From: Burkholderiales bacterium
GTDB taxonomy: Bacteria; Pseudomonadota; Gammaproteobacteria; Burkholderiales; SG8-39
DNA: 50,560 nt
Assembly: GCA_014860445.1 (NCBI GenBank)
Contig: JACZJT010000013.1
Location: 1 to 50,560, forward strand
Direction of reading: 5' to 3'
Part shown: positions 1 to 50,560 of the stretch, in pieces
How the letters are laid out: every line of letters starts with the position of its first letter
Numbering within the stretch: position 1 is the first letter of the stretch
Notes under the pieces: generated by a model
What the model saw: only the letters and a program-made list of their open reading frames with translations
Told to the model about the DNA's origin: nothing
The model's database searches: none
Program-made: the position numbers and the translations under genes

Positions 1-40
1 GGTGGGGCGACCGCCGGATGATCTGCTACAGGAGCCCGCA

Positions 41-1177
41 ATGATCACCCGCAGCGTCTACCGCGAAGACCACGAAATGTTCCGCGAGACCGTGCGCCGT
101 TTCGTCGAGCGCGAATGCCTGCCGCGCCAGGCCGCATGGGACGAGGCCGGTTGCGTCGATCGCGACACCTGGCTCAAGGCCGGCAAGGAGGGATTGCTGT
201 GCACTTCGCTGCCCGAGGAATACGGCGGCGGTGGCGGCGACTTCGGGCACTGCGCGGTGCTGATCGAAGAAATTTCCTCGGCCAATATCAGCGGCCCCGG
301 CTTTTACCTGCATTCGGACATCATTGCGCCCTATATCGCGCGCCTGGGCACGGAGGAACAAAAGCGCCGCTGGCTGCCCAAGTGCGCGAGCGGCGAATGC
401 ATACTCGCCATCGCCATGAGCGAGCCCGGCGCCGGTTCCGACCTGAAAGCCATACGCACGACGGCGGTCAGGGACGGCGACGAATACCTCATCAACGGCA
501 GCAAGACCTTCATCAGCAACGGTCTGAATTGCGATCTCGTGGTGGTGGTGGCCAAGACCGATCCGGCAGCCGGCGCCAAGGGCGTGTCGCTGTTCCTCGT
601 CGAGGCCGACCGGCCCGGATTCAAGAAGGGGCGCAAGCTCGAAAAAATCGGTCAGAACGCGGCCGACACCGCGGAATTGTTTTTCGACGAGGTGCGCGTG
701 CCCGCGGCCAATCTGCTGGGCGAACTGAACAAGGGCTTCATCCATCTGATGCAGGAGCTCGCGCAGGAGCGTTTCATCATCGCCATCGGCGCGGCATCCA
801 AGATGGAGGCCATGCTCGCCGAGACCATACGCTATACGCGCGAGCGCAAGGTCTTCGGCCAGACCGTGTTCGATTTCCAGAACACCAAATTCAAGCTGGC
901 GGATCTCAAGACCCGGGCCGCGGCGATGCGCATCATGGTCGATTACTACCTGGCCGAGCACCTGCGGCGCAAGCTCACGCTGGAAGAGGCGGCGATTGCG
1001 AAACTGTTCACCACCGAGACCCTGTGCGCGGGGCTGGACGACATGCTGCAGCTGCATGGCGGCTACGGCTACATGATGGAATACCCGATCGCGCGGGCGT
1101 TCGTAGATGCGCGCGTGTCGCGCATCTACGGCGGCACCTCGGAGGTGATGCGCGAGTTGATTTCGCGCGGACTGTAG
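41..1177 (+). CDS. acyl-CoA dehydrogenase
   Basis: FAD-dependent acyl-CoA dehydrogenase of 378 residues, full length for the family, catalysing alpha,beta-dehydrogenation of an acyl-CoA. The flavin/substrate-binding signature AMSEPGAGSDL lies near residue 125 and the C-terminal LHGGYGYMMEYPIARAFVD block ends in IYGGTSEVMRELI. The position of the catalytic glutamate of medium-chain enzymes (before GGT) is Gly, so the base is more likely the Glu in QERFIIAIG, as in isovaleryl/long-chain types. I start at the ATG at 41 because AGGAG lies 7-11 bases upstream; an in-frame GTG at the window edge would add 13 unlikely residues. Substrate is not readable from the sequence. The next gene follows 12 bases downstream, so they are probably co-transcribed. 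Confidence 0.93.
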   Translation: MITRSVYREDHEMFRETVRRFVERECLPRQAAWDEAGCVDRDTWLKAGKEGLLCTSLPEEYGGGGGDFGHCAVLIEEISSANISGPGFYLHSDIIAPYIARLGTEEQKRRWLPKCASGECILAIAMSEPGAGSDLKAIRTTAVRDGDEYLINGSKTFISNGLNCDLVVVVAKTDPAAGAKGVSLFLVEADRPGFKKGRKLEKIGQNAADTAELFFDEVRVPAANLLGELNKGFIHLMQELAQERFIIAIGAASKMEAMLAETIRYTRERKVFGQTVFDFQNTKFKLADLKTRAAAMRIMVDYYLAEHLRRKLTLEEAAIAKLFTTETLCAGLDDMLQLHGGYGYMMEYPIARAFVDARVSRIYGGTSEVMRELISRGL

Positions 1178-1189
1178 GCCGGAGGCGCG

Positions 1190-1669
1190 ATGAATGCCGA
1201 ACTGGGCGCGCAACTGGGGCAGCTGCTGCGCATGCGGACCACCGCCGCCCTGGGCACGCTGCGCGCCGCCGCGCCTTATGTCTCCATGGTTCCGTATGCG
1301 ATGCCGGCCGACGGCTCGGGTTTCATCGTGCACGTGAGTACACTTGCTGCGCATACCAAAGACATGCTCGCCGATGCGCGCGTGAGCCTGCTCGTGGCCG
1401 AGGCCGAAGGCGGCGCCCATTCGGCGCTGGGCCTGATGCGGCTCACCGTGCAGGGGTTGGCCGGGCAGCTGCGCGCCGAGGACGCGCGCCTTGCGGAATG
1501 CAGCGCGGCCTATCTGGCGCGCTTCCCCGACGCGGAGCCCATGTTCGGCTTCGCCGACTTCTCGATCTTCCTGATCCGGCCGGAGTCGGCGCGATTCGTC
1601 GCCGGATTCGGCCAGGCGCACTCGCTCTCGGGCGAATCGCTGGTGAAGATTCTGCAGGGGAAGTCCTAG
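1190..1669 (+). CDS. pyridoxamine 5'-phosphate oxidase-like (HugZ-type) FMN-binding protein
   Basis: Protein of 159 residues with the split-barrel fold pattern of the pyridoxamine-phosphate-oxidase-like/HugZ group. It starts with a helix and a strand LRMRTTAALGTL, then YVSMVPYAM, then HVSTLAAHTKDMLADARVSLLV, which is the typical FMN-site strand and helix. The C-terminal part FADFSIFLIRPESARFVAGFGQA is the end of the barrel. Family members bind FMN, F420 or haem; the substrate cannot be told here. It lies 12 bases after the acyl-CoA dehydrogenase and two bases before the stop of a convergent hydrolase, so no room is left for a terminator. Confidence 0.85.
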   Translation: MNAELGAQLGQLLRMRTTAALGTLRAAAPYVSMVPYAMPADGSGFIVHVSTLAAHTKDMLADARVSLLVAEAEGGAHSALGLMRLTVQGLAGQLRAEDARLAECSAAYLARFPDAEPMFGFADFSIFLIRPESARFVAGFGQAHSLSGESLVKILQGKS

Positions 1670-1671
1670 GT

Positions 1672-2751
1672 TCAGCCTCCCGCGTCCACAGCCTCACCCA
1701 CGGCGCGAAAAAATGCGTCGGCATGATCGGCATTGATCCAGCGCACCACCACGACCAGTTGCCGATCCGGATCGATCCAGGTGATCGAGCCGCCGGCGCC
1801 GATGGCGAAATAGCTGGACGCGCTCGCGCTGGGGAAAACGCTGCGCTCGGGATTCAGCCAGGTCAGATAGCCGTAGAAGGGTGCGATTGCGCAGGGCGTG
1901 CGCATTTTCGCGATCCACTCGGGCGAGAGGATCTGCCGCGCGCCGTGCCGCCCCTGGTCCAGCAGCAGCTGGCCGATGCGCGCCTGATCGAGGCTGTTGA
2001 TCGAAACCCCGCCGCCCCAATGGCTGCCGCCGGGAACCGACTGCACGCGCCGGCCGTTCAGTTCGATCCAGGAATTGTCGTAGCCGAGCCAGCGCCAGTC
2101 GCCGCTGGCGTCCAGGGGCCGCATGATCTCGGTGTCGAACACCTGCGGCAGCGCGCGGCCGAACAAGTGCAGCAGTGCCAGCGACAGCTGATTGATGCGC
2201 ACGTCGTTGTATTCCCAATACGTGCCCGGCGCCTCCAGCGCTCGCGCATCGCCTTTTTTGCCCTGCACCGACTTCTGTTGAAACTGCGTGACTCTGTAGC
2301 GATCCACCTGCTCGGGCACACCGAAGCACGCGCCTTCCCATTCGCTCGTCTGCTGCAGCAGCTGCGCCCAGGTGACCTGCCGGTTGTGCTCGCTGTCGAA
2401 GCCGATGCCGGGCAGGCGCGCGCAGACCGGCTGATCCACGTCCGGCAACAGGCCGCGGTCAAAGGCGACGCCGGCGATCAGGGCGAGGTAGGTCTTCGCC
2501 ACGCTGAACGTCAGGTCGGCGCGCATGGGTTCGCCCCAGGAGGCGAGCAGATTTCCGCCCTGAAGGATCGCGCCGGAGACGGGGCCGCGCGGCGCAACCG
2601 GCCCCAGCAGCCGGTTCCAGGGCGGCGGGTCTGCCGCATGCACGCCCCAGGGCGCGCTGGTATCTCGGCTCCACGCGACTTCGTGCGCGCTTGCGTAGTC
2701 GATGGCGTCCTGAAGCGTGGCCGATGGGAGAGTGCCGGTGCTTGCTGTCAT
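1672..2751 (-). CDS. serine hydrolase, class C beta-lactamase-like
   Basis: Protein of 359 residues of the beta-lactamase/esterase (class C, penicillin-binding-like) superfamily. The nucleophile motif SxxK appears as FSVAKTYLA near residue 85, and the second motif as YWEYNDVR, with YND where many relatives have YSN. GAGGSITWIDP near the C-terminus fits the third active-site strand (normally KTG). No signal peptide is apparent. Substrate is unknown; esterase or amidase activity is as likely as beta-lactam hydrolysis. I chose the ATG at 2751, with AGGAG 9 bases upstream; an ATG at 2778 would add nine residues. The 5' part of a paralogue survives as a fragment at 12890-12976. Confidence 0.87.
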   Translation of the reverse strand: MTASTGTLPSATLQDAIDYASAHEVAWSRDTSAPWGVHAADPPPWNRLLGPVAPRGPVSGAILQGGNLLASWGEPMRADLTFSVAKTYLALIAGVAFDRGLLPDVDQPVCARLPGIGFDSEHNRQVTWAQLLQQTSEWEGACFGVPEQVDRYRVTQFQQKSVQGKKGDARALEAPGTYWEYNDVRINQLSLALLHLFGRALPQVFDTEIMRPLDASGDWRWLGYDNSWIELNGRRVQSVPGGSHWGGGVSINSLDQARIGQLLLDQGRHGARQILSPEWIAKMRTPCAIAPFYGYLTWLNPERSVFPSASASSYFAIGAGGSITWIDPDRQLVVVVRWINADHADAFFRAVGEAVDAGG

Positions 2752-2825
2752 CCGAATCTGCTCCTGATCATGACCCATTCTAAACGACCGGCGCGCCTGG
2801 CGCCGAATGCAGCCGGTACGACGGC

Positions 2826-2982
2826 ATCGGCGGCGCCATCGTCAACGTCTCCTCGGCGGCATCGCGCCTGGGTTCGGCCGGCGAATACGTCGATTTCGCG
2901 GCGTCGAAAGGGGCGGTCGCCACCCTGACCATCGGCATTGCGCGCGACGTCGCCGGCAAAGGCATACGCATTAACGCGATGG
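2826..2982 (+). pseudogene. internal fragment of an SDR oxidoreductase
   Basis: Translating this stretch gives GGAIVNVSSAASRLGSAGEY followed by VDFAASKGAVATLTIG and GIRINAM. It is closely similar to residues of about 135-187 in the intact SDR gene at 13517-14263, including the catalytic Ser and the YxxxK-type VDFAASK segment (Tyr is replaced by Phe). No start, no Rossmann N-terminus and no C-terminus are present; homology stops abruptly at about 2982. The upstream piece 2752-2825 resembles 12977-13050, the region between the hydrolase fragment and the cupin gene. The remnant therefore records a deletion that joined the hydrolase promoter region directly to mid-SDR sequence. Confidence 0.8.
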
Positions 2983-3048
2983 GCCGAACCGCCCCGAGTG
3001 TCCATGTCAAGATCATGGTTTTAAAGGAAAAATCTTCTGCGGTCCGGC

Positions 3049-3061
3049 ACTATTGCATAGT
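3049..3061. promoter_or_regulatory. short dyad upstream of the NarL-type kinase gene
   Basis: The perfect inverted repeat ACTATTGCATAGT (five-base arms, three-base centre) lies about 60 bases before the kinase start. A TATAAA at 3081-3086 could be a -10 element, but I find no good -35 at the right distance. A regulator-binding site is possible; this is inference from symmetry alone. Confidence 0.2.
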
Positions 3062-3122
3062 CGCCACAATCTGGACGGAGTATAAATCGGCTTGTGTATC
3101 CTGTTGCCGGAAGGGGGTCTGC

Positions 3123-4595
3123 ATGCTGATGAAAGCGAAGCCCGCCTTGATTTCGCCGAGCGACGAGTCCTTCGCCGCGCTGGTCGAGAGCGTCACCGAT
3201 TATGCGATCTTCCTGCTCGACGACGTGGGCAGGGTCGCGAGCTGGAATGCGGGCGCCGAGCGCATCAAAGGCTACAGCGCGCAGGAAGCGCTCGGACTAT
3301 CGTACGAGCTTTTCTTCACGTCTGAAGACCGCGCCGCAGGCCTGCCCGCGGCGGCGCTGCGCACCGCGCAGGAGGAGGGCCGCTACCGAAACGAAGGCTG
3401 GCGACGGCGCAGAGACGGCAGCCACTACTGGGCCGGGGTGGTGCTGACTGCGCTGAAAAGCGCCGAGGGCGGGGTGCGCGGCTACCTCAAGGTGACGCGC
3501 GACCTGAGCGAACGCCATGACGCGGCGGAGCGCCTGCGCGAGAGCGAGGAACGCTTTCGCGCATTCATGAGCGCGAGCCCATCGCTGATGTTCATCAAAG
3601 ATCGCGCCGGACGCTACCTGCTCGTCAACGACCGGTTTCTGGCGCGCTTCGGCCTGCGCCTCGATCAGGTGCTGGGACGGGAGGACGTTGAACTCTTCGC
3701 CCCGGACCAGGCCGGACGGTTCGTGGAGAACGATACCCGCGTGTTTGCGCTGGGCGCCCCGGTCGAGTTCGAAGAGGTCGCGCGCTACGCCGACGGCGAA
3801 CGCGTCAACGCGGTCAGCAAGTTTCCGATCCGCGACGCCGGCGGCAACATCGTTGCCATCGGCGGCATCGCCAATGACATCAGCGAGAGCAGGAGAACGG
3901 CCCGCGAGCTTGCCGAAACCGCAGAGCAGCTGCGCGAGGTTTCGAACCGGCTGGTCGAGATCCAGGAATCGGAGCGGCGCGAACTTGCGTACGAGCTGCA
4001 CGACCGCGTCGGGCAGAATTTGACGGCGCTCAACATCAGCCTGAACATTTTGATGCGCCAGCTGCCGGCTGCGGGCGGCGGCGCCGACGATTTGCGCGTG
4101 CGCCTGGTCGACGCGCTCAGGCTGATCGAGGACACGGCGCTGTGCATCGAAGACGTAATGGGCGGGCTGCGCCCCCCGGTGCTGGTCAACTTCGGCCTGT
4201 TCGCCGCGCTGCGCTGGTACGCTCAGCAGTTCGAGAAGCGGTCAACGATCGCGGTTGCGGTGGGCGGCGCCGAAACCGAGCCGCGGCTGAGCGCGGAGCG
4301 CGAGACGGCGATATATCGCATCGCCCAGGAAGCAATGACCAACGTGGCCAAACACGCGCGCGCCACGCGCATCGATATCGATTTCCGGTGCGACGGCGCG
4401 ACGCTGGTCATGAGCATCGCCGACGACGGCGTCGGCTTCGACGCCGCCGCGCCGGGGCGGCGCAGCGGCCAGCCGCGCTGGGGCATGATCAATCTGCGCG
4501 AGCGTGCGCGCGCCATCGGCGGGCGGCTGGACATCGACAGCGCACCCGGCCGGGGCACGAAGATCACGATCGAACTGCGATGCCGGCCGGGATGA
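3123..4595 (+). CDS. PAS-PAS sensor histidine kinase, NarL/DegS type
   Basis: Soluble histidine kinase of 490 residues without membrane segments. PAS1 covers about 15-130 (FLLDDVGRVASWNAGAERIKG) and PAS2 about 145-258. A coiled segment leads to a HisKA_3 dimerisation domain with phospho-acceptor His293 in YELHDRVGQNLTAL, then a HATPase_c domain at about 395-488 with NVAKHARA and DDGVGFD. It should phosphorylate the response regulator encoded next, whose ATG overlaps this stop codon (ATGA). The start at 3123 follows GGAAGGGGG; an earlier in-frame start at 2979 would run through degenerate SDR sequence. The ligand or signal of the PAS domains is not evident. Confidence 0.9.
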   Translation: MLMKAKPALISPSDESFAALVESVTDYAIFLLDDVGRVASWNAGAERIKGYSAQEALGLSYELFFTSEDRAAGLPAAALRTAQEEGRYRNEGWRRRRDGSHYWAGVVLTALKSAEGGVRGYLKVTRDLSERHDAAERLRESEERFRAFMSASPSLMFIKDRAGRYLLVNDRFLARFGLRLDQVLGREDVELFAPDQAGRFVENDTRVFALGAPVEFEEVARYADGERVNAVSKFPIRDAGGNIVAIGGIANDISESRRTARELAETAEQLREVSNRLVEIQESERRELAYELHDRVGQNLTALNISLNILMRQLPAAGGGADDLRVRLVDALRLIEDTALCIEDVMGGLRPPVLVNFGLFAALRWYAQQFEKRSTIAVAVGGAETEPRLSAERETAIYRIAQEAMTNVAKHARATRIDIDFRCDGATLVMSIADDGVGFDAAAPGRRSGQPRWGMINLRERARAIGGRLDIDSAPGRGTKITIELRCRPG

Positions 4596-5233
4596 TTTCC
4601 ACTTACATCGTAGACGACCATGCAGTGGTGATCGACGGGCTGCGCTCCCTGCTTGAGGCATCACCCGACATCGAGGTGGTCGGGCATGCGAACGACGGCC
4701 GCACGGCACTGCAGGAAATCGGAACGCTCAAGCCCGACGCGGTGCTCATGGACATTACGATGCCGGAACTCAACGGCATCGAGGCGACGCAATTGATCCA
4801 CGGCAAATATCCGGACATCCGGATCGTCGTGCTGTCGATGCACTCGAGCGCCGAGTACGTGTTTCGCGCGCTGCGAGCCGGCGCCCGGGCTTACGTGCTC
4901 AAGGCGTCGGCGGGCAGCGAAGTGGTCGATGCGCTGCACGCGGTGCATCTGGGCCGGCGCTACCTCAGCCAGCGCATCGCCGAGACCGTGATCGATTACT
5001 ACATCGATGCGCCTGCGGCGACCGGGCCGCTCGACGAGCTGAGTTCCCGCGAGCGCCAGGTGCTGCAGCTGTTCGTCGAGGGCCGGTCGATAGCGGCCAC
5101 CGCGCAGGCGCTCGCCTTGTCGCCGCGTACCGTGGAGACCTACCGTGCGCGGCTGATGCAGAAGCTGGACATCGACAACCTGCCCGAACTGGTGAAGTTC
5201 GCGATCCTGCATGGCATCACCCCGATTGACTAG
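4592..5233 (+). CDS. NarL/FixJ-family response regulator
   Basis: DNA-binding response regulator of 213 residues. The receiver domain has Asp8/Asp9 (YIVDDHAVV), phospho-acceptor Asp54 (VLMDITMPELNG) and Lys in YVLKASAG near 104. The C-terminal LuxR-type helix-turn-helix runs from LSSRERQVLQLFVEGRS to SPRTVETYRARLMQKLDI. The ATG at 4592 overlaps the kinase stop by four bases, so translation is coupled and the pair is almost certainly cognate. Its operator may be among the dyads just downstream at 5301-5343, in front of the next signalling operon; that is inference. Confidence 0.94.
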   Translation: MISTYIVDDHAVVIDGLRSLLEASPDIEVVGHANDGRTALQEIGTLKPDAVLMDITMPELNGIEATQLIHGKYPDIRIVVLSMHSSAEYVFRALRAGARAYVLKASAGSEVVDALHAVHLGRRYLSQRIAETVIDYYIDAPAATGPLDELSSRERQVLQLFVEGRSIAATAQALALSPRTVETYRARLMQKLDIDNLPELVKFAILHGITPID

Positions 5234-5300
5234 CCGCGCAGCGAACGCCCGCTCGGCTTGGGGCCGGCGTGCGGCGCCCGGGCTTCGAAGCGCCTGCCGG

Positions 5301-5343
5301 CCTGTCGGTTTTTACCGACAGGGCTTGTAGGGTTTGCACTACA
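5301..5343. promoter_or_regulatory. two consecutive dyads in the leader of the signalling operon
   Basis: The first dyad has nine-base arms, CCTGTCGGT and ACCGACAGG, around a four-base T-rich centre (5301-5322). The second, TGTAG-N8-CTACA, covers 5326-5343. They lie between the stop of the NarL-type regulator at 5233 and the next start at 5443. The first could equally be an intrinsic hairpin, although no T-run follows it. Similar CTGTCG/CGACAG arms occur at 20761-20778, before the second signalling cluster. Confidence 0.4.
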
Positions 5344-5429
5344 GATTCGGGCATTTTCCCGGGATATTCTGTAGCCGAAGTCTGGTCGGCAGCGCGACTG
5401 CCCGCCGCAATCTGCAATGGAGGCAAAGC

Positions 5430-5456
5430 ATGGACGGCGACGATGCGTGGCGTTGA
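5430..5456 (+). other. eight-codon mini-ORF with the only good Shine-Dalgarno of this leader
   Basis: GGAGG at 5419-5423 is optimally spaced from the ATG at 5430, but that ATG opens only eight codons (MDGDDAWR) before TGA at 5454-5456. The receiver gene starts in another frame at 5443, 19 bases from the same Shine-Dalgarno. Either this is a leader ORF that couples translation to the receiver gene, or the receiver has a frame error at its 5' end. Confidence 0.35.
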
Positions 5457-5865
5457 GCGGGCTGCGGCGGTTCTGATCGTCGAGGAGCACCCGGCCGTGC
5501 GGCGCGCGCTGCGCGAGTTCATCGGCGCACTGCGCCCGGAGCTGCGCCTGATCGAGGCGTGCTGCGCGCAGGAGGCGCAGGCGCTGGCGGCGGCGGAGCG
5601 CCCGCGCATGGTGTTGATGGATTTCAGCCTGACGGACGGGGAGGCATTCGGGGCGATACGCCGGATCCAGGAAGGCGCGCCGGGTTGTTGCGTGGTGGCG
5701 GTTTCGGTGCACGACGACCAGGCGCATCGTGACCTTGCCGCCACCGGCGGCGCCGTCGCGTACATCACCAAGCGCCGCCTGGCCTGCGAGCTGCCCGAGC
5801 TGCTCGAGCGCGAAATCCGCAACACTGCGCGTGCCGCGGCCAAGCCCGCGGAAGATGTTCCATGA
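5443..5865 (+). CDS. single-domain response regulator receiver
   Basis: Protein of 140 residues consisting only of a CheY-like receiver domain. The acidic pair is Glu14/Glu15 (LIVEEHPAVRR) instead of the usual Asp pair, the phospho-acceptor is Asp60 in MVLMDFSLTDG, and the conserved Lys is in AYITKRR. It has no output domain, so it would act as a phosphate relay or by protein contact. Start choice is uncertain: ATG 5443 is in frame but lies 19 bases from the nearest Shine-Dalgarno. The stop overlaps the next start by four bases, so it heads an overlapping operon running to 12885. Confidence 0.75.
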   Translation: MRGVERAAAVLIVEEHPAVRRALREFIGALRPELRLIEACCAQEAQALAAAERPRMVLMDFSLTDGEAFGAIRRIQEGAPGCCVVAVSVHDDQAHRDLAATGGAVAYITKRRLACELPELLEREIRNTARAAAKPAEDVP

Positions 5866-6194
5866 GCTGCCGAACCGCCGTTTCGAGGCGCTTCGGCCTC
5901 ACCGCTGCGCTTTTGCCTGTGCTGGGCGGCGTCCCCCTGTGCCTGCTGACCGCGGCGGGGCTGCGGGTCGTGGCGTTGGCCCCGGAGGACTTTCCGGCGG
6001 CGCAGGAGCTGCCGGCATCGACGTTCGAATCCCGGACCGGCGACTTCGACGCCGGCGATCCGGCGAGCGGCGCACAGCAGGCGGGCACCCTGGGCAGGGA
6101 CGCGTTGATCGCGCTGCACCGCGCGGCTGTCGGCGGGCTGTACCCGCGCGCATCCGCCTGCGACTGCATACAACGGCGGAGTGACGCGCCGTGA
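5862..6194 (+). CDS. small putative membrane or exported protein, unknown
   Basis: I do not recognise this 110-residue protein. It begins with [10 protein letters not shown] and a long hydrophobic stretch at about 11-40 that could be one membrane segment or an uncleaved signal. A proline/alanine/acidic hydrophilic tail follows, with a CDC motif near the end. Its reality is supported by position: its ATG overlaps the receiver stop (ATGA) and its TGA overlaps the GTG start of the next kinase (GTGA), and its codon third positions are strongly G/C like its neighbours. A role as a membrane anchor or modulator of the kinase is inference. Confidence 0.55.
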
Positions 6195-8056
6195 ATGCCA
6201 CAGACGGGATGCCGCGCGTGACAGCCGATTACGACAGGCTGCTGCTCGACGAGTCGCTCGATGCGCTCATTGCGATCACGCCCGAAGGCCGCATCGCCTA
6301 CTGGAGCGCGGGCGCAGAATCGGTGTTCGGCTACAGCGGCGAGGAAGCGGTGGGGCGCACGGTGTACGAACTGATCGTTCCGCCAGAGCGCGTCGCCGAG
6401 GAACAGGGTATCGTGCGCGAGGTGCTGCAACGCGGTGTGTACACTTACGAAACCGTCCGCCGCAGGAAGGACCAGTCCCCGGTCTATGTGGACATCACGA
6501 GCAAGGCGATCCGCGGCGCCGACGGCGAAATCGCCTTCGTGCTGTTGAGCAAAAAGGACGTCACGCCGCTGAAGGTGATGCGCGACGCGCGGCTGATCGA
6601 GGCGCGCTTTCGCGATCTGCTCGAATCGATGCCGGACGCCATCGTCATCGTGCATCCGAGCGGCAGCATCATGATCAGCAACAGCCAGGCGGAGAAGCTG
6701 TTCGGCTACGACAGCGGCGGCCTGCGCGGGCTGCCGATCGAAATGCTGCTGCCCGAGCGCTACCGCAGCGCGCACTTGGGCCACCGCTCCGGTTATTTTG
6801 CTGGGCCACGCACGCGGACCATGGGCATCGGACTGGAGCTCTACGGCCTGCGCCGCGACGGCACCGAATTCCCGGTCGAGATCAGCCTGAGTCCGCTCAA
6901 GACCGACGAGGGCACCGTCGTCATGAGCGCGATCCGGGACATCGCCGAGCGCAAGAAGGCGGAGCGGAAATTTCGCGGGCTGCTCGAATCTGCGCCCGAT
7001 GCCATCGTCATCGTGAACCGCCACGGAAGAATAGTGCTGGTCAATTCGCAGACCGAGAGTCTGTTCGGCTACACGCGCACCGAGCTGCTCGACGAGAAGA
7101 TAGAACTGCTGCTGCCGGAACGGTTTCGCGAGCAACACCCGGGGCACCGCGACCATTTTTTCGGCGATCCCAAGGTGCGGCCGATGGGCGTGGGCCTGGA
7201 ACTCTACGGCCGGCGCAGGGACGGCGTCGAATTTCCGATCGAAATCAGCCTCAGCCCGCTGGAAACCGAGGACGGCACGCTGGTGTCCAGCGCGATACGC
7301 GACATCACCGAGCGCAAGCGCTTCGAGCGCGCGCTGCAGGAGAAGAACATCGAGCTGGGCAACGCCAACCGCACCAAGGACAACTTTTTCGCAAGCATGA
7401 GCCACGAGCTGCGCACGCCGCTGAATGCCATCATCGGCTTTACCGGAACGCTGCTGATGAAGCTGCCGGGACCGCTCACGCTCGACCAGGAAAAGCAGCT
7501 CAAGATCGTGCGCTCTAGCGCGCGACATCTGCTCGCGCTGATCAACGAACTGCTGGACCTGGCCAAGATCGAGGCCGGAAAGACCGAGCTGGAATTCGAA
7601 ACCGTCGTCTGCCACACGGTGGTGGAGGATGTGGCGGCCACCCTGCAACCCGAAGCGAACCGCAAGGGGGTCGCGCTCGAAGCGGCGGTCGATCCGGCGC
7701 TGGCGGTGCGCACCGACCTGCGCGCGCTGCGCCAGATCCTGCTGAATCTCGCCAGCAACGCGGTGAAATTCACCGACCGGGGCCATGTATGCGTGCGCGT
7801 AGAGCGCCGCAGCGGCGGCGAGCCGGCCATCGCATTCAGCGTCGAGGACACCGGCATCGGCATCCGCGACGAAGACCAGGCGCGGCTGTTCGAGCCGTTC
7901 ACCCAGATTCGCGCGCCCGGGACCCTGCCAAACGAGGGGACGGGGCTGGGACTGCATGTCAGCCGCACGCTCGCCGAACGGCTGGGCGGCGCACTGCACT
8001 GCCGCAGCGAATTCGGGCGGGGCAGCGTATTCACCCTGGTGCTGCCGGAGCGCTGA
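6191..8056 (+). CDS. three-PAS sensor histidine kinase
   Basis: Soluble histidine kinase of 621 residues. PAS1 covers about 15-130; PAS2 (about 138-255) and PAS3 (about 258-375) are internal duplicates, sharing [19 protein letters not shown] and LELYG.RRDG. A HisKA domain follows with His near residue 405 ([16 protein letters not shown]), then a HATPase domain with VEDTGIGI and GTGLGLHVS. No attached receiver is present; likely partners are the receivers encoded immediately downstream. The start is GTG at 6191 with GGAG 9-12 bases upstream, overlapping the previous stop. The PAS2/PAS3 type is common in environmental proteobacteria, and its ligand is not apparent. Confidence 0.92.
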
Positions 8057-8059
8057 GCA

Positions 8060-8875
8060 ATGAACGCGCGCATCCTGATCATCGACGACAATCCGGGCAA
8101 CCTCGAATTGACGGCCTATCTGCTGAGTGCGCACGGCTACGCGACGGTGACCGCGACCGACGGCGAGCGAGGGCTCGCGGCCGCGCTGCAGGCCGTGCCC
8201 GACCTGATCGTCTGCGACCTGCAGATGCCCGGCATAGACGGCTACGAGGTGGCGCGGCGAGCGAAGCAGCATCGGTCGCTGCGCGACGTCCCGCTGGTCG
8301 CGGTCAGCGCATATGCGATGAAAGGCGACCGCGAAAAGGCGCTTGCGGCCGGCTTCGCGGGTTATCTGCCCAAGCCGATCGACCCCGAGAACTTCGTCGC
8401 GCAATTGGCGACCTATCTGCGGCCGGAACTGCGCCTCGCGCCCGCCGTTACGGCCGAGACGACGACCGATGCTTCGCTGAAACGCGATTCGAAAGGGCGC
8501 ACCATACTCGTGGTGGACAATCTGCAGGCGAATCGAGTGCTGGCCGCGGATCTGCTCGAATATTCGGGTTACACGGTCGTAACCGCGCGCAGCGCGCGCA
8601 GCGCGCTCGATCTGGCGCGGGAGGCGCCCCCGGACCTGATACTTTCGGACGTGTGCATGCCAGATGGCAGCGGCTACGAACTGATCCGGGAGATCAAGGG
8701 CGAGCCGAGGCTGCGCGCGATACCTTTCGTCTTCCTGACATCGACCGCGACCGATGAATCGGACCGGCGCCGCGGCCTGGAACTGGGCGCGGCGAAATTC
8801 CTGTTCCGGCCGCTGGAGCCGGAGTTGCTGCTGCGCGAAATCGAATCCTGTCTGCAGGAAACGCCGCAGTCATGA
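8060..8875 (+). CDS. tandem receiver-domain protein
   Basis: Protein of 271 residues made of two CheY-like receivers without an output domain. REC1 (about 1-120) has the DD pair in LIIDDNPGN, phospho-acceptor Asp in VCDLQMPGIDG and Lys in YLPKPIDPE. REC2 (about 148-268) has VVDNLQANR in place of DD, Asp in LSDVCMPDGSG, and FRPLEPE where Lys-Pro is expected, so its conserved Lys is Arg. REC2 may therefore be locked or weakly phosphorylated. It starts three bases after the kinase stop and overlaps the next gene by four bases, consistent with a phosphorelay inside one operon. Confidence 0.9.
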   Translation: MNARILIIDDNPGNLELTAYLLSAHGYATVTATDGERGLAAALQAVPDLIVCDLQMPGIDGYEVARRAKQHRSLRDVPLVAVSAYAMKGDREKALAAGFAGYLPKPIDPENFVAQLATYLRPELRLAPAVTAETTTDASLKRDSKGRTILVVDNLQANRVLAADLLEYSGYTVVTARSARSALDLAREAPPDLILSDVCMPDGSGYELIREIKGEPRLRAIPFVFLTSTATDESDRRRGLELGAAKFLFRPLEPELLLREIESCLQETPQS

Positions 8876-11800
8876 CCATGTCCACGATACTGGTCGTCGA
8901 CGATCAACAGGACAACCGGGCGTTACTGGTGACCTTGCTGGGCTACCAGGGCTATCGGATGCGCGAGGCGGCCGACGGCGCCGAGGCGCTGGCCGCGGTG
9001 CGCGGCGAGCGCCCGGACCTGGTGATCAGCGACATCCTGATGCCGACCATGGACGGCTACGAGTTCGTGCGCCGGCTGCGCGCAGAGCCCGCGCTCGCGG
9101 CGACGCCGGTGGTGTTCTACACGGCGCATTACCACCGCCACGAGGCAGAGCAGCTGGCGAAAAGCTGCGGCGTTTTGCACGTGCTGATCAAGCCTTGCGA
9201 GCCGGAACTGATCCTGCAGACGGTGCGCGAGGCGCTCGATACGCGGCCTGCGGCGGCCGGGCCGCCGGAGGATTTCCGCGATCTGCATTTGCGCGTGGTC
9301 ACCGACAAGCTGTCGGCGACGGCGGACCAACTCAGCGTCGCCAACCAGCGGCTCAACGCGCTGATCGAGATCTGCCTGCAGCTGGCCTCGGAGCGCGACC
9401 CGCAGCGCATGCTCGAGAACGTGTGCCGCGCCGCGCGCGACGTGATCTGCGCGAAGTACGCCTTGATCGGCGTCGGCGGGAAGGAAAATGCCGATGCCGC
9501 CCATTTTGCAACCAGCGGCATCGAAGCCGGAGTGGCGTTCGGGCTGGGCATGTCGCAACTGAACAAGGGCATATTCTGCGACGTGCTCACTGAGCGGCGC
9601 GCGCTGCGCCTCGTGCCGGCGAATGCCGACCCGGGGCTGCTGGGCCTGCCGCCCGACTATCCGCCGGTGCGCTCGGCGCTGATCGCGCCGATCATGTCGC
9701 TGTCGCAGGTGTACGGCTGGATCTGCCTGACCGAGAAGCTCGGCGCCGAAGCCTTCGACCAGGAGGACGAGACGCTCCTGTCCATCCTGTCGGCGCAGAC
9801 CGGGCGCGTTTACGAAAATGGCAGCCTGTACGCGAGGATGCAGAAACACGCGGCACGGCTCGCCGCCGAGGTCGAGGAGCGCAAGCACGCACAGCAAACA
9901 CTCGCAGAAAGCGAGGCGCGTTTCCGAATCCTGAGCGGGATGTCTTCCGACTTCTACTGGGAGACCGACGCCGAGCACCGGCTCAGTACGCGTGTCCAGG
10001 CAACCGAGCGCCAGAGCGCGGTCCAGGCGTTTCAGAAGAGCGAACAGATCGGCCGGCGCCGCTGGGAGATCCCGTATCTGTCGCCAGGCGAAGCCGGCTG
10101 GCAGGCGCATCGCGCCGCGCTCGACGCGCATTCCCCGTTCCGCGATTTCGAGCTGTCGCGGTCCGGGGTGGACGGCACCGAACGCCATATTTCGATTTCC
10201 GGCGATCCGGTGTTCGACGCCGCGGGCGCATTCAAGGGCTATCGCGGCGTCGGCAAGGACATCACCGAGCGCAAGCGCCAGGAGCGCGAGATCCTCGCCG
10301 GGCGTAACCGGCTGCAGGCGATGCTGGACGCCATTCCCGACCTGCTGTTCGAACTCGGGCTGGACGGGCGCTATCACGCCTTTCATTCCCCGCGCAGCGA
10401 GCTGCTGGCCGCGCCTGCGGCGAACCTGATCGGCAGAACCGTGTCCGAAGTGCTCCCGCCCGAGGCGGCGGAGGCGGTGCTGGCCGCGCTGCGGGAGGCC
10501 AACGCCGCCGGACGCTCGATCGGCGGGCAGTTCGAACTGGCGCTGGCGCAGGGCCCGCATTGGTTCGAGCTGTCAGTTGCGCGCATGGCGGTCGAGCCGG
10601 GACAGGAGCCGCATTTCATCTGCCTGTCGCGCGACATCACCGGGCGCATGCGCGTCGAGCGGGAGCTGCGCGAAAGCGAACGCCGTTTCAGCAGCCTGCT
10701 GAAAAACGTGGAGCTGGTTTCGCTGATGCTGGACCGCGACGGCCGCATCACCTATGCCAACGAGCACCTGCTGCGCCTGAGCGGCTGGCGCAGCGAGGAA
10801 GTCCTGGGACAGCCCTGGGACGAGCTGTTCCTGCCGTCCGAGCTGGGCGACTGGAAAAGCGGACGCTTTGCCGATTTGCTGGCGGACCGGCCCGGGTCGC
10901 GGCACCGCGAAAGCGAGATCCTGACGCGGGCCGGCGAGCGCAGGCTGATACGCTGGAACAATTCGCTGCTGCGCACGGCCTCGGGCGAGGTGATCGGAAC
11001 CGCCAGCATCGGCGAGGACATCACCGAGCGCAGGCAGGCGGAGGCGCGCATCGCCTTTCTCAACCGCGTGTACGTGATGCTCAGCGGCATCAATACCCTG
11101 ATCGTGCGCGTGCGCGACCGCGAAGAGCTGTTCCGCGAGGCCTGCAGGATCGCGCTCGAGGGCGGCGGCTTTCGCATGGCGCTGATCTGCGTCGTCGAGC
11201 CGGATTCGGGCAAGGTCGTCCCGGCCGCATCCGCCGGCAAGGACGCGGCGCTGCTGGCCGACATCAAGGACATTCTGGCATCGAGCGCGGATGCGCCGAA
11301 AACCATGACTGCGCGCGCGGTCCGGGAAAAAAACGCGGTCGTGGCGAACGATGCGCAAACCGACCCCAGGGTGGTGTTCGGCAGGCGCTACGCCGAGGGC
11401 GGCGTGCGCTCGATGGCGGTGCTGCCGCTGATCGTGGCGGACGAAGCGGTCGGCGTACTCGCGCTGTACGCGGGCGAAGTCGAGTTCTTCCACGACGAGG
11501 AGATGAAGCTGCTGGCCGAGCTGGCGGGCGACATCGCGTTCGCGATCGACCACATCGACAAGCGCGAGCGGCTCGACTACCTGGCCTTCTACGACGTGCT
11601 CACCGGCCTGGCGAACCGCAGCCTGTTCCTCGAACGGATGACGCAGTACCTGCGCAGCGCGGCCGCCGGCGGCCGCAAGCTGGCGCTGTTCGTGCTCGAT
11701 ATCGAGCGCTTCAAGAGCATCAACGACAGCCTCGGCCGGGCCGAGGGCGACGCGCTGCTGCAGCAGGTCGCGGCCTGGCTGACGGCCACTGCCGGCGACG

Positions 11801-12885
11801 CCAACCTGGTGGCGCGCGTCGGTGCCGACCATTTCGCGGTGGTGCTGCCGGCGATACGGCACGAAGGCGCCGTGGCGCGGCTGCTCGACAAATCGCTGAA
11901 GACCTTTCTGGAGCATCAGTTCCACCTGAACGAGGCGGTGTTCCGCATCTCCGCCAAGGTCGGGATGGCGCTGTTCCCGCAGGACGGCACCGACGCCGAG
12001 GCCCTGTTCCGCAACGCGGAGGCGGCGCTGAAGAAAGCCAAGAGCGCAGGCGATGCCTACCGCTTCTACGCCCAGGGCATGTCCGAACAGGTGGCCGAGA
12101 AGCTGACGCTGGAAAATCAGCTGCGCCAGGCGCTGGACCGGGGCGAGTTTCTGCTGCATTACCAGCCCAAGGTGCATCTGGAAAGCGGCAAGCTGACCGG
12201 GGCCGAGGCGCTGATCCGCTGGAGCGATCCGCGCACGGGCCTGGTGCCGCCGGGGCGGTTCGTCCCCATCCTCGAGGAAACCGGGCTGATCTACGAGGTC
12301 GGGCGCTGGGCGCTGCGCCAGGCGATCGAGGATGCCCTGCGCTGGCGCGGGCGCGGTCTGGCGGCGGTGCGCGTCGCGGTGAACGTGTCGCCGCTGCAAC
12401 TGCGCCAGCGCGGCTTCGTCGGCGAAATCAGGCAGGCGACCGGGATCGACGCGCAGGCGCCGGCGGCGCTCGAGCTGGAGCTTACCGAAAGCCTGATCAT
12501 GGCCGACGTCAGGCACAACATCGCCAGCCTGCAGGCGATACGCGCTCTCGGCGTCACCATCGCCATCGACGATTTCGGCACCGGCTTCTCCTCGCTCAGC
12601 TATCTGGCCAAGCTGCCGGTGGACACGCTCAAGATCGACCGCGCGTTCGTGGTCGACATGGTTTCCGGGCCGGACGGGCTGGCGCTGGTGTCCACCATCA
12701 TCAACCTGGCGCACTCGCTGAAGCTCAAGGTGGTGGCCGAAGGCGTGGAGACCGAAGAGCAGGCGCGCCTGCTGCGCCTGCTGAGCTGCGACGAGATGCA
12801 GGGCTATCTGGTCAGCAAGCCCCTGCCGGGCGAGCTGTTCGAAGAACAGTACCTGCGCCCGGCTGTTGCAGGCGCGAGCGGCTGA
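8872..12885 (+). CDS. multidomain REC-GAF-PAS(3)-GAF-GGDEF-EAL c-di-GMP protein
   Basis: Protein of 1337 residues. Order: receiver (1-125, Asp in ISDILMPTMDG), GAF (about 155-325), three PAS domains (about 345-475, 480-590, 600-715), GAF (about 735-895), GGDEF (about 900-1065) and EAL (about 1080-1330). The GGDEF signature is degenerate, reading GADHF near residue 984, so cyclase activity is doubtful and the domain may bind GTP or regulate. The EAL domain keeps the key blocks: AEALIRW, NVSPLQL, ELTES, IDDFGTGFSS, LKID, VVAEGVE and QGY. It is thus probably a c-di-GMP phosphodiesterase controlled by phosphorylation. The first PAS closely matches one in the HD-GYP protein at 21997-23859. Confidence 0.93.
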   Translation: MTMSTILVVDDQQDNRALLVTLLGYQGYRMREAADGAEALAAVRGERPDLVISDILMPTMDGYEFVRRLRAEPALAATPVVFYTAHYHRHEAEQLAKSCGVLHVLIKPCEPELILQTVREALDTRPAAAGPPEDFRDLHLRVVTDKLSATADQLSVANQRLNALIEICLQLASERDPQRMLENVCRAARDVICAKYALIGVGGKENADAAHFATSGIEAGVAFGLGMSQLNKGIFCDVLTERRALRLVPANADPGLLGLPPDYPPVRSALIAPIMSLSQVYGWICLTEKLGAEAFDQEDETLLSILSAQTGRVYENGSLYARMQKHAARLAAEVEERKHAQQTLAESEARFRILSGMSSDFYWETDAEHRLSTRVQATERQSAVQAFQKSEQIGRRRWEIPYLSPGEAGWQAHRAALDAHSPFRDFELSRSGVDGTERHISISGDPVFDAAGAFKGYRGVGKDITERKRQEREILAGRNRLQAMLDAIPDLLFELGLDGRYHAFHSPRSELLAAPAANLIGRTVSEVLPPEAAEAVLAALREANAAGRSIGGQFELALAQGPHWFELSVARMAVEPGQEPHFICLSRDITGRMRVERELRESERRFSSLLKNVELVSLMLDRDGRITYANEHLLRLSGWRSEEVLGQPWDELFLPSELGDWKSGRFADLLADRPGSRHRESEILTRAGERRLIRWNNSLLRTASGEVIGTASIGEDITERRQAEARIAFLNRVYVMLSGINTLIVRVRDREELFREACRIALEGGGFRMALICVVEPDSGKVVPAASAGKDAALLADIKDILASSADAPKTMTARAVREKNAVVANDAQTDPRVVFGRRYAEGGVRSMAVLPLIVADEAVGVLALYAGEVEFFHDEEMKLLAELAGDIAFAIDHIDKRERLDYLAFYDVLTGLANRSLFLERMTQYLRSAAAGGRKLALFVLDIERFKSINDSLGRAEGDALLQQVAAWLTATAGDANLVARVGADHFAVVLPAIRHEGAVARLLDKSLKTFLEHQFHLNEAVFRISAKVGMALFPQDGTDAEALFRNAEAALKKAKSAGDAYRFYAQGMSEQVAEKLTLENQLRQALDRGEFLLHYQPKVHLESGKLTGAEALIRWSDPRTGLVPPGRFVPILEETGLIYEVGRWALRQAIEDALRWRGRGLAAVRVAVNVSPLQLRQRGFVGEIRQATGIDAQAPAALELELTESLIMADVRHNIASLQAIRALGVTIAIDDFGTGFSSLSYLAKLPVDTLKIDRAFVVDMVSGPDGLALVSTIINLAHSLKLKVVAEGVETEEQARLLRLLSCDEMQGYLVSKPLPGELFEEQYLRPAVAGASG

Positions 12886-12889
12886 ACCG

Positions 12890-12976
12890 GCGGTTCCACG
12901 CGACTTCGTGCGCGCTCGTGTAGTCGATCGCGTCCTGCAGATTGGCCGATGGCTGCAACCCTGTGCTTATTGGCAT
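12890..12976 (-). pseudogene. 5' fragment of a serine hydrolase
   Basis: Read on the minus strand from the ATG at 12976, this encodes about 28 residues: MPISTGLQPSANLQDAIDYT followed by SAHEVAWNR. It matches the N-terminus of the intact hydrolase at 1672-2751 (LQDAIDYASAHEVAW). Similarity continues upstream of the start (12977-13020 resembles 2752-2795), so a promoter region plus gene start was duplicated. The reading is cut at about 12890, five bases from the stop of the EAL gene, with no nucleophile or later motif left. Confidence 0.8.
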
Positions 12977-13121
12977 TTGAACTTGCTCCCGATCATGGCG
13001 CATTCCAAGCGCCTTGCGCGGGAAACACGGAACGCAGCTGCGCGGATGGCGAGCGGTCCAGGCTGTGATAAATTGCTTTACTGCGGGGCGCTTGAATTCA
13101 ACCTCAGGGGAGCAAGCCGGA

Positions 13122-13469
13122 ATGGAAACAAGCATGCAGGCGGTGAAGGACGCGAGCCATCTCTATGAAGCCGAGCGCCGCGCTATCCATGCCGAGCGGC
13201 CCGGCTTTCGCATCAGTGAGATCCAGATTTCACCTGCTCAAAAAGTGCCCTGGCATTATCACAGCCACGTACAGGACGCCTTCTACGTCATCGCGGGCGA
13301 ATTGCGCTTGTTCCTGCGCGAGCCGAAGGAGGAAGTGCGGCTGGGACCCGGCGATACCTATAGCGTGCCGCCGCGCCGCCCGCACCTGGTGACCAATGCG
13401 GGCGAGGGTTCGGCGACCTTTCTGGTGCTCCAGGGCATAGGCGAGTACGACTATGTGCCGCTGGTGTAG
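13122..13469 (+). CDS. small cupin-domain protein
   Basis: Single-domain cupin of 115 residues. Metal-binding residues fit the first motif WHYHSHVQDAFYVIAGE (His, His and Glu side chains) and the second motif in PRRPHLVTNAGEG (His). It most likely binds a divalent metal; whether it is a dioxygenase, isomerase or sensor cannot be told. The start at 13122 follows an AGGGGAG sequence; earlier in-frame codons run through the decayed hydrolase leader. It precedes the SDR by 47 bases in the same direction, so the two may form an operon. Confidence 0.85.
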   Translation: METSMQAVKDASHLYEAERRAIHAERPGFRISEIQISPAQKVPWHYHSHVQDAFYVIAGELRLFLREPKEEVRLGPGDTYSVPPRRPHLVTNAGEGSATFLVLQGIGEYDYVPLV

Positions 13470-13516
13470 CCGACGGTGACGCATTCAGGCGCGCCCGGAC
13501 GGGCGCGGAGGGCCAC

Positions 13517-14263
13517 ATGAAAAAAATCATGCTGATCACCGGCGCGAGCCGCGGCATCGGCGCTGCGACAGCGCGGCTGGCCGCGGCGCGCGGCTACGCG
13601 GTGTGCGTGAACTATCTGAAAAACCGCGCCGCCGCGGATGCGGTGGTCGCGGACATCGAGGCCGCCGGCGGGCAGGCCCTTGCGATTCGTGCCGATGTCG
13701 CCGAGGAGGCGGAGGTCGTCGAATTGTTCAATTGCGTCGACCGGCAGCTCGGCACGCTCACGGCGCTGGTCAACAACGCGGGGATATTGGAGACCCAGAT
13801 GCGCGTGGATGAAATGGATGCCGCGCGCCTGAACCGTATCCTCGTGGCGAATGTCACCAGCTGCTTCCTGTGCGCGCGGGAGGCCGTGAGGCGCATGTCG
13901 ACCAAACACGGCGGCAGCGGTGGCGCCATCGTCAACGTATCCTCGGCCGCCTCACGCATCGGATCCGCCGGCGAATACGTGGATTACGCCGCGTCCAAGG
14001 GCGCGGTCGATACGCTCACCATCGGCCTGTCGCGCGAAGTGGCCGAAGAGGGCATACGCGTCAATGCGGTGCGGCCCGGATTTATCTATACCGACATACA
14101 CGCGAGCGGCGGAGAACCCGAACGCGTGGACCGCGTCAAGGCATTCGTGCCGATGAAACGCGGCGGGCAGCCCGAAGAAGTCGCCAACGCGATCCTGTGG
14201 CTGCTCTCTGACGAGGCCTCTTACGCCACCGGCACGTTCATCGATCTCGCGGGCGGCCGATGA
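13517..14263 (+). CDS. SDR-family NAD(P)-dependent oxidoreductase
   Basis: Classical short-chain dehydrogenase of 248 residues. The cofactor motif TGASRGIG is at residues 8-15, NNAG near 90, the catalytic Ser in VNVSSAAS and Tyr/Lys in YVDYAASKGA. The C-terminal RPGFIYTDIH and GGQPEEVANAILWLLSDEA segments are typical of glucose-1-dehydrogenase/FabG-like enzymes. The substrate is unknown. A fragment of a close paralogue lies at 2826-2982, making this the intact survivor of a duplicated pair. It follows the cupin gene in the same direction. Confidence 0.92.
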   Translation: MKKIMLITGASRGIGAATARLAAARGYAVCVNYLKNRAAADAVVADIEAAGGQALAIRADVAEEAEVVELFNCVDRQLGTLTALVNNAGILETQMRVDEMDAARLNRILVANVTSCFLCAREAVRRMSTKHGGSGGAIVNVSSAASRIGSAGEYVDYAASKGAVDTLTIGLSREVAEEGIRVNAVRPGFIYTDIHASGGEPERVDRVKAFVPMKRGGQPEEVANAILWLLSDEASYATGTFIDLAGGR

Positions 14264-14282
14264 ACGCGGAGCGGATCGTCCG

Positions 14283-14834
14283 GTGAACGCCTACGCCTGG
14301 CTGCTGGCAGCGGGCGTCGCGCTGTTTGCCGCGGGCGTGTGGATTTACAACCGGCTGGTTTCGGATCGCAATCTTGCGCGCGAAGGCTTCGCCGACATCG
14401 ACGTGCAATTGAAACGCCGCGCCGATCTGGTTCCGCAGTTGGTCGAAGCCGTTCGCGGCTACGCGGCTTACGAAAAGGCGACGCTCAGCGCGGTGACCGA
14501 ACTGCGCGCGAACGCGGCCGGTTTCGGGCCGGAACCCGGCGAAGCGCGCTTCGGCGCCGAGCGCGAACTGGGTGCGAAGCTCAAGACCTTGCTGCTGCTG
14601 CAGGAAAACTATCCGCAGCTCAAGGCCGACGCGAATTTTCGCGATCTCTCGGCCAAGCTCGTGGACACCGAAGACCAGCTGCAATACGCGCGCCGTTTCT
14701 ATAACGGCGCGGTGAAGCAGTACCGCACCCGGCTCGAGTCCTTCCCCCACGTGATCGTGGCGCGCGCCTTCGCGTTCGAGCCCCTGCCTTTTTTCGAGAC
14801 CGGGGAGCGCGATGCGGTGAAGGTGACGCTGTGA
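14283..14834 (+). CDS. LemA family protein
   Basis: Membrane-anchored LemA protein of 183 residues. A single N-terminal membrane helix (about 5-22) is followed by IYNRLVSDRNLAREGFADID and LKRRADLVPQLVEAVRGYA, the LemA hallmark. The helical domain contains LLLLQENYPQLKADANFRDL and ARRFYNGAVKQY, also characteristic. Function in bacteria is unsettled; LemA genes are often paired with DUF2207 or TPM-domain membrane proteins, as here. The GTG start at 14283 lies 19 bases after the SDR stop, and the stop overlaps the next GTG by four bases, indicating coupling with the DUF2207 gene. Confidence 0.93.
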   Translation: MNAYAWLLAAGVALFAAGVWIYNRLVSDRNLAREGFADIDVQLKRRADLVPQLVEAVRGYAAYEKATLSAVTELRANAAGFGPEPGEARFGAERELGAKLKTLLLLQENYPQLKADANFRDLSAKLVDTEDQLQYARRFYNGAVKQYRTRLESFPHVIVARAFAFEPLPFFETGERDAVKVTL

Positions 14835-16870
14835 AACGAAGCGCCTGCCTCATCGCCCTGTTGTTCGCGTTCGCGGCGCAGGCGCAGCAGGTCGCGCCCA
14901 CGCCGGAACAGGCGCGAGCGCAGCAGAAGGTGGAGGACCATGCGCTGCTCAACGCGCTGTCTTACGCGGAATCCCAACGCGTGGGGCCGACATTGAATGA
15001 AATCATGCGCCTGCGCGCAATCGCGCCGGAGCAGGCGAGGGCACAGGAACAGGCGCTCGCGAAGGAAGTGGGGCAGGCAACGGCAGACGCGCTGCTGCGT
15101 TCGGCAGAGCGTGGTCAGGCGCTGAAGCGGGCGTGGGCGCAACGCGATGAACAGGCGCGGCAAAAGGAACAGGCAAAGCAGGCGCGGCGACAGGCGCTGG
15201 CGCGCGCAGAGGCCGAGGCGCGGGAGCGCATCCTTTCCTTTCACAGCGACATCGACATCGGGGCCGCGGGCGAGCTCTCGGTCACCGAAACCATACAAGC
15301 CAAGGTCGAGGGCAAGGAGATCAAGCGCGGCATCCTGCGCGATTTTCCAACCGAGTATCGCGACCGGCTCGGGCGGCGCGTGACGGTTCCGTTCGAGGTG
15401 GTCTCGGTCAAGCGCGACGGCAAGGCCGAAGCATGGAACGCGGGTCCGCGGGCAAACGGCGTGCGCGTGCAGATCGGCAATCCGGGCTTGCTGCTGCCGC
15501 ATGGCCTGCACACCTACGAAATAAGCTACCGCACGCGCTACCAGCTCGGCTTCTTCAAGGACCACGACGAACTCTACTGGAACGTGAACGGCAATGGCTG
15601 GACCTTCGTCATGGACAGCGTTTCCGCGGAAGTGCGCTTGCCGCAGGCGGTGCCCGCCGCGCAATTGAAAGCCGAGGCCTATACCGGCTTCTCCGGCGCA
15701 AATGGCAGGGCGTATGCGGTAACGTTGCGCGATGGCGGTGCCGAATTTCGCACCACGCATGCCCTGGGGCCGAGCGAGGGGCTGACCATCGTGTTGTCCT
15801 TTCCCAAGGGCGTGGTTGCGCCGCCGCCCTGGTGGCAGCCGTTCGCGCGCTGGCTGCACGACAACCCGGGCGAAGTCGCGGGCGCGGCCGGGGTGCTGCT
15901 GCTCTTTGTCTATCTGTACGTATGCTGGTGGATGTTTGGACGCGATCCGCGCAAGGGTCCGGTGTTTCCGCGCTATGAAGCGCCGACCGGGCTGGGGCCC
16001 GCGGGAACGCGCTATCTCGACACGATGCGGTGCGACAACCGCTGCTTCGCCGCGGCCCTGCTCGGGCTGGGGCAGCGCGGCTACCTGAGTATCCGGCAGG
16101 AAGGCGATGCCTATGTAATCGAGCGCACCGGCAAGGCGGTCGAGCTGCTGCCGGGCGAGGAAGCCGTTCTTGCCATGTTGGGCCAGGTCGGCAGCATCGA
16201 ACTAGGGAGCGGCTACAGTTCGCGGGTGCAACATGCGATGTTGGGGCTGGCAGAATCGCTCGCGGCGCATTACCAAGCAAAGCTTTTTTCGCGTAATCGC
16301 GGACCGCTTTCTATCGGCGTCCTGATGGTAGTGGCCACCTTCGGGGTGATGGCGTTTCATTCTACCGGGCCGCTGCTGATGTTTACAGTTGCCATCGTAA
16401 TGGTGGTCATTTTGTCGATATTTGCGCGCTTGCTGCCAGCCTATACGGTGGAAGGGCGCAGACTCCAGGACGAGATCGAGGGCCTGCGTCAATACCTCAG
16501 CATTGCCGAGAAGGACGATCTTGCGCGGCTGAAACTGCCGCCGCGCACCGCGGAAGAATTCGCGAAATTCCTGCCCTATGCGCTTGCGCTCGGCGTCGAG
16601 AAAACCTGGGCCAATACCTTTGCGGGCGTACTTGGCGCGGCCGCCGTGGCGCAGGCGGTTTCATCCTTCTACCGGTCGAGCAACGATTCTTTCGGAAGCG
16701 ACATCGCCAGCCTGAGCGATTCCATCGCCGGCATGGGCAGCAGCATCAGTTCCGCGTCCACGCCGCCAGGCAGCAGTTCCGGTTCCTCAGGCGGCGGTGG
16801 CGGCGGAAGCAGCGGCGGTGGCGGCTCCTCGGGCGGTGGCGGCGGCGGTGGTGGCGGTAGCGGCTGGTAG
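14831..16870 (+). CDS. DUF2207 membrane protein with Gly/Ser-rich tail
   Basis: Protein of 679 residues. A signal peptide (about 1-19, ending AAQAQ) is followed by an Ala/Gln/Arg/Glu-rich probable coiled coil at about 20-135. The DUF2207 extracytoplasmic domain begins at FHSDIDIGAAGELSVTE and runs to about 320. Membrane helices lie near 345-370 and as a pair near 490-530. The C-terminus from about 640 is almost only Gly and Ser, ending GSGW. In many relatives the DUF2207 domain follows the signal peptide directly, so the coiled-coil insertion is unusual. The gene overlaps LemA (GTGA); the pair probably forms an envelope complex of unknown role. Confidence 0.88.
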   Translation: MKRSACLIALLFAFAAQAQQVAPTPEQARAQQKVEDHALLNALSYAESQRVGPTLNEIMRLRAIAPEQARAQEQALAKEVGQATADALLRSAERGQALKRAWAQRDEQARQKEQAKQARRQALARAEAEARERILSFHSDIDIGAAGELSVTETIQAKVEGKEIKRGILRDFPTEYRDRLGRRVTVPFEVVSVKRDGKAEAWNAGPRANGVRVQIGNPGLLLPHGLHTYEISYRTRYQLGFFKDHDELYWNVNGNGWTFVMDSVSAEVRLPQAVPAAQLKAEAYTGFSGANGRAYAVTLRDGGAEFRTTHALGPSEGLTIVLSFPKGVVAPPPWWQPFARWLHDNPGEVAGAAGVLLLFVYLYVCWWMFGRDPRKGPVFPRYEAPTGLGPAGTRYLDTMRCDNRCFAAALLGLGQRGYLSIRQEGDAYVIERTGKAVELLPGEEAVLAMLGQVGSIELGSGYSSRVQHAMLGLAESLAAHYQAKLFSRNRGPLSIGVLMVVATFGVMAFHSTGPLLMFTVAIVMVVILSIFARLLPAYTVEGRRLQDEIEGLRQYLSIAEKDDLARLKLPPRTAEEFAKFLPYALALGVEKTWANTFAGVLGAAAVAQAVSSFYRSSNDSFGSDIASLSDSIAGMGSSISSASTPPGSSSGSSGGGGGGSSGGGGSSGGGGGGGGGSGW

Positions 16871-17038
16871 ACCGCGGCTTTTGCGGCGCATAAATCTTGA
16901 ACATTTGATATCGAAGATGCCCGTATTTACTTATTTGTAGACCGGGTCGTATTCAAATATGACAATTTTCAACAATGGCGCCGGAGCCTTGTGCGGCGCG
17001 CGTATCCTGAATGACGTTCAATTCCGTGAAGGGGTGAA

Positions 17039-17851
17039 ATGATGCAAGAGCAATTCGACGATCTGTTTTCGATCAAGGGCAAGACTGCGCTGGTGACGGG
17101 TGGCTCGCGCGGGATCGGCGAGATGATCGCCGCCGGATTCCTCGCAAATGGCGCCAAGGTGTATATCTCCTCGCGCAAAGCCGATGCCTGCGAGGCGACC
17201 GCCAAGCGCCTGATCGATACTTACGGCGGCGAGTGCATCGCGCTTTCTGCGGATCTGTCCCAGCTGGCCGGTGTGGAAAGCCTGGCCCAGCGCTTGTCGG
17301 AGCGCGAATCGAAGCTGGACATTCTTGTGAACAATGCCGGCGCGGCCTGGGGCGCGCCGCTGGAAAAATTTCCCGAGGCCGGATGGGACAAGGTCATGGA
17401 CACGAACGTGAAGGGCGTGTTTTTTCTGACGCAAAAAATGCTGCCCCTGCTCAGACAGGCGGCGAGCGCCGCCAGCCCGGCGCGCGTCATCAACATCGGC
17501 TCGATCGACGGATTGAAAGCGGCGATATTCGACACCTTTTCCTACGGGGCTTCCAAGGCGGCGGTGCACCATCTGACGCGATTCATGGCGGCGCACCTCA
17601 CCAAGGAACACATACTGTTCAACGCCATTGCGCCGGGGCCGTTTCCGACCTGGATGCTCAGCACCGGGGTCGGCTTCGGCGGCAAGACCGAGGACGTAGA
17701 CTGGGGGCTGGTGGGCAAGCGCAATCCGAGCGGCCGGGTCGGCACGCCGCAGGACATCGCCGGGCTCGCGATCTTCCTGTGCTCGCGCGCGGGAGAATAC
17801 GTCGTCGCCCAGACCATCGCCTGCGACGGCGGCGCGGTCGGCACGTCCTGA
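17039..17851 (+). CDS. SDR-family oxidoreductase, RhlG/FabG-like
   Basis: Short-chain dehydrogenase of 270 residues. TGGSRGIGEMIAAGF near residue 20 binds NADP(H); NNAGAAWGAPL near 100, Ser in NIGSIDG and Tyr/Lys in YGASKAAVHHL form the active site. An insertion before Ser (RQAASAASPARV) and the C-terminal RNPSGRVGTPQDIAGLAIFL resemble RhlG-type beta-ketoacyl reductases. That assignment is by resemblance only. It is a monocistronic gene: the helicase begins 110 bases later with its own promoter-like sequence. AAGGGG lies before the ATG. Confidence 0.88.
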   Translation: MMQEQFDDLFSIKGKTALVTGGSRGIGEMIAAGFLANGAKVYISSRKADACEATAKRLIDTYGGECIALSADLSQLAGVESLAQRLSERESKLDILVNNAGAAWGAPLEKFPEAGWDKVMDTNVKGVFFLTQKMLPLLRQAASAASPARVINIGSIDGLKAAIFDTFSYGASKAAVHHLTRFMAAHLTKEHILFNAIAPGPFPTWMLSTGVGFGGKTEDVDWGLVGKRNPSGRVGTPQDIAGLAIFLCSRAGEYVVAQTIACDGGAVGTS

Positions 17852-17926
17852 TCCGGCGCATTCGCCCAAGGTCGCCGATATCTGGATCGGCGGCAAGCCG
17901 CGGTAGGTAGGAAGAGCGCACAATAC

Positions 17927-17955
17927 TGGATAAACGTACAGTCATCATTTATAGT
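17927..17955 (+). promoter_or_regulatory. candidate promoter of the helicase gene
   Basis: TGGATA at 17927-17932 (four of six to TTGACA) and TATAGT at 17950-17955 (five of six to TATAAT) are 17 bases apart. Transcription would start at about 17962, which is the ATG of the helicase, so the message may be leaderless. No Shine-Dalgarno is present before the ATG, which agrees. Confidence 0.4.
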
Positions 17956-17961
17956 GGCTGC

Positions 17962-20013
17962 ATGGCGGACGTTTCCACTCTCGACACCCTGAACCCGGCG
18001 CAGCGCGCCGCGGCCGGCTACGGCGAACGGGATGCCGGACGGGATTTTCGCGCCGGGCCGCTGCTGATCGTCGCCGGCGCCGGCACTGGCAAGACCAATA
18101 CCCTCGCACACCGTGTCGCGCATCTGGTGGAGGCGGGCGTGAATCCGCAGCGCATCCTGCTGCTCACGTTTACACGCCGGGCCGCCGCGGAAATGACGCG
18201 CCGGGCGCAGCGCATCCTGGGCCAGGCGCGCGCGGAAGTGAAGCTGCCCTGGTCGGGAACCTTTCATTCGATCGCCAATCGCCTGATCCGGCGTTACGCG
18301 GCGCGCGTCGGGCTCGACGCGAATTTCAGCGTGCTCGATCGCGGCGATGCGGCCGACCTGATGGACCTGGTGCGCCACGAGCGCGGCCTGAGCAGGGCGG
18401 AGAAGCGTTTTCCGCGCAAGGACACCTGCCTCGCCATTTACTCGCACCGGGTCAATACGCAGCGCCCGCTCGCGGAAACGCTGACGAATGTGTTTCCATG
18501 GTGCGCCGAGTGGGAGGAAGAGTTGACCGGCCTGTATCGCGACTACGTCGAGAAAAAACTCGCCAACCAGGCGCTGGACTACGACGACCTGCTGCTTTAC
18601 TGGCATGCGATGGCGGAGGACGCGGAGCTCGCGCGCGACATCGGCGCGCAGTTCGACCAGATCCTGGTGGACGAGTACCAGGACACGAACCTGCTGCAGG
18701 CCGGGATCCTGCGCGCGCTGCGGCCCTCGGGCGCGGGCCTGACCGTGGTCGGCGACGATGCGCAATCGATCTATTCGTTTCGCGCGGCCACGGTGGAAAA
18801 CATCCTGGGCTTTCCCGCGCAGTACACGCCGGCGGCGGCGGTGGTGACGCTGGAGGAGAACTACCGCTCGACGCAGGGCATACTCGATGCTGCGAACGCG
18901 CTGATCGCGGGCGGTGAGCGTCAGTACCGCAAGACGCTGACGGCAAAACGCGGCGCGGGCGCGCAGCCGCGCTATGTCACGGTGCTCGACGACCTCGCGC
19001 AGGCCGGGTACGTGGTGACGCGCGTACTCGAGACGCGCGAACGCGGCGTGCCGCTCAAGCGCCAGGCGGTGCTGTTCCGCAGTTCGCATCATGCCGACGT
19101 GCTCGAACTCGAACTCGTGCGCTGCAATATCCCCTATGTGAAATACGGCGGCCTGAAATTTCTCGAGGCGGCGCATGTCAAGGATGCCCTCTCGGTGCTG
19201 CGCTGGGCCGACAATCCGAAGAACCGCATCGCGGCGTTTCGCGCGCTGCAGCTGATGCCGGGCGTAGGACCGGCGCTTGCGGCGAAATGCTACGACGCAT
19301 TCGCCGCGAACGCGTACGCCTGGGCCGGCCTTCAACATTTTTCGCCGCCGGCGCTGGCGCGCGCAGCCTGGCCCGCGTTTGCGGCAATGATGGGCGAGCT
19401 TGCCGTGCCCGAAGGTCCCTGGCAGGGGCAGATGGGCCGGGTGCGCGAGTGGTATGCGCCGCATCTGGAGCGCCTGCACGATGCGGCCGAGGTGCGCGCC
19501 GGCGACCTGCTGCAGCTCGAACGCATCGCGCAGCAATTCGGCACGCGCGAGCGTTTCCTGTCCGAACTCGCGCTCGATCCGGCGCAGGCCTCGGGCGACC
19601 AGGCGGGCACGCCCCTGCTCGACGAGGACTACCTGATTCTTTCCACCATCCACTCGGCCAAGGGCCAGGAATGGGATTCGGTGTATCTGCTCAATGTGGC
19701 CGACGGCAATTTTCCCTCCGAATTTTCCACCGGCCGGCCGGAATTGATCGAGGAGGAACGCCGCCTGCTCTATGTGGCGATGACGCGCGCGAAAACCGAG
19801 CTCGATCTGATCGCGCCGCTCAAGTATTACGTCACGCAGCAGTCGCGCAGCGGCGACCGGCATGTCTACGGCGCGAAAAGCCGCTTCCTTACGCGCGAAA
19901 TGATGGCCTGCCTCGAGCCGCTCACCTGGGGCGAGGCCGACACGGACCACATCCCGGCCGGCGGCAGGCCCAGCGTCGACGTCGCCGGAAAACTGCGCAG
20001 CCTCTGGTCTTAG
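17962..20013 (+). CDS. UvrD/Rep-family ATP-dependent DNA helicase
   Basis: Superfamily 1A helicase of 683 residues. Walker A is in VAGAGTGKTNTLAHRVAHL near residue 35, motif Ia in LLLTFTRRAAAEM, Walker B in ILVDEYQDTN near 237, motif III in VVGDDAQSIYSFRAA, motif IV in LEENYRSTQ, motif V in STIHSAKGQEWDSVYLLN and motif VI in RRLLYVAMTRAK. It should unwind DNA 3' to 5'. The length suits the UvrD/Rep/PcrA group, though it is not close enough to one member for a symbol. No nuclease domain is fused. A hairpin terminator follows at 20058. Confidence 0.93.
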   Translation: MADVSTLDTLNPAQRAAAGYGERDAGRDFRAGPLLIVAGAGTGKTNTLAHRVAHLVEAGVNPQRILLLTFTRRAAAEMTRRAQRILGQARAEVKLPWSGTFHSIANRLIRRYAARVGLDANFSVLDRGDAADLMDLVRHERGLSRAEKRFPRKDTCLAIYSHRVNTQRPLAETLTNVFPWCAEWEEELTGLYRDYVEKKLANQALDYDDLLLYWHAMAEDAELARDIGAQFDQILVDEYQDTNLLQAGILRALRPSGAGLTVVGDDAQSIYSFRAATVENILGFPAQYTPAAAVVTLEENYRSTQGILDAANALIAGGERQYRKTLTAKRGAGAQPRYVTVLDDLAQAGYVVTRVLETRERGVPLKRQAVLFRSSHHADVLELELVRCNIPYVKYGGLKFLEAAHVKDALSVLRWADNPKNRIAAFRALQLMPGVGPALAAKCYDAFAANAYAWAGLQHFSPPALARAAWPAFAAMMGELAVPEGPWQGQMGRVREWYAPHLERLHDAAEVRAGDLLQLERIAQQFGTRERFLSELALDPAQASGDQAGTPLLDEDYLILSTIHSAKGQEWDSVYLLNVADGNFPSEFSTGRPELIEEERRLLYVAMTRAKTELDLIAPLKYYVTQQSRSGDRHVYGAKSRFLTREMMACLEPLTWGEADTDHIPAGGRPSVDVAGKLRSLWS

Positions 20014-20020
20014 AACTCGT

Positions 20021-20038
20021 TGCAAAATGAATTTTGCA
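20021..20038. repeat. short palindrome after the helicase gene
   Basis: TGCAAAATGAATTTTGCA is an eight-base perfect inverted repeat with a two-base centre, eight bases after the helicase stop. It could be part of a 3' structure or a protein site; nothing more can be said. Confidence 0.4.
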
Positions 20039-20057
20039 TCGACCAATCTAGGGGAGT

Positions 20058-20082
20058 ATGAGGGGAGGTATCCCCTCATTTT
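20058..20082 (+). terminator. intrinsic terminator of the helicase gene
   Basis: ATGAGGGGA and TCCCCTCAT form a perfect nine-base stem around the loop GGTA, followed by a short T-run. The position, 45 bases after the helicase stop and before the NIPSNAP gene, fits termination. Symmetry could allow weak function on both strands. Confidence 0.6.
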
Positions 20083-20203
20083 GAAATGGACTCCTAGGCC
20101 GCGGCGGTTTGACCCCGATGGCGGGGTCGACGATACTTCCAGCGCTGCGGCGGCACGCATGTGTGCCAGTCTTGTTCTCAACCACCGTCCAAAGTGAGCG
20201 ACC

Positions 20204-20530
20204 ATGATCCATGAATTGCGTATCTACCATTGCATGCCCGGCAAACTCGCTGATCTCAATAATCGTTTTGCCAACATCACCCTGAAGGTCTGGGAGAAGC
20301 ACGGCATCCGCCCGACGGGCTTCTGGACCGTCCTGATCGGCCCGTCCAACCATGCGCTGTATTACCTGCTCGAATGGGACAGCCTCGCCGAGCGCGAGCG
20401 GATCTGGAATGCGTTTGCGAGCGATCCCGAGTGGATCGCCGCGCGCGCCAAAACCGAATCCCAGGGCGCGATCGTGCAGCGCATCGAGAACGCCATGCTT
20501 ACGCCCACGGCTTATTCCAAAATCCAGTAG
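20204..20530 (+). CDS. NIPSNAP family protein
   Basis: Protein of 108 residues with the ferredoxin-like dimeric alpha/beta barrel pattern of NIPSNAP. MIHELRIYHCMPGKLADLNN is the diagnostic first strand and helix; GFWTVLIGPSNHALYYLLEWDSL and WNAFASDPEWIAAR complete the domain. Such proteins are full length at about 105 residues. The biochemical role in bacteria is undefined; context gives no pathway. It is isolated by the upstream terminator and a 400-base region without genes downstream. Confidence 0.9.
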   Translation: MIHELRIYHCMPGKLADLNNRFANITLKVWEKHGIRPTGFWTVLIGPSNHALYYLLEWDSLAERERIWNAFASDPEWIAARAKTESQGAIVQRIENAMLTPTAYSKIQ

Positions 20531-20926
20531 GTGCGTGGCGCGAGCCGGCGCGCAGCAGCACGAAGGCCTGGCGCAAGGCCGACAGCCTGCTGTCGCCATG
20601 TACGGCACGAATATTGCGTGTACACCCAGTACAGAGATTTGGGCCCTACCGGGGCGTAAGACTTTTCTTTGCATTTTTAGATACTTACATCAGCGCACCG
20701 CAAAACGCTGAGTCCGGCAGGATCACCACCGGGCAAACGCGCCGGTGTTTCAACAAATTCCTGTCGATAGTTCGACAGTCTGGCTTGGTGCCGGTCAAAA
20801 GGGGATATTTGCAATGCATGCTGTAGGACGACGAACCAATCCTGAACATTCCACGGATTTGTCCGTCTGTCCGTTCGCCCGGGTTTCGCAGGCGTGCGCA
20901 GCGAGATTTCTGCAGGAAAGCGTTTA
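20531..20926. other. gene-free leader of the second signalling cluster
   Basis: I find no convincing gene in these 396 bases; codon use of the open frames is unlike the neighbours. It contains the dyad at 20761-20778 and an AGGAAAG ribosome-binding site at its end (about 20913-20919). It probably holds the promoter of the receiver-PAS gene, but I cannot assign clear -35/-10 elements. Confidence 0.5.
20761..20778. promoter_or_regulatory. dyad CTGTCGA-N4-TCGACAG
   Basis: A perfect inverted repeat with seven-base arms lies about 150 bases before the receiver-PAS gene. Its CTGTCG/CGACAG arms are also present in the dyad at 5301-5322, with a spacing of six instead of eight bases. A shared regulator of the two signalling clusters is a testable idea, not shown. 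Confidence 0.35.
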
Positions 20927-21811
20927 ATGGACCATGTGCTGATCGTCGAGGACCATGCGGAGAATCGCAACCTCCTCAAGATCCTGCTCGAGGTCAACGG
21001 CTATCGGGTGTCGGCAGCGGGCGACGGGCTGGAGGCGCTGGCCGCGGCGCGGCGCGCGCGGCCCGATGTCATTGTTTCGGACGTGCTGATGCCGAGGATG
21101 GACGGCTTCGAGCTGTGCCGCGCGTGGATGCAGGATACGGCGCTGAAAGCAATACCGTTTATCTTCTACTCCGCCACCTATGTCCGTCCCGAAGACGAGC
21201 AATTCGCCTTGGCGCTGGGCGCGGTGCGCTATATGATCAAACCGCAGGAGGCGAAGATCTTTCTCGCGGAATTGAGCGCGGTATTGCAGCAGTGGACCGG
21301 CCGACCCGCGCCCGCCCCGGCCGCGCCGCTGGACGAAGCCACCGCCCATGCCATGCACGAGCTGGCGCTGGCGCGCAAGCTCGAGGACAAAATGCTGCAG
21401 CTGGAAGCGGCAAACCGCAGGCTGCGCGAGAGCGAGGCGAAATACCGGCGCGTGTACGACAGTTTGCAGGACGTCTATATCGAATCGAGCCTGGATGGAT
21501 CCATACTGGAGATCGGCGCGCAGATCGCGGTGCTTTCCAAAGGACAGTTCAAGAGGGAAAATCTTATCGGCACCCCCTTGTACGACTTGTATGCCGATCC
21601 TCTTCAGGGAAACGCCATCACCGAGGCCGTCAAGCAAACTGGCCGGGCCATCGACATGGATCTTTCGTTCAAGAACCGCGATGGGACCATTATTCCCTGT
21701 TCGGTTTCCGCAACGATCGTACGCGGCGCCGACGGCGAAGCGCGGATCGTCGCCACCTGGCGCGACATCAGCCGGCGCAAGCAGGCCGAACTGGGTTCGA
21801 TCGGCGCCTAG
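20927..21811 (+). CDS. receiver-PAS protein
   Basis: Protein of 294 residues. The receiver (1-118) has LIVEDHAENRNLLKILLEVN, phospho-acceptor Asp in VSDVLMPRMDGFELCRAW and Lys in YMIKPQEA. A linker helix (LARKLEDKMLQLEAANRRL) joins it to a C-terminal PAS domain (about 165-290) ending in ATWRDISRRKQAE. No catalytic or DNA-binding output is present, so it probably acts through protein contacts. The start at 20927 follows AGGAAAG at good spacing. Its receiver and linker are a close duplicate of those in the next gene, which lies 185 bases downstream. Confidence 0.88.
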   Translation: MDHVLIVEDHAENRNLLKILLEVNGYRVSAAGDGLEALAAARRARPDVIVSDVLMPRMDGFELCRAWMQDTALKAIPFIFYSATYVRPEDEQFALALGAVRYMIKPQEAKIFLAELSAVLQQWTGRPAPAPAAPLDEATAHAMHELALARKLEDKMLQLEAANRRLRESEAKYRRVYDSLQDVYIESSLDGSILEIGAQIAVLSKGQFKRENLIGTPLYDLYADPLQGNAITEAVKQTGRAIDMDLSFKNRDGTIIPCSVSATIVRGADGEARIVATWRDISRRKQAELGSIGA

Positions 21812-21996
21812 GCGCGCTTGCGTCAGCCGATCCAGGCCGTCCCACCCGCAGCAAGTTAGGCCATTCGGCCTAGACCTTTCGGACGAGTCGCCACCGTAGC
21901 GCCGGGTTGGCGGGTAGACTAACGCATAGCGAACGGCTCCCGGTGGCATGCGCGGAGGAGGGCGCGCGTGCCGGAGGCCGGACGGGAGGGAATCCA

Positions 21997-23859
21997 ATGT
22001 CGCATGTGTTGATCGTCGAGGACCATGAGGAGAACCGCAATCTTCTCAAGCTCCTGCTTGAGGTCAACGGCTACCGGGTAAGCGCCGCGGGCGATGGCCT
22101 GGAGGCGCTGGAAAGCGCGCGGCGCGACCGGCCCGATATCATCGTTTCCGACGCACTGATGCCGAACATGGACGGCTTTGCGCTGTGCCGCGCCTGGATG
22201 CAGGATGCGCAGCTCAAGGCGATTCCATTCGTTTTCTACTCCGCCACCTATGTGCGTCCGGACGACCAGCAATTCGCCGCGGCATTGGGCGCGGTACGCT
22301 ATCTGATCAAGCCGCTGGAGGCGAAAGCGTTTCTCGCGGAACTGGAAGCCGTGTTGCAGCATTGGGCCGGGCGCGCTGCGCCCGCGCCTGCCGCGCCGCT
22401 GGACCCGCTGGTGTCCCATGCCCTGCACGAGTCGACGCTCGCGCGCAAGCTCGAGGACAAGATGGCGCAACTCGAGGCGGCCAACCGCAGTCTGCAGGAG
22501 AGCGAGGCGCGCTTTCGCAGCCTGACCGAGATGTCCTCGGATTTCTACTGGGAGAGCGACACCGAACATCGGCTCATTCGGCGCGCTTCTGCGAACGAGA
22601 AGGTGAGCACAGTGTCGGTGTTTGCTCGCGGCGCGCACATCGGCGAACGCCGCTGGGAGATATCCTATCTTTCGCCGGACGAGGCCGGCTGGGCGGCGCA
22701 CCGTGCAATGCTCGAAGCGCACCAGCCGTTTCGCGACTTCGTGCTTTCGCGCGCGGGCGCCGATGGCAGAGAACGCTTTATATCGATCAGCGGCGATCCG
22801 GTGTACGACGCCGCGGGCGCGTTCCTGGGTTACCGCGGCGTCGGCACCGATATCACCGAGCGCAAGCGCGCGAACGACGAGCTGCGCGCGGCGGAAGAAC
22901 AGTATCGCGGCCTGGTCGAGCAGTCGATCGCAGGCAGTTACGTGATCCAGGATGGAAAATTCGTGTATCTGAACCGGCGCTGCGCCGAAATCTTCGGCTA
23001 CGGCTCGCCCGAGGAGTTGATCGGGCGCAATTCCACGACGGTGATTGCGGAAAAGGACCACGAACTGCATTTGGAAAACGTACGCCGGCGGATCGAGGGC
23101 GAAATCGAGAGCATCAACTACGAATTCACCGGCCTGTGTAAAGACGGCTCGATGATTGATGTCGGTGTGCACGGTGCCCGCGCCACACACAAAGGCCGGC
23201 CGGCGATCATCGGCTTGATACAGGACATCTCCGAGAAAAAGCGCGCTGAGGATGAAATCAAGCGCTACGTCGCGCAGCTGGAAACCGCTTTCATGAGCAC
23301 GGTGCAGGTGGCGACGACCCTGGGCGAGATGCGCGATCCCTACACCGCCGGCCACCAGCGCAAGGTCGCGGAAATTGCCGTGGCGATCGGCGCCGAACTC
23401 GGCTTCGATGCGCGCAGGCAGGAGGGATTGCGCGTTTCGGGTTATCTGCACGACATCGGCAAGATCACCATTCCCGCGGAGATCCTGTCCAAGCCCGGAA
23501 AACTCAGCGCGACCGAGTACCGCCTGGTCCAGGGGCATGCGCAGGCAAGTTACGACGTGCTGAAGGACGTGCAGTTTCCCTGGCCGGTGGCCGAGGTCGC
23601 GAGGCAACACCATGAGCGTGTGGACGGCAGCGGCTATCCGCAGGGCCTCAAGGGCGAGGCAATCCTGTTCGAGGCGCGCATCATGGCGGTGGCCGACGTG
23701 GTCGAGGCCATGTCCACGCACCGGCCCTACCGACCCGGTATGGGCATGGAGGCGGCGCTCGCCGAAATCGAGCGCGGTCGCGGCAGCGCCTACGACGCCG
23801 AGGTCGCCGATGCCTGTTTGCGGCTGTACCGCGACAAGCGCCACCCGCTGCCGGAGTAG
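21997..23859 (+). CDS. REC-PAS-PAS-HD-GYP c-di-GMP phosphodiesterase
   Basis: Protein of 620 residues. Receiver 1-118 (Asp in VSDALMPNMDG), linker helix, PAS1 about 165-300 (SDFYWESDTEHRL, WEISYLSPDEAGW), PAS2 about 305-420, then an HD-GYP domain at about 425-610. The metal and signature residues are present: LHDIGK near 483, VQGHAQ, RQHHERVDGSGYP near 545 and VADVVEAMS. It should hydrolyse c-di-GMP under control of phosphorylation. The ATG at 21997 follows GGGAGGG. The receiver duplicates that of the previous gene, while PAS1 is nearly the same module as PAS1 of the EAL protein at 8872-12885, so it is a mosaic. Confidence 0.93.
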   Translation: MSHVLIVEDHEENRNLLKLLLEVNGYRVSAAGDGLEALESARRDRPDIIVSDALMPNMDGFALCRAWMQDAQLKAIPFVFYSATYVRPDDQQFAAALGAVRYLIKPLEAKAFLAELEAVLQHWAGRAAPAPAAPLDPLVSHALHESTLARKLEDKMAQLEAANRSLQESEARFRSLTEMSSDFYWESDTEHRLIRRASANEKVSTVSVFARGAHIGERRWEISYLSPDEAGWAAHRAMLEAHQPFRDFVLSRAGADGRERFISISGDPVYDAAGAFLGYRGVGTDITERKRANDELRAAEEQYRGLVEQSIAGSYVIQDGKFVYLNRRCAEIFGYGSPEELIGRNSTTVIAEKDHELHLENVRRRIEGEIESINYEFTGLCKDGSMIDVGVHGARATHKGRPAIIGLIQDISEKKRAEDEIKRYVAQLETAFMSTVQVATTLGEMRDPYTAGHQRKVAEIAVAIGAELGFDARRQEGLRVSGYLHDIGKITIPAEILSKPGKLSATEYRLVQGHAQASYDVLKDVQFPWPVAEVARQHHERVDGSGYPQGLKGEAILFEARIMAVADVVEAMSTHRPYRPGMGMEAALAEIERGRGSAYDAEVADACLRLYRDKRHPLPE

Positions 23860-23987
23860 TGAGCTGAAGCCGGAGGCAGACGGGCATGCGGCACGGCAGC
23901 GATGACAGCGCCCGCGCGCTTCAAGTAAACTGGTGCGCGATACGGATATCTCTATGAACGCGTCGATACACGTGTAGGCACACCGGC

Positions 23988-24260
23988 ATGAACGGCGAAC
24001 CGAACGACATTGAACGGGCAGCGATCGAGGAGCACGCGCAGCGCACCGCGGAGCAATCGGCGCTGCGCAAGGTGCGCAAGACGCTCGACGGAATCGAGGC
24101 CGCCGAGGCCGGCGAGCGCCGCAGTTTGCGCAAGATCCTCGTCGTGTGCGCGATACTGGTGCTGCTCGGCGCCTGGCTTTCCTGGGAACTGATATTCAGC
24201 GACAAGGGCATGCCCAGGCAGCAGCCGATGAAAGTCCCGGCTGCGCTGCAGAAGCAGTGA
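23988..24260 (+). CDS. small single-pass membrane protein, unknown
   Basis: I do not recognise this protein of 90 residues. It has an acidic/basic N-terminal helix rich in Glu, Ala and Arg (about 1-45), one hydrophobic membrane helix (about 48-65, ILVVCAILVLLGAWLSW) and a short polar C-terminus (FSDKGMPRQQPMKVPAALQKQ is the end region). The next ATG is four bases after its stop, so it may be co-transcribed with the DNA glycosylase, but no functional link is evident. Confidence 0.6.
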   Translation: MNGEPNDIERAAIEEHAQRTAEQSALRKVRKTLDGIEAAEAGERRSLRKILVVCAILVLLGAWLSWELIFSDKGMPRQQPMKVPAALQKQ

Positions 24261-24264
24261 GCCG

Positions 24265-24786
24265 ATGCCGCTGGTCGAGAGTTTTCTACCGATTGCGAAC
24301 GCCAGATCGCGCATCCTGATACTCGGCAGCATGCCGGGGCTGGCCTCGCTCGCAGCCGGGCAATACTACGCGCATGCGCAGAATCTGTTCTGGCACATAC
24401 TCGCTGAAATTACCGGCGCGGCGCCCGGCCTGCCTTATGCGGTCAGGGTGCGCGCCCTGAAAGCCAGCGGCATTGCGCTGTGGGACGTGCTCGCAGCCTG
24501 TTCGCGCGAGGGCAGCCTGGATTCGGCCATCGACGAGGCAACGATCCGCGTCAATGATTTTGCGGCGTTTTACCGCAGCCATCCGGGGATAGCGCAGGTT
24601 TTTTTCAACGGCGCCAAAGCCGAGGCCAGCTATCGCAGGCATGTGCTTCCTGCGCTCGCTCACGGGCCGGCCCGTTGCATGCGCCTGCCGTCGACCAGTC
24701 CGGCCCATGCAGCCATGCCGCGCGCGCAAAAGTACGGGGCATGGAACGCGGCACTGCGGCCGGCCCTTGCGGGCCGCGCAGGCTGA
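24265..24786 (+). CDS. hypoxanthine-type DNA glycosylase (uracil-DNA glycosylase superfamily)
   Basis: Protein of 173 residues of the uracil-DNA glycosylase superfamily, closest to the DNA-deoxyinosine glycosylase (family 6) group. The active-site motif reads ILGSMPGLASLAAGQYYAH at residues 20-38, with FWHIL following, ALWDVLAACSREGSLDS in the middle, and the C-terminal PSTSPAHA loop that intercalates into DNA. It would remove deaminated adenine (hypoxanthine) from DNA. No family-1 or iron-sulfur-type motifs are present. It is convergent with the CoA-racemase gene, with only six bases between the stops. Confidence 0.88.
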   Translation: MPLVESFLPIANARSRILILGSMPGLASLAAGQYYAHAQNLFWHILAEITGAAPGLPYAVRVRALKASGIALWDVLAACSREGSLDSAIDEATIRVNDFAAFYRSHPGIAQVFFNGAKAEASYRRHVLPALAHGPARCMRLPSTSPAHAAMPRAQKYGAWNAALRPALAGRAG

Positions 24787-24792
24787 ACGCGC

Positions 24793-25947
24793 TCAGCTAT
24801 CGAGCATCAGCGCGCCGCGCGCGCGAAAGCCTTCGATCTCGCTTTGATTGAATCCCCAGTCGGCCAGCGCCTGCGCGCCGCCTTCGCCGCGTCGCGGCGC
24901 GCTGCGCACGATCGCGCCCGGGGTGCGCGAGTAGCGCGGTGAGGGCGCGGGCTGGGTCACGCCGGCAATGTCGACGAAGGCGCCGCGGGCGCGGTTGTGC
25001 GCATGCTGCGGTGCCTCGGCGAGCGAAAGCACCGGCGCAAAGCATACGTCCGTGCCTTCCATTTCACGGCACCATTCGTCCCGGGTGCGGCTCCTGAAGG
25101 CGGCGCTGAACGCAGCGCGCAGTTCCGGCCAGCGCGTGCGCTCGTGCTGACCCGGCAGCGCGGCCGGATCCAGCCCCAGGCGTTGCAGCAGTTCGGCATA
25201 GAAGCGCCCCTCGATGGAACCGATGGCCACGTATTTACCGTCCGCCGTCTCGTAGGTGCCGTACCAGGGCGCGCCGGTATCGAGCACATTGACGCCGCGC
25301 TCGTCGCGCCACTGGCCCGCGGCCATGCGCCCGTAGAACATGGCCATCAGGCCGGCCGCGCCCTCGCTCATCGCGGCGTCGATCACCTGGCCTTTGCCGG
25401 AGGCGCGTGCCTCGAACAGCGCGCAGGCGATGCCGAAGGCCAGCACCATGCCGCCGCCGCCGAAATCGCCGACCAGATTGAGCGGCGGCACCGGCGGGCC
25501 GTCCTTGTGACCGATGGCATGCAGCGCCCCGGACAGCGCGATGTAATTGATGTCGTGGCCCGCCGCCTGCGCCAGCGGCCCGTCCTGCCCCCAGCCGGTG
25601 ATGCGGCCGTAGACCAGGCGCGGATTGCGCGCGAAGCAGGCGTCCGGCCCCAGCCCCAGTCGCTCGGTGACGCCGGGACGAAAGCCTTCGATCAGCGCAT
25701 CGGCCCTGGCCGCGAGGGCCAGCACCGTCTGGATCGAATCGGGCTGTTTCAGGTCGAGCGCGATCGAGCGCCGGCCGCGCGACATGATGTCGTATTCGGG
25801 CGGAACCGGCAGCCCCAGATCGTTTTCCTTCGTGCGATCCACGCGCAGCACGTCCGCACCCATGTCGGCGAGCAGCATGCCGCAGAACGGGCCCGGACCG
25901 ATGCCTGCGATTTCCAGTACCTTTACTCCGCTTAGCGGTCCGCTCAT
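24793..25947 (-). CDS. alpha-methylacyl-CoA racemase (CaiB/BaiF family III CoA transferase fold)
   Basis: Protein of 384 residues. It keeps both residues used by alpha-methylacyl-CoA racemases: His131 in [13 protein letters not shown] and Asp161 in [10 protein letters not shown], exactly 30 residues apart, as in the characterised mycobacterial enzyme. It should interconvert 2R/2S-methyl-branched acyl-CoAs so that they can enter beta-oxidation. The N-terminus [20 protein letters not shown] and [13 protein letters not shown] are family blocks. The start at 25947 follows AGGAG; upstream codons lack coding character. The neighbouring enoyl-CoA hydratase gene is transcribed just before it on the same strand (29-base gap). 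Confidence 0.92.
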
Positions 25948-25976
25948 GCCGCGCTCCTGACGTTTTACTTCGTGTT

Positions 25977-26759
25977 CTATTTCGGAAATTTCGCCGGACG
26001 TTTTTCGAGAAATGCGGCGATGCCCTCGTTTGCTTCCGGCTGATGCAGCAACTGGGAAAAGGATTCGCGCTCCAGTTCCAGGTGGCTTGCGAGTTCCGGG
26101 CAGACCGACTGGTTGAGCAGGCGCTTGATCCGGCCGATGGCGCCGGTCGCGCCCTGCGCCAGTTTCGCCGCCCATGTTTCGGCTTCGGCCAGCGCCCGGC
26201 CCGGATCGACCAGGCGGTTGACGACCCCGGCCTGGTGCAGGCGCTCGGCGCCGATCGGCGTGCCGTCCATCAGCAGTTCGCTCGCAAGCTGCAGCGGCAG
26301 CGCCCGCGGCAGCAGCAGGCTGGGCGCGCCGTCTGGCGACAGGCCGATTTTTACATAGACCATGGTGAAACGTGCATCGCGCGCGGCGACGATCAGGTCG
26401 CAGGCGAGCGCGAGCGAGAAGCCGGCGCCGGCCGCATTGCCTTCGATCGCGGCGATGATGGGCTTGGGAAACTGGCGCATGCTGCGGACCAATTCATTGA
26501 GCACGCCGATGCGCGCGACGATGGCTGCGCGCGGCTTGTCCTGAAATTCGCGCAGGCTCGCGAGATTGCCGCCGCTGCAAAAGTGGGCGCCGGCACCGGT
26601 CAGCACGGCGGCGCCGACCGCCGGATCGGCTGAGGCCAGGCGCAGCGCTTCGGCCGCCGCCCGGCTCAATTCGGGCATCAGCGCATTTCTCTGTTCCGGA
26701 TTGTCGATGGTCATGAACAGCACGCCATCGCGGGTTTGCACATCGAGTTTTGCGGTCAT
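25977..26759 (-). CDS. enoyl-CoA hydratase/isomerase family protein
   Basis: Crotonase-fold protein of 260 residues. Oxyanion-hole segments are [12 protein letters not shown] and [15 protein letters not shown], and [21 protein letters not shown]. The two catalytic glutamates of classical hydratases are replaced by Ser115 (GAGFSLA) and Lys137 ([10 protein letters not shown]); Asp143 in [18 protein letters not shown] is where PaaG-type isomerases place their acid. An isomerase or other crotonase reaction is therefore more likely than plain hydration. The start at 26759 is preceded by AAAGG. It forms an operon with the racemase and diverges from the acyl-CoA dehydrogenase pair. Confidence 0.88.
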
Positions 26760-26887
26760 GTCGGACTGCCTTTGCGCAGTGAAAGTTACCCGAACATAGC
26801 AGATCGAAGTCGCGCCGGGCAAAAAGGATCGTCGCGTTTTCCGCCCGCTGAAAGCGCGGGTTCGCGGTGTCTGGCCGCAGTGCCGGG

Positions 26888-26896
26888 TGATATAAT
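26888..26896 (+). promoter_or_regulatory. extended -10 promoter of the acyl-CoA dehydrogenase operon
   Basis: TGATATAAT at 26888-26896 is a perfect TATAAT preceded by the TGn extension. It lies 37 bases before the ATG at 26933. A -35 at the right distance is poor (around TGTCTG, 26868), as expected for an extended -10 promoter. Confidence 0.6.
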
Positions 26897-26932
26897 CGAC
26901 GCAGTCAATCGCGCCATCCCGAGGACCCCCCC

Positions 26933-28132
26933 ATGGACCTGAATTACACCAAGGAAGAACAGGCGTTTCGCGAAGAAGTGCGCAGTTTCGTCAGCGAAAA
27001 TCTACCCAAGGACATTTCCGACAAAGTGCTGCACCACAAGCGCCTGGTCAAGGACGACTGGGTGCGCTGGCAAAAGATCCTGTACAAGAAAGGCTGGGTC
27101 GCGCCCAACTGGCCGAAGGAATACGGCGGCTGCGCGTGGTCGCCGATCCAGCAGCATATATTCGACGAGGAATGCGGTTACCTCGGCGCGCCGCGGGTGA
27201 TGCCCTTCGGCCTGGTGATGGTGGCGCCGGTGATCCAGAATTTCGGCAGCAAGTGGCAAAAGGAATATTACCTGCCGCGCATCCTGTCCTCCGAAGACTG
27301 GTGGGCGCAGGGCTACAGCGAACCCGGCTCGGGCTCCGACCTCGCCTCGGTCAAGACCAAGGCGCAATTCGTAAAATCGGCCCAGGGCGATCATTACATC
27401 GTCGACGGCCAGAAAACCTGGACCACGCTGGGCCAGTACGCCAACATGATTTTCTGTCTGGTGCGCACCGACACAACCGTTAAAAAGCAGGAGGGCATTT
27501 CCTTCCTGCTCATCGACATGACGTCCCCCGGCGTGACCGTCCGGCCGATCATCACCCTGGACGAGGAACACGAGGTCAACGAGGTGTTCTTCGACAACGT
27601 CAAGGTTCCGGCCGAAAACATGGTGGGCGAGGCGGGCAAGGGCTGGACTTACGCCAAGTTCCTGCTCGGACACGAGCGCACCGGCATCGCGCGCGTGGGT
27701 GAATCCAAGCGTGAACTGGAGCAATTGAAAGCCATCGCGACCAAGCAGCTGCGCAACGGCAAACCGCTGATGGAAGATCCGCGCTTTCGCGACCGTGTGA
27801 CCGACGTGGAAGTCGAGTTGATGGCGCTGGAAATTACGCTGTTGCGCGTGCTGTCTTCGCGCACCAAGCCGGGTCCGGAGGCCTCGATCCTCAAGATCAA
27901 GGGCACGGACATTCAGCAGGCACTGACCGAACTGACCATGGAAGCGGTGGGGCCGTATGCGCTCCCGTTCCGTCCGGAGGCGCGCGCGGGCGACTGGAAA
28001 GGCGAGCCGGTGGGGCCCGCGTACGCGGGTTCGGCCGCGGCGGTGTATTTCAATTACCGGAAGACTTCCATCTACGGCGGATCGAACGAGATCCAACGCA
28101 ACATCATTTCACAAATGGTACTGGGACTCTGA
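26933..28132 (+). CDS. acyl-CoA dehydrogenase, first of a pair
   Basis: Acyl-CoA dehydrogenase of 399 residues. It has WAQGYSEPGSGSDLASVKTKA (flavin/substrate block), VDGQKTWTTLGQYANMIF and the C-terminal IYGGSNEIQRNIISQM. A Glu in LLGHERTGIARVG occupies the catalytic position of isovaleryl/long-chain types. The long insert with FRPEARAGDW near the C-terminus is typical of subunits that pair with a second dehydrogenase. The next gene starts two bases after its stop, as in heterotetrameric acyl-CoA dehydrogenases of actinobacterial steroid side-chain breakdown. GAGGA precedes the ATG and an extended -10 promoter lies upstream. Confidence 0.93.
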   Translation: MDLNYTKEEQAFREEVRSFVSENLPKDISDKVLHHKRLVKDDWVRWQKILYKKGWVAPNWPKEYGGCAWSPIQQHIFDEECGYLGAPRVMPFGLVMVAPVIQNFGSKWQKEYYLPRILSSEDWWAQGYSEPGSGSDLASVKTKAQFVKSAQGDHYIVDGQKTWTTLGQYANMIFCLVRTDTTVKKQEGISFLLIDMTSPGVTVRPIITLDEEHEVNEVFFDNVKVPAENMVGEAGKGWTYAKFLLGHERTGIARVGESKRELEQLKAIATKQLRNGKPLMEDPRFRDRVTDVEVELMALEITLLRVLSSRTKPGPEASILKIKGTDIQQALTELTMEAVGPYALPFRPEARAGDWKGEPVGPAYAGSAAAVYFNYRKTSIYGGSNEIQRNIISQMVLGL

Positions 28133-28134
28133 TC

Positions 28135-29268
28135 ATGGATTTCGTAATCAGCGACGAACAACAGCAGTTGCGCGACAGCCTGCAGAAGTACATAACCAAG
28201 GAATACGGCTTCGAAGCGCGCAAGGCGATCATCGCGTCGAAGCAGGGATTTTCCGACAAGGTGTGGGCGCAGTTCGCCGAGATGGGCATCCTCGGCGTGG
28301 CCTTCGACGAGGCGCACGGCGGCTTCGGCGGCACCTCGGTGGACACCATGCTGGTGATGAACGAACTGGGCCGCGGCATCGTGGTCGAACCGTATTTTTC
28401 CACCGTGGTTCTGGGCGGCAGCCTGATCGACCTTGCCGGCAGCGAGGCGCAAAAGCAGGCCGTCCTGTCCGAAGTCGCGCAGGGCAAGCTCCTGCTCGCG
28501 GCGGCGCTGGGCGAGCCCAATTCGCGCTATGAGTTGAACTGCGTCGAGACCACGGCCAAGCGCGACGGCGCGGGCTATGTGCTCGACGGCCACAAGGCGG
28601 TGGTGCTGCACGGCGAGAGCGCCGACAAACTCGTGGTGTCGGCGCGCACCGCGGGCGGCGCGCGCGACGCGAAGGGCATCAGCCTGTTCCTCGTGGACAA
28701 GAAAAGCGCCGGCGTCGCGGTGCAGGGCTATCGCACCATCGACGGCATGCGTGCGGCCGAAATCAAGTTTGCCAAGGTCAAGGTCGGCGCCGACGCGGTG
28801 CTGGGCGAAGTCGATGCGGCACTGCCGGTGCTCGAACGTGCCAGCGATTTCGCCGTGACGGCCCTGTGCGCAGAAGCGGTGGGTGCAATGGAGGCGCTGA
28901 ATGCGGCCACCTTCGAATACCTGAAGACGCGCCAGCAGTTCGGCCGGCCGATCGGGAGCTTCCAGGCTTTGCAGCATCGCGCGGTGGACATGATGATTCA
29001 TTGCGAGCAGTCGCGTTCGCTGGCCTTGCTGGCTTCGATCAAGGTGCAATCGGAAGACCCGAACGAACGCAAGCGCACGGTGTCGGCGGCCAAGATCCAT
29101 ATCGGCCGCTCCGGCCGCGTGATCGGCGAGGAGGCGATACAACTGCATGGCGGCATGGGCGTGAGCAACGAGCTCGCGGCCGGGCATTACGCCAAGCGCC
29201 TCGCCATGATCAACGCCACCCTGGGCGACGTCGAGCACCACGCCGAGCGCTTCGCCAGCGCAGCGTAA
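28135..29268 (+). CDS. acyl-CoA dehydrogenase, second of a pair
   Basis: Divergent acyl-CoA dehydrogenase of 377 residues. The helical N-terminus FVISDEQQQLRDSLQKYI and the block LGEPNSRYELNCVETTAK replace the usual EPGxGSD signature, so part of the flavin/substrate site is altered. KTRQQFGRPIGSFQALQH and IQLHGGMGVSNELAAGHYAK are well conserved and bind FAD across the dimer. It is probably the partner subunit of the dehydrogenase encoded two bases upstream, forming a mixed tetramer; this follows from known FadE pairs. A strong hairpin follows at 29298. Confidence 0.9.
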   Translation: MDFVISDEQQQLRDSLQKYITKEYGFEARKAIIASKQGFSDKVWAQFAEMGILGVAFDEAHGGFGGTSVDTMLVMNELGRGIVVEPYFSTVVLGGSLIDLAGSEAQKQAVLSEVAQGKLLLAAALGEPNSRYELNCVETTAKRDGAGYVLDGHKAVVLHGESADKLVVSARTAGGARDAKGISLFLVDKKSAGVAVQGYRTIDGMRAAEIKFAKVKVGADAVLGEVDAALPVLERASDFAVTALCAEAVGAMEALNAATFEYLKTRQQFGRPIGSFQALQHRAVDMMIHCEQSRSLALLASIKVQSEDPNERKRTVSAAKIHIGRSGRVIGEEAIQLHGGMGVSNELAAGHYAKRLAMINATLGDVEHHAERFASAA

Positions 29269-29297
29269 CTTTCCCAAGGCCGGAATTTGGCCACCTT

Positions 29298-29323
29298 GTG
29301 GGAGCGAGCAAGTTCGCTCCCAC
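29298..29323. repeat. REP-like hairpin GTGGGAGCGA/TCGCTCCCAC
   Basis: Ten-base perfect arms surround a six-base loop, 29 bases after the dehydrogenase stop. The GTGGGAGCGA arm is like REP elements known from pseudomonads. No T-run follows, so it may slow or process transcripts instead of ending them. Confidence 0.55.
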
Positions 29324-29359
29324 GACCCCGTAGTTCGATCACCATTGATTGAGGTCACT

Positions 29360-30358
29360 ATGACAACCAATATGCAAGTACTGCTCGCCAGCCGACCGAC
29401 AGGCTGGGTGACGGAAGAGAATTTCAAGACCGTCAGCACCCCGGTTCCCGCGCCGGCCGACGGCCAGGTGCTGGTGCGCAATCACTATCTCTCGCTCGAT
29501 CCGTACATGCGCGGTCGCATGAACGACACCAAGTCCTATGCCGCCAAGCAGGAGATCGATGCGGTCATGGTCGGCGGCACGGTGGGCGAAGTGATTGAAT
29601 CGAAGAATCCGAAATTCAAGGCGGGCGACATCGTCGTCGGCGCCTACGGCTGGCAGCAATACGGCTGCTCGGACGGCGCCGGCCTGAACAAGGTCGACGT
29701 GAGCCGCGTGCCCATGTCGGCTTACCTCGGCGTGATCGGCATGCCCGGGGTCACAGCCTGGGTGGGCCTGCTGGATATCTGCCAGCCGAAAGCGGGCGAG
29801 ACGGTGGTGGTGTCGGCCGCTTCGGGCGCGGTCGGCAGCGCAGTGGGCCAGATCGCCAAGTTGAAGGGATGCCGCGCGGTGGGCATTGCCGGCGGCAAGG
29901 AAAAATGCGACTACGTGGTGAATGAACTGGGTTTTGACGCCTGCGTCGACTACAAGGCTGGAAGATTGCGGCAGGACCTGAAAGCGGCAACGCCCGACGG
30001 CATCGACTGCTATTTCGAGAACGTCGGCGGCGAAATTCTCGACGCCGTGCTTGCGCGCACGAACGCCTTCTCGCGCGTCGCCGTGTGCGGCCTGATCTCG
30101 CAGTACAACGCGACCGAGCCCTATGGCGTGAAGACCTTCCAGGCGATTCTGGTCAATCGCATCAAGGTGCAGGGATTCATCGTCAGCGATCGGCTCAACC
30201 TGTGGCCGCCGGCGCTGAAGGATCTCGCCGACTGGGTCGCTTCGGGCAAGTTGAAGTACCGCGAGACCATTGCGCAGGGCCTGGAGAACGCGCCCAAGGC
30301 TTTCATCGGACTGCTCAAGGGCCAGAACTTCGGCAAACAACTTGTTAAGCTGATCTAG
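29360..30358 (+). CDS. MDR-family NADP-dependent oxidoreductase, CurA/PTGR-like
   Basis: Medium-chain reductase of 332 residues without the zinc ligands of alcohol dehydrogenases. LSLDPYMRGRMND, VGGTVGEVIESKNPKFKAGD, GMPGVTAWVGLLDICQPKAG and VSAASGAVGSAVGQIAKLKG are the hallmarks of the CurA/prostaglandin-reductase group, which reduces carbon-carbon double bonds of enones using NADPH. DCYFENVGGEILDAVL and QGFIVSDR are also characteristic. I chose the ATG at 29360, with GAGG five bases upstream. It follows the dehydrogenase pair in the same direction and may reduce an unsaturated intermediate of the same pathway. Confidence 0.9.
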   Translation: MTTNMQVLLASRPTGWVTEENFKTVSTPVPAPADGQVLVRNHYLSLDPYMRGRMNDTKSYAAKQEIDAVMVGGTVGEVIESKNPKFKAGDIVVGAYGWQQYGCSDGAGLNKVDVSRVPMSAYLGVIGMPGVTAWVGLLDICQPKAGETVVVSAASGAVGSAVGQIAKLKGCRAVGIAGGKEKCDYVVNELGFDACVDYKAGRLRQDLKAATPDGIDCYFENVGGEILDAVLARTNAFSRVAVCGLISQYNATEPYGVKTFQAILVNRIKVQGFIVSDRLNLWPPALKDLADWVASGKLKYRETIAQGLENAPKAFIGLLKGQNFGKQLVKLI

Positions 30359-30370
30359 ACGCAATTACTC

Positions 30371-30478
30371 TGTCATTCCGAGCGTCCCCCAAGGGGACTT
30401 CCTTCGGGGCGCAGCGAGGAATCTGCTTTTCATGTTTCACATAAAGCAGATTCCTCGGCCAATGGCCTCGGAATGACA
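30371..30478. repeat. palindromic intergenic repeat, copy 1
   Basis: Outer arms TGTCATTCCGAG (30371-30382) and CTCGGAATGACA (30467-30478) and inner arms AGGAATCTGCTTT and AAAGCAGATTCCT (30417-30455) form a long imperfect palindrome. A second copy lies at 31708-31788. The transcript would fold into a long hairpin. Such TCATTCCGAG...CAGCGAGGAATCTGCTT elements are widespread intergenic repeats in bacteria; no mobility gene is nearby. Confidence 0.75.
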
Positions 30479-30496
30479 ATTCTTTGAGACGCAGCA

Positions 30497-30985
30497 ATGC
30501 CTGAATTCGATCCGCGTACGCACCAGCTCGCCGAGCAGCGCTGGTTCGAGGATTTTCGCGTAGGCGAGGTGTTCCGTCTGCCCAGCCGCACCATGAGCGA
30601 CGCGCATTTCCTCGCTTTCCAGGCGGCGAGCGGCGACAACCACCCGGTGCATTACGACCGCGAATACTGCCGCGCGCACGGCATGCCCGACCTGCTCGCG
30701 CATGGTTTCCAGGTGCTGATCCAGACGGCGGCCGGCGCCGGCCTGTTCCCGCACCAGGTGGACGACGCGCTCATGGGTTTCATCGAACAGTCGAGCCGCT
30801 TTGTCAAAGGCGTCTACGCGGGCGACACGCTCTACTCGGCGCTGGAAATCACCGAGCTCTTGCCGCAGCGCACGACCGGCGTGATCGTGATGCGCGCCAC
30901 GGTGCACAATCAGCGCGGCGAGCTGGTGCTCGATGGCATGCACAAGTACCTCATACGCAAGCGCAGCCCCGACAAGAAGGAGTAA
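30497..30985 (+). CDS. MaoC-family (R)-hydratase-like protein
   Basis: Hot-dog protein of 162 residues. The hydratase-2 motif is present as FQAASGDNHPVHYDREYCRAHGMPD, written here as two parts: ASGDNHPVHYD (catalytic Asp and His) and AHGMPDLLAHGFQV. It should hydrate trans-2-enoyl-CoA to the (R)-3-hydroxyacyl-CoA, or act as a related dehydratase. The C-terminal RATVHNQRGELVLDGMHKYLIRK is the usual last strand. Ribosome binding is weak (no clear AGGAG). The GST gene starts four bases after its stop. It sits in the acyl-CoA catabolic block between two palindromic repeats. Confidence 0.9.
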   Translation: MPEFDPRTHQLAEQRWFEDFRVGEVFRLPSRTMSDAHFLAFQAASGDNHPVHYDREYCRAHGMPDLLAHGFQVLIQTAAGAGLFPHQVDDALMGFIEQSSRFVKGVYAGDTLYSALEITELLPQRTTGVIVMRATVHNQRGELVLDGMHKYLIRKRSPDKKE

Positions 30986-30989
30986 CGCC

Positions 30990-31682
30990 ATGATCGACCT
31001 CTACACCTGGCCGACACCCAACGGCCACAAGATACACATCATGCTGGAAGAGACCGGCCTGCCCTATCGCGTGCACCCGATCGATATCGGCGCGGGCGAC
31101 CAGTTCAAGCCCGAGTTCCTCAAGATCAGCCCGAACAACAAAATGCCCGCGATGATCGATCCCGAGGGACCGGGGGGCAAGCCGATCTCCCTGTTCGAAT
31201 CGGGCGCGATGCTGCTTTATCTCGCCTCCAAGACCGGAAAATTTCTGCCCGAGGATATTTCCGATCGCTGGTCCACGCTGCAATGGCTGATGTTTCAGAT
31301 GGGCGGCGTCGGGCCGATGCTGGGCCAGGCGCATCATTTTCTCGGCTACGCGCCGGAAAAGCTTCCGTACGCGATGAAACGTTATTCCAACGAGGCCAAC
31401 CGGCTCTACGGCGTCATGGACCGGCGCCTGGCAGCGAGCAAATTCATCGCCTGCGACGAATACACCATCGCCGACATGGCGATCATGCCCTGGCTGCGTT
31501 TTCCGGAGCGCCAGGGCGTGGACATCGCCGACTATCCGCATGTGCAGAAATGGCGCGACGGCATCGCCGCGCGGCCGGCGGTGCAGCGCGGGGTCGCGGT
31601 GCTCGCCGAGCGTCGCAGACCGCTGATGGACGACAAGGCCAAGGAGATGCTGTTCGGCGCGGCGCAGTATCAGAAGAGGTAG
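30990..31682 (+). CDS. glutathione S-transferase, nu-class/YghU-YfcG-like
   Basis: Protein of 230 residues with an N-terminal thioredoxin fold (YTWPTPNGHKIHIMLEETGL, NKMPAMIDPE, LFESGAMLLYLASKTG) and an all-helical C-terminal domain (MFQMGGVGPMLGQAHHFLGY, YTIADMAIMPWLRF). The TPNGHK loop and the cis-Pro and ESGA glutathione-binding residues match the bacterial Ure2p/YfcG-like group, which act as disulfide-bond reductases or transferases. AAGGAG precedes the ATG at 30990. It is translationally close to the MaoC gene, suggesting that one product of the pathway is glutathione-conjugated or that it protects against electrophilic enones. Confidence 0.9.
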   Translation: MIDLYTWPTPNGHKIHIMLEETGLPYRVHPIDIGAGDQFKPEFLKISPNNKMPAMIDPEGPGGKPISLFESGAMLLYLASKTGKFLPEDISDRWSTLQWLMFQMGGVGPMLGQAHHFLGYAPEKLPYAMKRYSNEANRLYGVMDRRLAASKFIACDEYTIADMAIMPWLRFPERQGVDIADYPHVQKWRDGIAARPAVQRGVAVLAERRRPLMDDKAKEMLFGAAQYQKR

Positions 31683-31707
31683 ATCGGTATTAAGACAATC
31701 CCGATTC

Positions 31708-31788
31708 TGTCATTCCGAGCGCAGCGAGGAATCTGCTTTTCAATTTGGGGAGCAAGCAGATTTCTCGGCCTTCGGCCTCGAAATGACA
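31708..31788. repeat. palindromic intergenic repeat, copy 2
   Basis: TGTCATTCCGAG at 31708-31719 pairs with CTCGAAATGACA at 31777-31788 (one mismatch), and the inner arms GAGGAATCTGCTT and AGCAGATTTCTC also pair. It is a shorter version of the element at 30371-30478, lacking about 27 bases in the left arm. Both copies lie downstream of genes and flank the MaoC-GST pair. Confidence 0.75.
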
Positions 31789-31825
31789 GTTCCTGGGTTT
31801 GAGAAAATCATTTGGAGGAGACCGC

Positions 31826-32584
31826 ATGAGCTTGAAAGGCAAAGTGGCATGGATTACCGGCGGCGGCAGCGGCATCGGGCTCGCCGGCGCGATCGAACTG
31901 GCGAAGGCCGGCGCGCATGTGGTGATCTCCGGGCGCACGGCCGCGACCAACGCGTCGGCGCTGAAACAGGTGCAGGCGCGGGGCAGCGCCGAAGTGCTGC
32001 AACTCGAAGTCGGCGACAACAAGGCGGTGTTGAAGGCTGCGGCCGACATCCTGCTTCGGCACAAGCGCATCGACATCCTGATCAACAGCGCCGGCACCAA
32101 TCTGGGCAAGCGCCATCTGGGCAATATGTCGGTGGAAGGCTGGGACGACGTGGTCCGGATCAATCTGTCCGGCCTGTTCTATTGCTGCCAGGCGGTGCTG
32201 CCGGCGATGCGCGCGCAAAAGGACGGACTGATCATCAACGTGTCATCCTGGGCGGGGCGCTATCCGAGCATGCTCACGGGGCCGGCCTACAATGCGACCA
32301 AGCGTGCGGTGATCGCGCTCTCCGAGTCGATCAACCTGGAAGAATGCATCAACGGCATACGCGCGACCTCGGTGCTGCCCGGCGAAGTGGCCACGCCCAT
32401 ACTGGAGAAGCGCCCGGTGCCGCCTTCGAACGAAGAGCGCGCAAAAATGCTGCAGGCCGAAGATCTCGGACAGACCCTGTTGTTTCTGGCGAGCATGCCC
32501 GCGCGCGCCTGTGTGAACGAACTCATCATCAGCCCGACCTGGAACCGTCTTTATATAGGCGGTCTGGAGAAGGCGAAAGCCTAG
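31826..32584 (+). CDS. SDR-family oxidoreductase
   Basis: Short-chain dehydrogenase of 252 residues. NAD(P)-binding ITGGGSGIGLAGAIELAKAG is at residues 10-29, NSAGTNLGKRHL near 90, catalytic Ser in INVSSWAGRYPS, and Tyr/Lys in YNATKRAVIAL. The C-terminal part is adapted (PARACVNELIISPTWNRLYI) like a group of SDRs linked to acyl-CoA metabolism. GGAGGAG lies six bases before the ATG at 31826. It may oxidise a hydroxyacyl intermediate of the catabolic block; the substrate is not shown. Confidence 0.9.
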   Translation: MSLKGKVAWITGGGSGIGLAGAIELAKAGAHVVISGRTAATNASALKQVQARGSAEVLQLEVGDNKAVLKAAADILLRHKRIDILINSAGTNLGKRHLGNMSVEGWDDVVRINLSGLFYCCQAVLPAMRAQKDGLIINVSSWAGRYPSMLTGPAYNATKRAVIALSESINLEECINGIRATSVLPGEVATPILEKRPVPPSNEERAKMLQAEDLGQTLLFLASMPARACVNELIISPTWNRLYIGGLEKAKA

Positions 32585-32618
32585 TATGCAAACCCTCTGT
32601 CTCTTGAATTGGAATGTC

Positions 32619-33062
32619 ATGCGCCGCCTGCTGCTTGCCTGTTGTTTGTTTTTCTCCGCCTTCGCCGTCCACGCCGAGATCGTCGACATCGACAACGCCA
32701 TGCTGGCGAAGCTCTCGGCATCCGGCGTGCCGGTGATCGATATCCGCACCCGGCCGGAATGGGAGCAGACCGGCATCGTCCCGGGCAGCCACTTGCTGAC
32801 TTTCTTCGACGAGCACGGCAAGGCGGATCCGGCCGCGTGGCTGGAGAAGGCGAAGGCCATCGCCAAACCCGGCGATCCGGTGATCGTCATCTGCCGTACC
32901 GGCAACCGCACCAAAGTGCTGAGCCAGTTTCTGACGCAGCGCGTGGGCTATGCCAAGGTCTACAACGTCAAGAACGGCATCGTCGCCTGGGCCAAGGATG
33001 GAAGGCCGGTCAGCCCGGCGGCGCCGGCCCTGGCCGCCTGTCGCGCCGCCAAAACCTGCTGA
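32619..33062 (+). CDS. secreted rhodanese-like protein
   Basis: Single-domain rhodanese of 147 residues with a signal peptide (about 1-19, LLLACCLFFSAFAVHA). The catalytic loop is VICRTGNRTK, with the nucleophilic Cys, and VIDIRTRPEW and VYNVKNGIVAW are the other family blocks. It would carry a persulfide and transfer sulfur in the periplasm. The ATG at 32619 gives the signal peptide; an upstream ATG adds 11 residues. A C-terminal Cys (AAKTC) is present. It follows the SDR by 34 bases and converges with the diguanylate cyclase. Confidence 0.87.
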   Translation: MRRLLLACCLFFSAFAVHAEIVDIDNAMLAKLSASGVPVIDIRTRPEWEQTGIVPGSHLLTFFDEHGKADPAAWLEKAKAIAKPGDPVIVICRTGNRTKVLSQFLTQRVGYAKVYNVKNGIVAWAKDGRPVSPAAPALAACRAAKTC

Positions 33063-33072
33063 ATCCGGGGAT

Positions 33073-33089
33073 CGCCGCGTAATGCGGCG
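33073..33089. terminator. hairpin between convergent genes
   Basis: CGCCGC and GCGGCG pair around GTAAT, in the 36 bases between the stops of the rhodanese and the diguanylate cyclase. No T-run follows on either strand, so any termination would be weak. Confidence 0.35.
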
Positions 33090-33098
33090 CTGGGCCGG

Positions 33099-34022
33099 CT
33101 AGCCGGTAATAACTTGATCGCGCCCCGCCTGCTTTGCCGCGTAGAGGGCCTTGTCGATGCGGCGCAGAAGCGCATCGCCCGCTTCGCCCGCCGCCAGTTC
33201 AGCCACGCCAAAGCTCCCGGTCACCGGATCGGATAGCGGTTCGACGCGGGCGACTGCGAGCGCCGCTCTGATGCGCTCGGCCGTGGCGACGGCCTCCTCA
33301 AGAACCGTTTTTGGCATCAGTACGACGAACTCCTCGCCGCCGAAGCGCGTGACAATATCGGTCGCGCGCGTCTGCTGGCGCAACAGTTTGCCGAACGCGG
33401 CGAGCACCTTGTCGCCGGCCTCGTGACCGTGGGTGTCGTTGACGCGCTTGAAGTGGTCGAGGTCGGCCATGAGCGCGCACAGCTTGTCGCCGCTGCGCGT
33501 CGCGCGGCTGATTTCGCGTGCCAGCTCCCGCTCAAGCTGGTGCCGGTTGCCGACACCGGTGAGCTGGTCGGTCAGCGAGATCGCTACGATCTGCGCCTCG
33601 CGCTGCTTCAGTTCGAGGTTGACTTGCGCAATTGCGCGCTGCGCCTCGGCATAGTCGTTGTTTAGCGCGAGTATCGCGTTGTTGAGCCGTTCCAGCTCTT
33701 CGACGTCGTACTCGGCGAGCAAATGCAAGCGCGCGCCTGCGCGCCAGACACGCCCGCGCAGGGTCCTGGTCTGGCCCATGTGGTCGCCCATAGTTAGCAG
33801 CCCGCGGTGAATTTCCCCGTTTGCGCCGGCCGGAACGCGCGCCAGGTCGGCGAAGCTGGGCTGAATAAAAAATCGAGAGGCGTGCGCGCCGATTGGTTGC
33901 CTGCCGTCCACTTCGATCAATTTCAGAAAACCGGCATTGGCCTCGATCAGGACGCTGTCCTCATCCAGCGCTGCCGCTACGACCGCCAGCAGCGGCGCCA
34001 ACTCTGATGCAAACCAGGGCAC
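33099..34022 (-). CDS. PAS-like diguanylate cyclase (GGEEF)
   Basis: Protein of 307 residues. An N-terminal PAS-like sensory domain (about 1-105) is joined by a coiled coil (LAEYDVEELERLNNAILAL and on to about 145) to a GGDEF domain. The active signature is GGEEF at 228-232, and the inhibitory site RATD (219-222) sits five residues before it, so product feedback is expected. DLDHFKRVNDTHGHEAGD supplies the metal and substrate residues. It should make c-di-GMP. The GTG start at 34022 has AGGA nearby, and is eight bases beyond the stop of the B12-binding protein, so the two are very probably co-expressed. Confidence 0.93.
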   Translation of the reverse strand: MPWFASELAPLLAVVAAALDEDSVLIEANAGFLKLIEVDGRQPIGAHASRFFIQPSFADLARVPAGANGEIHRGLLTMGDHMGQTRTLRGRVWRAGARLHLLAEYDVEELERLNNAILALNNDYAEAQRAIAQVNLELKQREAQIVAISLTDQLTGVGNRHQLERELAREISRATRSGDKLCALMADLDHFKRVNDTHGHEAGDKVLAAFGKLLRQQTRATDIVTRFGGEEFVVLMPKTVLEEAVATAERIRAALAVARVEPLSDPVTGSFGVAELAAGEAGDALLRRIDKALYAAKQAGRDQVITG

Positions 34023-34030
34023 TCGCTGTC

Positions 34031-35101
34031 CTATCCTTTCAGGGTTTCGCGTGCGTAGGCGAGTGCCACCCGCGGGTCGGCGCAGTACGCGTCCGCCCCC
34101 ACCACGCCTGCCAGGCTGTTGAATCGGTTGATTGCCAGGCCGCCTATGATCACGCCCGGCCGCGCAACGCCGTTTTGTGCTCCCAGTTGCGCAATCACCT
34201 CCTTGACTACGCGCAACTGCTGCGCGAAAGATACCGACAGACCGACCAGATTCGGTTTCCAGGCGGCCACCTGCCCGATCAGCGCACGTGTGGGGACGTT
34301 GGCGCCGAGATATTGCACCTCCCAGCCGGCAAGTTGAAACGCATCGGCCACCATGCGTAGCCCAACGCCGTGGTTATTGCCTTCAACGCAAGCGAGTAGC
34401 ACGCGCTTGCCGATCGACGCCGGCGGCTGCGAACGCAGCAGCGCCATCGTCATTATCGACTGCACGATTGCAGTCGCCATGTGCTCCTGTGCGACGCTCG
34501 CCTGGTTGGCCTGCCATTTCTCGCCGATCCCGTAGAGCGCGGCCTGAATTACGTGCAGTTCGATCTCGACCAGGCTGTGTCCGTCGTCGATACAGCGATT
34601 CACCAGCGCCATTGCTTCGCGCTGGTTTCCTTCGAGCAGTGCCGCCTCGAACGCGGCGGTCTCCGGCCAATGCTCGGGCGAAACGGGCGGCGCCGCCGGA
34701 GATTCTCCGATTTCGAGGAATTTCGTGCGCACCGCCTGCAGCGTCGCACTCACCAGCGCGCCTTCCGCCGCATCCATGTGCCCGGCAAAAAATTCCGCCA
34801 GCCAGTCGAGCGACTGCCCCAGGTGCTTTGCCGGTATGGAGCGCGCGACAAGCACGCTGTTCAGCCAGCACAGGTAGTCCACCATCGGCTGAATCAGCCC
34901 GAACTCCAGCACCGGCCGCAGAAATTCCAGGTGAAACGCGAGGTCCTCGCGGCAGGCTTCGCGTCCGCGCGGGCCGAACTGCTCATACACCGAACCATGC
35001 GTCGCATAAAAGCGCTCGGTCACCGCGCGCACCGCTTCCGCCTGCAGCGCCTGAAACCGCAGCAGGGCCCCGGCATTCAGCGTTTTGAGAGTCGTGTCCA
35101 T
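34031..35101 (-). CDS. cobalamin-binding protein with CarH-type Wx9EH motif
   Basis: Protein of 356 residues. The N-terminal half (about 20-130) is helical and unassigned. From about 145 a four-helix cap (LLEGNQREAMALVNRCIDDG) precedes a Rossmann-like B12-binding domain from about 232 (RVLLACVEGNNHGVGLRMVA, YLGANVP, VGLSVSF, IIGGLAIN). The cap has W196 and E206-H207, exactly the Wx9EH spacing that lines the upper side of cobalamin in CarH photoreceptors, and His244 in NNHGVG would be the lower ligand. There is no MerR DNA-binding domain, so output must be by protein contact. The diguanylate cyclase gene starts eight bases downstream. Confidence 0.88.
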   Translation of the reverse strand: MDTTLKTLNAGALLRFQALQAEAVRAVTERFYATHGSVYEQFGPRGREACREDLAFHLEFLRPVLEFGLIQPMVDYLCWLNSVLVARSIPAKHLGQSLDWLAEFFAGHMDAAEGALVSATLQAVRTKFLEIGESPAAPPVSPEHWPETAAFEAALLEGNQREAMALVNRCIDDGHSLVEIELHVIQAALYGIGEKWQANQASVAQEHMATAIVQSIMTMALLRSQPPASIGKRVLLACVEGNNHGVGLRMVADAFQLAGWEVQYLGANVPTRALIGQVAAWKPNLVGLSVSFAQQLRVVKEVIAQLGAQNGVARPGVIIGGLAINRFNSLAGVVGADAYCADPRVALAYARETLKG

Positions 35102-35124
35102 GACTTATCTCGATGCTTCCATTG

Positions 35125-35424
35125 CTAGTTCGCGAACACTTCGAACAAACGCACTTCGGCGCTGCCCGGCACCAACTTGAGGCCTTTTGGTATGCCTTTG
35201 TGCGCCTCGTGGTATTCGTGGCCGCGGTGCCACGTTCGGTAGCTCTGCTCGTCACTCCATCGCGTCACAAGCCAGATCTCGTCCGCATTGTCCGCCGGGC
35301 ACATCACCTCCATGCCGATGAATCCCGGCGCGCTGTCGACCAGATGGGGCCGATCGCGAAAGGCGGCGCGCACCTGGTCCGCCATGTCGTTGGCAATGGT
35401 GAAGCGGCTCAAAGCGACGAACAT
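35125..35424 (-). CDS. antibiotic biosynthesis monooxygenase (ABM) domain protein
   Basis: Small dimeric alpha/beta-barrel protein of 99 residues. MFVALSRFTIANDMADQVR, APGFIGMEVMCPADNADEIW and WLVTRWSDEQSYRTWHRG are the ABM signature, and the His cluster in WHRGHEYHEAH resembles haem-degrading HmoA/IsdG-like members. Haem oxygenase or quinol monooxygenase activity is possible; the sequence alone does not decide. It is 23 bases upstream of the B12-binding gene in the same direction, and so may belong to the same operon. Confidence 0.87.
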   Translation of the reverse strand: MFVALSRFTIANDMADQVRAAFRDRPHLVDSAPGFIGMEVMCPADNADEIWLVTRWSDEQSYRTWHRGHEYHEAHKGIPKGLKLVPGSAEVRLFEVFAN

Positions 35425-35492
35425 ATCGATCCCGCTATTCTGCGATGCCGTCTATGCTACTGCTTCCGGGACCCCAGCGCTTTTAACGGCCT

Positions 35493-36710
35493 TCAGCCTG
35501 GGCCCGCCGATCGCAAAAACTCCGTCAGCAAGCGGTTTACCACTAGTGGCTGCTCCTGCTGCACCCAATGGCCGGCGCCGTCCACCAAGTGGCAGCCGAG
35601 CAGCTGCGTGCATGCAGCGGTCTGCATTTTCTCGAAGTCCCCTGGTTTTTGATAGACGCCCCAGTCGCTTTTACCGGCGATGAAGCAGGCGGGCACATCG
35701 ATCGTGCGCCCCGCGAATAATTGCAATTCGGCGGTAAATTTTCCGCTGGTGGTGCAGCGATACCACTGCAGCCCACCCTGAAAGCCGGTGCGCGCATACT
35801 CGGTGCTGTAGACGGAAAGCTCGCTGTCGGGCAGCCATTTGCATGCGGCGATTTCAGCCGCAGACGGCATCTCGGGCGCGACCGTTTCCGCCATGCCCCG
35901 GTCGAAGTCCATCACGTAGTAAGTGGGCAGTTGCGCCATCGCCTCGGCGCGCCAGGATTGCAGCGGGGCGGGCCGGTTCTGTTTCCAGTCGGCGCTCTTG
36001 TGGTGATAGTAGGCGCGCAGGAAATCGTGGATGCCCTGCGGAGCTTTGCGCATATTGTCGTTCGCCTCGCGCGTCGAGTAGTACCACTGGTAATGCTTGC
36101 GCGGGCGCGACAGCTGCGCCAGCGCAGCGTTCATCCCGGGGTCGGCAAGGCCCGTTGCGACTGGTTTATGCCCGACATCCGACGCCGTGCCGAAGGGCAG
36201 GGGCGGCGGGCCGCCGAACGGTGCGCTCATCAGCGCCACAGAGCGGAATACGTCCGGGCGCAGCAGCGCGCACCAGGCCGCGACCGGCGCGCCGAAATCG
36301 TGTCCTACCACCGCTGCGACCGAGCGATAGCCCAGCGCCGACACCAGGCCCAGCGCGTCGCGCACCAGGTTGAACAGCCGGAAGGAGCCGAGGTCGCCAT
36401 CGTAGTCCGCGTCCCAGCCGGTGGTGCGCCCGTAACCGCGCTGGTCCGGTGCAATCACGTGAAACCCCGCCTGCGCGAGCGGCAGCATCACCTTGCGCCA
36501 GCTGTAGGCGAGCTCCGGAAAGCCGTGCAGCAGCAGTACGCAAGGGCGGTCACTGTCTGGAGAATGGCTCTGAAAGCCAGCCTCCAGCATATGCACTCTG
36601 AGCCCGTTGATGTTTTCAACGAAACGCGAGCGCACGCCGGCAGGCAGTTCGGACGGGTCGAACGCGGTGGGCGCGGACTCGTTCATATTCATGTTCGCGA
36701 TCTGGCCCAT
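35493..36710 (-). CDS. epoxide hydrolase-like alpha/beta hydrolase
   Basis: Protein of 405 residues. HGFPE (oxyanion motif HGxP), the nucleophile in VVGHDFGAPVAAW (Asp), and His in GAGHWVQQEQP are the catalytic features of soluble epoxide hydrolases; a long cap domain (about 190-330) contains Tyr residues that could protonate the epoxide. It would open an epoxide to a diol. The start is uncertain: ATG at 36710 has GGAG 12 bases away, and an ATG at 36692 is an alternative. A decayed partial copy lies at 41607-41869. It lies in a minus-strand run with AroQ-like upstream and ABM downstream. Confidence 0.88.
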   Translation of the reverse strand: MGQIANMNMNESAPTAFDPSELPAGVRSRFVENINGLRVHMLEAGFQSHSPDSDRPCVLLLHGFPELAYSWRKVMLPLAQAGFHVIAPDQRGYGRTTGWDADYDGDLGSFRLFNLVRDALGLVSALGYRSVAAVVGHDFGAPVAAWCALLRPDVFRSVALMSAPFGGPPPLPFGTASDVGHKPVATGLADPGMNAALAQLSRPRKHYQWYYSTREANDNMRKAPQGIHDFLRAYYHHKSADWKQNRPAPLQSWRAEAMAQLPTYYVMDFDRGMAETVAPEMPSAAEIAACKWLPDSELSVYSTEYARTGFQGGLQWYRCTTSGKFTAELQLFAGRTIDVPACFIAGKSDWGVYQKPGDFEKMQTAACTQLLGCHLVDGAGHWVQQEQPLVVNRLLTEFLRSAGPG

Positions 36711-36745
36711 GTCCGGTCAAGTCTCCGGTTGATCAGCCCGGCGCG

Positions 36746-37189
36746 CTACGCGCTCTTTTTTTTCAGCAGCCGCAGCATGGCGGAAACCGCGGTGGCGTAG
36801 CCCTCGGGTCCAAGGCCCATGATGACTGCCGTGGCAGCCGTCGACATCAGCGAATGCCGGTAGATCTCCTCGCGGCGATGGATATTGCTGATATGCAGCT
36901 CGATGATGGGGCCGGGAAACATCTTCAGGGCATCGAGCACAGGAATCGAGCGAAAGCTCAGCCCCGCGGGATTGATGACAATGGCCGAACCCGCGTCGAT
37001 GGCCTCGTGGATCCAGTCGACGAGCTCGTGCTCCGCGTTGGTTTGCCTGAACTCGATCGGCTGCGCGCCCGCGGCCTTGCGGCACATGGTTTCAAGCTCG
37101 GCCAGGGTCGTCCTGCCGTAGATTTCAGGTTCGCGCGTGCCGAGGCGATTGAGGTTCGGCCCGTTGAGGACATAGATCGGCTTGTTCAT
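36746..37189 (-). CDS. AroQ-like type II 3-dehydroquinate dehydratase family protein
   Basis: Protein of 147 residues, typical length. It has LNGPNLNRLGTREPEIYG (with the catalytic Tyr and Arg region), FRQTNAEHELVDWIHEA, and ELHISNIHRREEIYRHS with the catalytic His. The usual GLTHTS segment is GLSFRS, so the substrate-contacting His is Phe. It may still act on dehydroquinate or on a related ring acid; this is why I do not assign aroQ outright. The head of a minus-strand gene run reaching the diguanylate cyclase; gap to the epoxide hydrolase is 35 bases. Confidence 0.85.
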   Translation of the reverse strand: MNKPIYVLNGPNLNRLGTREPEIYGRTTLAELETMCRKAAGAQPIEFRQTNAEHELVDWIHEAIDAGSAIVINPAGLSFRSIPVLDALKMFPGPIIELHISNIHRREEIYRHSLMSTAATAVIMGLGPEGYATAVSAMLRLLKKKSA

Positions 37190-37581
37190 TCATTGCTCCT
37201 GCATGCGGTCGAATCGGATTTCAGAATTCGCAGGAAAGGTACAGCACCGGGCGCTGGATGTCGAGAAAGCGATACTCCGAATCTGCTTCGCCCTTGGATC
37301 GCGGGTGTCCGTTTAGCGGATTGATAGGGAGTTCACACTTTCGGCCATGACCGGACGGTCCTATCTCTCGCGGAAAGCAGCCATTGGCCAATAATAAAAA
37401 TTGGCCGTACTATTCAAACTGATGTTATCCATCCTGTCCGGGTTTGCTCTTTATTGATATAGAGACAGGATCGCTTTTTGGCGAAAACGAATCAAGTACT
37501 TAAGGGTCTCGGCACATGGCTTCCTCATTATTGATGAAGAGACACACCGGTCTCTACAATCACTGTTAGAGATTTCCTGAC
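37190..37581. other. lower-GC leader with several short inverted repeats
   Basis: I see no gene in these 392 bases. It holds GGCCAAT/ATTGGCC (37386-37406), ATCCTGTC/GACAGGAT (37431-37471) and the GTTAGAG core at 37564-37570, the left edge of the first cassette. Base composition drops here compared with the minus-strand operon to the left. Confidence 0.5.
37564..37570 (+). repeat. cassette left boundary GTTAGAG
   Basis: GTTAGAG is one base from the integron core GTTRRRY and is exactly complementary to CTCTAAC at 38119-38125, the start of the attC-like site at the other end of the HEPN gene. This complementarity is expected of an integron cassette, in which the 5' edge and the attC pair. Confidence 0.5.
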
Positions 37582-38124
37582 ATGTCTGCAGCGCACGACA
37601 CCTTCAAGCACAGCATTCGCGATGCGACCGACCTCTTGGAGCATTTCGATCGAGTCAACGTCCAGCCTCCACCGGAGAATGCAGAAGTCCTGAAGCGCGC
37701 AAGCTTGGTAATGGCACTCGCCGCGCTGGAAACCTACATCGAAGATCGCATCACCGAAGCCGCATCCGCGAAGGCTCAAGGTGCAAAAGAATCCCTTCTT
37801 GGCCGTTTCTACACAGACAGTCTTGAAAACGACCTACGTTACTTTCACTCGCCAAGTGCAGACCGGGTGAGAAATCTCTTCAAGAAATACCTTTCCATTG
37901 ACGTCGCGCAAGGGTGGACTTGGAACAACTACGAGCCCGCTCGGGCTAAGAGTGAACTGGACAAGCTTGTATCCAAGCGCGGCGATATCGCGCACCGGTC
38001 TCCGCCGCCGAAAGGCCCCATTCCATCGCCACATATTGTCACTAGAGAGGCCATGCGGAAGCATGTGCAGTTCATACGTGATCTGGTTCAAGCGAGCGAC
38101 AAGTACCTTGAGGAAAATCTCTAA
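37582..38124 (+). CDS. HEPN-domain RNase-like protein
   Basis: Protein of 180 residues, all-helical, with the HEPN signature Rx4H at Arg133-His138 (KRGDIAHR) and AALETYIEDRITEA in the second helix, like the RiboL-PSP-HEPN group. HEPN proteins with this motif are often metal-independent RNases in toxin-antitoxin or phage-defence modules. No antitoxin of the MNT type is adjacent. The TAA stop lies inside CTCTAAC, the first element of an attC-like site, as in many integron cassettes. Base composition is lower in GC than the flanking genome. Confidence 0.8.
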   Translation: MSAAHDTFKHSIRDATDLLEHFDRVNVQPPPENAEVLKRASLVMALAALETYIEDRITEAASAKAQGAKESLLGRFYTDSLENDLRYFHSPSADRVRNLFKKYLSIDVAQGWTWNNYEPARAKSELDKLVSKRGDIAHRSPPPKGPIPSPHIVTREAMRKHVQFIRDLVQASDKYLEENL

Positions 38125-38208
38125 CAAGCGGTCCGAGGCGACGCGCGTGAAGCTGCGTTCCGTTTTGCAGACAGCACAGCCGCGCGTGCCTAAACCGAAA
38201 CGTTGAGC
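38119..38208 (+). repeat. attC-like recombination site after the HEPN gene
   Basis: The site runs from CTCTAAC (38119-38125) to GTTGAGC (38202-38208, matching GTTRRRY). The arms GGCGACGCGCG and CGCGCGTGCC region are imperfectly complementary, with an unpaired centre of about 40 bases. The length of 90 and the stop codon embedded in the first core fit integron attC sites. The first core begins with C in place of a purine. Confidence 0.55.
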
Positions 38209-38214
38209 GCAATC

Positions 38215-38703
38215 ATGACCGTCACGATTCCCGACGCTGTTCGACAGATGCTTAGCATCGTCGAGAAGCTATGTGAGACGTATCCGAAGAAAAAATTTAC
38301 GCTCGATGGACGGTTGGTAGGAGATATTGGCGAAGTGTTGGTCGAGGACGCTTACGACCTTGAGCTTTTTGCGGACATGAAGAAGCACCACGATGGCGAG
38401 TGTTCGGACGGCAGATTAGTCCAGATCAAGGCCACGATGAAAAAAGCCCTTACATTTCCAGCGGATCACGTACCGAACTATTACCTCGGCGTGCAGATAC
38501 ACTCCGACGGGACCTTCACGGAAATATTCAATGGCCCCGGGGCTATCGCATGGGAAGCTGTGAAGGGCCGCGCGGCGCCTAAGACCAACCTATATTCCGT
38601 ACAAATTGCGACCTTGAAGCAGCTCCAGGCACGGGTCGCGACCGCTGACAAAATCCCGTTGCGCTCTAACAAACGCTTGCATGGGACGCGCGGGCGCCCC
38701 TGA
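38215..38703 (+). CDS. DUF6998-like, putative PD-(D/E)XK nuclease-fold protein
   Basis: Protein of 162 residues resembling DUF6998 (FTLDGRLVGDIGEVLVEDAY, DGRLVQIKAT, EIFNGPGAIAWEA). Glu40 in GDIGE, Asp65 in SDGR and Gln70-Lys72 in VQIK are spaced as in PD-(D/E)XK nucleases such as Mrr-type enzymes; that function is inference. The ATG at 38215 lies seven bases after the GTTGAGC core, a typical cassette start; a TTG at 38203 is an alternative. The last 12 codons read through CTCTAAC and the following arm, so the native C-terminus may have been altered by the attC. Confidence 0.7.
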   Translation: MTVTIPDAVRQMLSIVEKLCETYPKKKFTLDGRLVGDIGEVLVEDAYDLELFADMKKHHDGECSDGRLVQIKATMKKALTFPADHVPNYYLGVQIHSDGTFTEIFNGPGAIAWEAVKGRAAPKTNLYSVQIATLKQLQARVATADKIPLRSNKRLHGTRGRP

Positions 38704-38717
38704 GGTGCAGCCTTGAG
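38664..38717 (+). repeat. possible degenerate attC site
   Basis: CTCTAAC at 38664-38670 is identical to the first core of the preceding site, and is followed by a GC-rich imperfect arm; a possible second core is CTTGAGT near 38711-38717 (first base off consensus). The pairing of the arms is weak, so this may be an eroded array end. Confidence 0.35.
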
Positions 38718-39005
38718 TGTCTGCTTATCTAAACGGGCGACTTCCGGTGTGGGTCGATTGTGAGCCTTGCGCAACTCAAACTCGGCGCCGAAAAGCGGGC
38801 CTTGAATCTCCGTTTTCCTGAAGCCGCCGCTGACCAACCGGCGCAACCGTCCAGGACCAGACCATCGCGAATTTCCGGCAGTCGCTCAAGGCTACGCGCG
38901 ATGACCGCGCTGCGAGCCTGGCGGCAACGCTGCTTCGCGAACAAGATTGCGTCGACGCCCGGCGACAATCGAGCGAGATAAATCATCCCGGTATCGTCCT
39001 TCGAA
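38718..39005. other. gene-free stretch with degenerate repeats
   Basis: No gene is supported here. A reverse-oriented ATCGACCC-type element (about 38739-38759) and GAAGCCGCCGCTGAC (38823-38837) recur in the regions at 43443-43613 and 48355-48379. Confidence 0.4.
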
Positions 39006-39878
39006 TTATCGGCAGAATATATTGACGAGTTCGCGAGCGATCTCGGATGGCGTCTTTTTTCCCTTCTTATACCAGAACCGGGTCCAGTTCAACGCACCAA
39101 GCAAGGCAAGGCGAAATTGGGTGCGGTCGATACGCGCGGGAAGGTCCAGCACATCGATCAAGGTGCGGAATCGTGCCTCGTAGGCGTTCCTGACCTTGAG
39201 CAGGCGCTTGGTCAGCATGCCCGCGTTGGGGGTGAACACCAAAGAATTGCCGGTAAAGCCCGCGAGCACGTCCCCGTCATCCAGAAGTAAACCGAGGTGT
39301 GCCGCACAGGCCGCTTCCAATCGCTGGCGAGGATTCCTGACATTCGCAAGCGCCTGATCGATCGCGGCGTTGAGGTCCTTGAATCCTTCGTTGTGCGCCT
39401 GCACGAACAGGTCCTCCTTGGAGCGGAAGTAGTGGTAGATCGAACCTGGGAGGATTCCCCCTGCTTTGGCAATTTCCTTCAAGGTAGCGCCCTTGTAACC
39501 TTCACGATAGAAGGCCCGCGCAGCGGCGATCAGGAGATGGCGGCGCCGCATATCGGATTTTCCGCGACGGCTATCGACGCCTGCGTTCTTCAACAGCTCC
39601 CAGCGGTGCTCGGCGCGTTCGAAACGCGCGCGCTGTGCGTCGTTCATCCGGGTGCCCGTACGCGAGCGATGTTTCTCGACCGCTGAAACGCGCTTGTAAA
39701 GCGTTTCGAGCTCGTGCCGTTTCCAGATTGCGCGTACGCCGGAGGGTGATATCTGGATGCCACGCCTGCGTAGTTCGTCGGCAACCCGGAACTGTCCCAG
39801 TTCCGGTTTGGATGCGGCACACGCCAGTACGATCGCTTCCATGTCGGATCGCGTACTGGGCCTCGACGTACTGCCCAT
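39006..39878 (-). CDS. TetR-family regulator with N-terminal transposase-type HTH
   Basis: Protein of 290 residues with two DNA-binding regions. Residues about 10-65 (FRVADELRRRGIQISPSGVR, IWKRHELETL) match the helix-turn-helix found at the N-terminus of certain IS transposases/integrases. Residues about 113-160 are a TetR_N domain (AARAFYREGYKGATLKEIAK, GSIYHYFRSKEDLF), followed by a ligand-binding helical domain. Typical TetR proteins are about 200 residues, so the first 110 are extra. I place the start at 39878 by the GGGGAAG nearby; an ATG at 39965 is in frame. It diverges from the phosphoesterase gene and probably controls it. Confidence 0.82.
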   Translation of the reverse strand: MGSTSRPSTRSDMEAIVLACAASKPELGQFRVADELRRRGIQISPSGVRAIWKRHELETLYKRVSAVEKHRSRTGTRMNDAQRARFERAEHRWELLKNAGVDSRRGKSDMRRRHLLIAAARAFYREGYKGATLKEIAKAGGILPGSIYHYFRSKEDLFVQAHNEGFKDLNAAIDQALANVRNPRQRLEAACAAHLGLLLDDGDVLAGFTGNSLVFTPNAGMLTKRLLKVRNAYEARFRTLIDVLDLPARIDRTQFRLALLGALNWTRFWYKKGKKTPSEIARELVNIFCR

Positions 39879-39942
39879 CAATCTTCCCCGCGAATCATAA
39901 AAGAAGAGGACATTCTGCCAGACGCACTTACCAAATAACCAG

Positions 39943-39970
39943 TTGACAGGACACAATTCCTGCATATAAC
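39943..39970 (+). promoter_or_regulatory. candidate sigma-70 promoter toward the phosphoesterase
   Basis: TTGACA (39943-39948) and TATAAC (39965-39970) are 16 bases apart; positions may be off by one. It points toward the phosphoesterase gene, leaving a leader of about 245 bases that contains the dyad at 39984-40022. Confidence 0.45.
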
Positions 39971-39983
39971 CTGAATCCAGTAA

Positions 39984-40022
39984 CTTCCCAGACAGTTATT
40001 CCAAAACGTTTTGCCTGGGAAG
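39984..40022. promoter_or_regulatory. dyad CTTCCCAG...CTGGGAAG with AAAACGTTTT centre
   Basis: Eight-base perfect arms at 39984-39991 and 40015-40022 enclose the palindrome AAAACGTTTT (40003-40012). It lies just downstream of the candidate promoter in the divergent region, where a TetR operator would be expected. Confidence 0.45.
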
Positions 40023-40220
40023 ATTTACCGGGGAACGTGAAATTCGCTGACTTAAGTAAAGAGGGCGTATGACGCGATTTCCCTGTGCGAGACGCAAGAT
40101 GGTTCTGTAAGAGAAATAAGAGGCCAAGGCATTTACGCGCTGAAAGGCCCGACTGTCAGAAGGACGAATCAATAGGCGCACCGGTATCCGGACCAATAAC
40201 CTATTATCGAGGAGGGACAC

Positions 40221-41303
40221 ATGACTCTGAACACACTGCGGACGAGCGCCGCTGCTGTCTTACTGTTAAGCACGAGTATTGCCGGTTGTGGCACGATGGC
40301 TGTCGGGAATGCCCAGGAGCGCGCTTTCGACTTCGCCCTGATCGGCGACATGCCGTATACGAAAGTTCAGGAGAAAGAGTATCAGCGCGTCCTTGCCGCG
40401 CTAAACGCCGCCGACCTCGCCTTCGTGGCACATATTGGCGACTTCCAGTTCGATGCCAGGCCCTACAACCGGAACCCGAAACTTGCCTCGATGCCCTGCG
40501 TCGACGAGAACTACAAGGCGATTTTTGACTCGTTCCAGTCCGTCCGCCATGCCTTCATTCTGACGCCCGGCGACAACGACTGGTCCGACTGCTGGCCGCT
40601 CAAGGCGAAGAAGGTCGATTCGCTCGAGCTGCTCGCCAAGATTCGCACCATGTACTTCCCGGAAGGCAAAAGCCTGGGGCAGAAGCCGATCGCGGTGCAT
40701 AACCAGTCCGCCGATCCGAAGTTCTCGAAGTTCCGCGAAAACCTGCGCTGGTCCATGGGTGGTGTGACCTTCGTGACACTGCACATCATTGGCTCGAACG
40801 ACAACTTCGGCCGCACGCCCGAGATGAACGCCGAGCACATGGAGCGCAAGGCCGCGAATCTCGCCTGGATCAAGCAGGCGTTCGCCGAAGCCAGGGCGAC
40901 CGCTAGTCGTGGGCTGGTGGTGCTTACGCAGGCAAATCCGGGATTCGAGACGGTCTGGCCGGCCGGCAACAAGACGCGCTATTTCCTCCCCTTCATTCCG
41001 CGTGGAAAGCCCTTGCCAAGCATCCCCCTGGCCTTCGATGACTACCTAAGCGCACTTTCGGAAGAACTGGAGACCTTCGACAAGCCTGTGGCATACCTGC
41101 ACGGCGACACGCACATCTTCCGCATCGACAAGCCGCTTTTCAGCAGCAAGACCAAACGCCCTTTCCTGAACTTCACGCGCGTGGAGACATTCGGCTGGCC
41201 CGACACCCACTGGGTTCGCGTCACCGTTGACCCGGCCGACCCGCAACTGTTTCGCTTCAATGCGGAAATTGTCCCGGGCAACATTGTCAACAGGAAGAAA
41301 TAG
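40221..41303 (+). CDS. lipoprotein metallophosphoesterase
   Basis: Protein of 360 residues exported as a lipoprotein: the signal ends in the lipobox STSIAGC with Cys23. The calcineurin-like phosphoesterase blocks are FALIGDMPYT (Asp43), FVAHIGDFQFD, LTPGDNDWSD and LHGDTHIFRID, which bind two metals. Substrate is unknown; it could cleave phosphodiester bonds or phosphorylated sugars in the periplasm. GAGGAGG lies seven bases upstream of the ATG. The divergent TetR-like gene and the operator-like dyad suggest regulated expression. Confidence 0.88.
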   Translation: MTLNTLRTSAAAVLLLSTSIAGCGTMAVGNAQERAFDFALIGDMPYTKVQEKEYQRVLAALNAADLAFVAHIGDFQFDARPYNRNPKLASMPCVDENYKAIFDSFQSVRHAFILTPGDNDWSDCWPLKAKKVDSLELLAKIRTMYFPEGKSLGQKPIAVHNQSADPKFSKFRENLRWSMGGVTFVTLHIIGSNDNFGRTPEMNAEHMERKAANLAWIKQAFAEARATASRGLVVLTQANPGFETVWPAGNKTRYFLPFIPRGKPLPSIPLAFDDYLSALSEELETFDKPVAYLHGDTHIFRIDKPLFSSKTKRPFLNFTRVETFGWPDTHWVRVTVDPADPQLFRFNAEIVPGNIVNRKK

Positions 41304-41343
41304 GCGCAAACGACGCGCCTGGCCATGTCCAGGCTCTCGCTGC

Positions 41344-41370
41344 AACCGGCGCCCGCGTGCGGGCGCGGTT
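41344..41370 (+). terminator. GC-rich hairpin after the phosphoesterase
   Basis: AACC, GCGCCCGC and their complements GCGGGCGC, GGTT pair around a two-base loop, with one unpaired G. There is no T-run, so it is a structure with doubtful terminator strength. No gene is seen between 41304 and 41606. Confidence 0.4.
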
Positions 41371-41606
41371 GAGCGCCAGGTTCAGCGTCCGCTTACCATT
41401 CTTGCCGGTGACGGCTTAGGGTCGTGAGGGAGTCTTTGCGTACTTGAATTTCTGACGCCGGCCGGAATCAGTAGCTACCGCGCCCCGGTTGAATGAAAGC
41501 GTGCGTGAATCGCCGGGCGCTGTAGACCCTGTTCACCGGGCGGTGATGCCGTCTATTTCATCCTTGAGGGAATCCATCGACGACCGCACCCACGCCTTGT
41601 ATTCCG

Positions 41607-41869
41607 CAAATGCCAGGCGGTGGTGCGGCCGTAGCCGCGCTCATCCGGCGCGATCACGTGTAAGCCCGCCTGCGCCAGCTGCAGCCGAGTTCGGGAAAGC
41701 CGTGCAGCAGCAGTACGCAAGGGCGGTCACTGGCTGGAGAATGGCTCTGGAAGCCAGCCTCCAGCATATGCATCCTGAGGCCGTTGATGTTTTCGACAAA
41801 ACGCGAACGTATCCCGGCGGGGAGAACGGTTGGGTCCAAAGGGGCGGGTACGGACATATTCATCTCCAT
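41607..41869 (-). pseudogene. 5' fragment of an epoxide hydrolase
   Basis: On the minus strand, from the ATG at 41869, the reading gives VPAPLDPTVLPAGIRSRFVE, then NINGLRMHMLEAGFQSHSP and VLLLHGFPELG. This is very close to the intact gene at 35493-36710 (positions about 36710-36410 of that gene). A deletion of about 25 bases then breaks the frame after HGFPELG; beyond it the homology continues to about 41607 and ends. The catalytic Asp and His regions are missing. Confidence 0.85.
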
Positions 41870-41970
41870 AGATGCCGCTTACGGTTTGCCCGGCGGCGCA
41901 TATGCGTGGATCATAGCGGGCTTGAAGCATTCATGGCGAACCGGCGTGTTCGTCTACACAGGAGCCGGCA

Positions 41971-42309
41971 ATGATTACGGAATATGTACTGTTCGACCTA
42001 CCCGCGAACATGAGCCGCGAGCAGGTCGTCGAAAGCATGCGCGCGGTCGCATCGAAGTGGCGTGCGACCCCGGACCTGATCCGCAAGACCTTCGTCTACG
42101 ATGCTGACGCGCGGCAGACCGGCGCATTTTACCTATGGAGTAACAAGGCGGCCGCGCTCAATGCGCACAACGAGGACTGGCGCCGGGCTGTGCTGGAGAC
42201 CTTCGGCAGCGTGCCCGTGATCCGCTATTTCGAAACGCCGCTGGTGGTGGACAATGCACTTGGTGAAACGATAGAGGAAACGGTGCGCGCGCCGAACAAG
42301 GTCCGATGA
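41971..42309 (+). CDS. YdhR-like putative monooxygenase
   Basis: Protein of 112 residues of the dimeric alpha/beta-barrel superfamily, similar to YdhR. MITEYVLFDLPANMSREQVV, LIRKTFVYDADARQTGAFYL and IRYFETPLVVDN are the family blocks. YdhR relatives are described as putative monooxygenases with unproven substrates. GGAG six bases before the ATG supports the start. The stop overlaps the FIST gene start (ATGA), indicating coupled translation. Confidence 0.85.
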   Translation: MITEYVLFDLPANMSREQVVESMRAVASKWRATPDLIRKTFVYDADARQTGAFYLWSNKAAALNAHNEDWRRAVLETFGSVPVIRYFETPLVVDNALGETIEETVRAPNKVR

Positions 42310-43385
42310 GTGCGTTTCGCGCCGCCCACGCGCGCGGCGAAACCTGGCAAGAGTGCGTTGCGCAATGTACCGCGCGGCTCGGGCGCATCGGCGGCGGACT
42401 GGGGTTCGTGTATTTCACCGAAGCGCTGGTTCCCCATGCCGCCGCGATCGTCGAATCCTTGCGCGAGAAGACCGGCGTCTCCGACTGGATCGGCACGGTC
42501 GGCGTGGGGATCATCGCCAGCGGCACGGAATACCTCGACGAACCGGCGCTCGCCGTGATGGTGGCCGAACTGTCCGCGGATCAATACCAGGTATTCTCCG
42601 GGCGCGCGCGGCTGGTCGGCGGCGGGCCGGCGCATTTTGGCGTGATCCACGCCGACCCGAGGACCCCGGACGTCGCCGAGTTGATCGCGGACATGTCCTC
42701 GAAGGTGGAAAGCGGCTTCCTCGTCGGCGGCCTGTCCAGTTCGCGCGCGGGCACGGTGCAGGTCGCCAACGAGGTGATTTCGGGCGGCCTGTCCGGCGCC
42801 GTGCTCGGCGCCTCGGTCGGCGTCAGCACGCGCCTCACGCAGGGATGCACCCCGCTGCCCGGGAGATTCCGCGTGACCGGGTGCCAAGACAACATTATTC
42901 GCACGCTCGATGGCCGTCCGGCGCTCGATGTCATGAAGGAAGCGATCGGCGAGATGCTCGCCCGCGATCTGCGCCGGGCCGCGCATTTCATCCACGTCGG
43001 CCTGCCCGTCGCCGGATCCGACCGGGGCGATTACCTGGTGCGCAACCTGATGGGAATCGACGCCGGCACGGGACTGATCGCGATCGGCGACCTCATCGAG
43101 CCGGGAGCCGAGCTCCTGTTCTGCAAGCGCGACGCCGAAAGTGCGCGGCGGGACCTGCGCCGCATCCTCAGCGAACTGCGCGAGGAGTTGCCGGACCGGG
43201 CGCGCGGCGCGCTGTACTTCTCCTGTGTCGGTCGCGGCGAGAACATGTTCGGCAGCCGCGGCGCCGAGCTCGCACTGGTGAAAGAGGCCCTGGGCGAATT
43301 GCCGCTGGCCGGGTTCTTCTGCAACGGCGAAATTTCCCACGATCGGCTTTATGGCTACACCGGCGTGCTGACGCTGTTTCATTGA
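42306..43385 (+). CDS. FIST N/C domain sensor protein
   Basis: Protein of 359 residues with an N-terminal FIST domain (GFVYFTEALVPHAAAIVESL, GTVGVGIIASGTEY, GGLSSSRAGTVQVANEVISG) and a C-terminal FIST_C domain ending in FFCNGEISHDRLYGYTGVLT. FIST domains are ligand-binding sensory modules, usually near signalling proteins. No transducer is fused, so a partner protein is needed. The ATG overlaps the stop of the YdhR-like gene by four bases. No terminator is evident after it. Confidence 0.9.
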   Translation: MSAFRAAHARGETWQECVAQCTARLGRIGGGLGFVYFTEALVPHAAAIVESLREKTGVSDWIGTVGVGIIASGTEYLDEPALAVMVAELSADQYQVFSGRARLVGGGPAHFGVIHADPRTPDVAELIADMSSKVESGFLVGGLSSSRAGTVQVANEVISGGLSGAVLGASVGVSTRLTQGCTPLPGRFRVTGCQDNIIRTLDGRPALDVMKEAIGEMLARDLRRAAHFIHVGLPVAGSDRGDYLVRNLMGIDAGTGLIAIGDLIEPGAELLFCKRDAESARRDLRRILSELREELPDRARGALYFSCVGRGENMFGSRGAELALVKEALGELPLAGFFCNGEISHDRLYGYTGVLTLFH

Positions 43386-43922
43386 GCGGCGGTTGACGGC
43401 GAAACACCCGCTGAAAGATTTAACCAATCTGTAGCGTCCGCCGGTTGAATCCGCAGGCCACAGCCGCCGCTGGCGATCAGATGCAGATGAAGTTAAGGCT
43501 TCGGATTTGAGCGTCCGCTGTTGATAATGCTGGAATGGCGGTATCGACCCTGAGCGGTCTCACAGCTAAGAGAGGGCGAGCGGCTGAATCCGCAGGTCGA
43601 AGCCGCCGCTGACTTTGAGTAAAACCGGCGGGCCGCGCAGATTGGTAACCGGTCATTGGCCACGAATTTAGAGCGAGTGGCTGCATTCCTTTACGATGAA
43701 TATGTCCCTTCGATCCTAACCGATTCGACACCGACATCGTCAACGCGCATATCAGGCGCATCACACTCTGCCCGTCCCGACGGCACTGGCCGGATGCTTA
43801 CCCATGAAATATAAGAGGAGGCTTCAGAAGAGGAAGCTTCGGCAATTCGGCCAAACGCGCCCAATGAGAGACCCTATGCCCCAACGCCAGCAGGAGCTTC
43901 GCGTTGAATGAAAAGCGCTTCC
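43386..43922. other. gene-free stretch with degenerate direct repeats
   Basis: No gene is supported in these 537 bases. Two direct copies of a 31-32 base element with core TGAATCCGCAGG and AGCCGCCGCTG lie at 43443-43473 and 43582-43613. A TATCGACCC...AGCGGTC element lies at about 43531-43555 and recurs at 48355-48379. They are probably old repeat remnants between a native gene and the low-GC island. Confidence 0.5.
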
Positions 43923-45968
43923 TTAGAAATACAATATTTCGCGAATATCTTGGAACAGCCTCGTTATCCGGGGTGGGCGACTCCAGTGCTGCAGTGACAG
44001 GTCGCCACTGCGAAACTGCAAGAATAGATCGTTCCCGTATGCATGACGATAGGCTGCATCCAAATTGTCCGGCATGCCCCCTTCTCTTAGCGCTTTTTCA
44101 ATCAACGGCCTGAATTTCCTCTTCTCAGGATCAGGTAAGGTATCAATGTGGCGAATTGTTCTTTCCATCACCGCACGGTCCGTTGCAGGGTGCCGAGGCG
44201 TAATCAAGACAAGCACAGAAGAGGTGAAGTTCTGGTTGATGGTTTTATTAAACAGGTATTGCAGGAGTGGAATGTCCCTTAGTAAAGGCACCCCGTTCGA
44301 TGATCGCTCAATTTCTTGCTCTGAAATACCAGAAAGTATCAGCGTCTGCCCCATTTTCAGGACAACGTTGGCGGAAGCACGGCTACGCGACACCTGCAGG
44401 GAATAGTCAAATTTCACGCTCGGAGAGACAGATTCGATAAAAGATCGCTGAATTCCAATCGCAAGCGCCACTGTGTCATCGTCTATAAAGGTAGGAGTTA
44501 CGGCAAGGCCTACGCCGATGGGCTTGTCCTGGAATGAAGCACTGCCACCGTAACCGTAATAGCCGCCTGTGCTTCCACCAGCTAATCCAAGAGTCAGGTT
44601 CCGTCCGGAAAAGAATGTCGAAGGTGTTCTGTCAAGGGCAACCAATGAGGGTTTTGCCAAAACTTCCGAGCGACTGTCGGTAGCGTTTGCAATATTCAAC
44701 GAATACGCGAGCAAGGTACTTGCCTCCATCCCTGTTGTTCCCCAGCTTGTCGTTTTCGTTATCGATAAACCGTTTGTTGAATCGTTAGTTCTCGTTGTAT
44801 TGATACCAAATGAGAAGGAAAGCGTACTTAGCAAGTTTGTGCCAAAACTGGAGGATGACGAATCCTCAGTCCTAATGAACGCCACATCAAGTACGACCAT
44901 GCGCGGATTGGTGTCGCCGTAGCATGGGGTCGGCAAGGCGGGCATAGGACTTATGCTGCCGTCGTCCTGGGTTCCGCCGCCCATGTCATTCGAATTATTA
45001 CCGGCGAATTGCGACTGACCATCGTCAGTCGAGCATTCATACCATGCCTTTCTTTTACTTCCCGCTACCGACGGGGTGTTGTCATCCTCGGGGTCGGGTG
45101 GCTGCGTATCAATACCCGATGCATCGCCGGGTTTCGCTGCATTTGAATCAGAATCCACATCGATGGCACCGTTGGCTTTTCCGCTGGCAGTCAATTTCGA
45201 TCCGTTCTTCGTATTCTTGACGCTACTGGCTTTATCCGCGTCCAGTTTTGCTCCAGACATATGCCAGTAATTCCACTGATCCAAGCGCTTATTCAGCCTT
45301 GCCTGCATTTTCGGATTGCTTTCGAGTGCTGCATATCGAACGAAAGCCTGCCTTGCTCTTTCATGTTCTCCGAGAGCCGCGTAGCCAAATGACAAGGCAC
45401 GCGACGCTTCTGGGCTATTAGGGAGTAGTTCGACAGCATGCTCGGCGGCTTGTACCGCGCGGGTTAAGTCTTGTTTATAGTACGCCGCGCTTGCAATGCC
45501 GAGAAGAGCCTCGCCGTTTCGTGGTTCTATCCTTAGCGCTCGGGAAAACGCTTCAAGTGATTTGTCGTAACGTTTGGCCGCAAATTGGAGGCGCCCCAAT
45601 TGAAGCGCCGCAAAATAGAACGCAGAATCATGGGTTAGCGCTAGCTCGTACCCCGCTACCGCAAGAGCTAATGCATCTTGCCTGCCTGCCAGGTAAAGCA
45701 GATGGTAGGCAACGCCGTTCAGAAAATGCAGTCGAGCATCGGTTGGAAAAAACTTCAATCCGGCATTGAATACGCGAGACGCATCATCGTATCTATGATC
45801 CTCCAGAAGCCTCAGGCCTTCCTTGGCGACCTCGTTGGAAACGCTGACATCCTGTTCCTGCTCGCGAATCGACTGGGCTTCCACATCCTTGCTTGGCAGG
45901 GAATTACAACCCACCATTGAGAGAACGGTGACGGTTACGACAATAAACTGCTTCATCGTGGTGTGCAT
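43923..45968 (-). CDS. TPR-secretin lipoprotein
   Basis: Protein of 681 residues, exported as a lipoprotein (VLSMVGC, Cys21). TPR-like repeats cover about 45-225 (FNAGLKFFPTDARLHFLNGV, SLEAFSRALRIEPRNGEALL, AEHAVELLPNSPEASRALSF). A polar low-complexity linker (240-335) leads to a C-terminal secretin domain (about 350-620): LAKPSLVALDRTPSTFFSG, TLILSGISEQEIERSSNGVP and LLRDIPLLQYLFNK, then VLVLITPRHP. It lacks the usual N0/N1 secretin domains. It may form an outer-membrane channel for a pilus- or secretion-like machine. AGGAG precedes the start. GC is lower than the genome. Confidence 0.85.
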   Translation of the reverse strand: MHTTMKQFIVVTVTVLSMVGCNSLPSKDVEAQSIREQEQDVSVSNEVAKEGLRLLEDHRYDDASRVFNAGLKFFPTDARLHFLNGVAYHLLYLAGRQDALALAVAGYELALTHDSAFYFAALQLGRLQFAAKRYDKSLEAFSRALRIEPRNGEALLGIASAAYYKQDLTRAVQAAEHAVELLPNSPEASRALSFGYAALGEHERARQAFVRYAALESNPKMQARLNKRLDQWNYWHMSGAKLDADKASSVKNTKNGSKLTASGKANGAIDVDSDSNAAKPGDASGIDTQPPDPEDDNTPSVAGSKRKAWYECSTDDGQSQFAGNNSNDMGGGTQDDGSISPMPALPTPCYGDTNPRMVVLDVAFIRTEDSSSSSFGTNLLSTLSFSFGINTTRTNDSTNGLSITKTTSWGTTGMEASTLLAYSLNIANATDSRSEVLAKPSLVALDRTPSTFFSGRNLTLGLAGGSTGGYYGYGGSASFQDKPIGVGLAVTPTFIDDDTVALAIGIQRSFIESVSPSVKFDYSLQVSRSRASANVVLKMGQTLILSGISEQEIERSSNGVPLLRDIPLLQYLFNKTINQNFTSSVLVLITPRHPATDRAVMERTIRHIDTLPDPEKRKFRPLIEKALREGGMPDNLDAAYRHAYGNDLFLQFRSGDLSLQHWSRPPRITRLFQDIREILYF

Positions 45969-46005
45969 CCGATCTCCTAATCAGAAGTGAGGAACGCTTG
46001 CCGCT

Positions 46006-47130
46006 TTAACAGGTTTTCTGTTTCTTACAAAGTAGATCTTTATTTGGTTTGGGTTTGTACGGCTTAATATTGTTACGTTGGAATGAGGGTGTAAGCCCTT
46101 CCATTTTAGGTTCCGGCCAATAAGGTGTATCGAGGTTTGCTGGGGTGTTCTTGCTGCGCTTGTTTTGAAATGGCGGATTGTTGCGAAGGCATCCAAAAAA
46201 TGGCAAAGGTGCGCAGACCGAATCGCTCGGCTGATAATCCCAACGGCCATGAATCACATCGCCAGCTATTCCTTGGATCTTCCATCTGACAGACAATTGC
46301 ACGCCGTCAATGAAACCAGGCCCCCCTTTATATTGATCCCTCGACTTCGCCCATCGTTCATAGCTCTCTCTAGTAAGCCAATCCGTGCACCAGAAGAAAT
46401 CGCTTGGGTCTTGGTATGGTCGGGTAGTGACGTGTGGACTATTATTTCTTATATATTTTCTCCGTTCCTCGGAGTCAATAACGACTCCATCGCTATTTTC
46501 GGGATCCAGGAGCTGAAACTCGATCTTCGCCTTGAGCTCAGGTGCGGGATACCAGCGTTCGTCTAACCCAGCTCCTGGTCTGGGAAGTTGCGCAGCCACA
46601 TTAAGCGAGCGCGGCGTCCACATCGTGTCTTTTGCCAAATGTCTTTCATTATAACGGGCTGCGACTTGCTCTCTGCTGAGCCAGCGATAAATGCCAATTT
46701 CAACGCCGTAACCACCCGGGAAGCTTAAATTTCCCATAAAATTTGGACATAGGCCCTTCCAGATGTGAATGATGATGGGATATTTTTTCCCCGTGTACTT
46801 GGTCCCAGGGCCCGATAACTCAGCCAAGATGATTTGTTCGGCATATTGAGGAAATGCAACCCCTCTGAAACACGGAAGAGCTGTACATTCGCGAGCCCAT
46901 TTCATGTTGATCGAAACGTGTTCCAGGCAGCGATCATCCACCCATCTATCGACTAGCGGTCCTTTAAATCCGCTGAGGAGTCCGGGTACACGCGGCAGCA
47001 TTGCTTGGGCGTCGCGAGTCGGCAGCGATGCCATGATGGCTGCCGCGCCAAGGCCTTTTAGGAAAGAACGCCTTGAAACGCCATTCACCAACGTAGGCGC
47101 TATCGAATTCGGGTATATGGTGGTTGGCAT
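46006..47130 (-). CDS. Tat-exported protein, unknown
   Basis: I do not recognise this protein of 374 residues. The twin-arginine signal is SRRSFLKGLGAAAIMASLP at residues about 19-37, ending near DAQA, so it should cross the membrane folded. The mature part has many aromatic and charged residues and several Cys (DRCLEHVS, RECTALPCF, FFWCTDW, GCLRN, the C-terminal KKQKTC). No cofactor motif is evident. The ATG at 47130 has GGAGATAAC before it. It lies between the Sec-secreted gene and the secretin on one strand. Confidence 0.78.
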   Translation of the reverse strand: MPTTIYPNSIAPTLVNGVSRRSFLKGLGAAAIMASLPTRDAQAMLPRVPGLLSGFKGPLVDRWVDDRCLEHVSINMKWARECTALPCFRGVAFPQYAEQIILAELSGPGTKYTGKKYPIIIHIWKGLCPNFMGNLSFPGGYGVEIGIYRWLSREQVAARYNERHLAKDTMWTPRSLNVAAQLPRPGAGLDERWYPAPELKAKIEFQLLDPENSDGVVIDSEERRKYIRNNSPHVTTRPYQDPSDFFWCTDWLTRESYERWAKSRDQYKGGPGFIDGVQLSVRWKIQGIAGDVIHGRWDYQPSDSVCAPLPFFGCLRNNPPFQNKRSKNTPANLDTPYWPEPKMEGLTPSFQRNNIKPYKPKPNKDLLCKKQKTC

Positions 47131-47282
47131 GTTATCTCCTCGAATTTGCCGTGCACTTGGATTGCCGGCAAACTGTTGTTATTGGAATATGGATCCTGTC
47201 GCTGCGTGGTAGTTCGTGATTGATCAACCTCAATGCAGGCGAGAGCGCAGATTAGCAATAACCCGATATGTTCTATAAACAA
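47100..47282 (-). CDS. possible small lipoprotein or leader peptide
   Basis: A reading of 60 residues fills the gap between the 188-residue gene and the Tat protein gene, overlapping the latter by 31 bases in another frame. It starts MFIEHIGLLLICALACIEVD, a short hydrophobic signal with a lipobox-like LACI. There is no clear Shine-Dalgarno. It may be spurious. Confidence 0.25.
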   Translation of the reverse strand: MFIEHIGLLLICALACIEVDQSRTTTQRQDPYSNNNSLPAIQVHGKFEEITCQPPYTRIR

Positions 47283-47290
47283 CGGCAGAA

Positions 47291-47857
47291 TTACCTGCGG
47301 CCGACATAACGGTGCCAGTAGCGATCATCTGTTTGCCTTATGGCGCCGGGTCCGATTGCGAAACTACTCCCCTTAGTTGTTATTGAGTGATTTTCGTCTG
47401 TAGATACATCAAGGTAATATATAGCCCCAGGACGTTGTCCCATAATGTTATAAGAGTATATGAGGGGCCAGTTATTTTTTGATTTCCTCCGGAATTCCCT
47501 TATTTGATAGTTGCATGTGGATATTCTGTAATACACTTTTCTTGCGGGAAATGAAATTGACAGATAATTTGAAGGATTATTGTCCGCGCAGTCCTCGGGA
47601 ACTGCCACATTGCTTATTTCCTTCCGACAAAGCTTGTACAACGCTTGATCACGTAGGCTCACATCGAAGACCGAATGATGCGATTTGACGCTGATCGGAT
47701 ACTTGGGAAGTCCGGTCCAGTACGATGGTGTTCTTGCGTCTATCTTTACCGTCGACGAGCTATTGTTGTGCAGATATCGTAGGTACAGGTCTGCCTGCGC
47801 GCTAGGCGCAGACGAAACAATTAAGACGAAAAATGCAGAGACTACTGTCGCTCTCAT
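47291..47857 (-). CDS. Sec-secreted protein, unknown
   Basis: I do not recognise this protein of 188 residues. A signal peptide (FFVLIVSSAPSAQA, cleavage near residue 22) is followed by a beta-rich region with YLRYLHNNSSSTVKIDARTP, two Cys pairs (LCRKE, EDCADN, STCNYQ) and many Tyr. It is the first gene of the minus-strand island, about 130 bases from the promoter-like sequence at 47990. AGGGGAG lies four bases before the start. Codon use and GC are unlike the signalling genes. Confidence 0.75.
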   Translation of the reverse strand: MRATVVSAFFVLIVSSAPSAQADLYLRYLHNNSSSTVKIDARTPSYWTGLPKYPISVKSHHSVFDVSLRDQALYKLCRKEISNVAVPEDCADNNPSNYLSISFPARKVYYRISTCNYQIREFRRKSKNNWPLIYSYNIMGQRPGAIYYLDVSTDENHSITTKGSSFAIGPGAIRQTDDRYWHRYVGRR

Positions 47858-47989
47858 TTCACTCCCCTTATCAGCGATACTGATCTGCCCAAGCGGGCGC
47901 TGCCGTCACAGCGTTTGAAAACTCCTCGGTCTTGATCGGCCTCGCTGACCGATCCATTTTGATTTTTTGCTTTTTGTTAACGCACAATA

Positions 47990-48018
47990 ACAATACCCTT
48001 TCATACAAAGTGATTCAA
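47990..48018 (-). promoter_or_regulatory. candidate sigma-70 promoter of the three-gene island
   Basis: On the minus strand, TTGAAT (48018-48013) and TATTGT (47995-47990) are 17 bases apart. The 5' leader to the 188-residue gene would be about 125 bases. An inverted repeat GTGATTCA (48010-48017) and TGAATCAC (48028-48035) overlaps the -35 and may be an operator. Confidence 0.5.
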
Positions 48019-48035
48019 TAAAAAAGATGAATCAC

Positions 48036-48393
48036 ACAGGCAATGCCAATAGGAATTGTTTGCGCTGATCGCACATCGTTTTTTGCTCATTCATTTGTTC
48101 TTCCGCGGAGCCAGCTCGGGATTTTTAGCGACCGCGTTTGGCAATCACGACCGTCCGCAGTGAATCGATAGGACTCGGTCGAAGCGATGAGAAGTGAGCG
48201 TTCGAAGCCGCTGAGCTCCCCCCGATGCCCGGTCTCTGATGTATAACGGCCCACGCACTCTACTGATCGGCGTCGCCTTCTGGCCGACAGCACGCGGTGA
48301 CACCCTCAGTTCGCTGAAATTGCGGTGAAAGTCCGCTACCCGAAATCGTCAATCGGCACTATCGACCCATAGCGGTCAAACGCGCCACCGAAC
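48036..48393. other. gene-free stretch between the island and the hydrolase
   Basis: No gene is supported. It contains the TATCGACCC...AGCGGTC element at about 48355-48379, also found at 43531-43555, one on each side of the low-GC island. Confidence 0.4.
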
Positions 48394-49182
48394 TCATTGA
48401 AGGAAGTCGTGGATCGCTGCGTTGTACAAGCTTGCAAACTCGACGACCCCGGCATGAGCGCCGTCGAGAACCTTGAGCGTCGCATTCGGAATCAGTTTCG
48501 CGATTTTCTCGGAGAGATAAGGTGGCGTCCTGGGGTCGTGCTTGCCAACCAGTACGAGCGTTGGCGCTTGGATGTCTTTCGCCGCGTCGCCCGCATCGTG
48601 CGCTAACAAGGCCTCGGCTTGGCGCAGAAAGCCATGCTGCGTCTGCGCGTATGGATTGGTCGCCATAAGGTGGACGATCTTCTCATACCGCGGCTCGTCG
48701 TCATAAAGCGCTGCTGTATAGAGCCCCTGGGAAACGCAGCGAACCACATGCTCGAACGGCATGTTCGAACGTCGGATATTCATCCAGTTCCGTTGGCCGA
48801 CGCGGAGAAGACCATCCGATCGCACAAAGGTCGAGATCAGGACAAGCTTGCGCACGCGCTCGGGACGAGCGACAGCGAATGCTTGCGCGATTACGCCGCC
48901 CATGCTCCACCCGACAAGGTGCGCTGAATCGATTCTTAGTTGGTCCATCAGCGCGGCCAAATCCTCGGCCATCCCGGCCATGCTGTAAGGCGTGTCGGGC
49001 GCGCTCGTCCGGCCGGCGCCACGGTTATCGTAGCAAATGACCCTGTAGTGCTTCGACAGCTCCGACACCTGGAATCGCCACATCTGCAGATCTGCGCTTA
49101 AGCCGCAAATAAAGACTACCGGCGCACCCTACCCCGATTCCTCATAGTAAGTGACGATATTGCCGGTTTCAACAGTAGGCAT
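48394..49182 (-). pseudogene. alpha/beta hydrolase interrupted by an in-frame TAG
   Basis: From the ATG at 49182 (GGAGG eight bases upstream) the reading gives MPTVETGNIVTYYEESG, then TAG at 49131-49129, then GAPVVFICGLSADLQMWRF and the rest of a hydrolase. The core has GWSMGG (nucleophile elbow), LVGKHDPRTPP (acid) and LDGAHAG (His). Without the TAG the protein would be 262 residues, normal for this family. A downstream ATG at 49083 could give a 229-residue product lacking the first strand. It is either a recent nonsense mutation or a base error. Confidence 0.8.
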
Positions 49183-49213
49183 AGCGCACCTCCATCAAAC
49201 TTTGCGCAGCTGA

Positions 49214-50158
49214 CTACACTTGGAATTGGATCTCGCCGCGCGCCCGCCGCTCCATAGGCAGCAAGCTGTGATAGATGAACGAATTGATCGGCGTCTCGAC
49301 ACCGGCTTCTTTGCCTAGCCTGACCACTGCGCCGTTTTGCTGTTCCAGCTCGGATGGCCGCCCGGCCATGATGTCACGCTGCATAGAGGCGGTCCCCGCT
49401 TCCGGGAGTTTGTCGTATCTGGCGATCATGGCGTTGACGCTATCCAGCGCGAGACGCACGCCTCGTGCTTGCGCGACTTCATACGTCTCCGTCAAAGCCT
49501 GCCCGAGCATTTCGCGCGACTCTGGTTGACTCCGAAACGTGCCCAATGGTGACCGCGTAATCGCGCCGACTCCACTCCAGGCAGCAACGAACATAAACTT
49601 GTCCCACATCGCAACATTGATATCGGACGGAACGTTTGCTTTTGCGCCCTCGGCCTTGTCGATGGCCCCTTGCAGTTTCTTGACCCGATCGCTCACCCGA
49701 TTGTCCAACTCCCCGAACGCAATGAAAGGTTCGGCCCCTGCGTGTCGAATATGCCCCGGTTCCACTAAAAACGATATCAGCCCGCATAAGCCCCCCAGGA
49801 CGTGGCCCTCACCCACGACCGCCGCCAATTTCGAAGGCGCTTCAATTCCGTTTTGAAGCGGCACAATAAAGGTGTTCTTGCCAACCAGTGGGCGCATTGC
49901 CTCGGCTGCCTCGGGGACTTGCCATGCCTTGACACCGACCAGGATGGCGTCAACCTCGCCGACTTCATCTGGCTTATCGGTGGCATTCACGGTATCGAGA
50001 GAGAAATTCCCCGCCAAGCTGTCCACGCGTAAGCCGTGCCCTTGCATCGCTTTAAGGTGCTCTCCGCGCGCGATGAATATTACCTCTTCCCCCGCTTGCG
50101 CAAGCCGTGCGCCGAAGTAGCCGCCGACGCCGCCAGAACCAAATATTGCGATTCGCAT
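49214..50158 (-). CDS. ketopantoate reductase family protein (PanE/ApbA)
   Basis: Protein of 314 residues. The N-terminal Rossmann fold has IAIFGSGGVGGYFGARLAQA, and the central LQNGIEAPSKLAAVVGEGHV and C-terminal MWDKFMFVAAWSGVGAITRS, with ELEQQNGAVVRLGKEAGVET, are the ApbA blocks. Family members reduce 2-dehydropantoate with NADPH for pantothenate synthesis, but many paralogues have other substrates. The ATG at 50158 follows GGAGGGG; an upstream ATG would add 26 low-complexity residues. It is 31 bases upstream of the interrupted hydrolase on the same strand. Confidence 0.9.
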   Translation of the reverse strand: MRIAIFGSGGVGGYFGARLAQAGEEVIFIARGEHLKAMQGHGLRVDSLAGNFSLDTVNATDKPDEVGEVDAILVGVKAWQVPEAAEAMRPLVGKNTFIVPLQNGIEAPSKLAAVVGEGHVLGGLCGLISFLVEPGHIRHAGAEPFIAFGELDNRVSDRVKKLQGAIDKAEGAKANVPSDINVAMWDKFMFVAAWSGVGAITRSPLGTFRSQPESREMLGQALTETYEVAQARGVRLALDSVNAMIARYDKLPEAGTASMQRDIMAGRPSELEQQNGAVVRLGKEAGVETPINSFIYHSLLPMERRARGEIQFQV

Positions 50159-50365
50159 ATCCCCTCCCGCGCCACCGCTGGCTCCTGTTGCATCCAACTC
50201 GAAGTGCGCCCCCTGGAAAACATTGTAGGCCCGCAAATCTGGGGGTGTCTAGCAAAGGTCTGCCGCGCCAACAGGTCGATCGCGGCGATATTGCCGGTTA
50301 CCCGCAACCTGGGGCATAAGCGCCGGATATATACTATTGAAAACGCTTGTTCCAGGGAGATGACT

Positions 50366-50560
50366 ATGATCCCTCTTCGTCTCGGTGGGTGCCAATGTGG
50401 GGCAATACGGTTCGAGGTCAAGGGCAATCCCATGCGCACGTATGCGTGTCACTGCACGATTTGCCAGAAACAGTCTGGAAGTGCGTTCGGCTTGTCTGCC
50501 GTGTTTCCGCCAGGTAGTTTCACTGTCACGAAGGGCAGCATGGAGCACTTCGTTCGTGCC
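50366..50560 (+). CDS. GFA-family protein, cut by the window end
   Basis: The first 65 codons of a glutathione-dependent formaldehyde-activating (GFA)-like protein. Zinc-binding Cys residues are in LGGCQCGAIRFEV and CHCTICQKQSGSAFG. The start at 50366 follows GGGAG. A TATACT at about 50329-50334 could be a -10 element, with no good -35. It diverges from the PanE-like gene and runs off the right edge. Such proteins are usually about 120-150 residues; function is uncertain despite the family name. Confidence 0.85.
   Translation, partial: MIPLRLGGCQCGAIRFEVKGNPMRTYACHCTICQKQSGSAFGLSAVFPPGSFTVTKGSMEHFVRA

Follow-up and report, generated by a model that had tools for sequence, protein, structure and literature searches.

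What does a stand-alone cobalamin-binding protein do when its gene sits between those of a small ABM protein and a diguanylate cyclase? This arrangement occurs in the window, a 50,560-nucleotide stretch of DNA from a Burkholderiales bacterium, and an earlier note on it had proposed that the cobalamin protein feeds light or B12 state into c-di-GMP. All three minus-strand reading frames named there were confirmed at their coordinates (Table 1), with gaps of 23 bases between ABM and sensor genes and eight between sensor and cyclase. The direct neighbours (rhodanese, alpha/beta hydrolase and dehydroquinase) include no regulators. In a promoter and terminator scan of positions 32900-37300 no sigma-70-like site was found, and terminators were no more frequent than in shuffled sequence. 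Profile and motif comparisons establish that the middle gene encodes a predicted bilin-type globin together with a CarH-like adenosylcobalamin pocket, that the motifs of the downstream cyclase are intact and that the set is conserved across genera. Judged by sequence, the operon comprises an ABM protein, a photocobilin and a PAS-GGDEF cyclase as separate genes, and it is this split form, conserved across several genera, that is new.

Table 1. Features of the three-gene module in the window (residues numbered within each protein)
Feature	Position	Strand	Basis
ABM (IsdG/HmuQ-like) protein, 99 aa, first gene of module	35125..35424	minus	Pfam ABM; NCBIfam HmuQ best match
Photocobilin-type sensor, 356 aa, N-terminal globin and C-terminal B12 domain	34031..35101	minus	
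Sensor: five-helix bilin-type globin (photoglobin) domain, residues 10-132	34706..35074	minus	profile, AF2, Foldseek
Sensor: C50-R-E-D53; D53 in SasPcob Asp270 column (biliverdin contact), C50 in phycobiliprotein CxRD cysteine column	34943..34954	minus	profile alignment
Sensor: W79 in SasPcob Trp296 column	34865..34867	minus	profile alignment to 8j2w
Sensor: B12-binding_2 four-helix bundle, residues 151-218, G193-x-x-W196 and E206-H207	34448..34651	minus	Pfam 4e-15
Sensor: B12-binding Rossmann domain, residues 233-335, G241-x-x-H244 (lower ligand) and G266-x3-P270	34097..34405	minus	Pfam 8e-18
PAS-GGDEF diguanylate cyclase, 307 aa, GTG start	33099..34022	minus	
Cyclase: PAS-like domain and linker helix, residues 1-140, likely docking input, also kept in partner cyclases	33603..34022	minus	weak Pfam PAS
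Cyclase: GGDEF domain, residues 150-303, GGEEF 228-232, inhibitory RATD 219-222	33114..33575	minus	Pfam 3e-42

A photocobilin-type sensor and the adjacent cyclase

The light-sensing B12 signature defined in PMC11796333 (GxxW, EH, GxxH and GxxxP) is complete in the sensor, as G193/W196, E206/H207, G241/H244 and G266/P270. The W196-x9-E206-H207 spacing and His244 on which the earlier note relied are thus present as described, and these four positions (W196, E206, H207, H244) are invariant in 14 of 14 aligned sequences, the window's own among them. A Pfam scan gave no DNA-binding domain in the sensor, again as that note had it, and NF052513 reaches 56 bits where its cut-off is 400. The nearest solved structures are the photocobilins 8j2w and 8j2x (1.4e-21) and 8j2y (3.4e-19), followed by the light-responsive CtMerR (8jbs, 7.5e-18).

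Half of this protein, a bilin-type globin at residues 1 to about 132, had previously been overlooked. Because AF2 predicted the B12 half of the full-length protein with low confidence (mean pLDDT 64.7), the globin was modelled alone (pLDDT 88.4, pTM 0.84), yielding a structure that matches phycobiliproteins in Foldseek. A globin-only profile (A4) ranks 8j2y (2e-6) and 8j2w (3e-6) first, then allophycocyanins. Two of the aligned positions have known counterparts: Trp296 of SasPcob packs on biliverdin ring D (PMC10979010), and the phycobiliprotein CxRD motif is described in PMC10151467. Because the B12 signature, the bilin-type globin and both D53 and W79 are present, we assign the sensor, on these predicted features, to the photocobilins as a two-domain protein with the globin in front. 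The CarH reading therefore survives as regards the photoactive B12 pocket, with its signature complete, and falls as regards a bare CarH core: profile, AF2 model and Foldseek together identify residues 1-132 as globin, which rules out a headless CarH. A corrinoid methyltransferase subunit is likewise rejected, given the photoreceptor signature and globin of the window protein. Other B12 proteins of the genome lie on contig C41 at 23-29% identity, two of them with URO-D matches under the Pfam cut-off.

In the cyclase, RATD lies five residues upstream of GGEEF, so that GG(D/E)EF and RxxD are both intact; the previously reported inhibitory site and eight-base gap were verified, with the PAS assignment weak by Pfam. 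In the window cyclase alone PAS_4 matches at E 0.014, under the cut-off, and the Methylovulum homologue gives PAS_9 at 1.8e-4, likewise under it. Searched against solved structures, the PAS profile returned nothing with E < 0.4.

Conservation of the module and the linked ABM protein

The sensor–cyclase pair was sought in other genomes and is conserved. The gap is 6-8 bases at five loci (L012 using the homologous start at 9080), and at L011 the two genes overlap by 14 bases; among pair-keeping loci, sensor identity is 55-74%. A window-like PAS lies directly downstream of the sensor at 8/8 other close loci. The ORFs flanking the window module (27000-41400) had no match among the flanking ORFs of seven other loci (blastp 1e-8; L018 left out), and the retention of the PAS although the flanks are unshared speaks for a module. 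Beside several more distant sensor relatives the output gene is a histidine kinase, which, read from the sequences, indicates that the output type is exchanged (cyclase or histidine kinase) while the sensor stays. Common ancestry of the kinase-type and cyclase-type PAS regions is unsupported by hhalign (probability 19.5, E 0.0012, only the C-terminal 61 columns aligned). A viral origin was also rejected, one query sequence finding no relative among viral contigs.

An ABM sequence accompanies the sensor at seven of nine close loci (intact at four, partial at three) and at 7/14 distant ones. The earlier note had recorded an ABM protein, possibly haem-related, ahead of the sensor; its position and haem-related family match hold, and it recurs across loci as a component of the module, which makes it more than a mere neighbour. 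The Pfam ABM match covers residues 1-76 (1.5e-16), and the best NCBIfam match is HmuQ at 42 bits, short of the curated cut-off of 130. The window protein shares with IsdG/HmuQ haem-degrading enzymes the ABM domain and the Trp and His of the Asn-Trp-His triad (W65, H75), but differs from them in having Ser for the catalytic Asn (S6), in scoring under the family cut-offs and in being linked to a photoreceptor-type gene. Ser occupies the catalytic position in 10/10 aligned ABM proteins of the subfamily; according to PMC5557675, IsdG enzymes require the Asn. No ABM protein scoring like the linked ones was found in any other genome of two samples (369 and 398, partly overlapping). By these comparisons the linked ABM proteins form a subfamily of their own, found among the sampled genomes only next to such B12 genes.

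Classical haem oxygenase is absent from 19/21 genomes carrying these or related genes, and the ABM subfamily is therefore a candidate bilin maker despite its Ser. Bilin-making cannot be its whole role, since two globin-less B12 proteins keep the same context, one at L048 with ABM and kinase neighbours, the other at L036 next to a PAS cyclase; it follows that bilin may be dispensable. In Methylovulum (L016) the sensor–cyclase pair occurs but no ABM match was found, and the residue aligned with Asp53 is Glu. Points against a split photocobilin signalling module are the ABM Ser, the globin-less relatives, the Methylovulum Glu, five of 14 distant loci at which no ABM, cyclase or kinase neighbour was recognised, and the finding of the sensor in 0/13 other genomes of the window's genus.

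A proposed model for cyclase control in trans

The 2024 description of photocobilins covered one stand-alone protein, whose function was 'less clear' to the authors, and one cyclase fusion (PMC10979010). The fusion, AbDPcob, controls its diguanylate cyclase by B12 and light, and adenosylcobalamin binding alone lowers its activity; bilin-loaded SasPcob activates a separate cyclase in the light, in vitro with purified proteins, and AdoCbl-SasPcob without biliverdin activates it in the dark and inhibits it in the light (all PMC10979010). The central idea of the earlier note, a coupling of light or B12 to a cyclase, is thus established in kind, by the AbDPcob fusion and by SasPcob in trans. Both photocobilins resemble the window sensor in combining a B12 domain bearing the W-EH/His signature with a bilin-binding globin, as well as in their cyclase output, and SasPcob shares the Asp270 and Trp296 equivalents and the Gln after the signature Trp (Q197). 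The differences are that the window globin is N-terminal (PMC10979010 mentions the B12 domain at either end), that sensor and cyclase are separate genes with a linked ABM gene, and that the window has a Cys in the phycobiliprotein attachment column, whereas PMC10979010 states that photocobilins lack an attachment Cys. CarH of Thermus thermophilus has the AdoCbl pocket signature in common with the sensor, which in contrast has neither the MerR DNA-binding domain nor the His after Trp; with Q197 in its place, no bis-His state would be expected in the light. The BBAG-2 clusters of PMC10151467 also keep a bilin-type globin, a B12 protein and bilin-making genes together. In those clusters, however, the globin is encoded apart from the B12 protein and genes for pre-PcyA and haem oxygenase, rather than ABM, make the bilin; the main text of that paper mentions neither GGDEF nor diguanylate. 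Among open-licence PMC papers we found no description of an ABM, cobalamin-binding and GGDEF/biliverdin combination, of a B12-binding protein with a diguanylate cyclase in Methylovulum, or of a photocobilin operon, although any of these may be described elsewhere.

We propose, with a probability of about two in three, that the three genes form a split photocobilin signalling module in which a light-driven sensor acts on the cyclase in trans; both the light sensing and the control are inferred. In the dark, the sensor would hold adenosylcobalamin, probably as a head-to-tail dimer; the genome does encode a cobalamin adenosyltransferase. Green or blue light, or red light if the globin carries a bilin, would break the Co–C bond and alter the shape or assembly of the sensor, which would then contact the PAS-coil region of the cyclase and change c-di-GMP output. 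Output would most likely rise in the light, following the precedent of AbDPcob and of bilin-loaded SasPcob; given the behaviour of SasPcob without biliverdin, control could go either way, and its sign could be reversed in a sensor lacking bilin. The ABM protein most likely serves the chromophore chemistry of the sensor, possibly by supplying bilin from haem.

An unlikely alternative is that cobalamin status or redox state is sensed, adenosylcobalamin occupancy or oxidation setting assembly and cyclase output while the globin is a structural relic. The effect of adenosylcobalamin alone on AbDPcob (PMC10979010), the globin-less B12 proteins in the same gene context and a genome in which neither classical haem oxygenase nor phytochrome was recognised all fit such a sensor; yet it would need neither the full photochemical signature nor the biliverdin-contact residues, which are largely kept across genera. 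It is improbable that the genes are mere neighbours, the sensor controlling another partner and the cyclase answering its own PAS ligand. The cyclase does possess a PAS-like domain, and photocobilin-type genes occur with no recognised neighbouring output (L029, L033-L035, L046), but the pair persists with short gaps or an overlap at 55-74% sensor identity, and the output type is swapped while the sensor stays. We consider it very improbable that the ABM protein and the globin form a haem- or bilin-sensing branch, the former delivering haem or a product of it to the latter as a signal of haem or iron status, with B12 only an assembly cofactor: ABM proteins match haem-degrading families and an ABM-PAS fusion adjoins a photocobilin at L030, whereas the globin residues match SasPcob and phycobiliproteins in their bilin-binding pattern, the catalytic Asn is replaced, and photoglobins are 'non-haem globins' in the title of their naming paper (as cited in PMC10151467).

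Under the split photocobilin module, the operon combines a stand-alone photocobilin and the enzyme that it probably controls and so provides a natural partner for testing; with sensor and cyclase as separate proteins, it also lends itself to use as an optogenetic tool in two parts. Where classical haem oxygenase is absent, the associated ABM subfamily suggests a possible route of bilin supply. A more ambitious version, tentative and rather unlikely, is a self-sufficient two-chromophore cassette, in which the ABM subfamily would make or load bilin without classical haem oxygenase, Cys50 in the N-terminal globin of the photocobilin may bind that bilin covalently, and the docking region would plug into exchangeable GGDEF or histidine kinase outputs; if true, this would be a full-visible-range c-di-GMP switch for proteobacteria without phytochromes. 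An AerR-type regulator is a stand-alone B12 domain working through a partner protein, and AerR (7te2) appears at rank 34 in the Foldseek listing.

The module and its photocobilin-type sensor

The gene order proposed in the earlier note, an ABM gene followed by a cobalamin protein gene and a PAS-GGDEF gene, is present as described on the minus strand (table), with 23 bases between the first two genes and 8 between the last two. The cyclase keeps both its GGEEF motif and its RATD inhibitory site, bearing out the claim of an intact site on a cyclase eight bases past the sensor gene.

Coordinates of the module and of other features mentioned in the text
Feature	Sequence	Position	Strand	Pfam match (residues)
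ABM gene	window	35125-35424	minus	ABM 1-76
Cobalamin protein gene	window	34031-35101	minus	B12-binding_2 151-218; B12-binding 233-335
PAS-GGDEF gene	window	33099-34022	minus	GGDEF 150-303
TetR regulator gene	window	39006-39965	minus	
YdhR-like and FIST genes	window	41971-43385	plus	
Signalling-dense regions	window	2979-12885; 20894-23859	plus	
Second PAS-cyclase sequence	L013	7673-8458 (PAS match 7835-8224)	plus	
ABM-PAS-coiled-coil fusion	L030	6156-8239	minus	

The light-sensing B12 signature reported in PMC11796333 (GxxW, EH, GxxH, GxxxP) is complete in the sensor as G193/W196, E206/H207, G241/H244 and G266/P270. All of these residues, including the W196, E206-H207 and H244 on which the earlier note relied, are kept in 14/14 aligned sequences, window included, except G241 (11/14). 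The proposed CarH-type identity therefore stood as regards the signature, but an N-terminal bilin-type globin had been overlooked and the nearest solved sequences are photocobilins: the stand-alone SasPcob (8j2w/8j2x, 1.4e-21) and the sensor of the cyclase fusion AbDPcob (8j2y, 3.4e-19), followed by CtMerR (8jbs, 7.5e-18) and, further down, Thermus CarH (5c8d, 1.5e-6). Moreover, Gln follows the signature Trp in the window sensor, as reported for SasPcob, whereas TtCarH has a His there that gives its bis-His light state. Every testable sequence feature agrees with the predicted membership of the photocobilins.

The globin domain and possible chromophore supply

When residues 1-136 were built into a profile of their own from 11 sequences and run against every PDB sequence, the top matches were the globin domains of AbDPcob (2e-6) and SasPcob (3e-6); the remaining 57 of the best 60 of 62 matches (E <=10) were phycobiliproteins or smURFP (best 0.0012). 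The window sequence alone matched this domain only weakly (10.7 bits for 8j2y, and E 0.45 for phycocyanin). An AlphaFold model built from a six-sequence alignment has five helices (pLDDT 88.4, pTM 0.84). Foldseek of this model against the PDB gave a best E of 5.4e-3, with nothing at or below 0.001; of the best 50 of 742 rows (E up to 10), 49 were SasPcob, smURFP, phycobiliproteins or parts of phycobilisomes and the other was named 'bacterial fluorescent protein', with TMq of 0.58-0.76 over the 50.

In the profile alignment D53 and W79 correspond to SasPcob chain indices 264 and 290. The EH motif (chain 65-66, 71-72 in the paper) sets a numbering offset of 6, making these residues the equivalents of Asp270, which contacts biliverdin rings A-C, and Trp296, which contacts ring D (PMC10979010). 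Across the 14 rows of sensor alignment A3, the D53 column holds Asp in ten, Glu in one (Methylovulum) and His in three (paralogues in genome G426), and W79 is invariant. C50, which aligns with the cysteine of the CxRD motif in phycobiliproteins (described in PMC10151467), is Cys in 8/14. Since AbDPcob carries His at the Asp270-equivalent place and binds biliverdin weakly (PMC10979010), the window sensor would fall on the good-binder side for that residue. The three G426 globin-B12 paralogues (L033-L035) also have a CarH-like His after the Trp, and no recognised cyclase or ABM gene lies alongside any of them.

The window's genome (99.5% complete) encodes a cobalamin adenosyltransferase and four ABM proteins in total; no classical haem oxygenase (PF01126) or phytochrome PHY domain was found in it. 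From this gene content AdoCbl is likely to be available in the host, and a bilin, if the sensor does use one, would have to be made by a non-classical enzyme or obtained from outside. Among 21 genomes with these or related genes, some of them incomplete or of unstated completeness, PF01126 was present in two (G306 and G802, the genome of locus L013).

Elsewhere in the window's genome, on contig C41, locus L037 encodes two B12-binding proteins (641 and 645 aa) whose URO-D matches fall short of the Pfam cut-off, and L009 a 237-aa corrinoid-type protein; these may belong to corrinoid methyltransferase chemistry.

Conservation, the ABM subfamily and exchangeable outputs

The sensor is rare and patchy. 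Counting the window's own genome, it was found in 5/60 relatives, 7/369 genomes of the class (profile A1, 1e-25) and 6/398 of the phylum (profile A3, 1e-40); none was found in 13 other genomes of the genus, or in viral contigs. Nine loci have a sensor at least 55% identical: the window, L011 (Ca. Nitrotoga MAG, Betaproteobacteria), L012 (Burkholderiales MAG), L013, L014 (also L002), L015 (also L003), L016 (Methylovulum miyakonense HT12, Gammaproteobacteria), L017 (also L004) and L018 (Gemmatimonadetes MAG, sensor split over two frames). A window-like PAS lies behind the sensor in all eight others. The gene pair that the earlier note suggested seeking elsewhere does recur: a GGDEF-bearing ORF follows the sensor in 6/9 (window, L012-L016), L017 has a kinase ATPase domain next instead, and the contigs of L011 and L018 end too soon to judge. 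L013 carries a second PAS-cyclase sequence in tandem behind the first.

ABM sequence precedes the sensor in 7/9 close loci, intact in the window, L011, L012 and L015 and partial in L013 (residues 47-98), L014 (32-97, two frames) and L017 (55-99); L016 and L018 gave no ABM match there. When flanks were compared (blastp 1e-8, ORFs of at least 100 aa, L018 left out), no ORF flanking the window module (27000-41400) matched those of the seven other close loci; L014, L015 and L017 have a common remote neighbour family (29-35%), and three further flank pairs match among the other close loci.

The HmuQ NCBIfam model matches all ten members of the ABM subfamily (best 2.8e-13). It ranks first among the models for the window protein, which scores 42 bits (cut-off 130). 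IsdG-type enzymes require Asn, Trp and His (PMC5557675), whereas all ten members have Ser at the catalytic-Asn position; the ABM protein of distant locus L048, outside the subfamily, has Asn. Together with L048, W65 is kept in 11/11 and H75 in 10/11. A subfamily profile scored 141-171 bits in 4/369 class genomes (cut-off 1e-22) and, in 10/398 phylum genomes (cut-off 1e-16), 158-171 bits in four and 62-67 bits in six; the samples overlap and the scores cover the best first-pass candidates. The ABM gene adjoins the B12 gene in all seven distinct strong-scoring genomes. As all seven also supplied profile rows, the informative part of the survey is the absence of other strong scorers: no further class genome passed 1e-22 and no further phylum genome exceeded 67 bits.

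All remaining matches of the relative, class and phylum searches form a distant set of 14 loci (L028-L036, L044-L048), in which ABM adjoins the sensor-type gene in seven (L030, L031, divergently, L032, L044, L045, L047 and L048). Here the output varies: a histidine kinase (L028, L031, L032), a kinase-receiver-Hpt hybrid (L045), a kinase past an intervening 145-aa gene (L048), a cyclase or the PAS part of it (L036, L047), an ORF that leaves the contig with no Pfam match (L044) and an ABM-PAS fusion (L030). The B12 proteins of L036 and L048 have no globin, and the cyclase-type PAS is also present at both loci; comparing this PAS with the kinase-type PAS-like regions of L031, L032, L044 and L045 did not establish kinship. 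By phmmer, L029, L033-L035 and L046 have no adjoining ABM or cyclase homologue. The L030 fusion, uniting ABM, PAS and coiled coil in one protein, overlaps the globin-B12 gene by four bases.

A proposed model for light control, and neighbouring genes

B12-light control of a diguanylate cyclase is already known. Apparent cyclase turnover in the AbDPcob fusion rises more than tenfold after light; in vitro, illuminated SasPcob carrying a bilin activates a cyclase domain that is not fused to it, and without biliverdin the effect is reversed, with activation in the dark and inhibition in light; the paper also mentions that photocobilins may carry their B12 domain at one terminus or the other (PMC10979010). 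In the open-licence PMC papers searched, no description was found of a split operon that has an ABM subfamily of its own and whose outputs can be exchanged; a description elsewhere is possible. The analysis establishes how the window module is built and that it is conserved, and from this we infer the sensor's ligand binding and light response, the direction of its effect and the role of the ABM protein. The simplest reading would be the same photocobilin chemistry with contact in trans: light would cleave the Co-C bond, altering the shape or assembly of the sensor, which would then touch the PAS-coil region of the separate cyclase and alter its activity.

Other genes in the window include a TetR regulator with a weak, below-cut-off HTH_21 match within its first ~100 residues, and a YdhR-like small protein (likewise weak and below cut-off) whose gene overlaps by four bases that of a FIST N and FIST C sensor protein, possibly another small-monooxygenase/sensor pair. 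The signalling-dense regions encode two PAS kinases, a double receiver, a 1337-aa receiver-PAS-GAF-GGDEF-EAL protein, and receiver-PAS and receiver-PAS-HD_5 proteins, possibly placing c-di-GMP turnover genes on the operon's contig.
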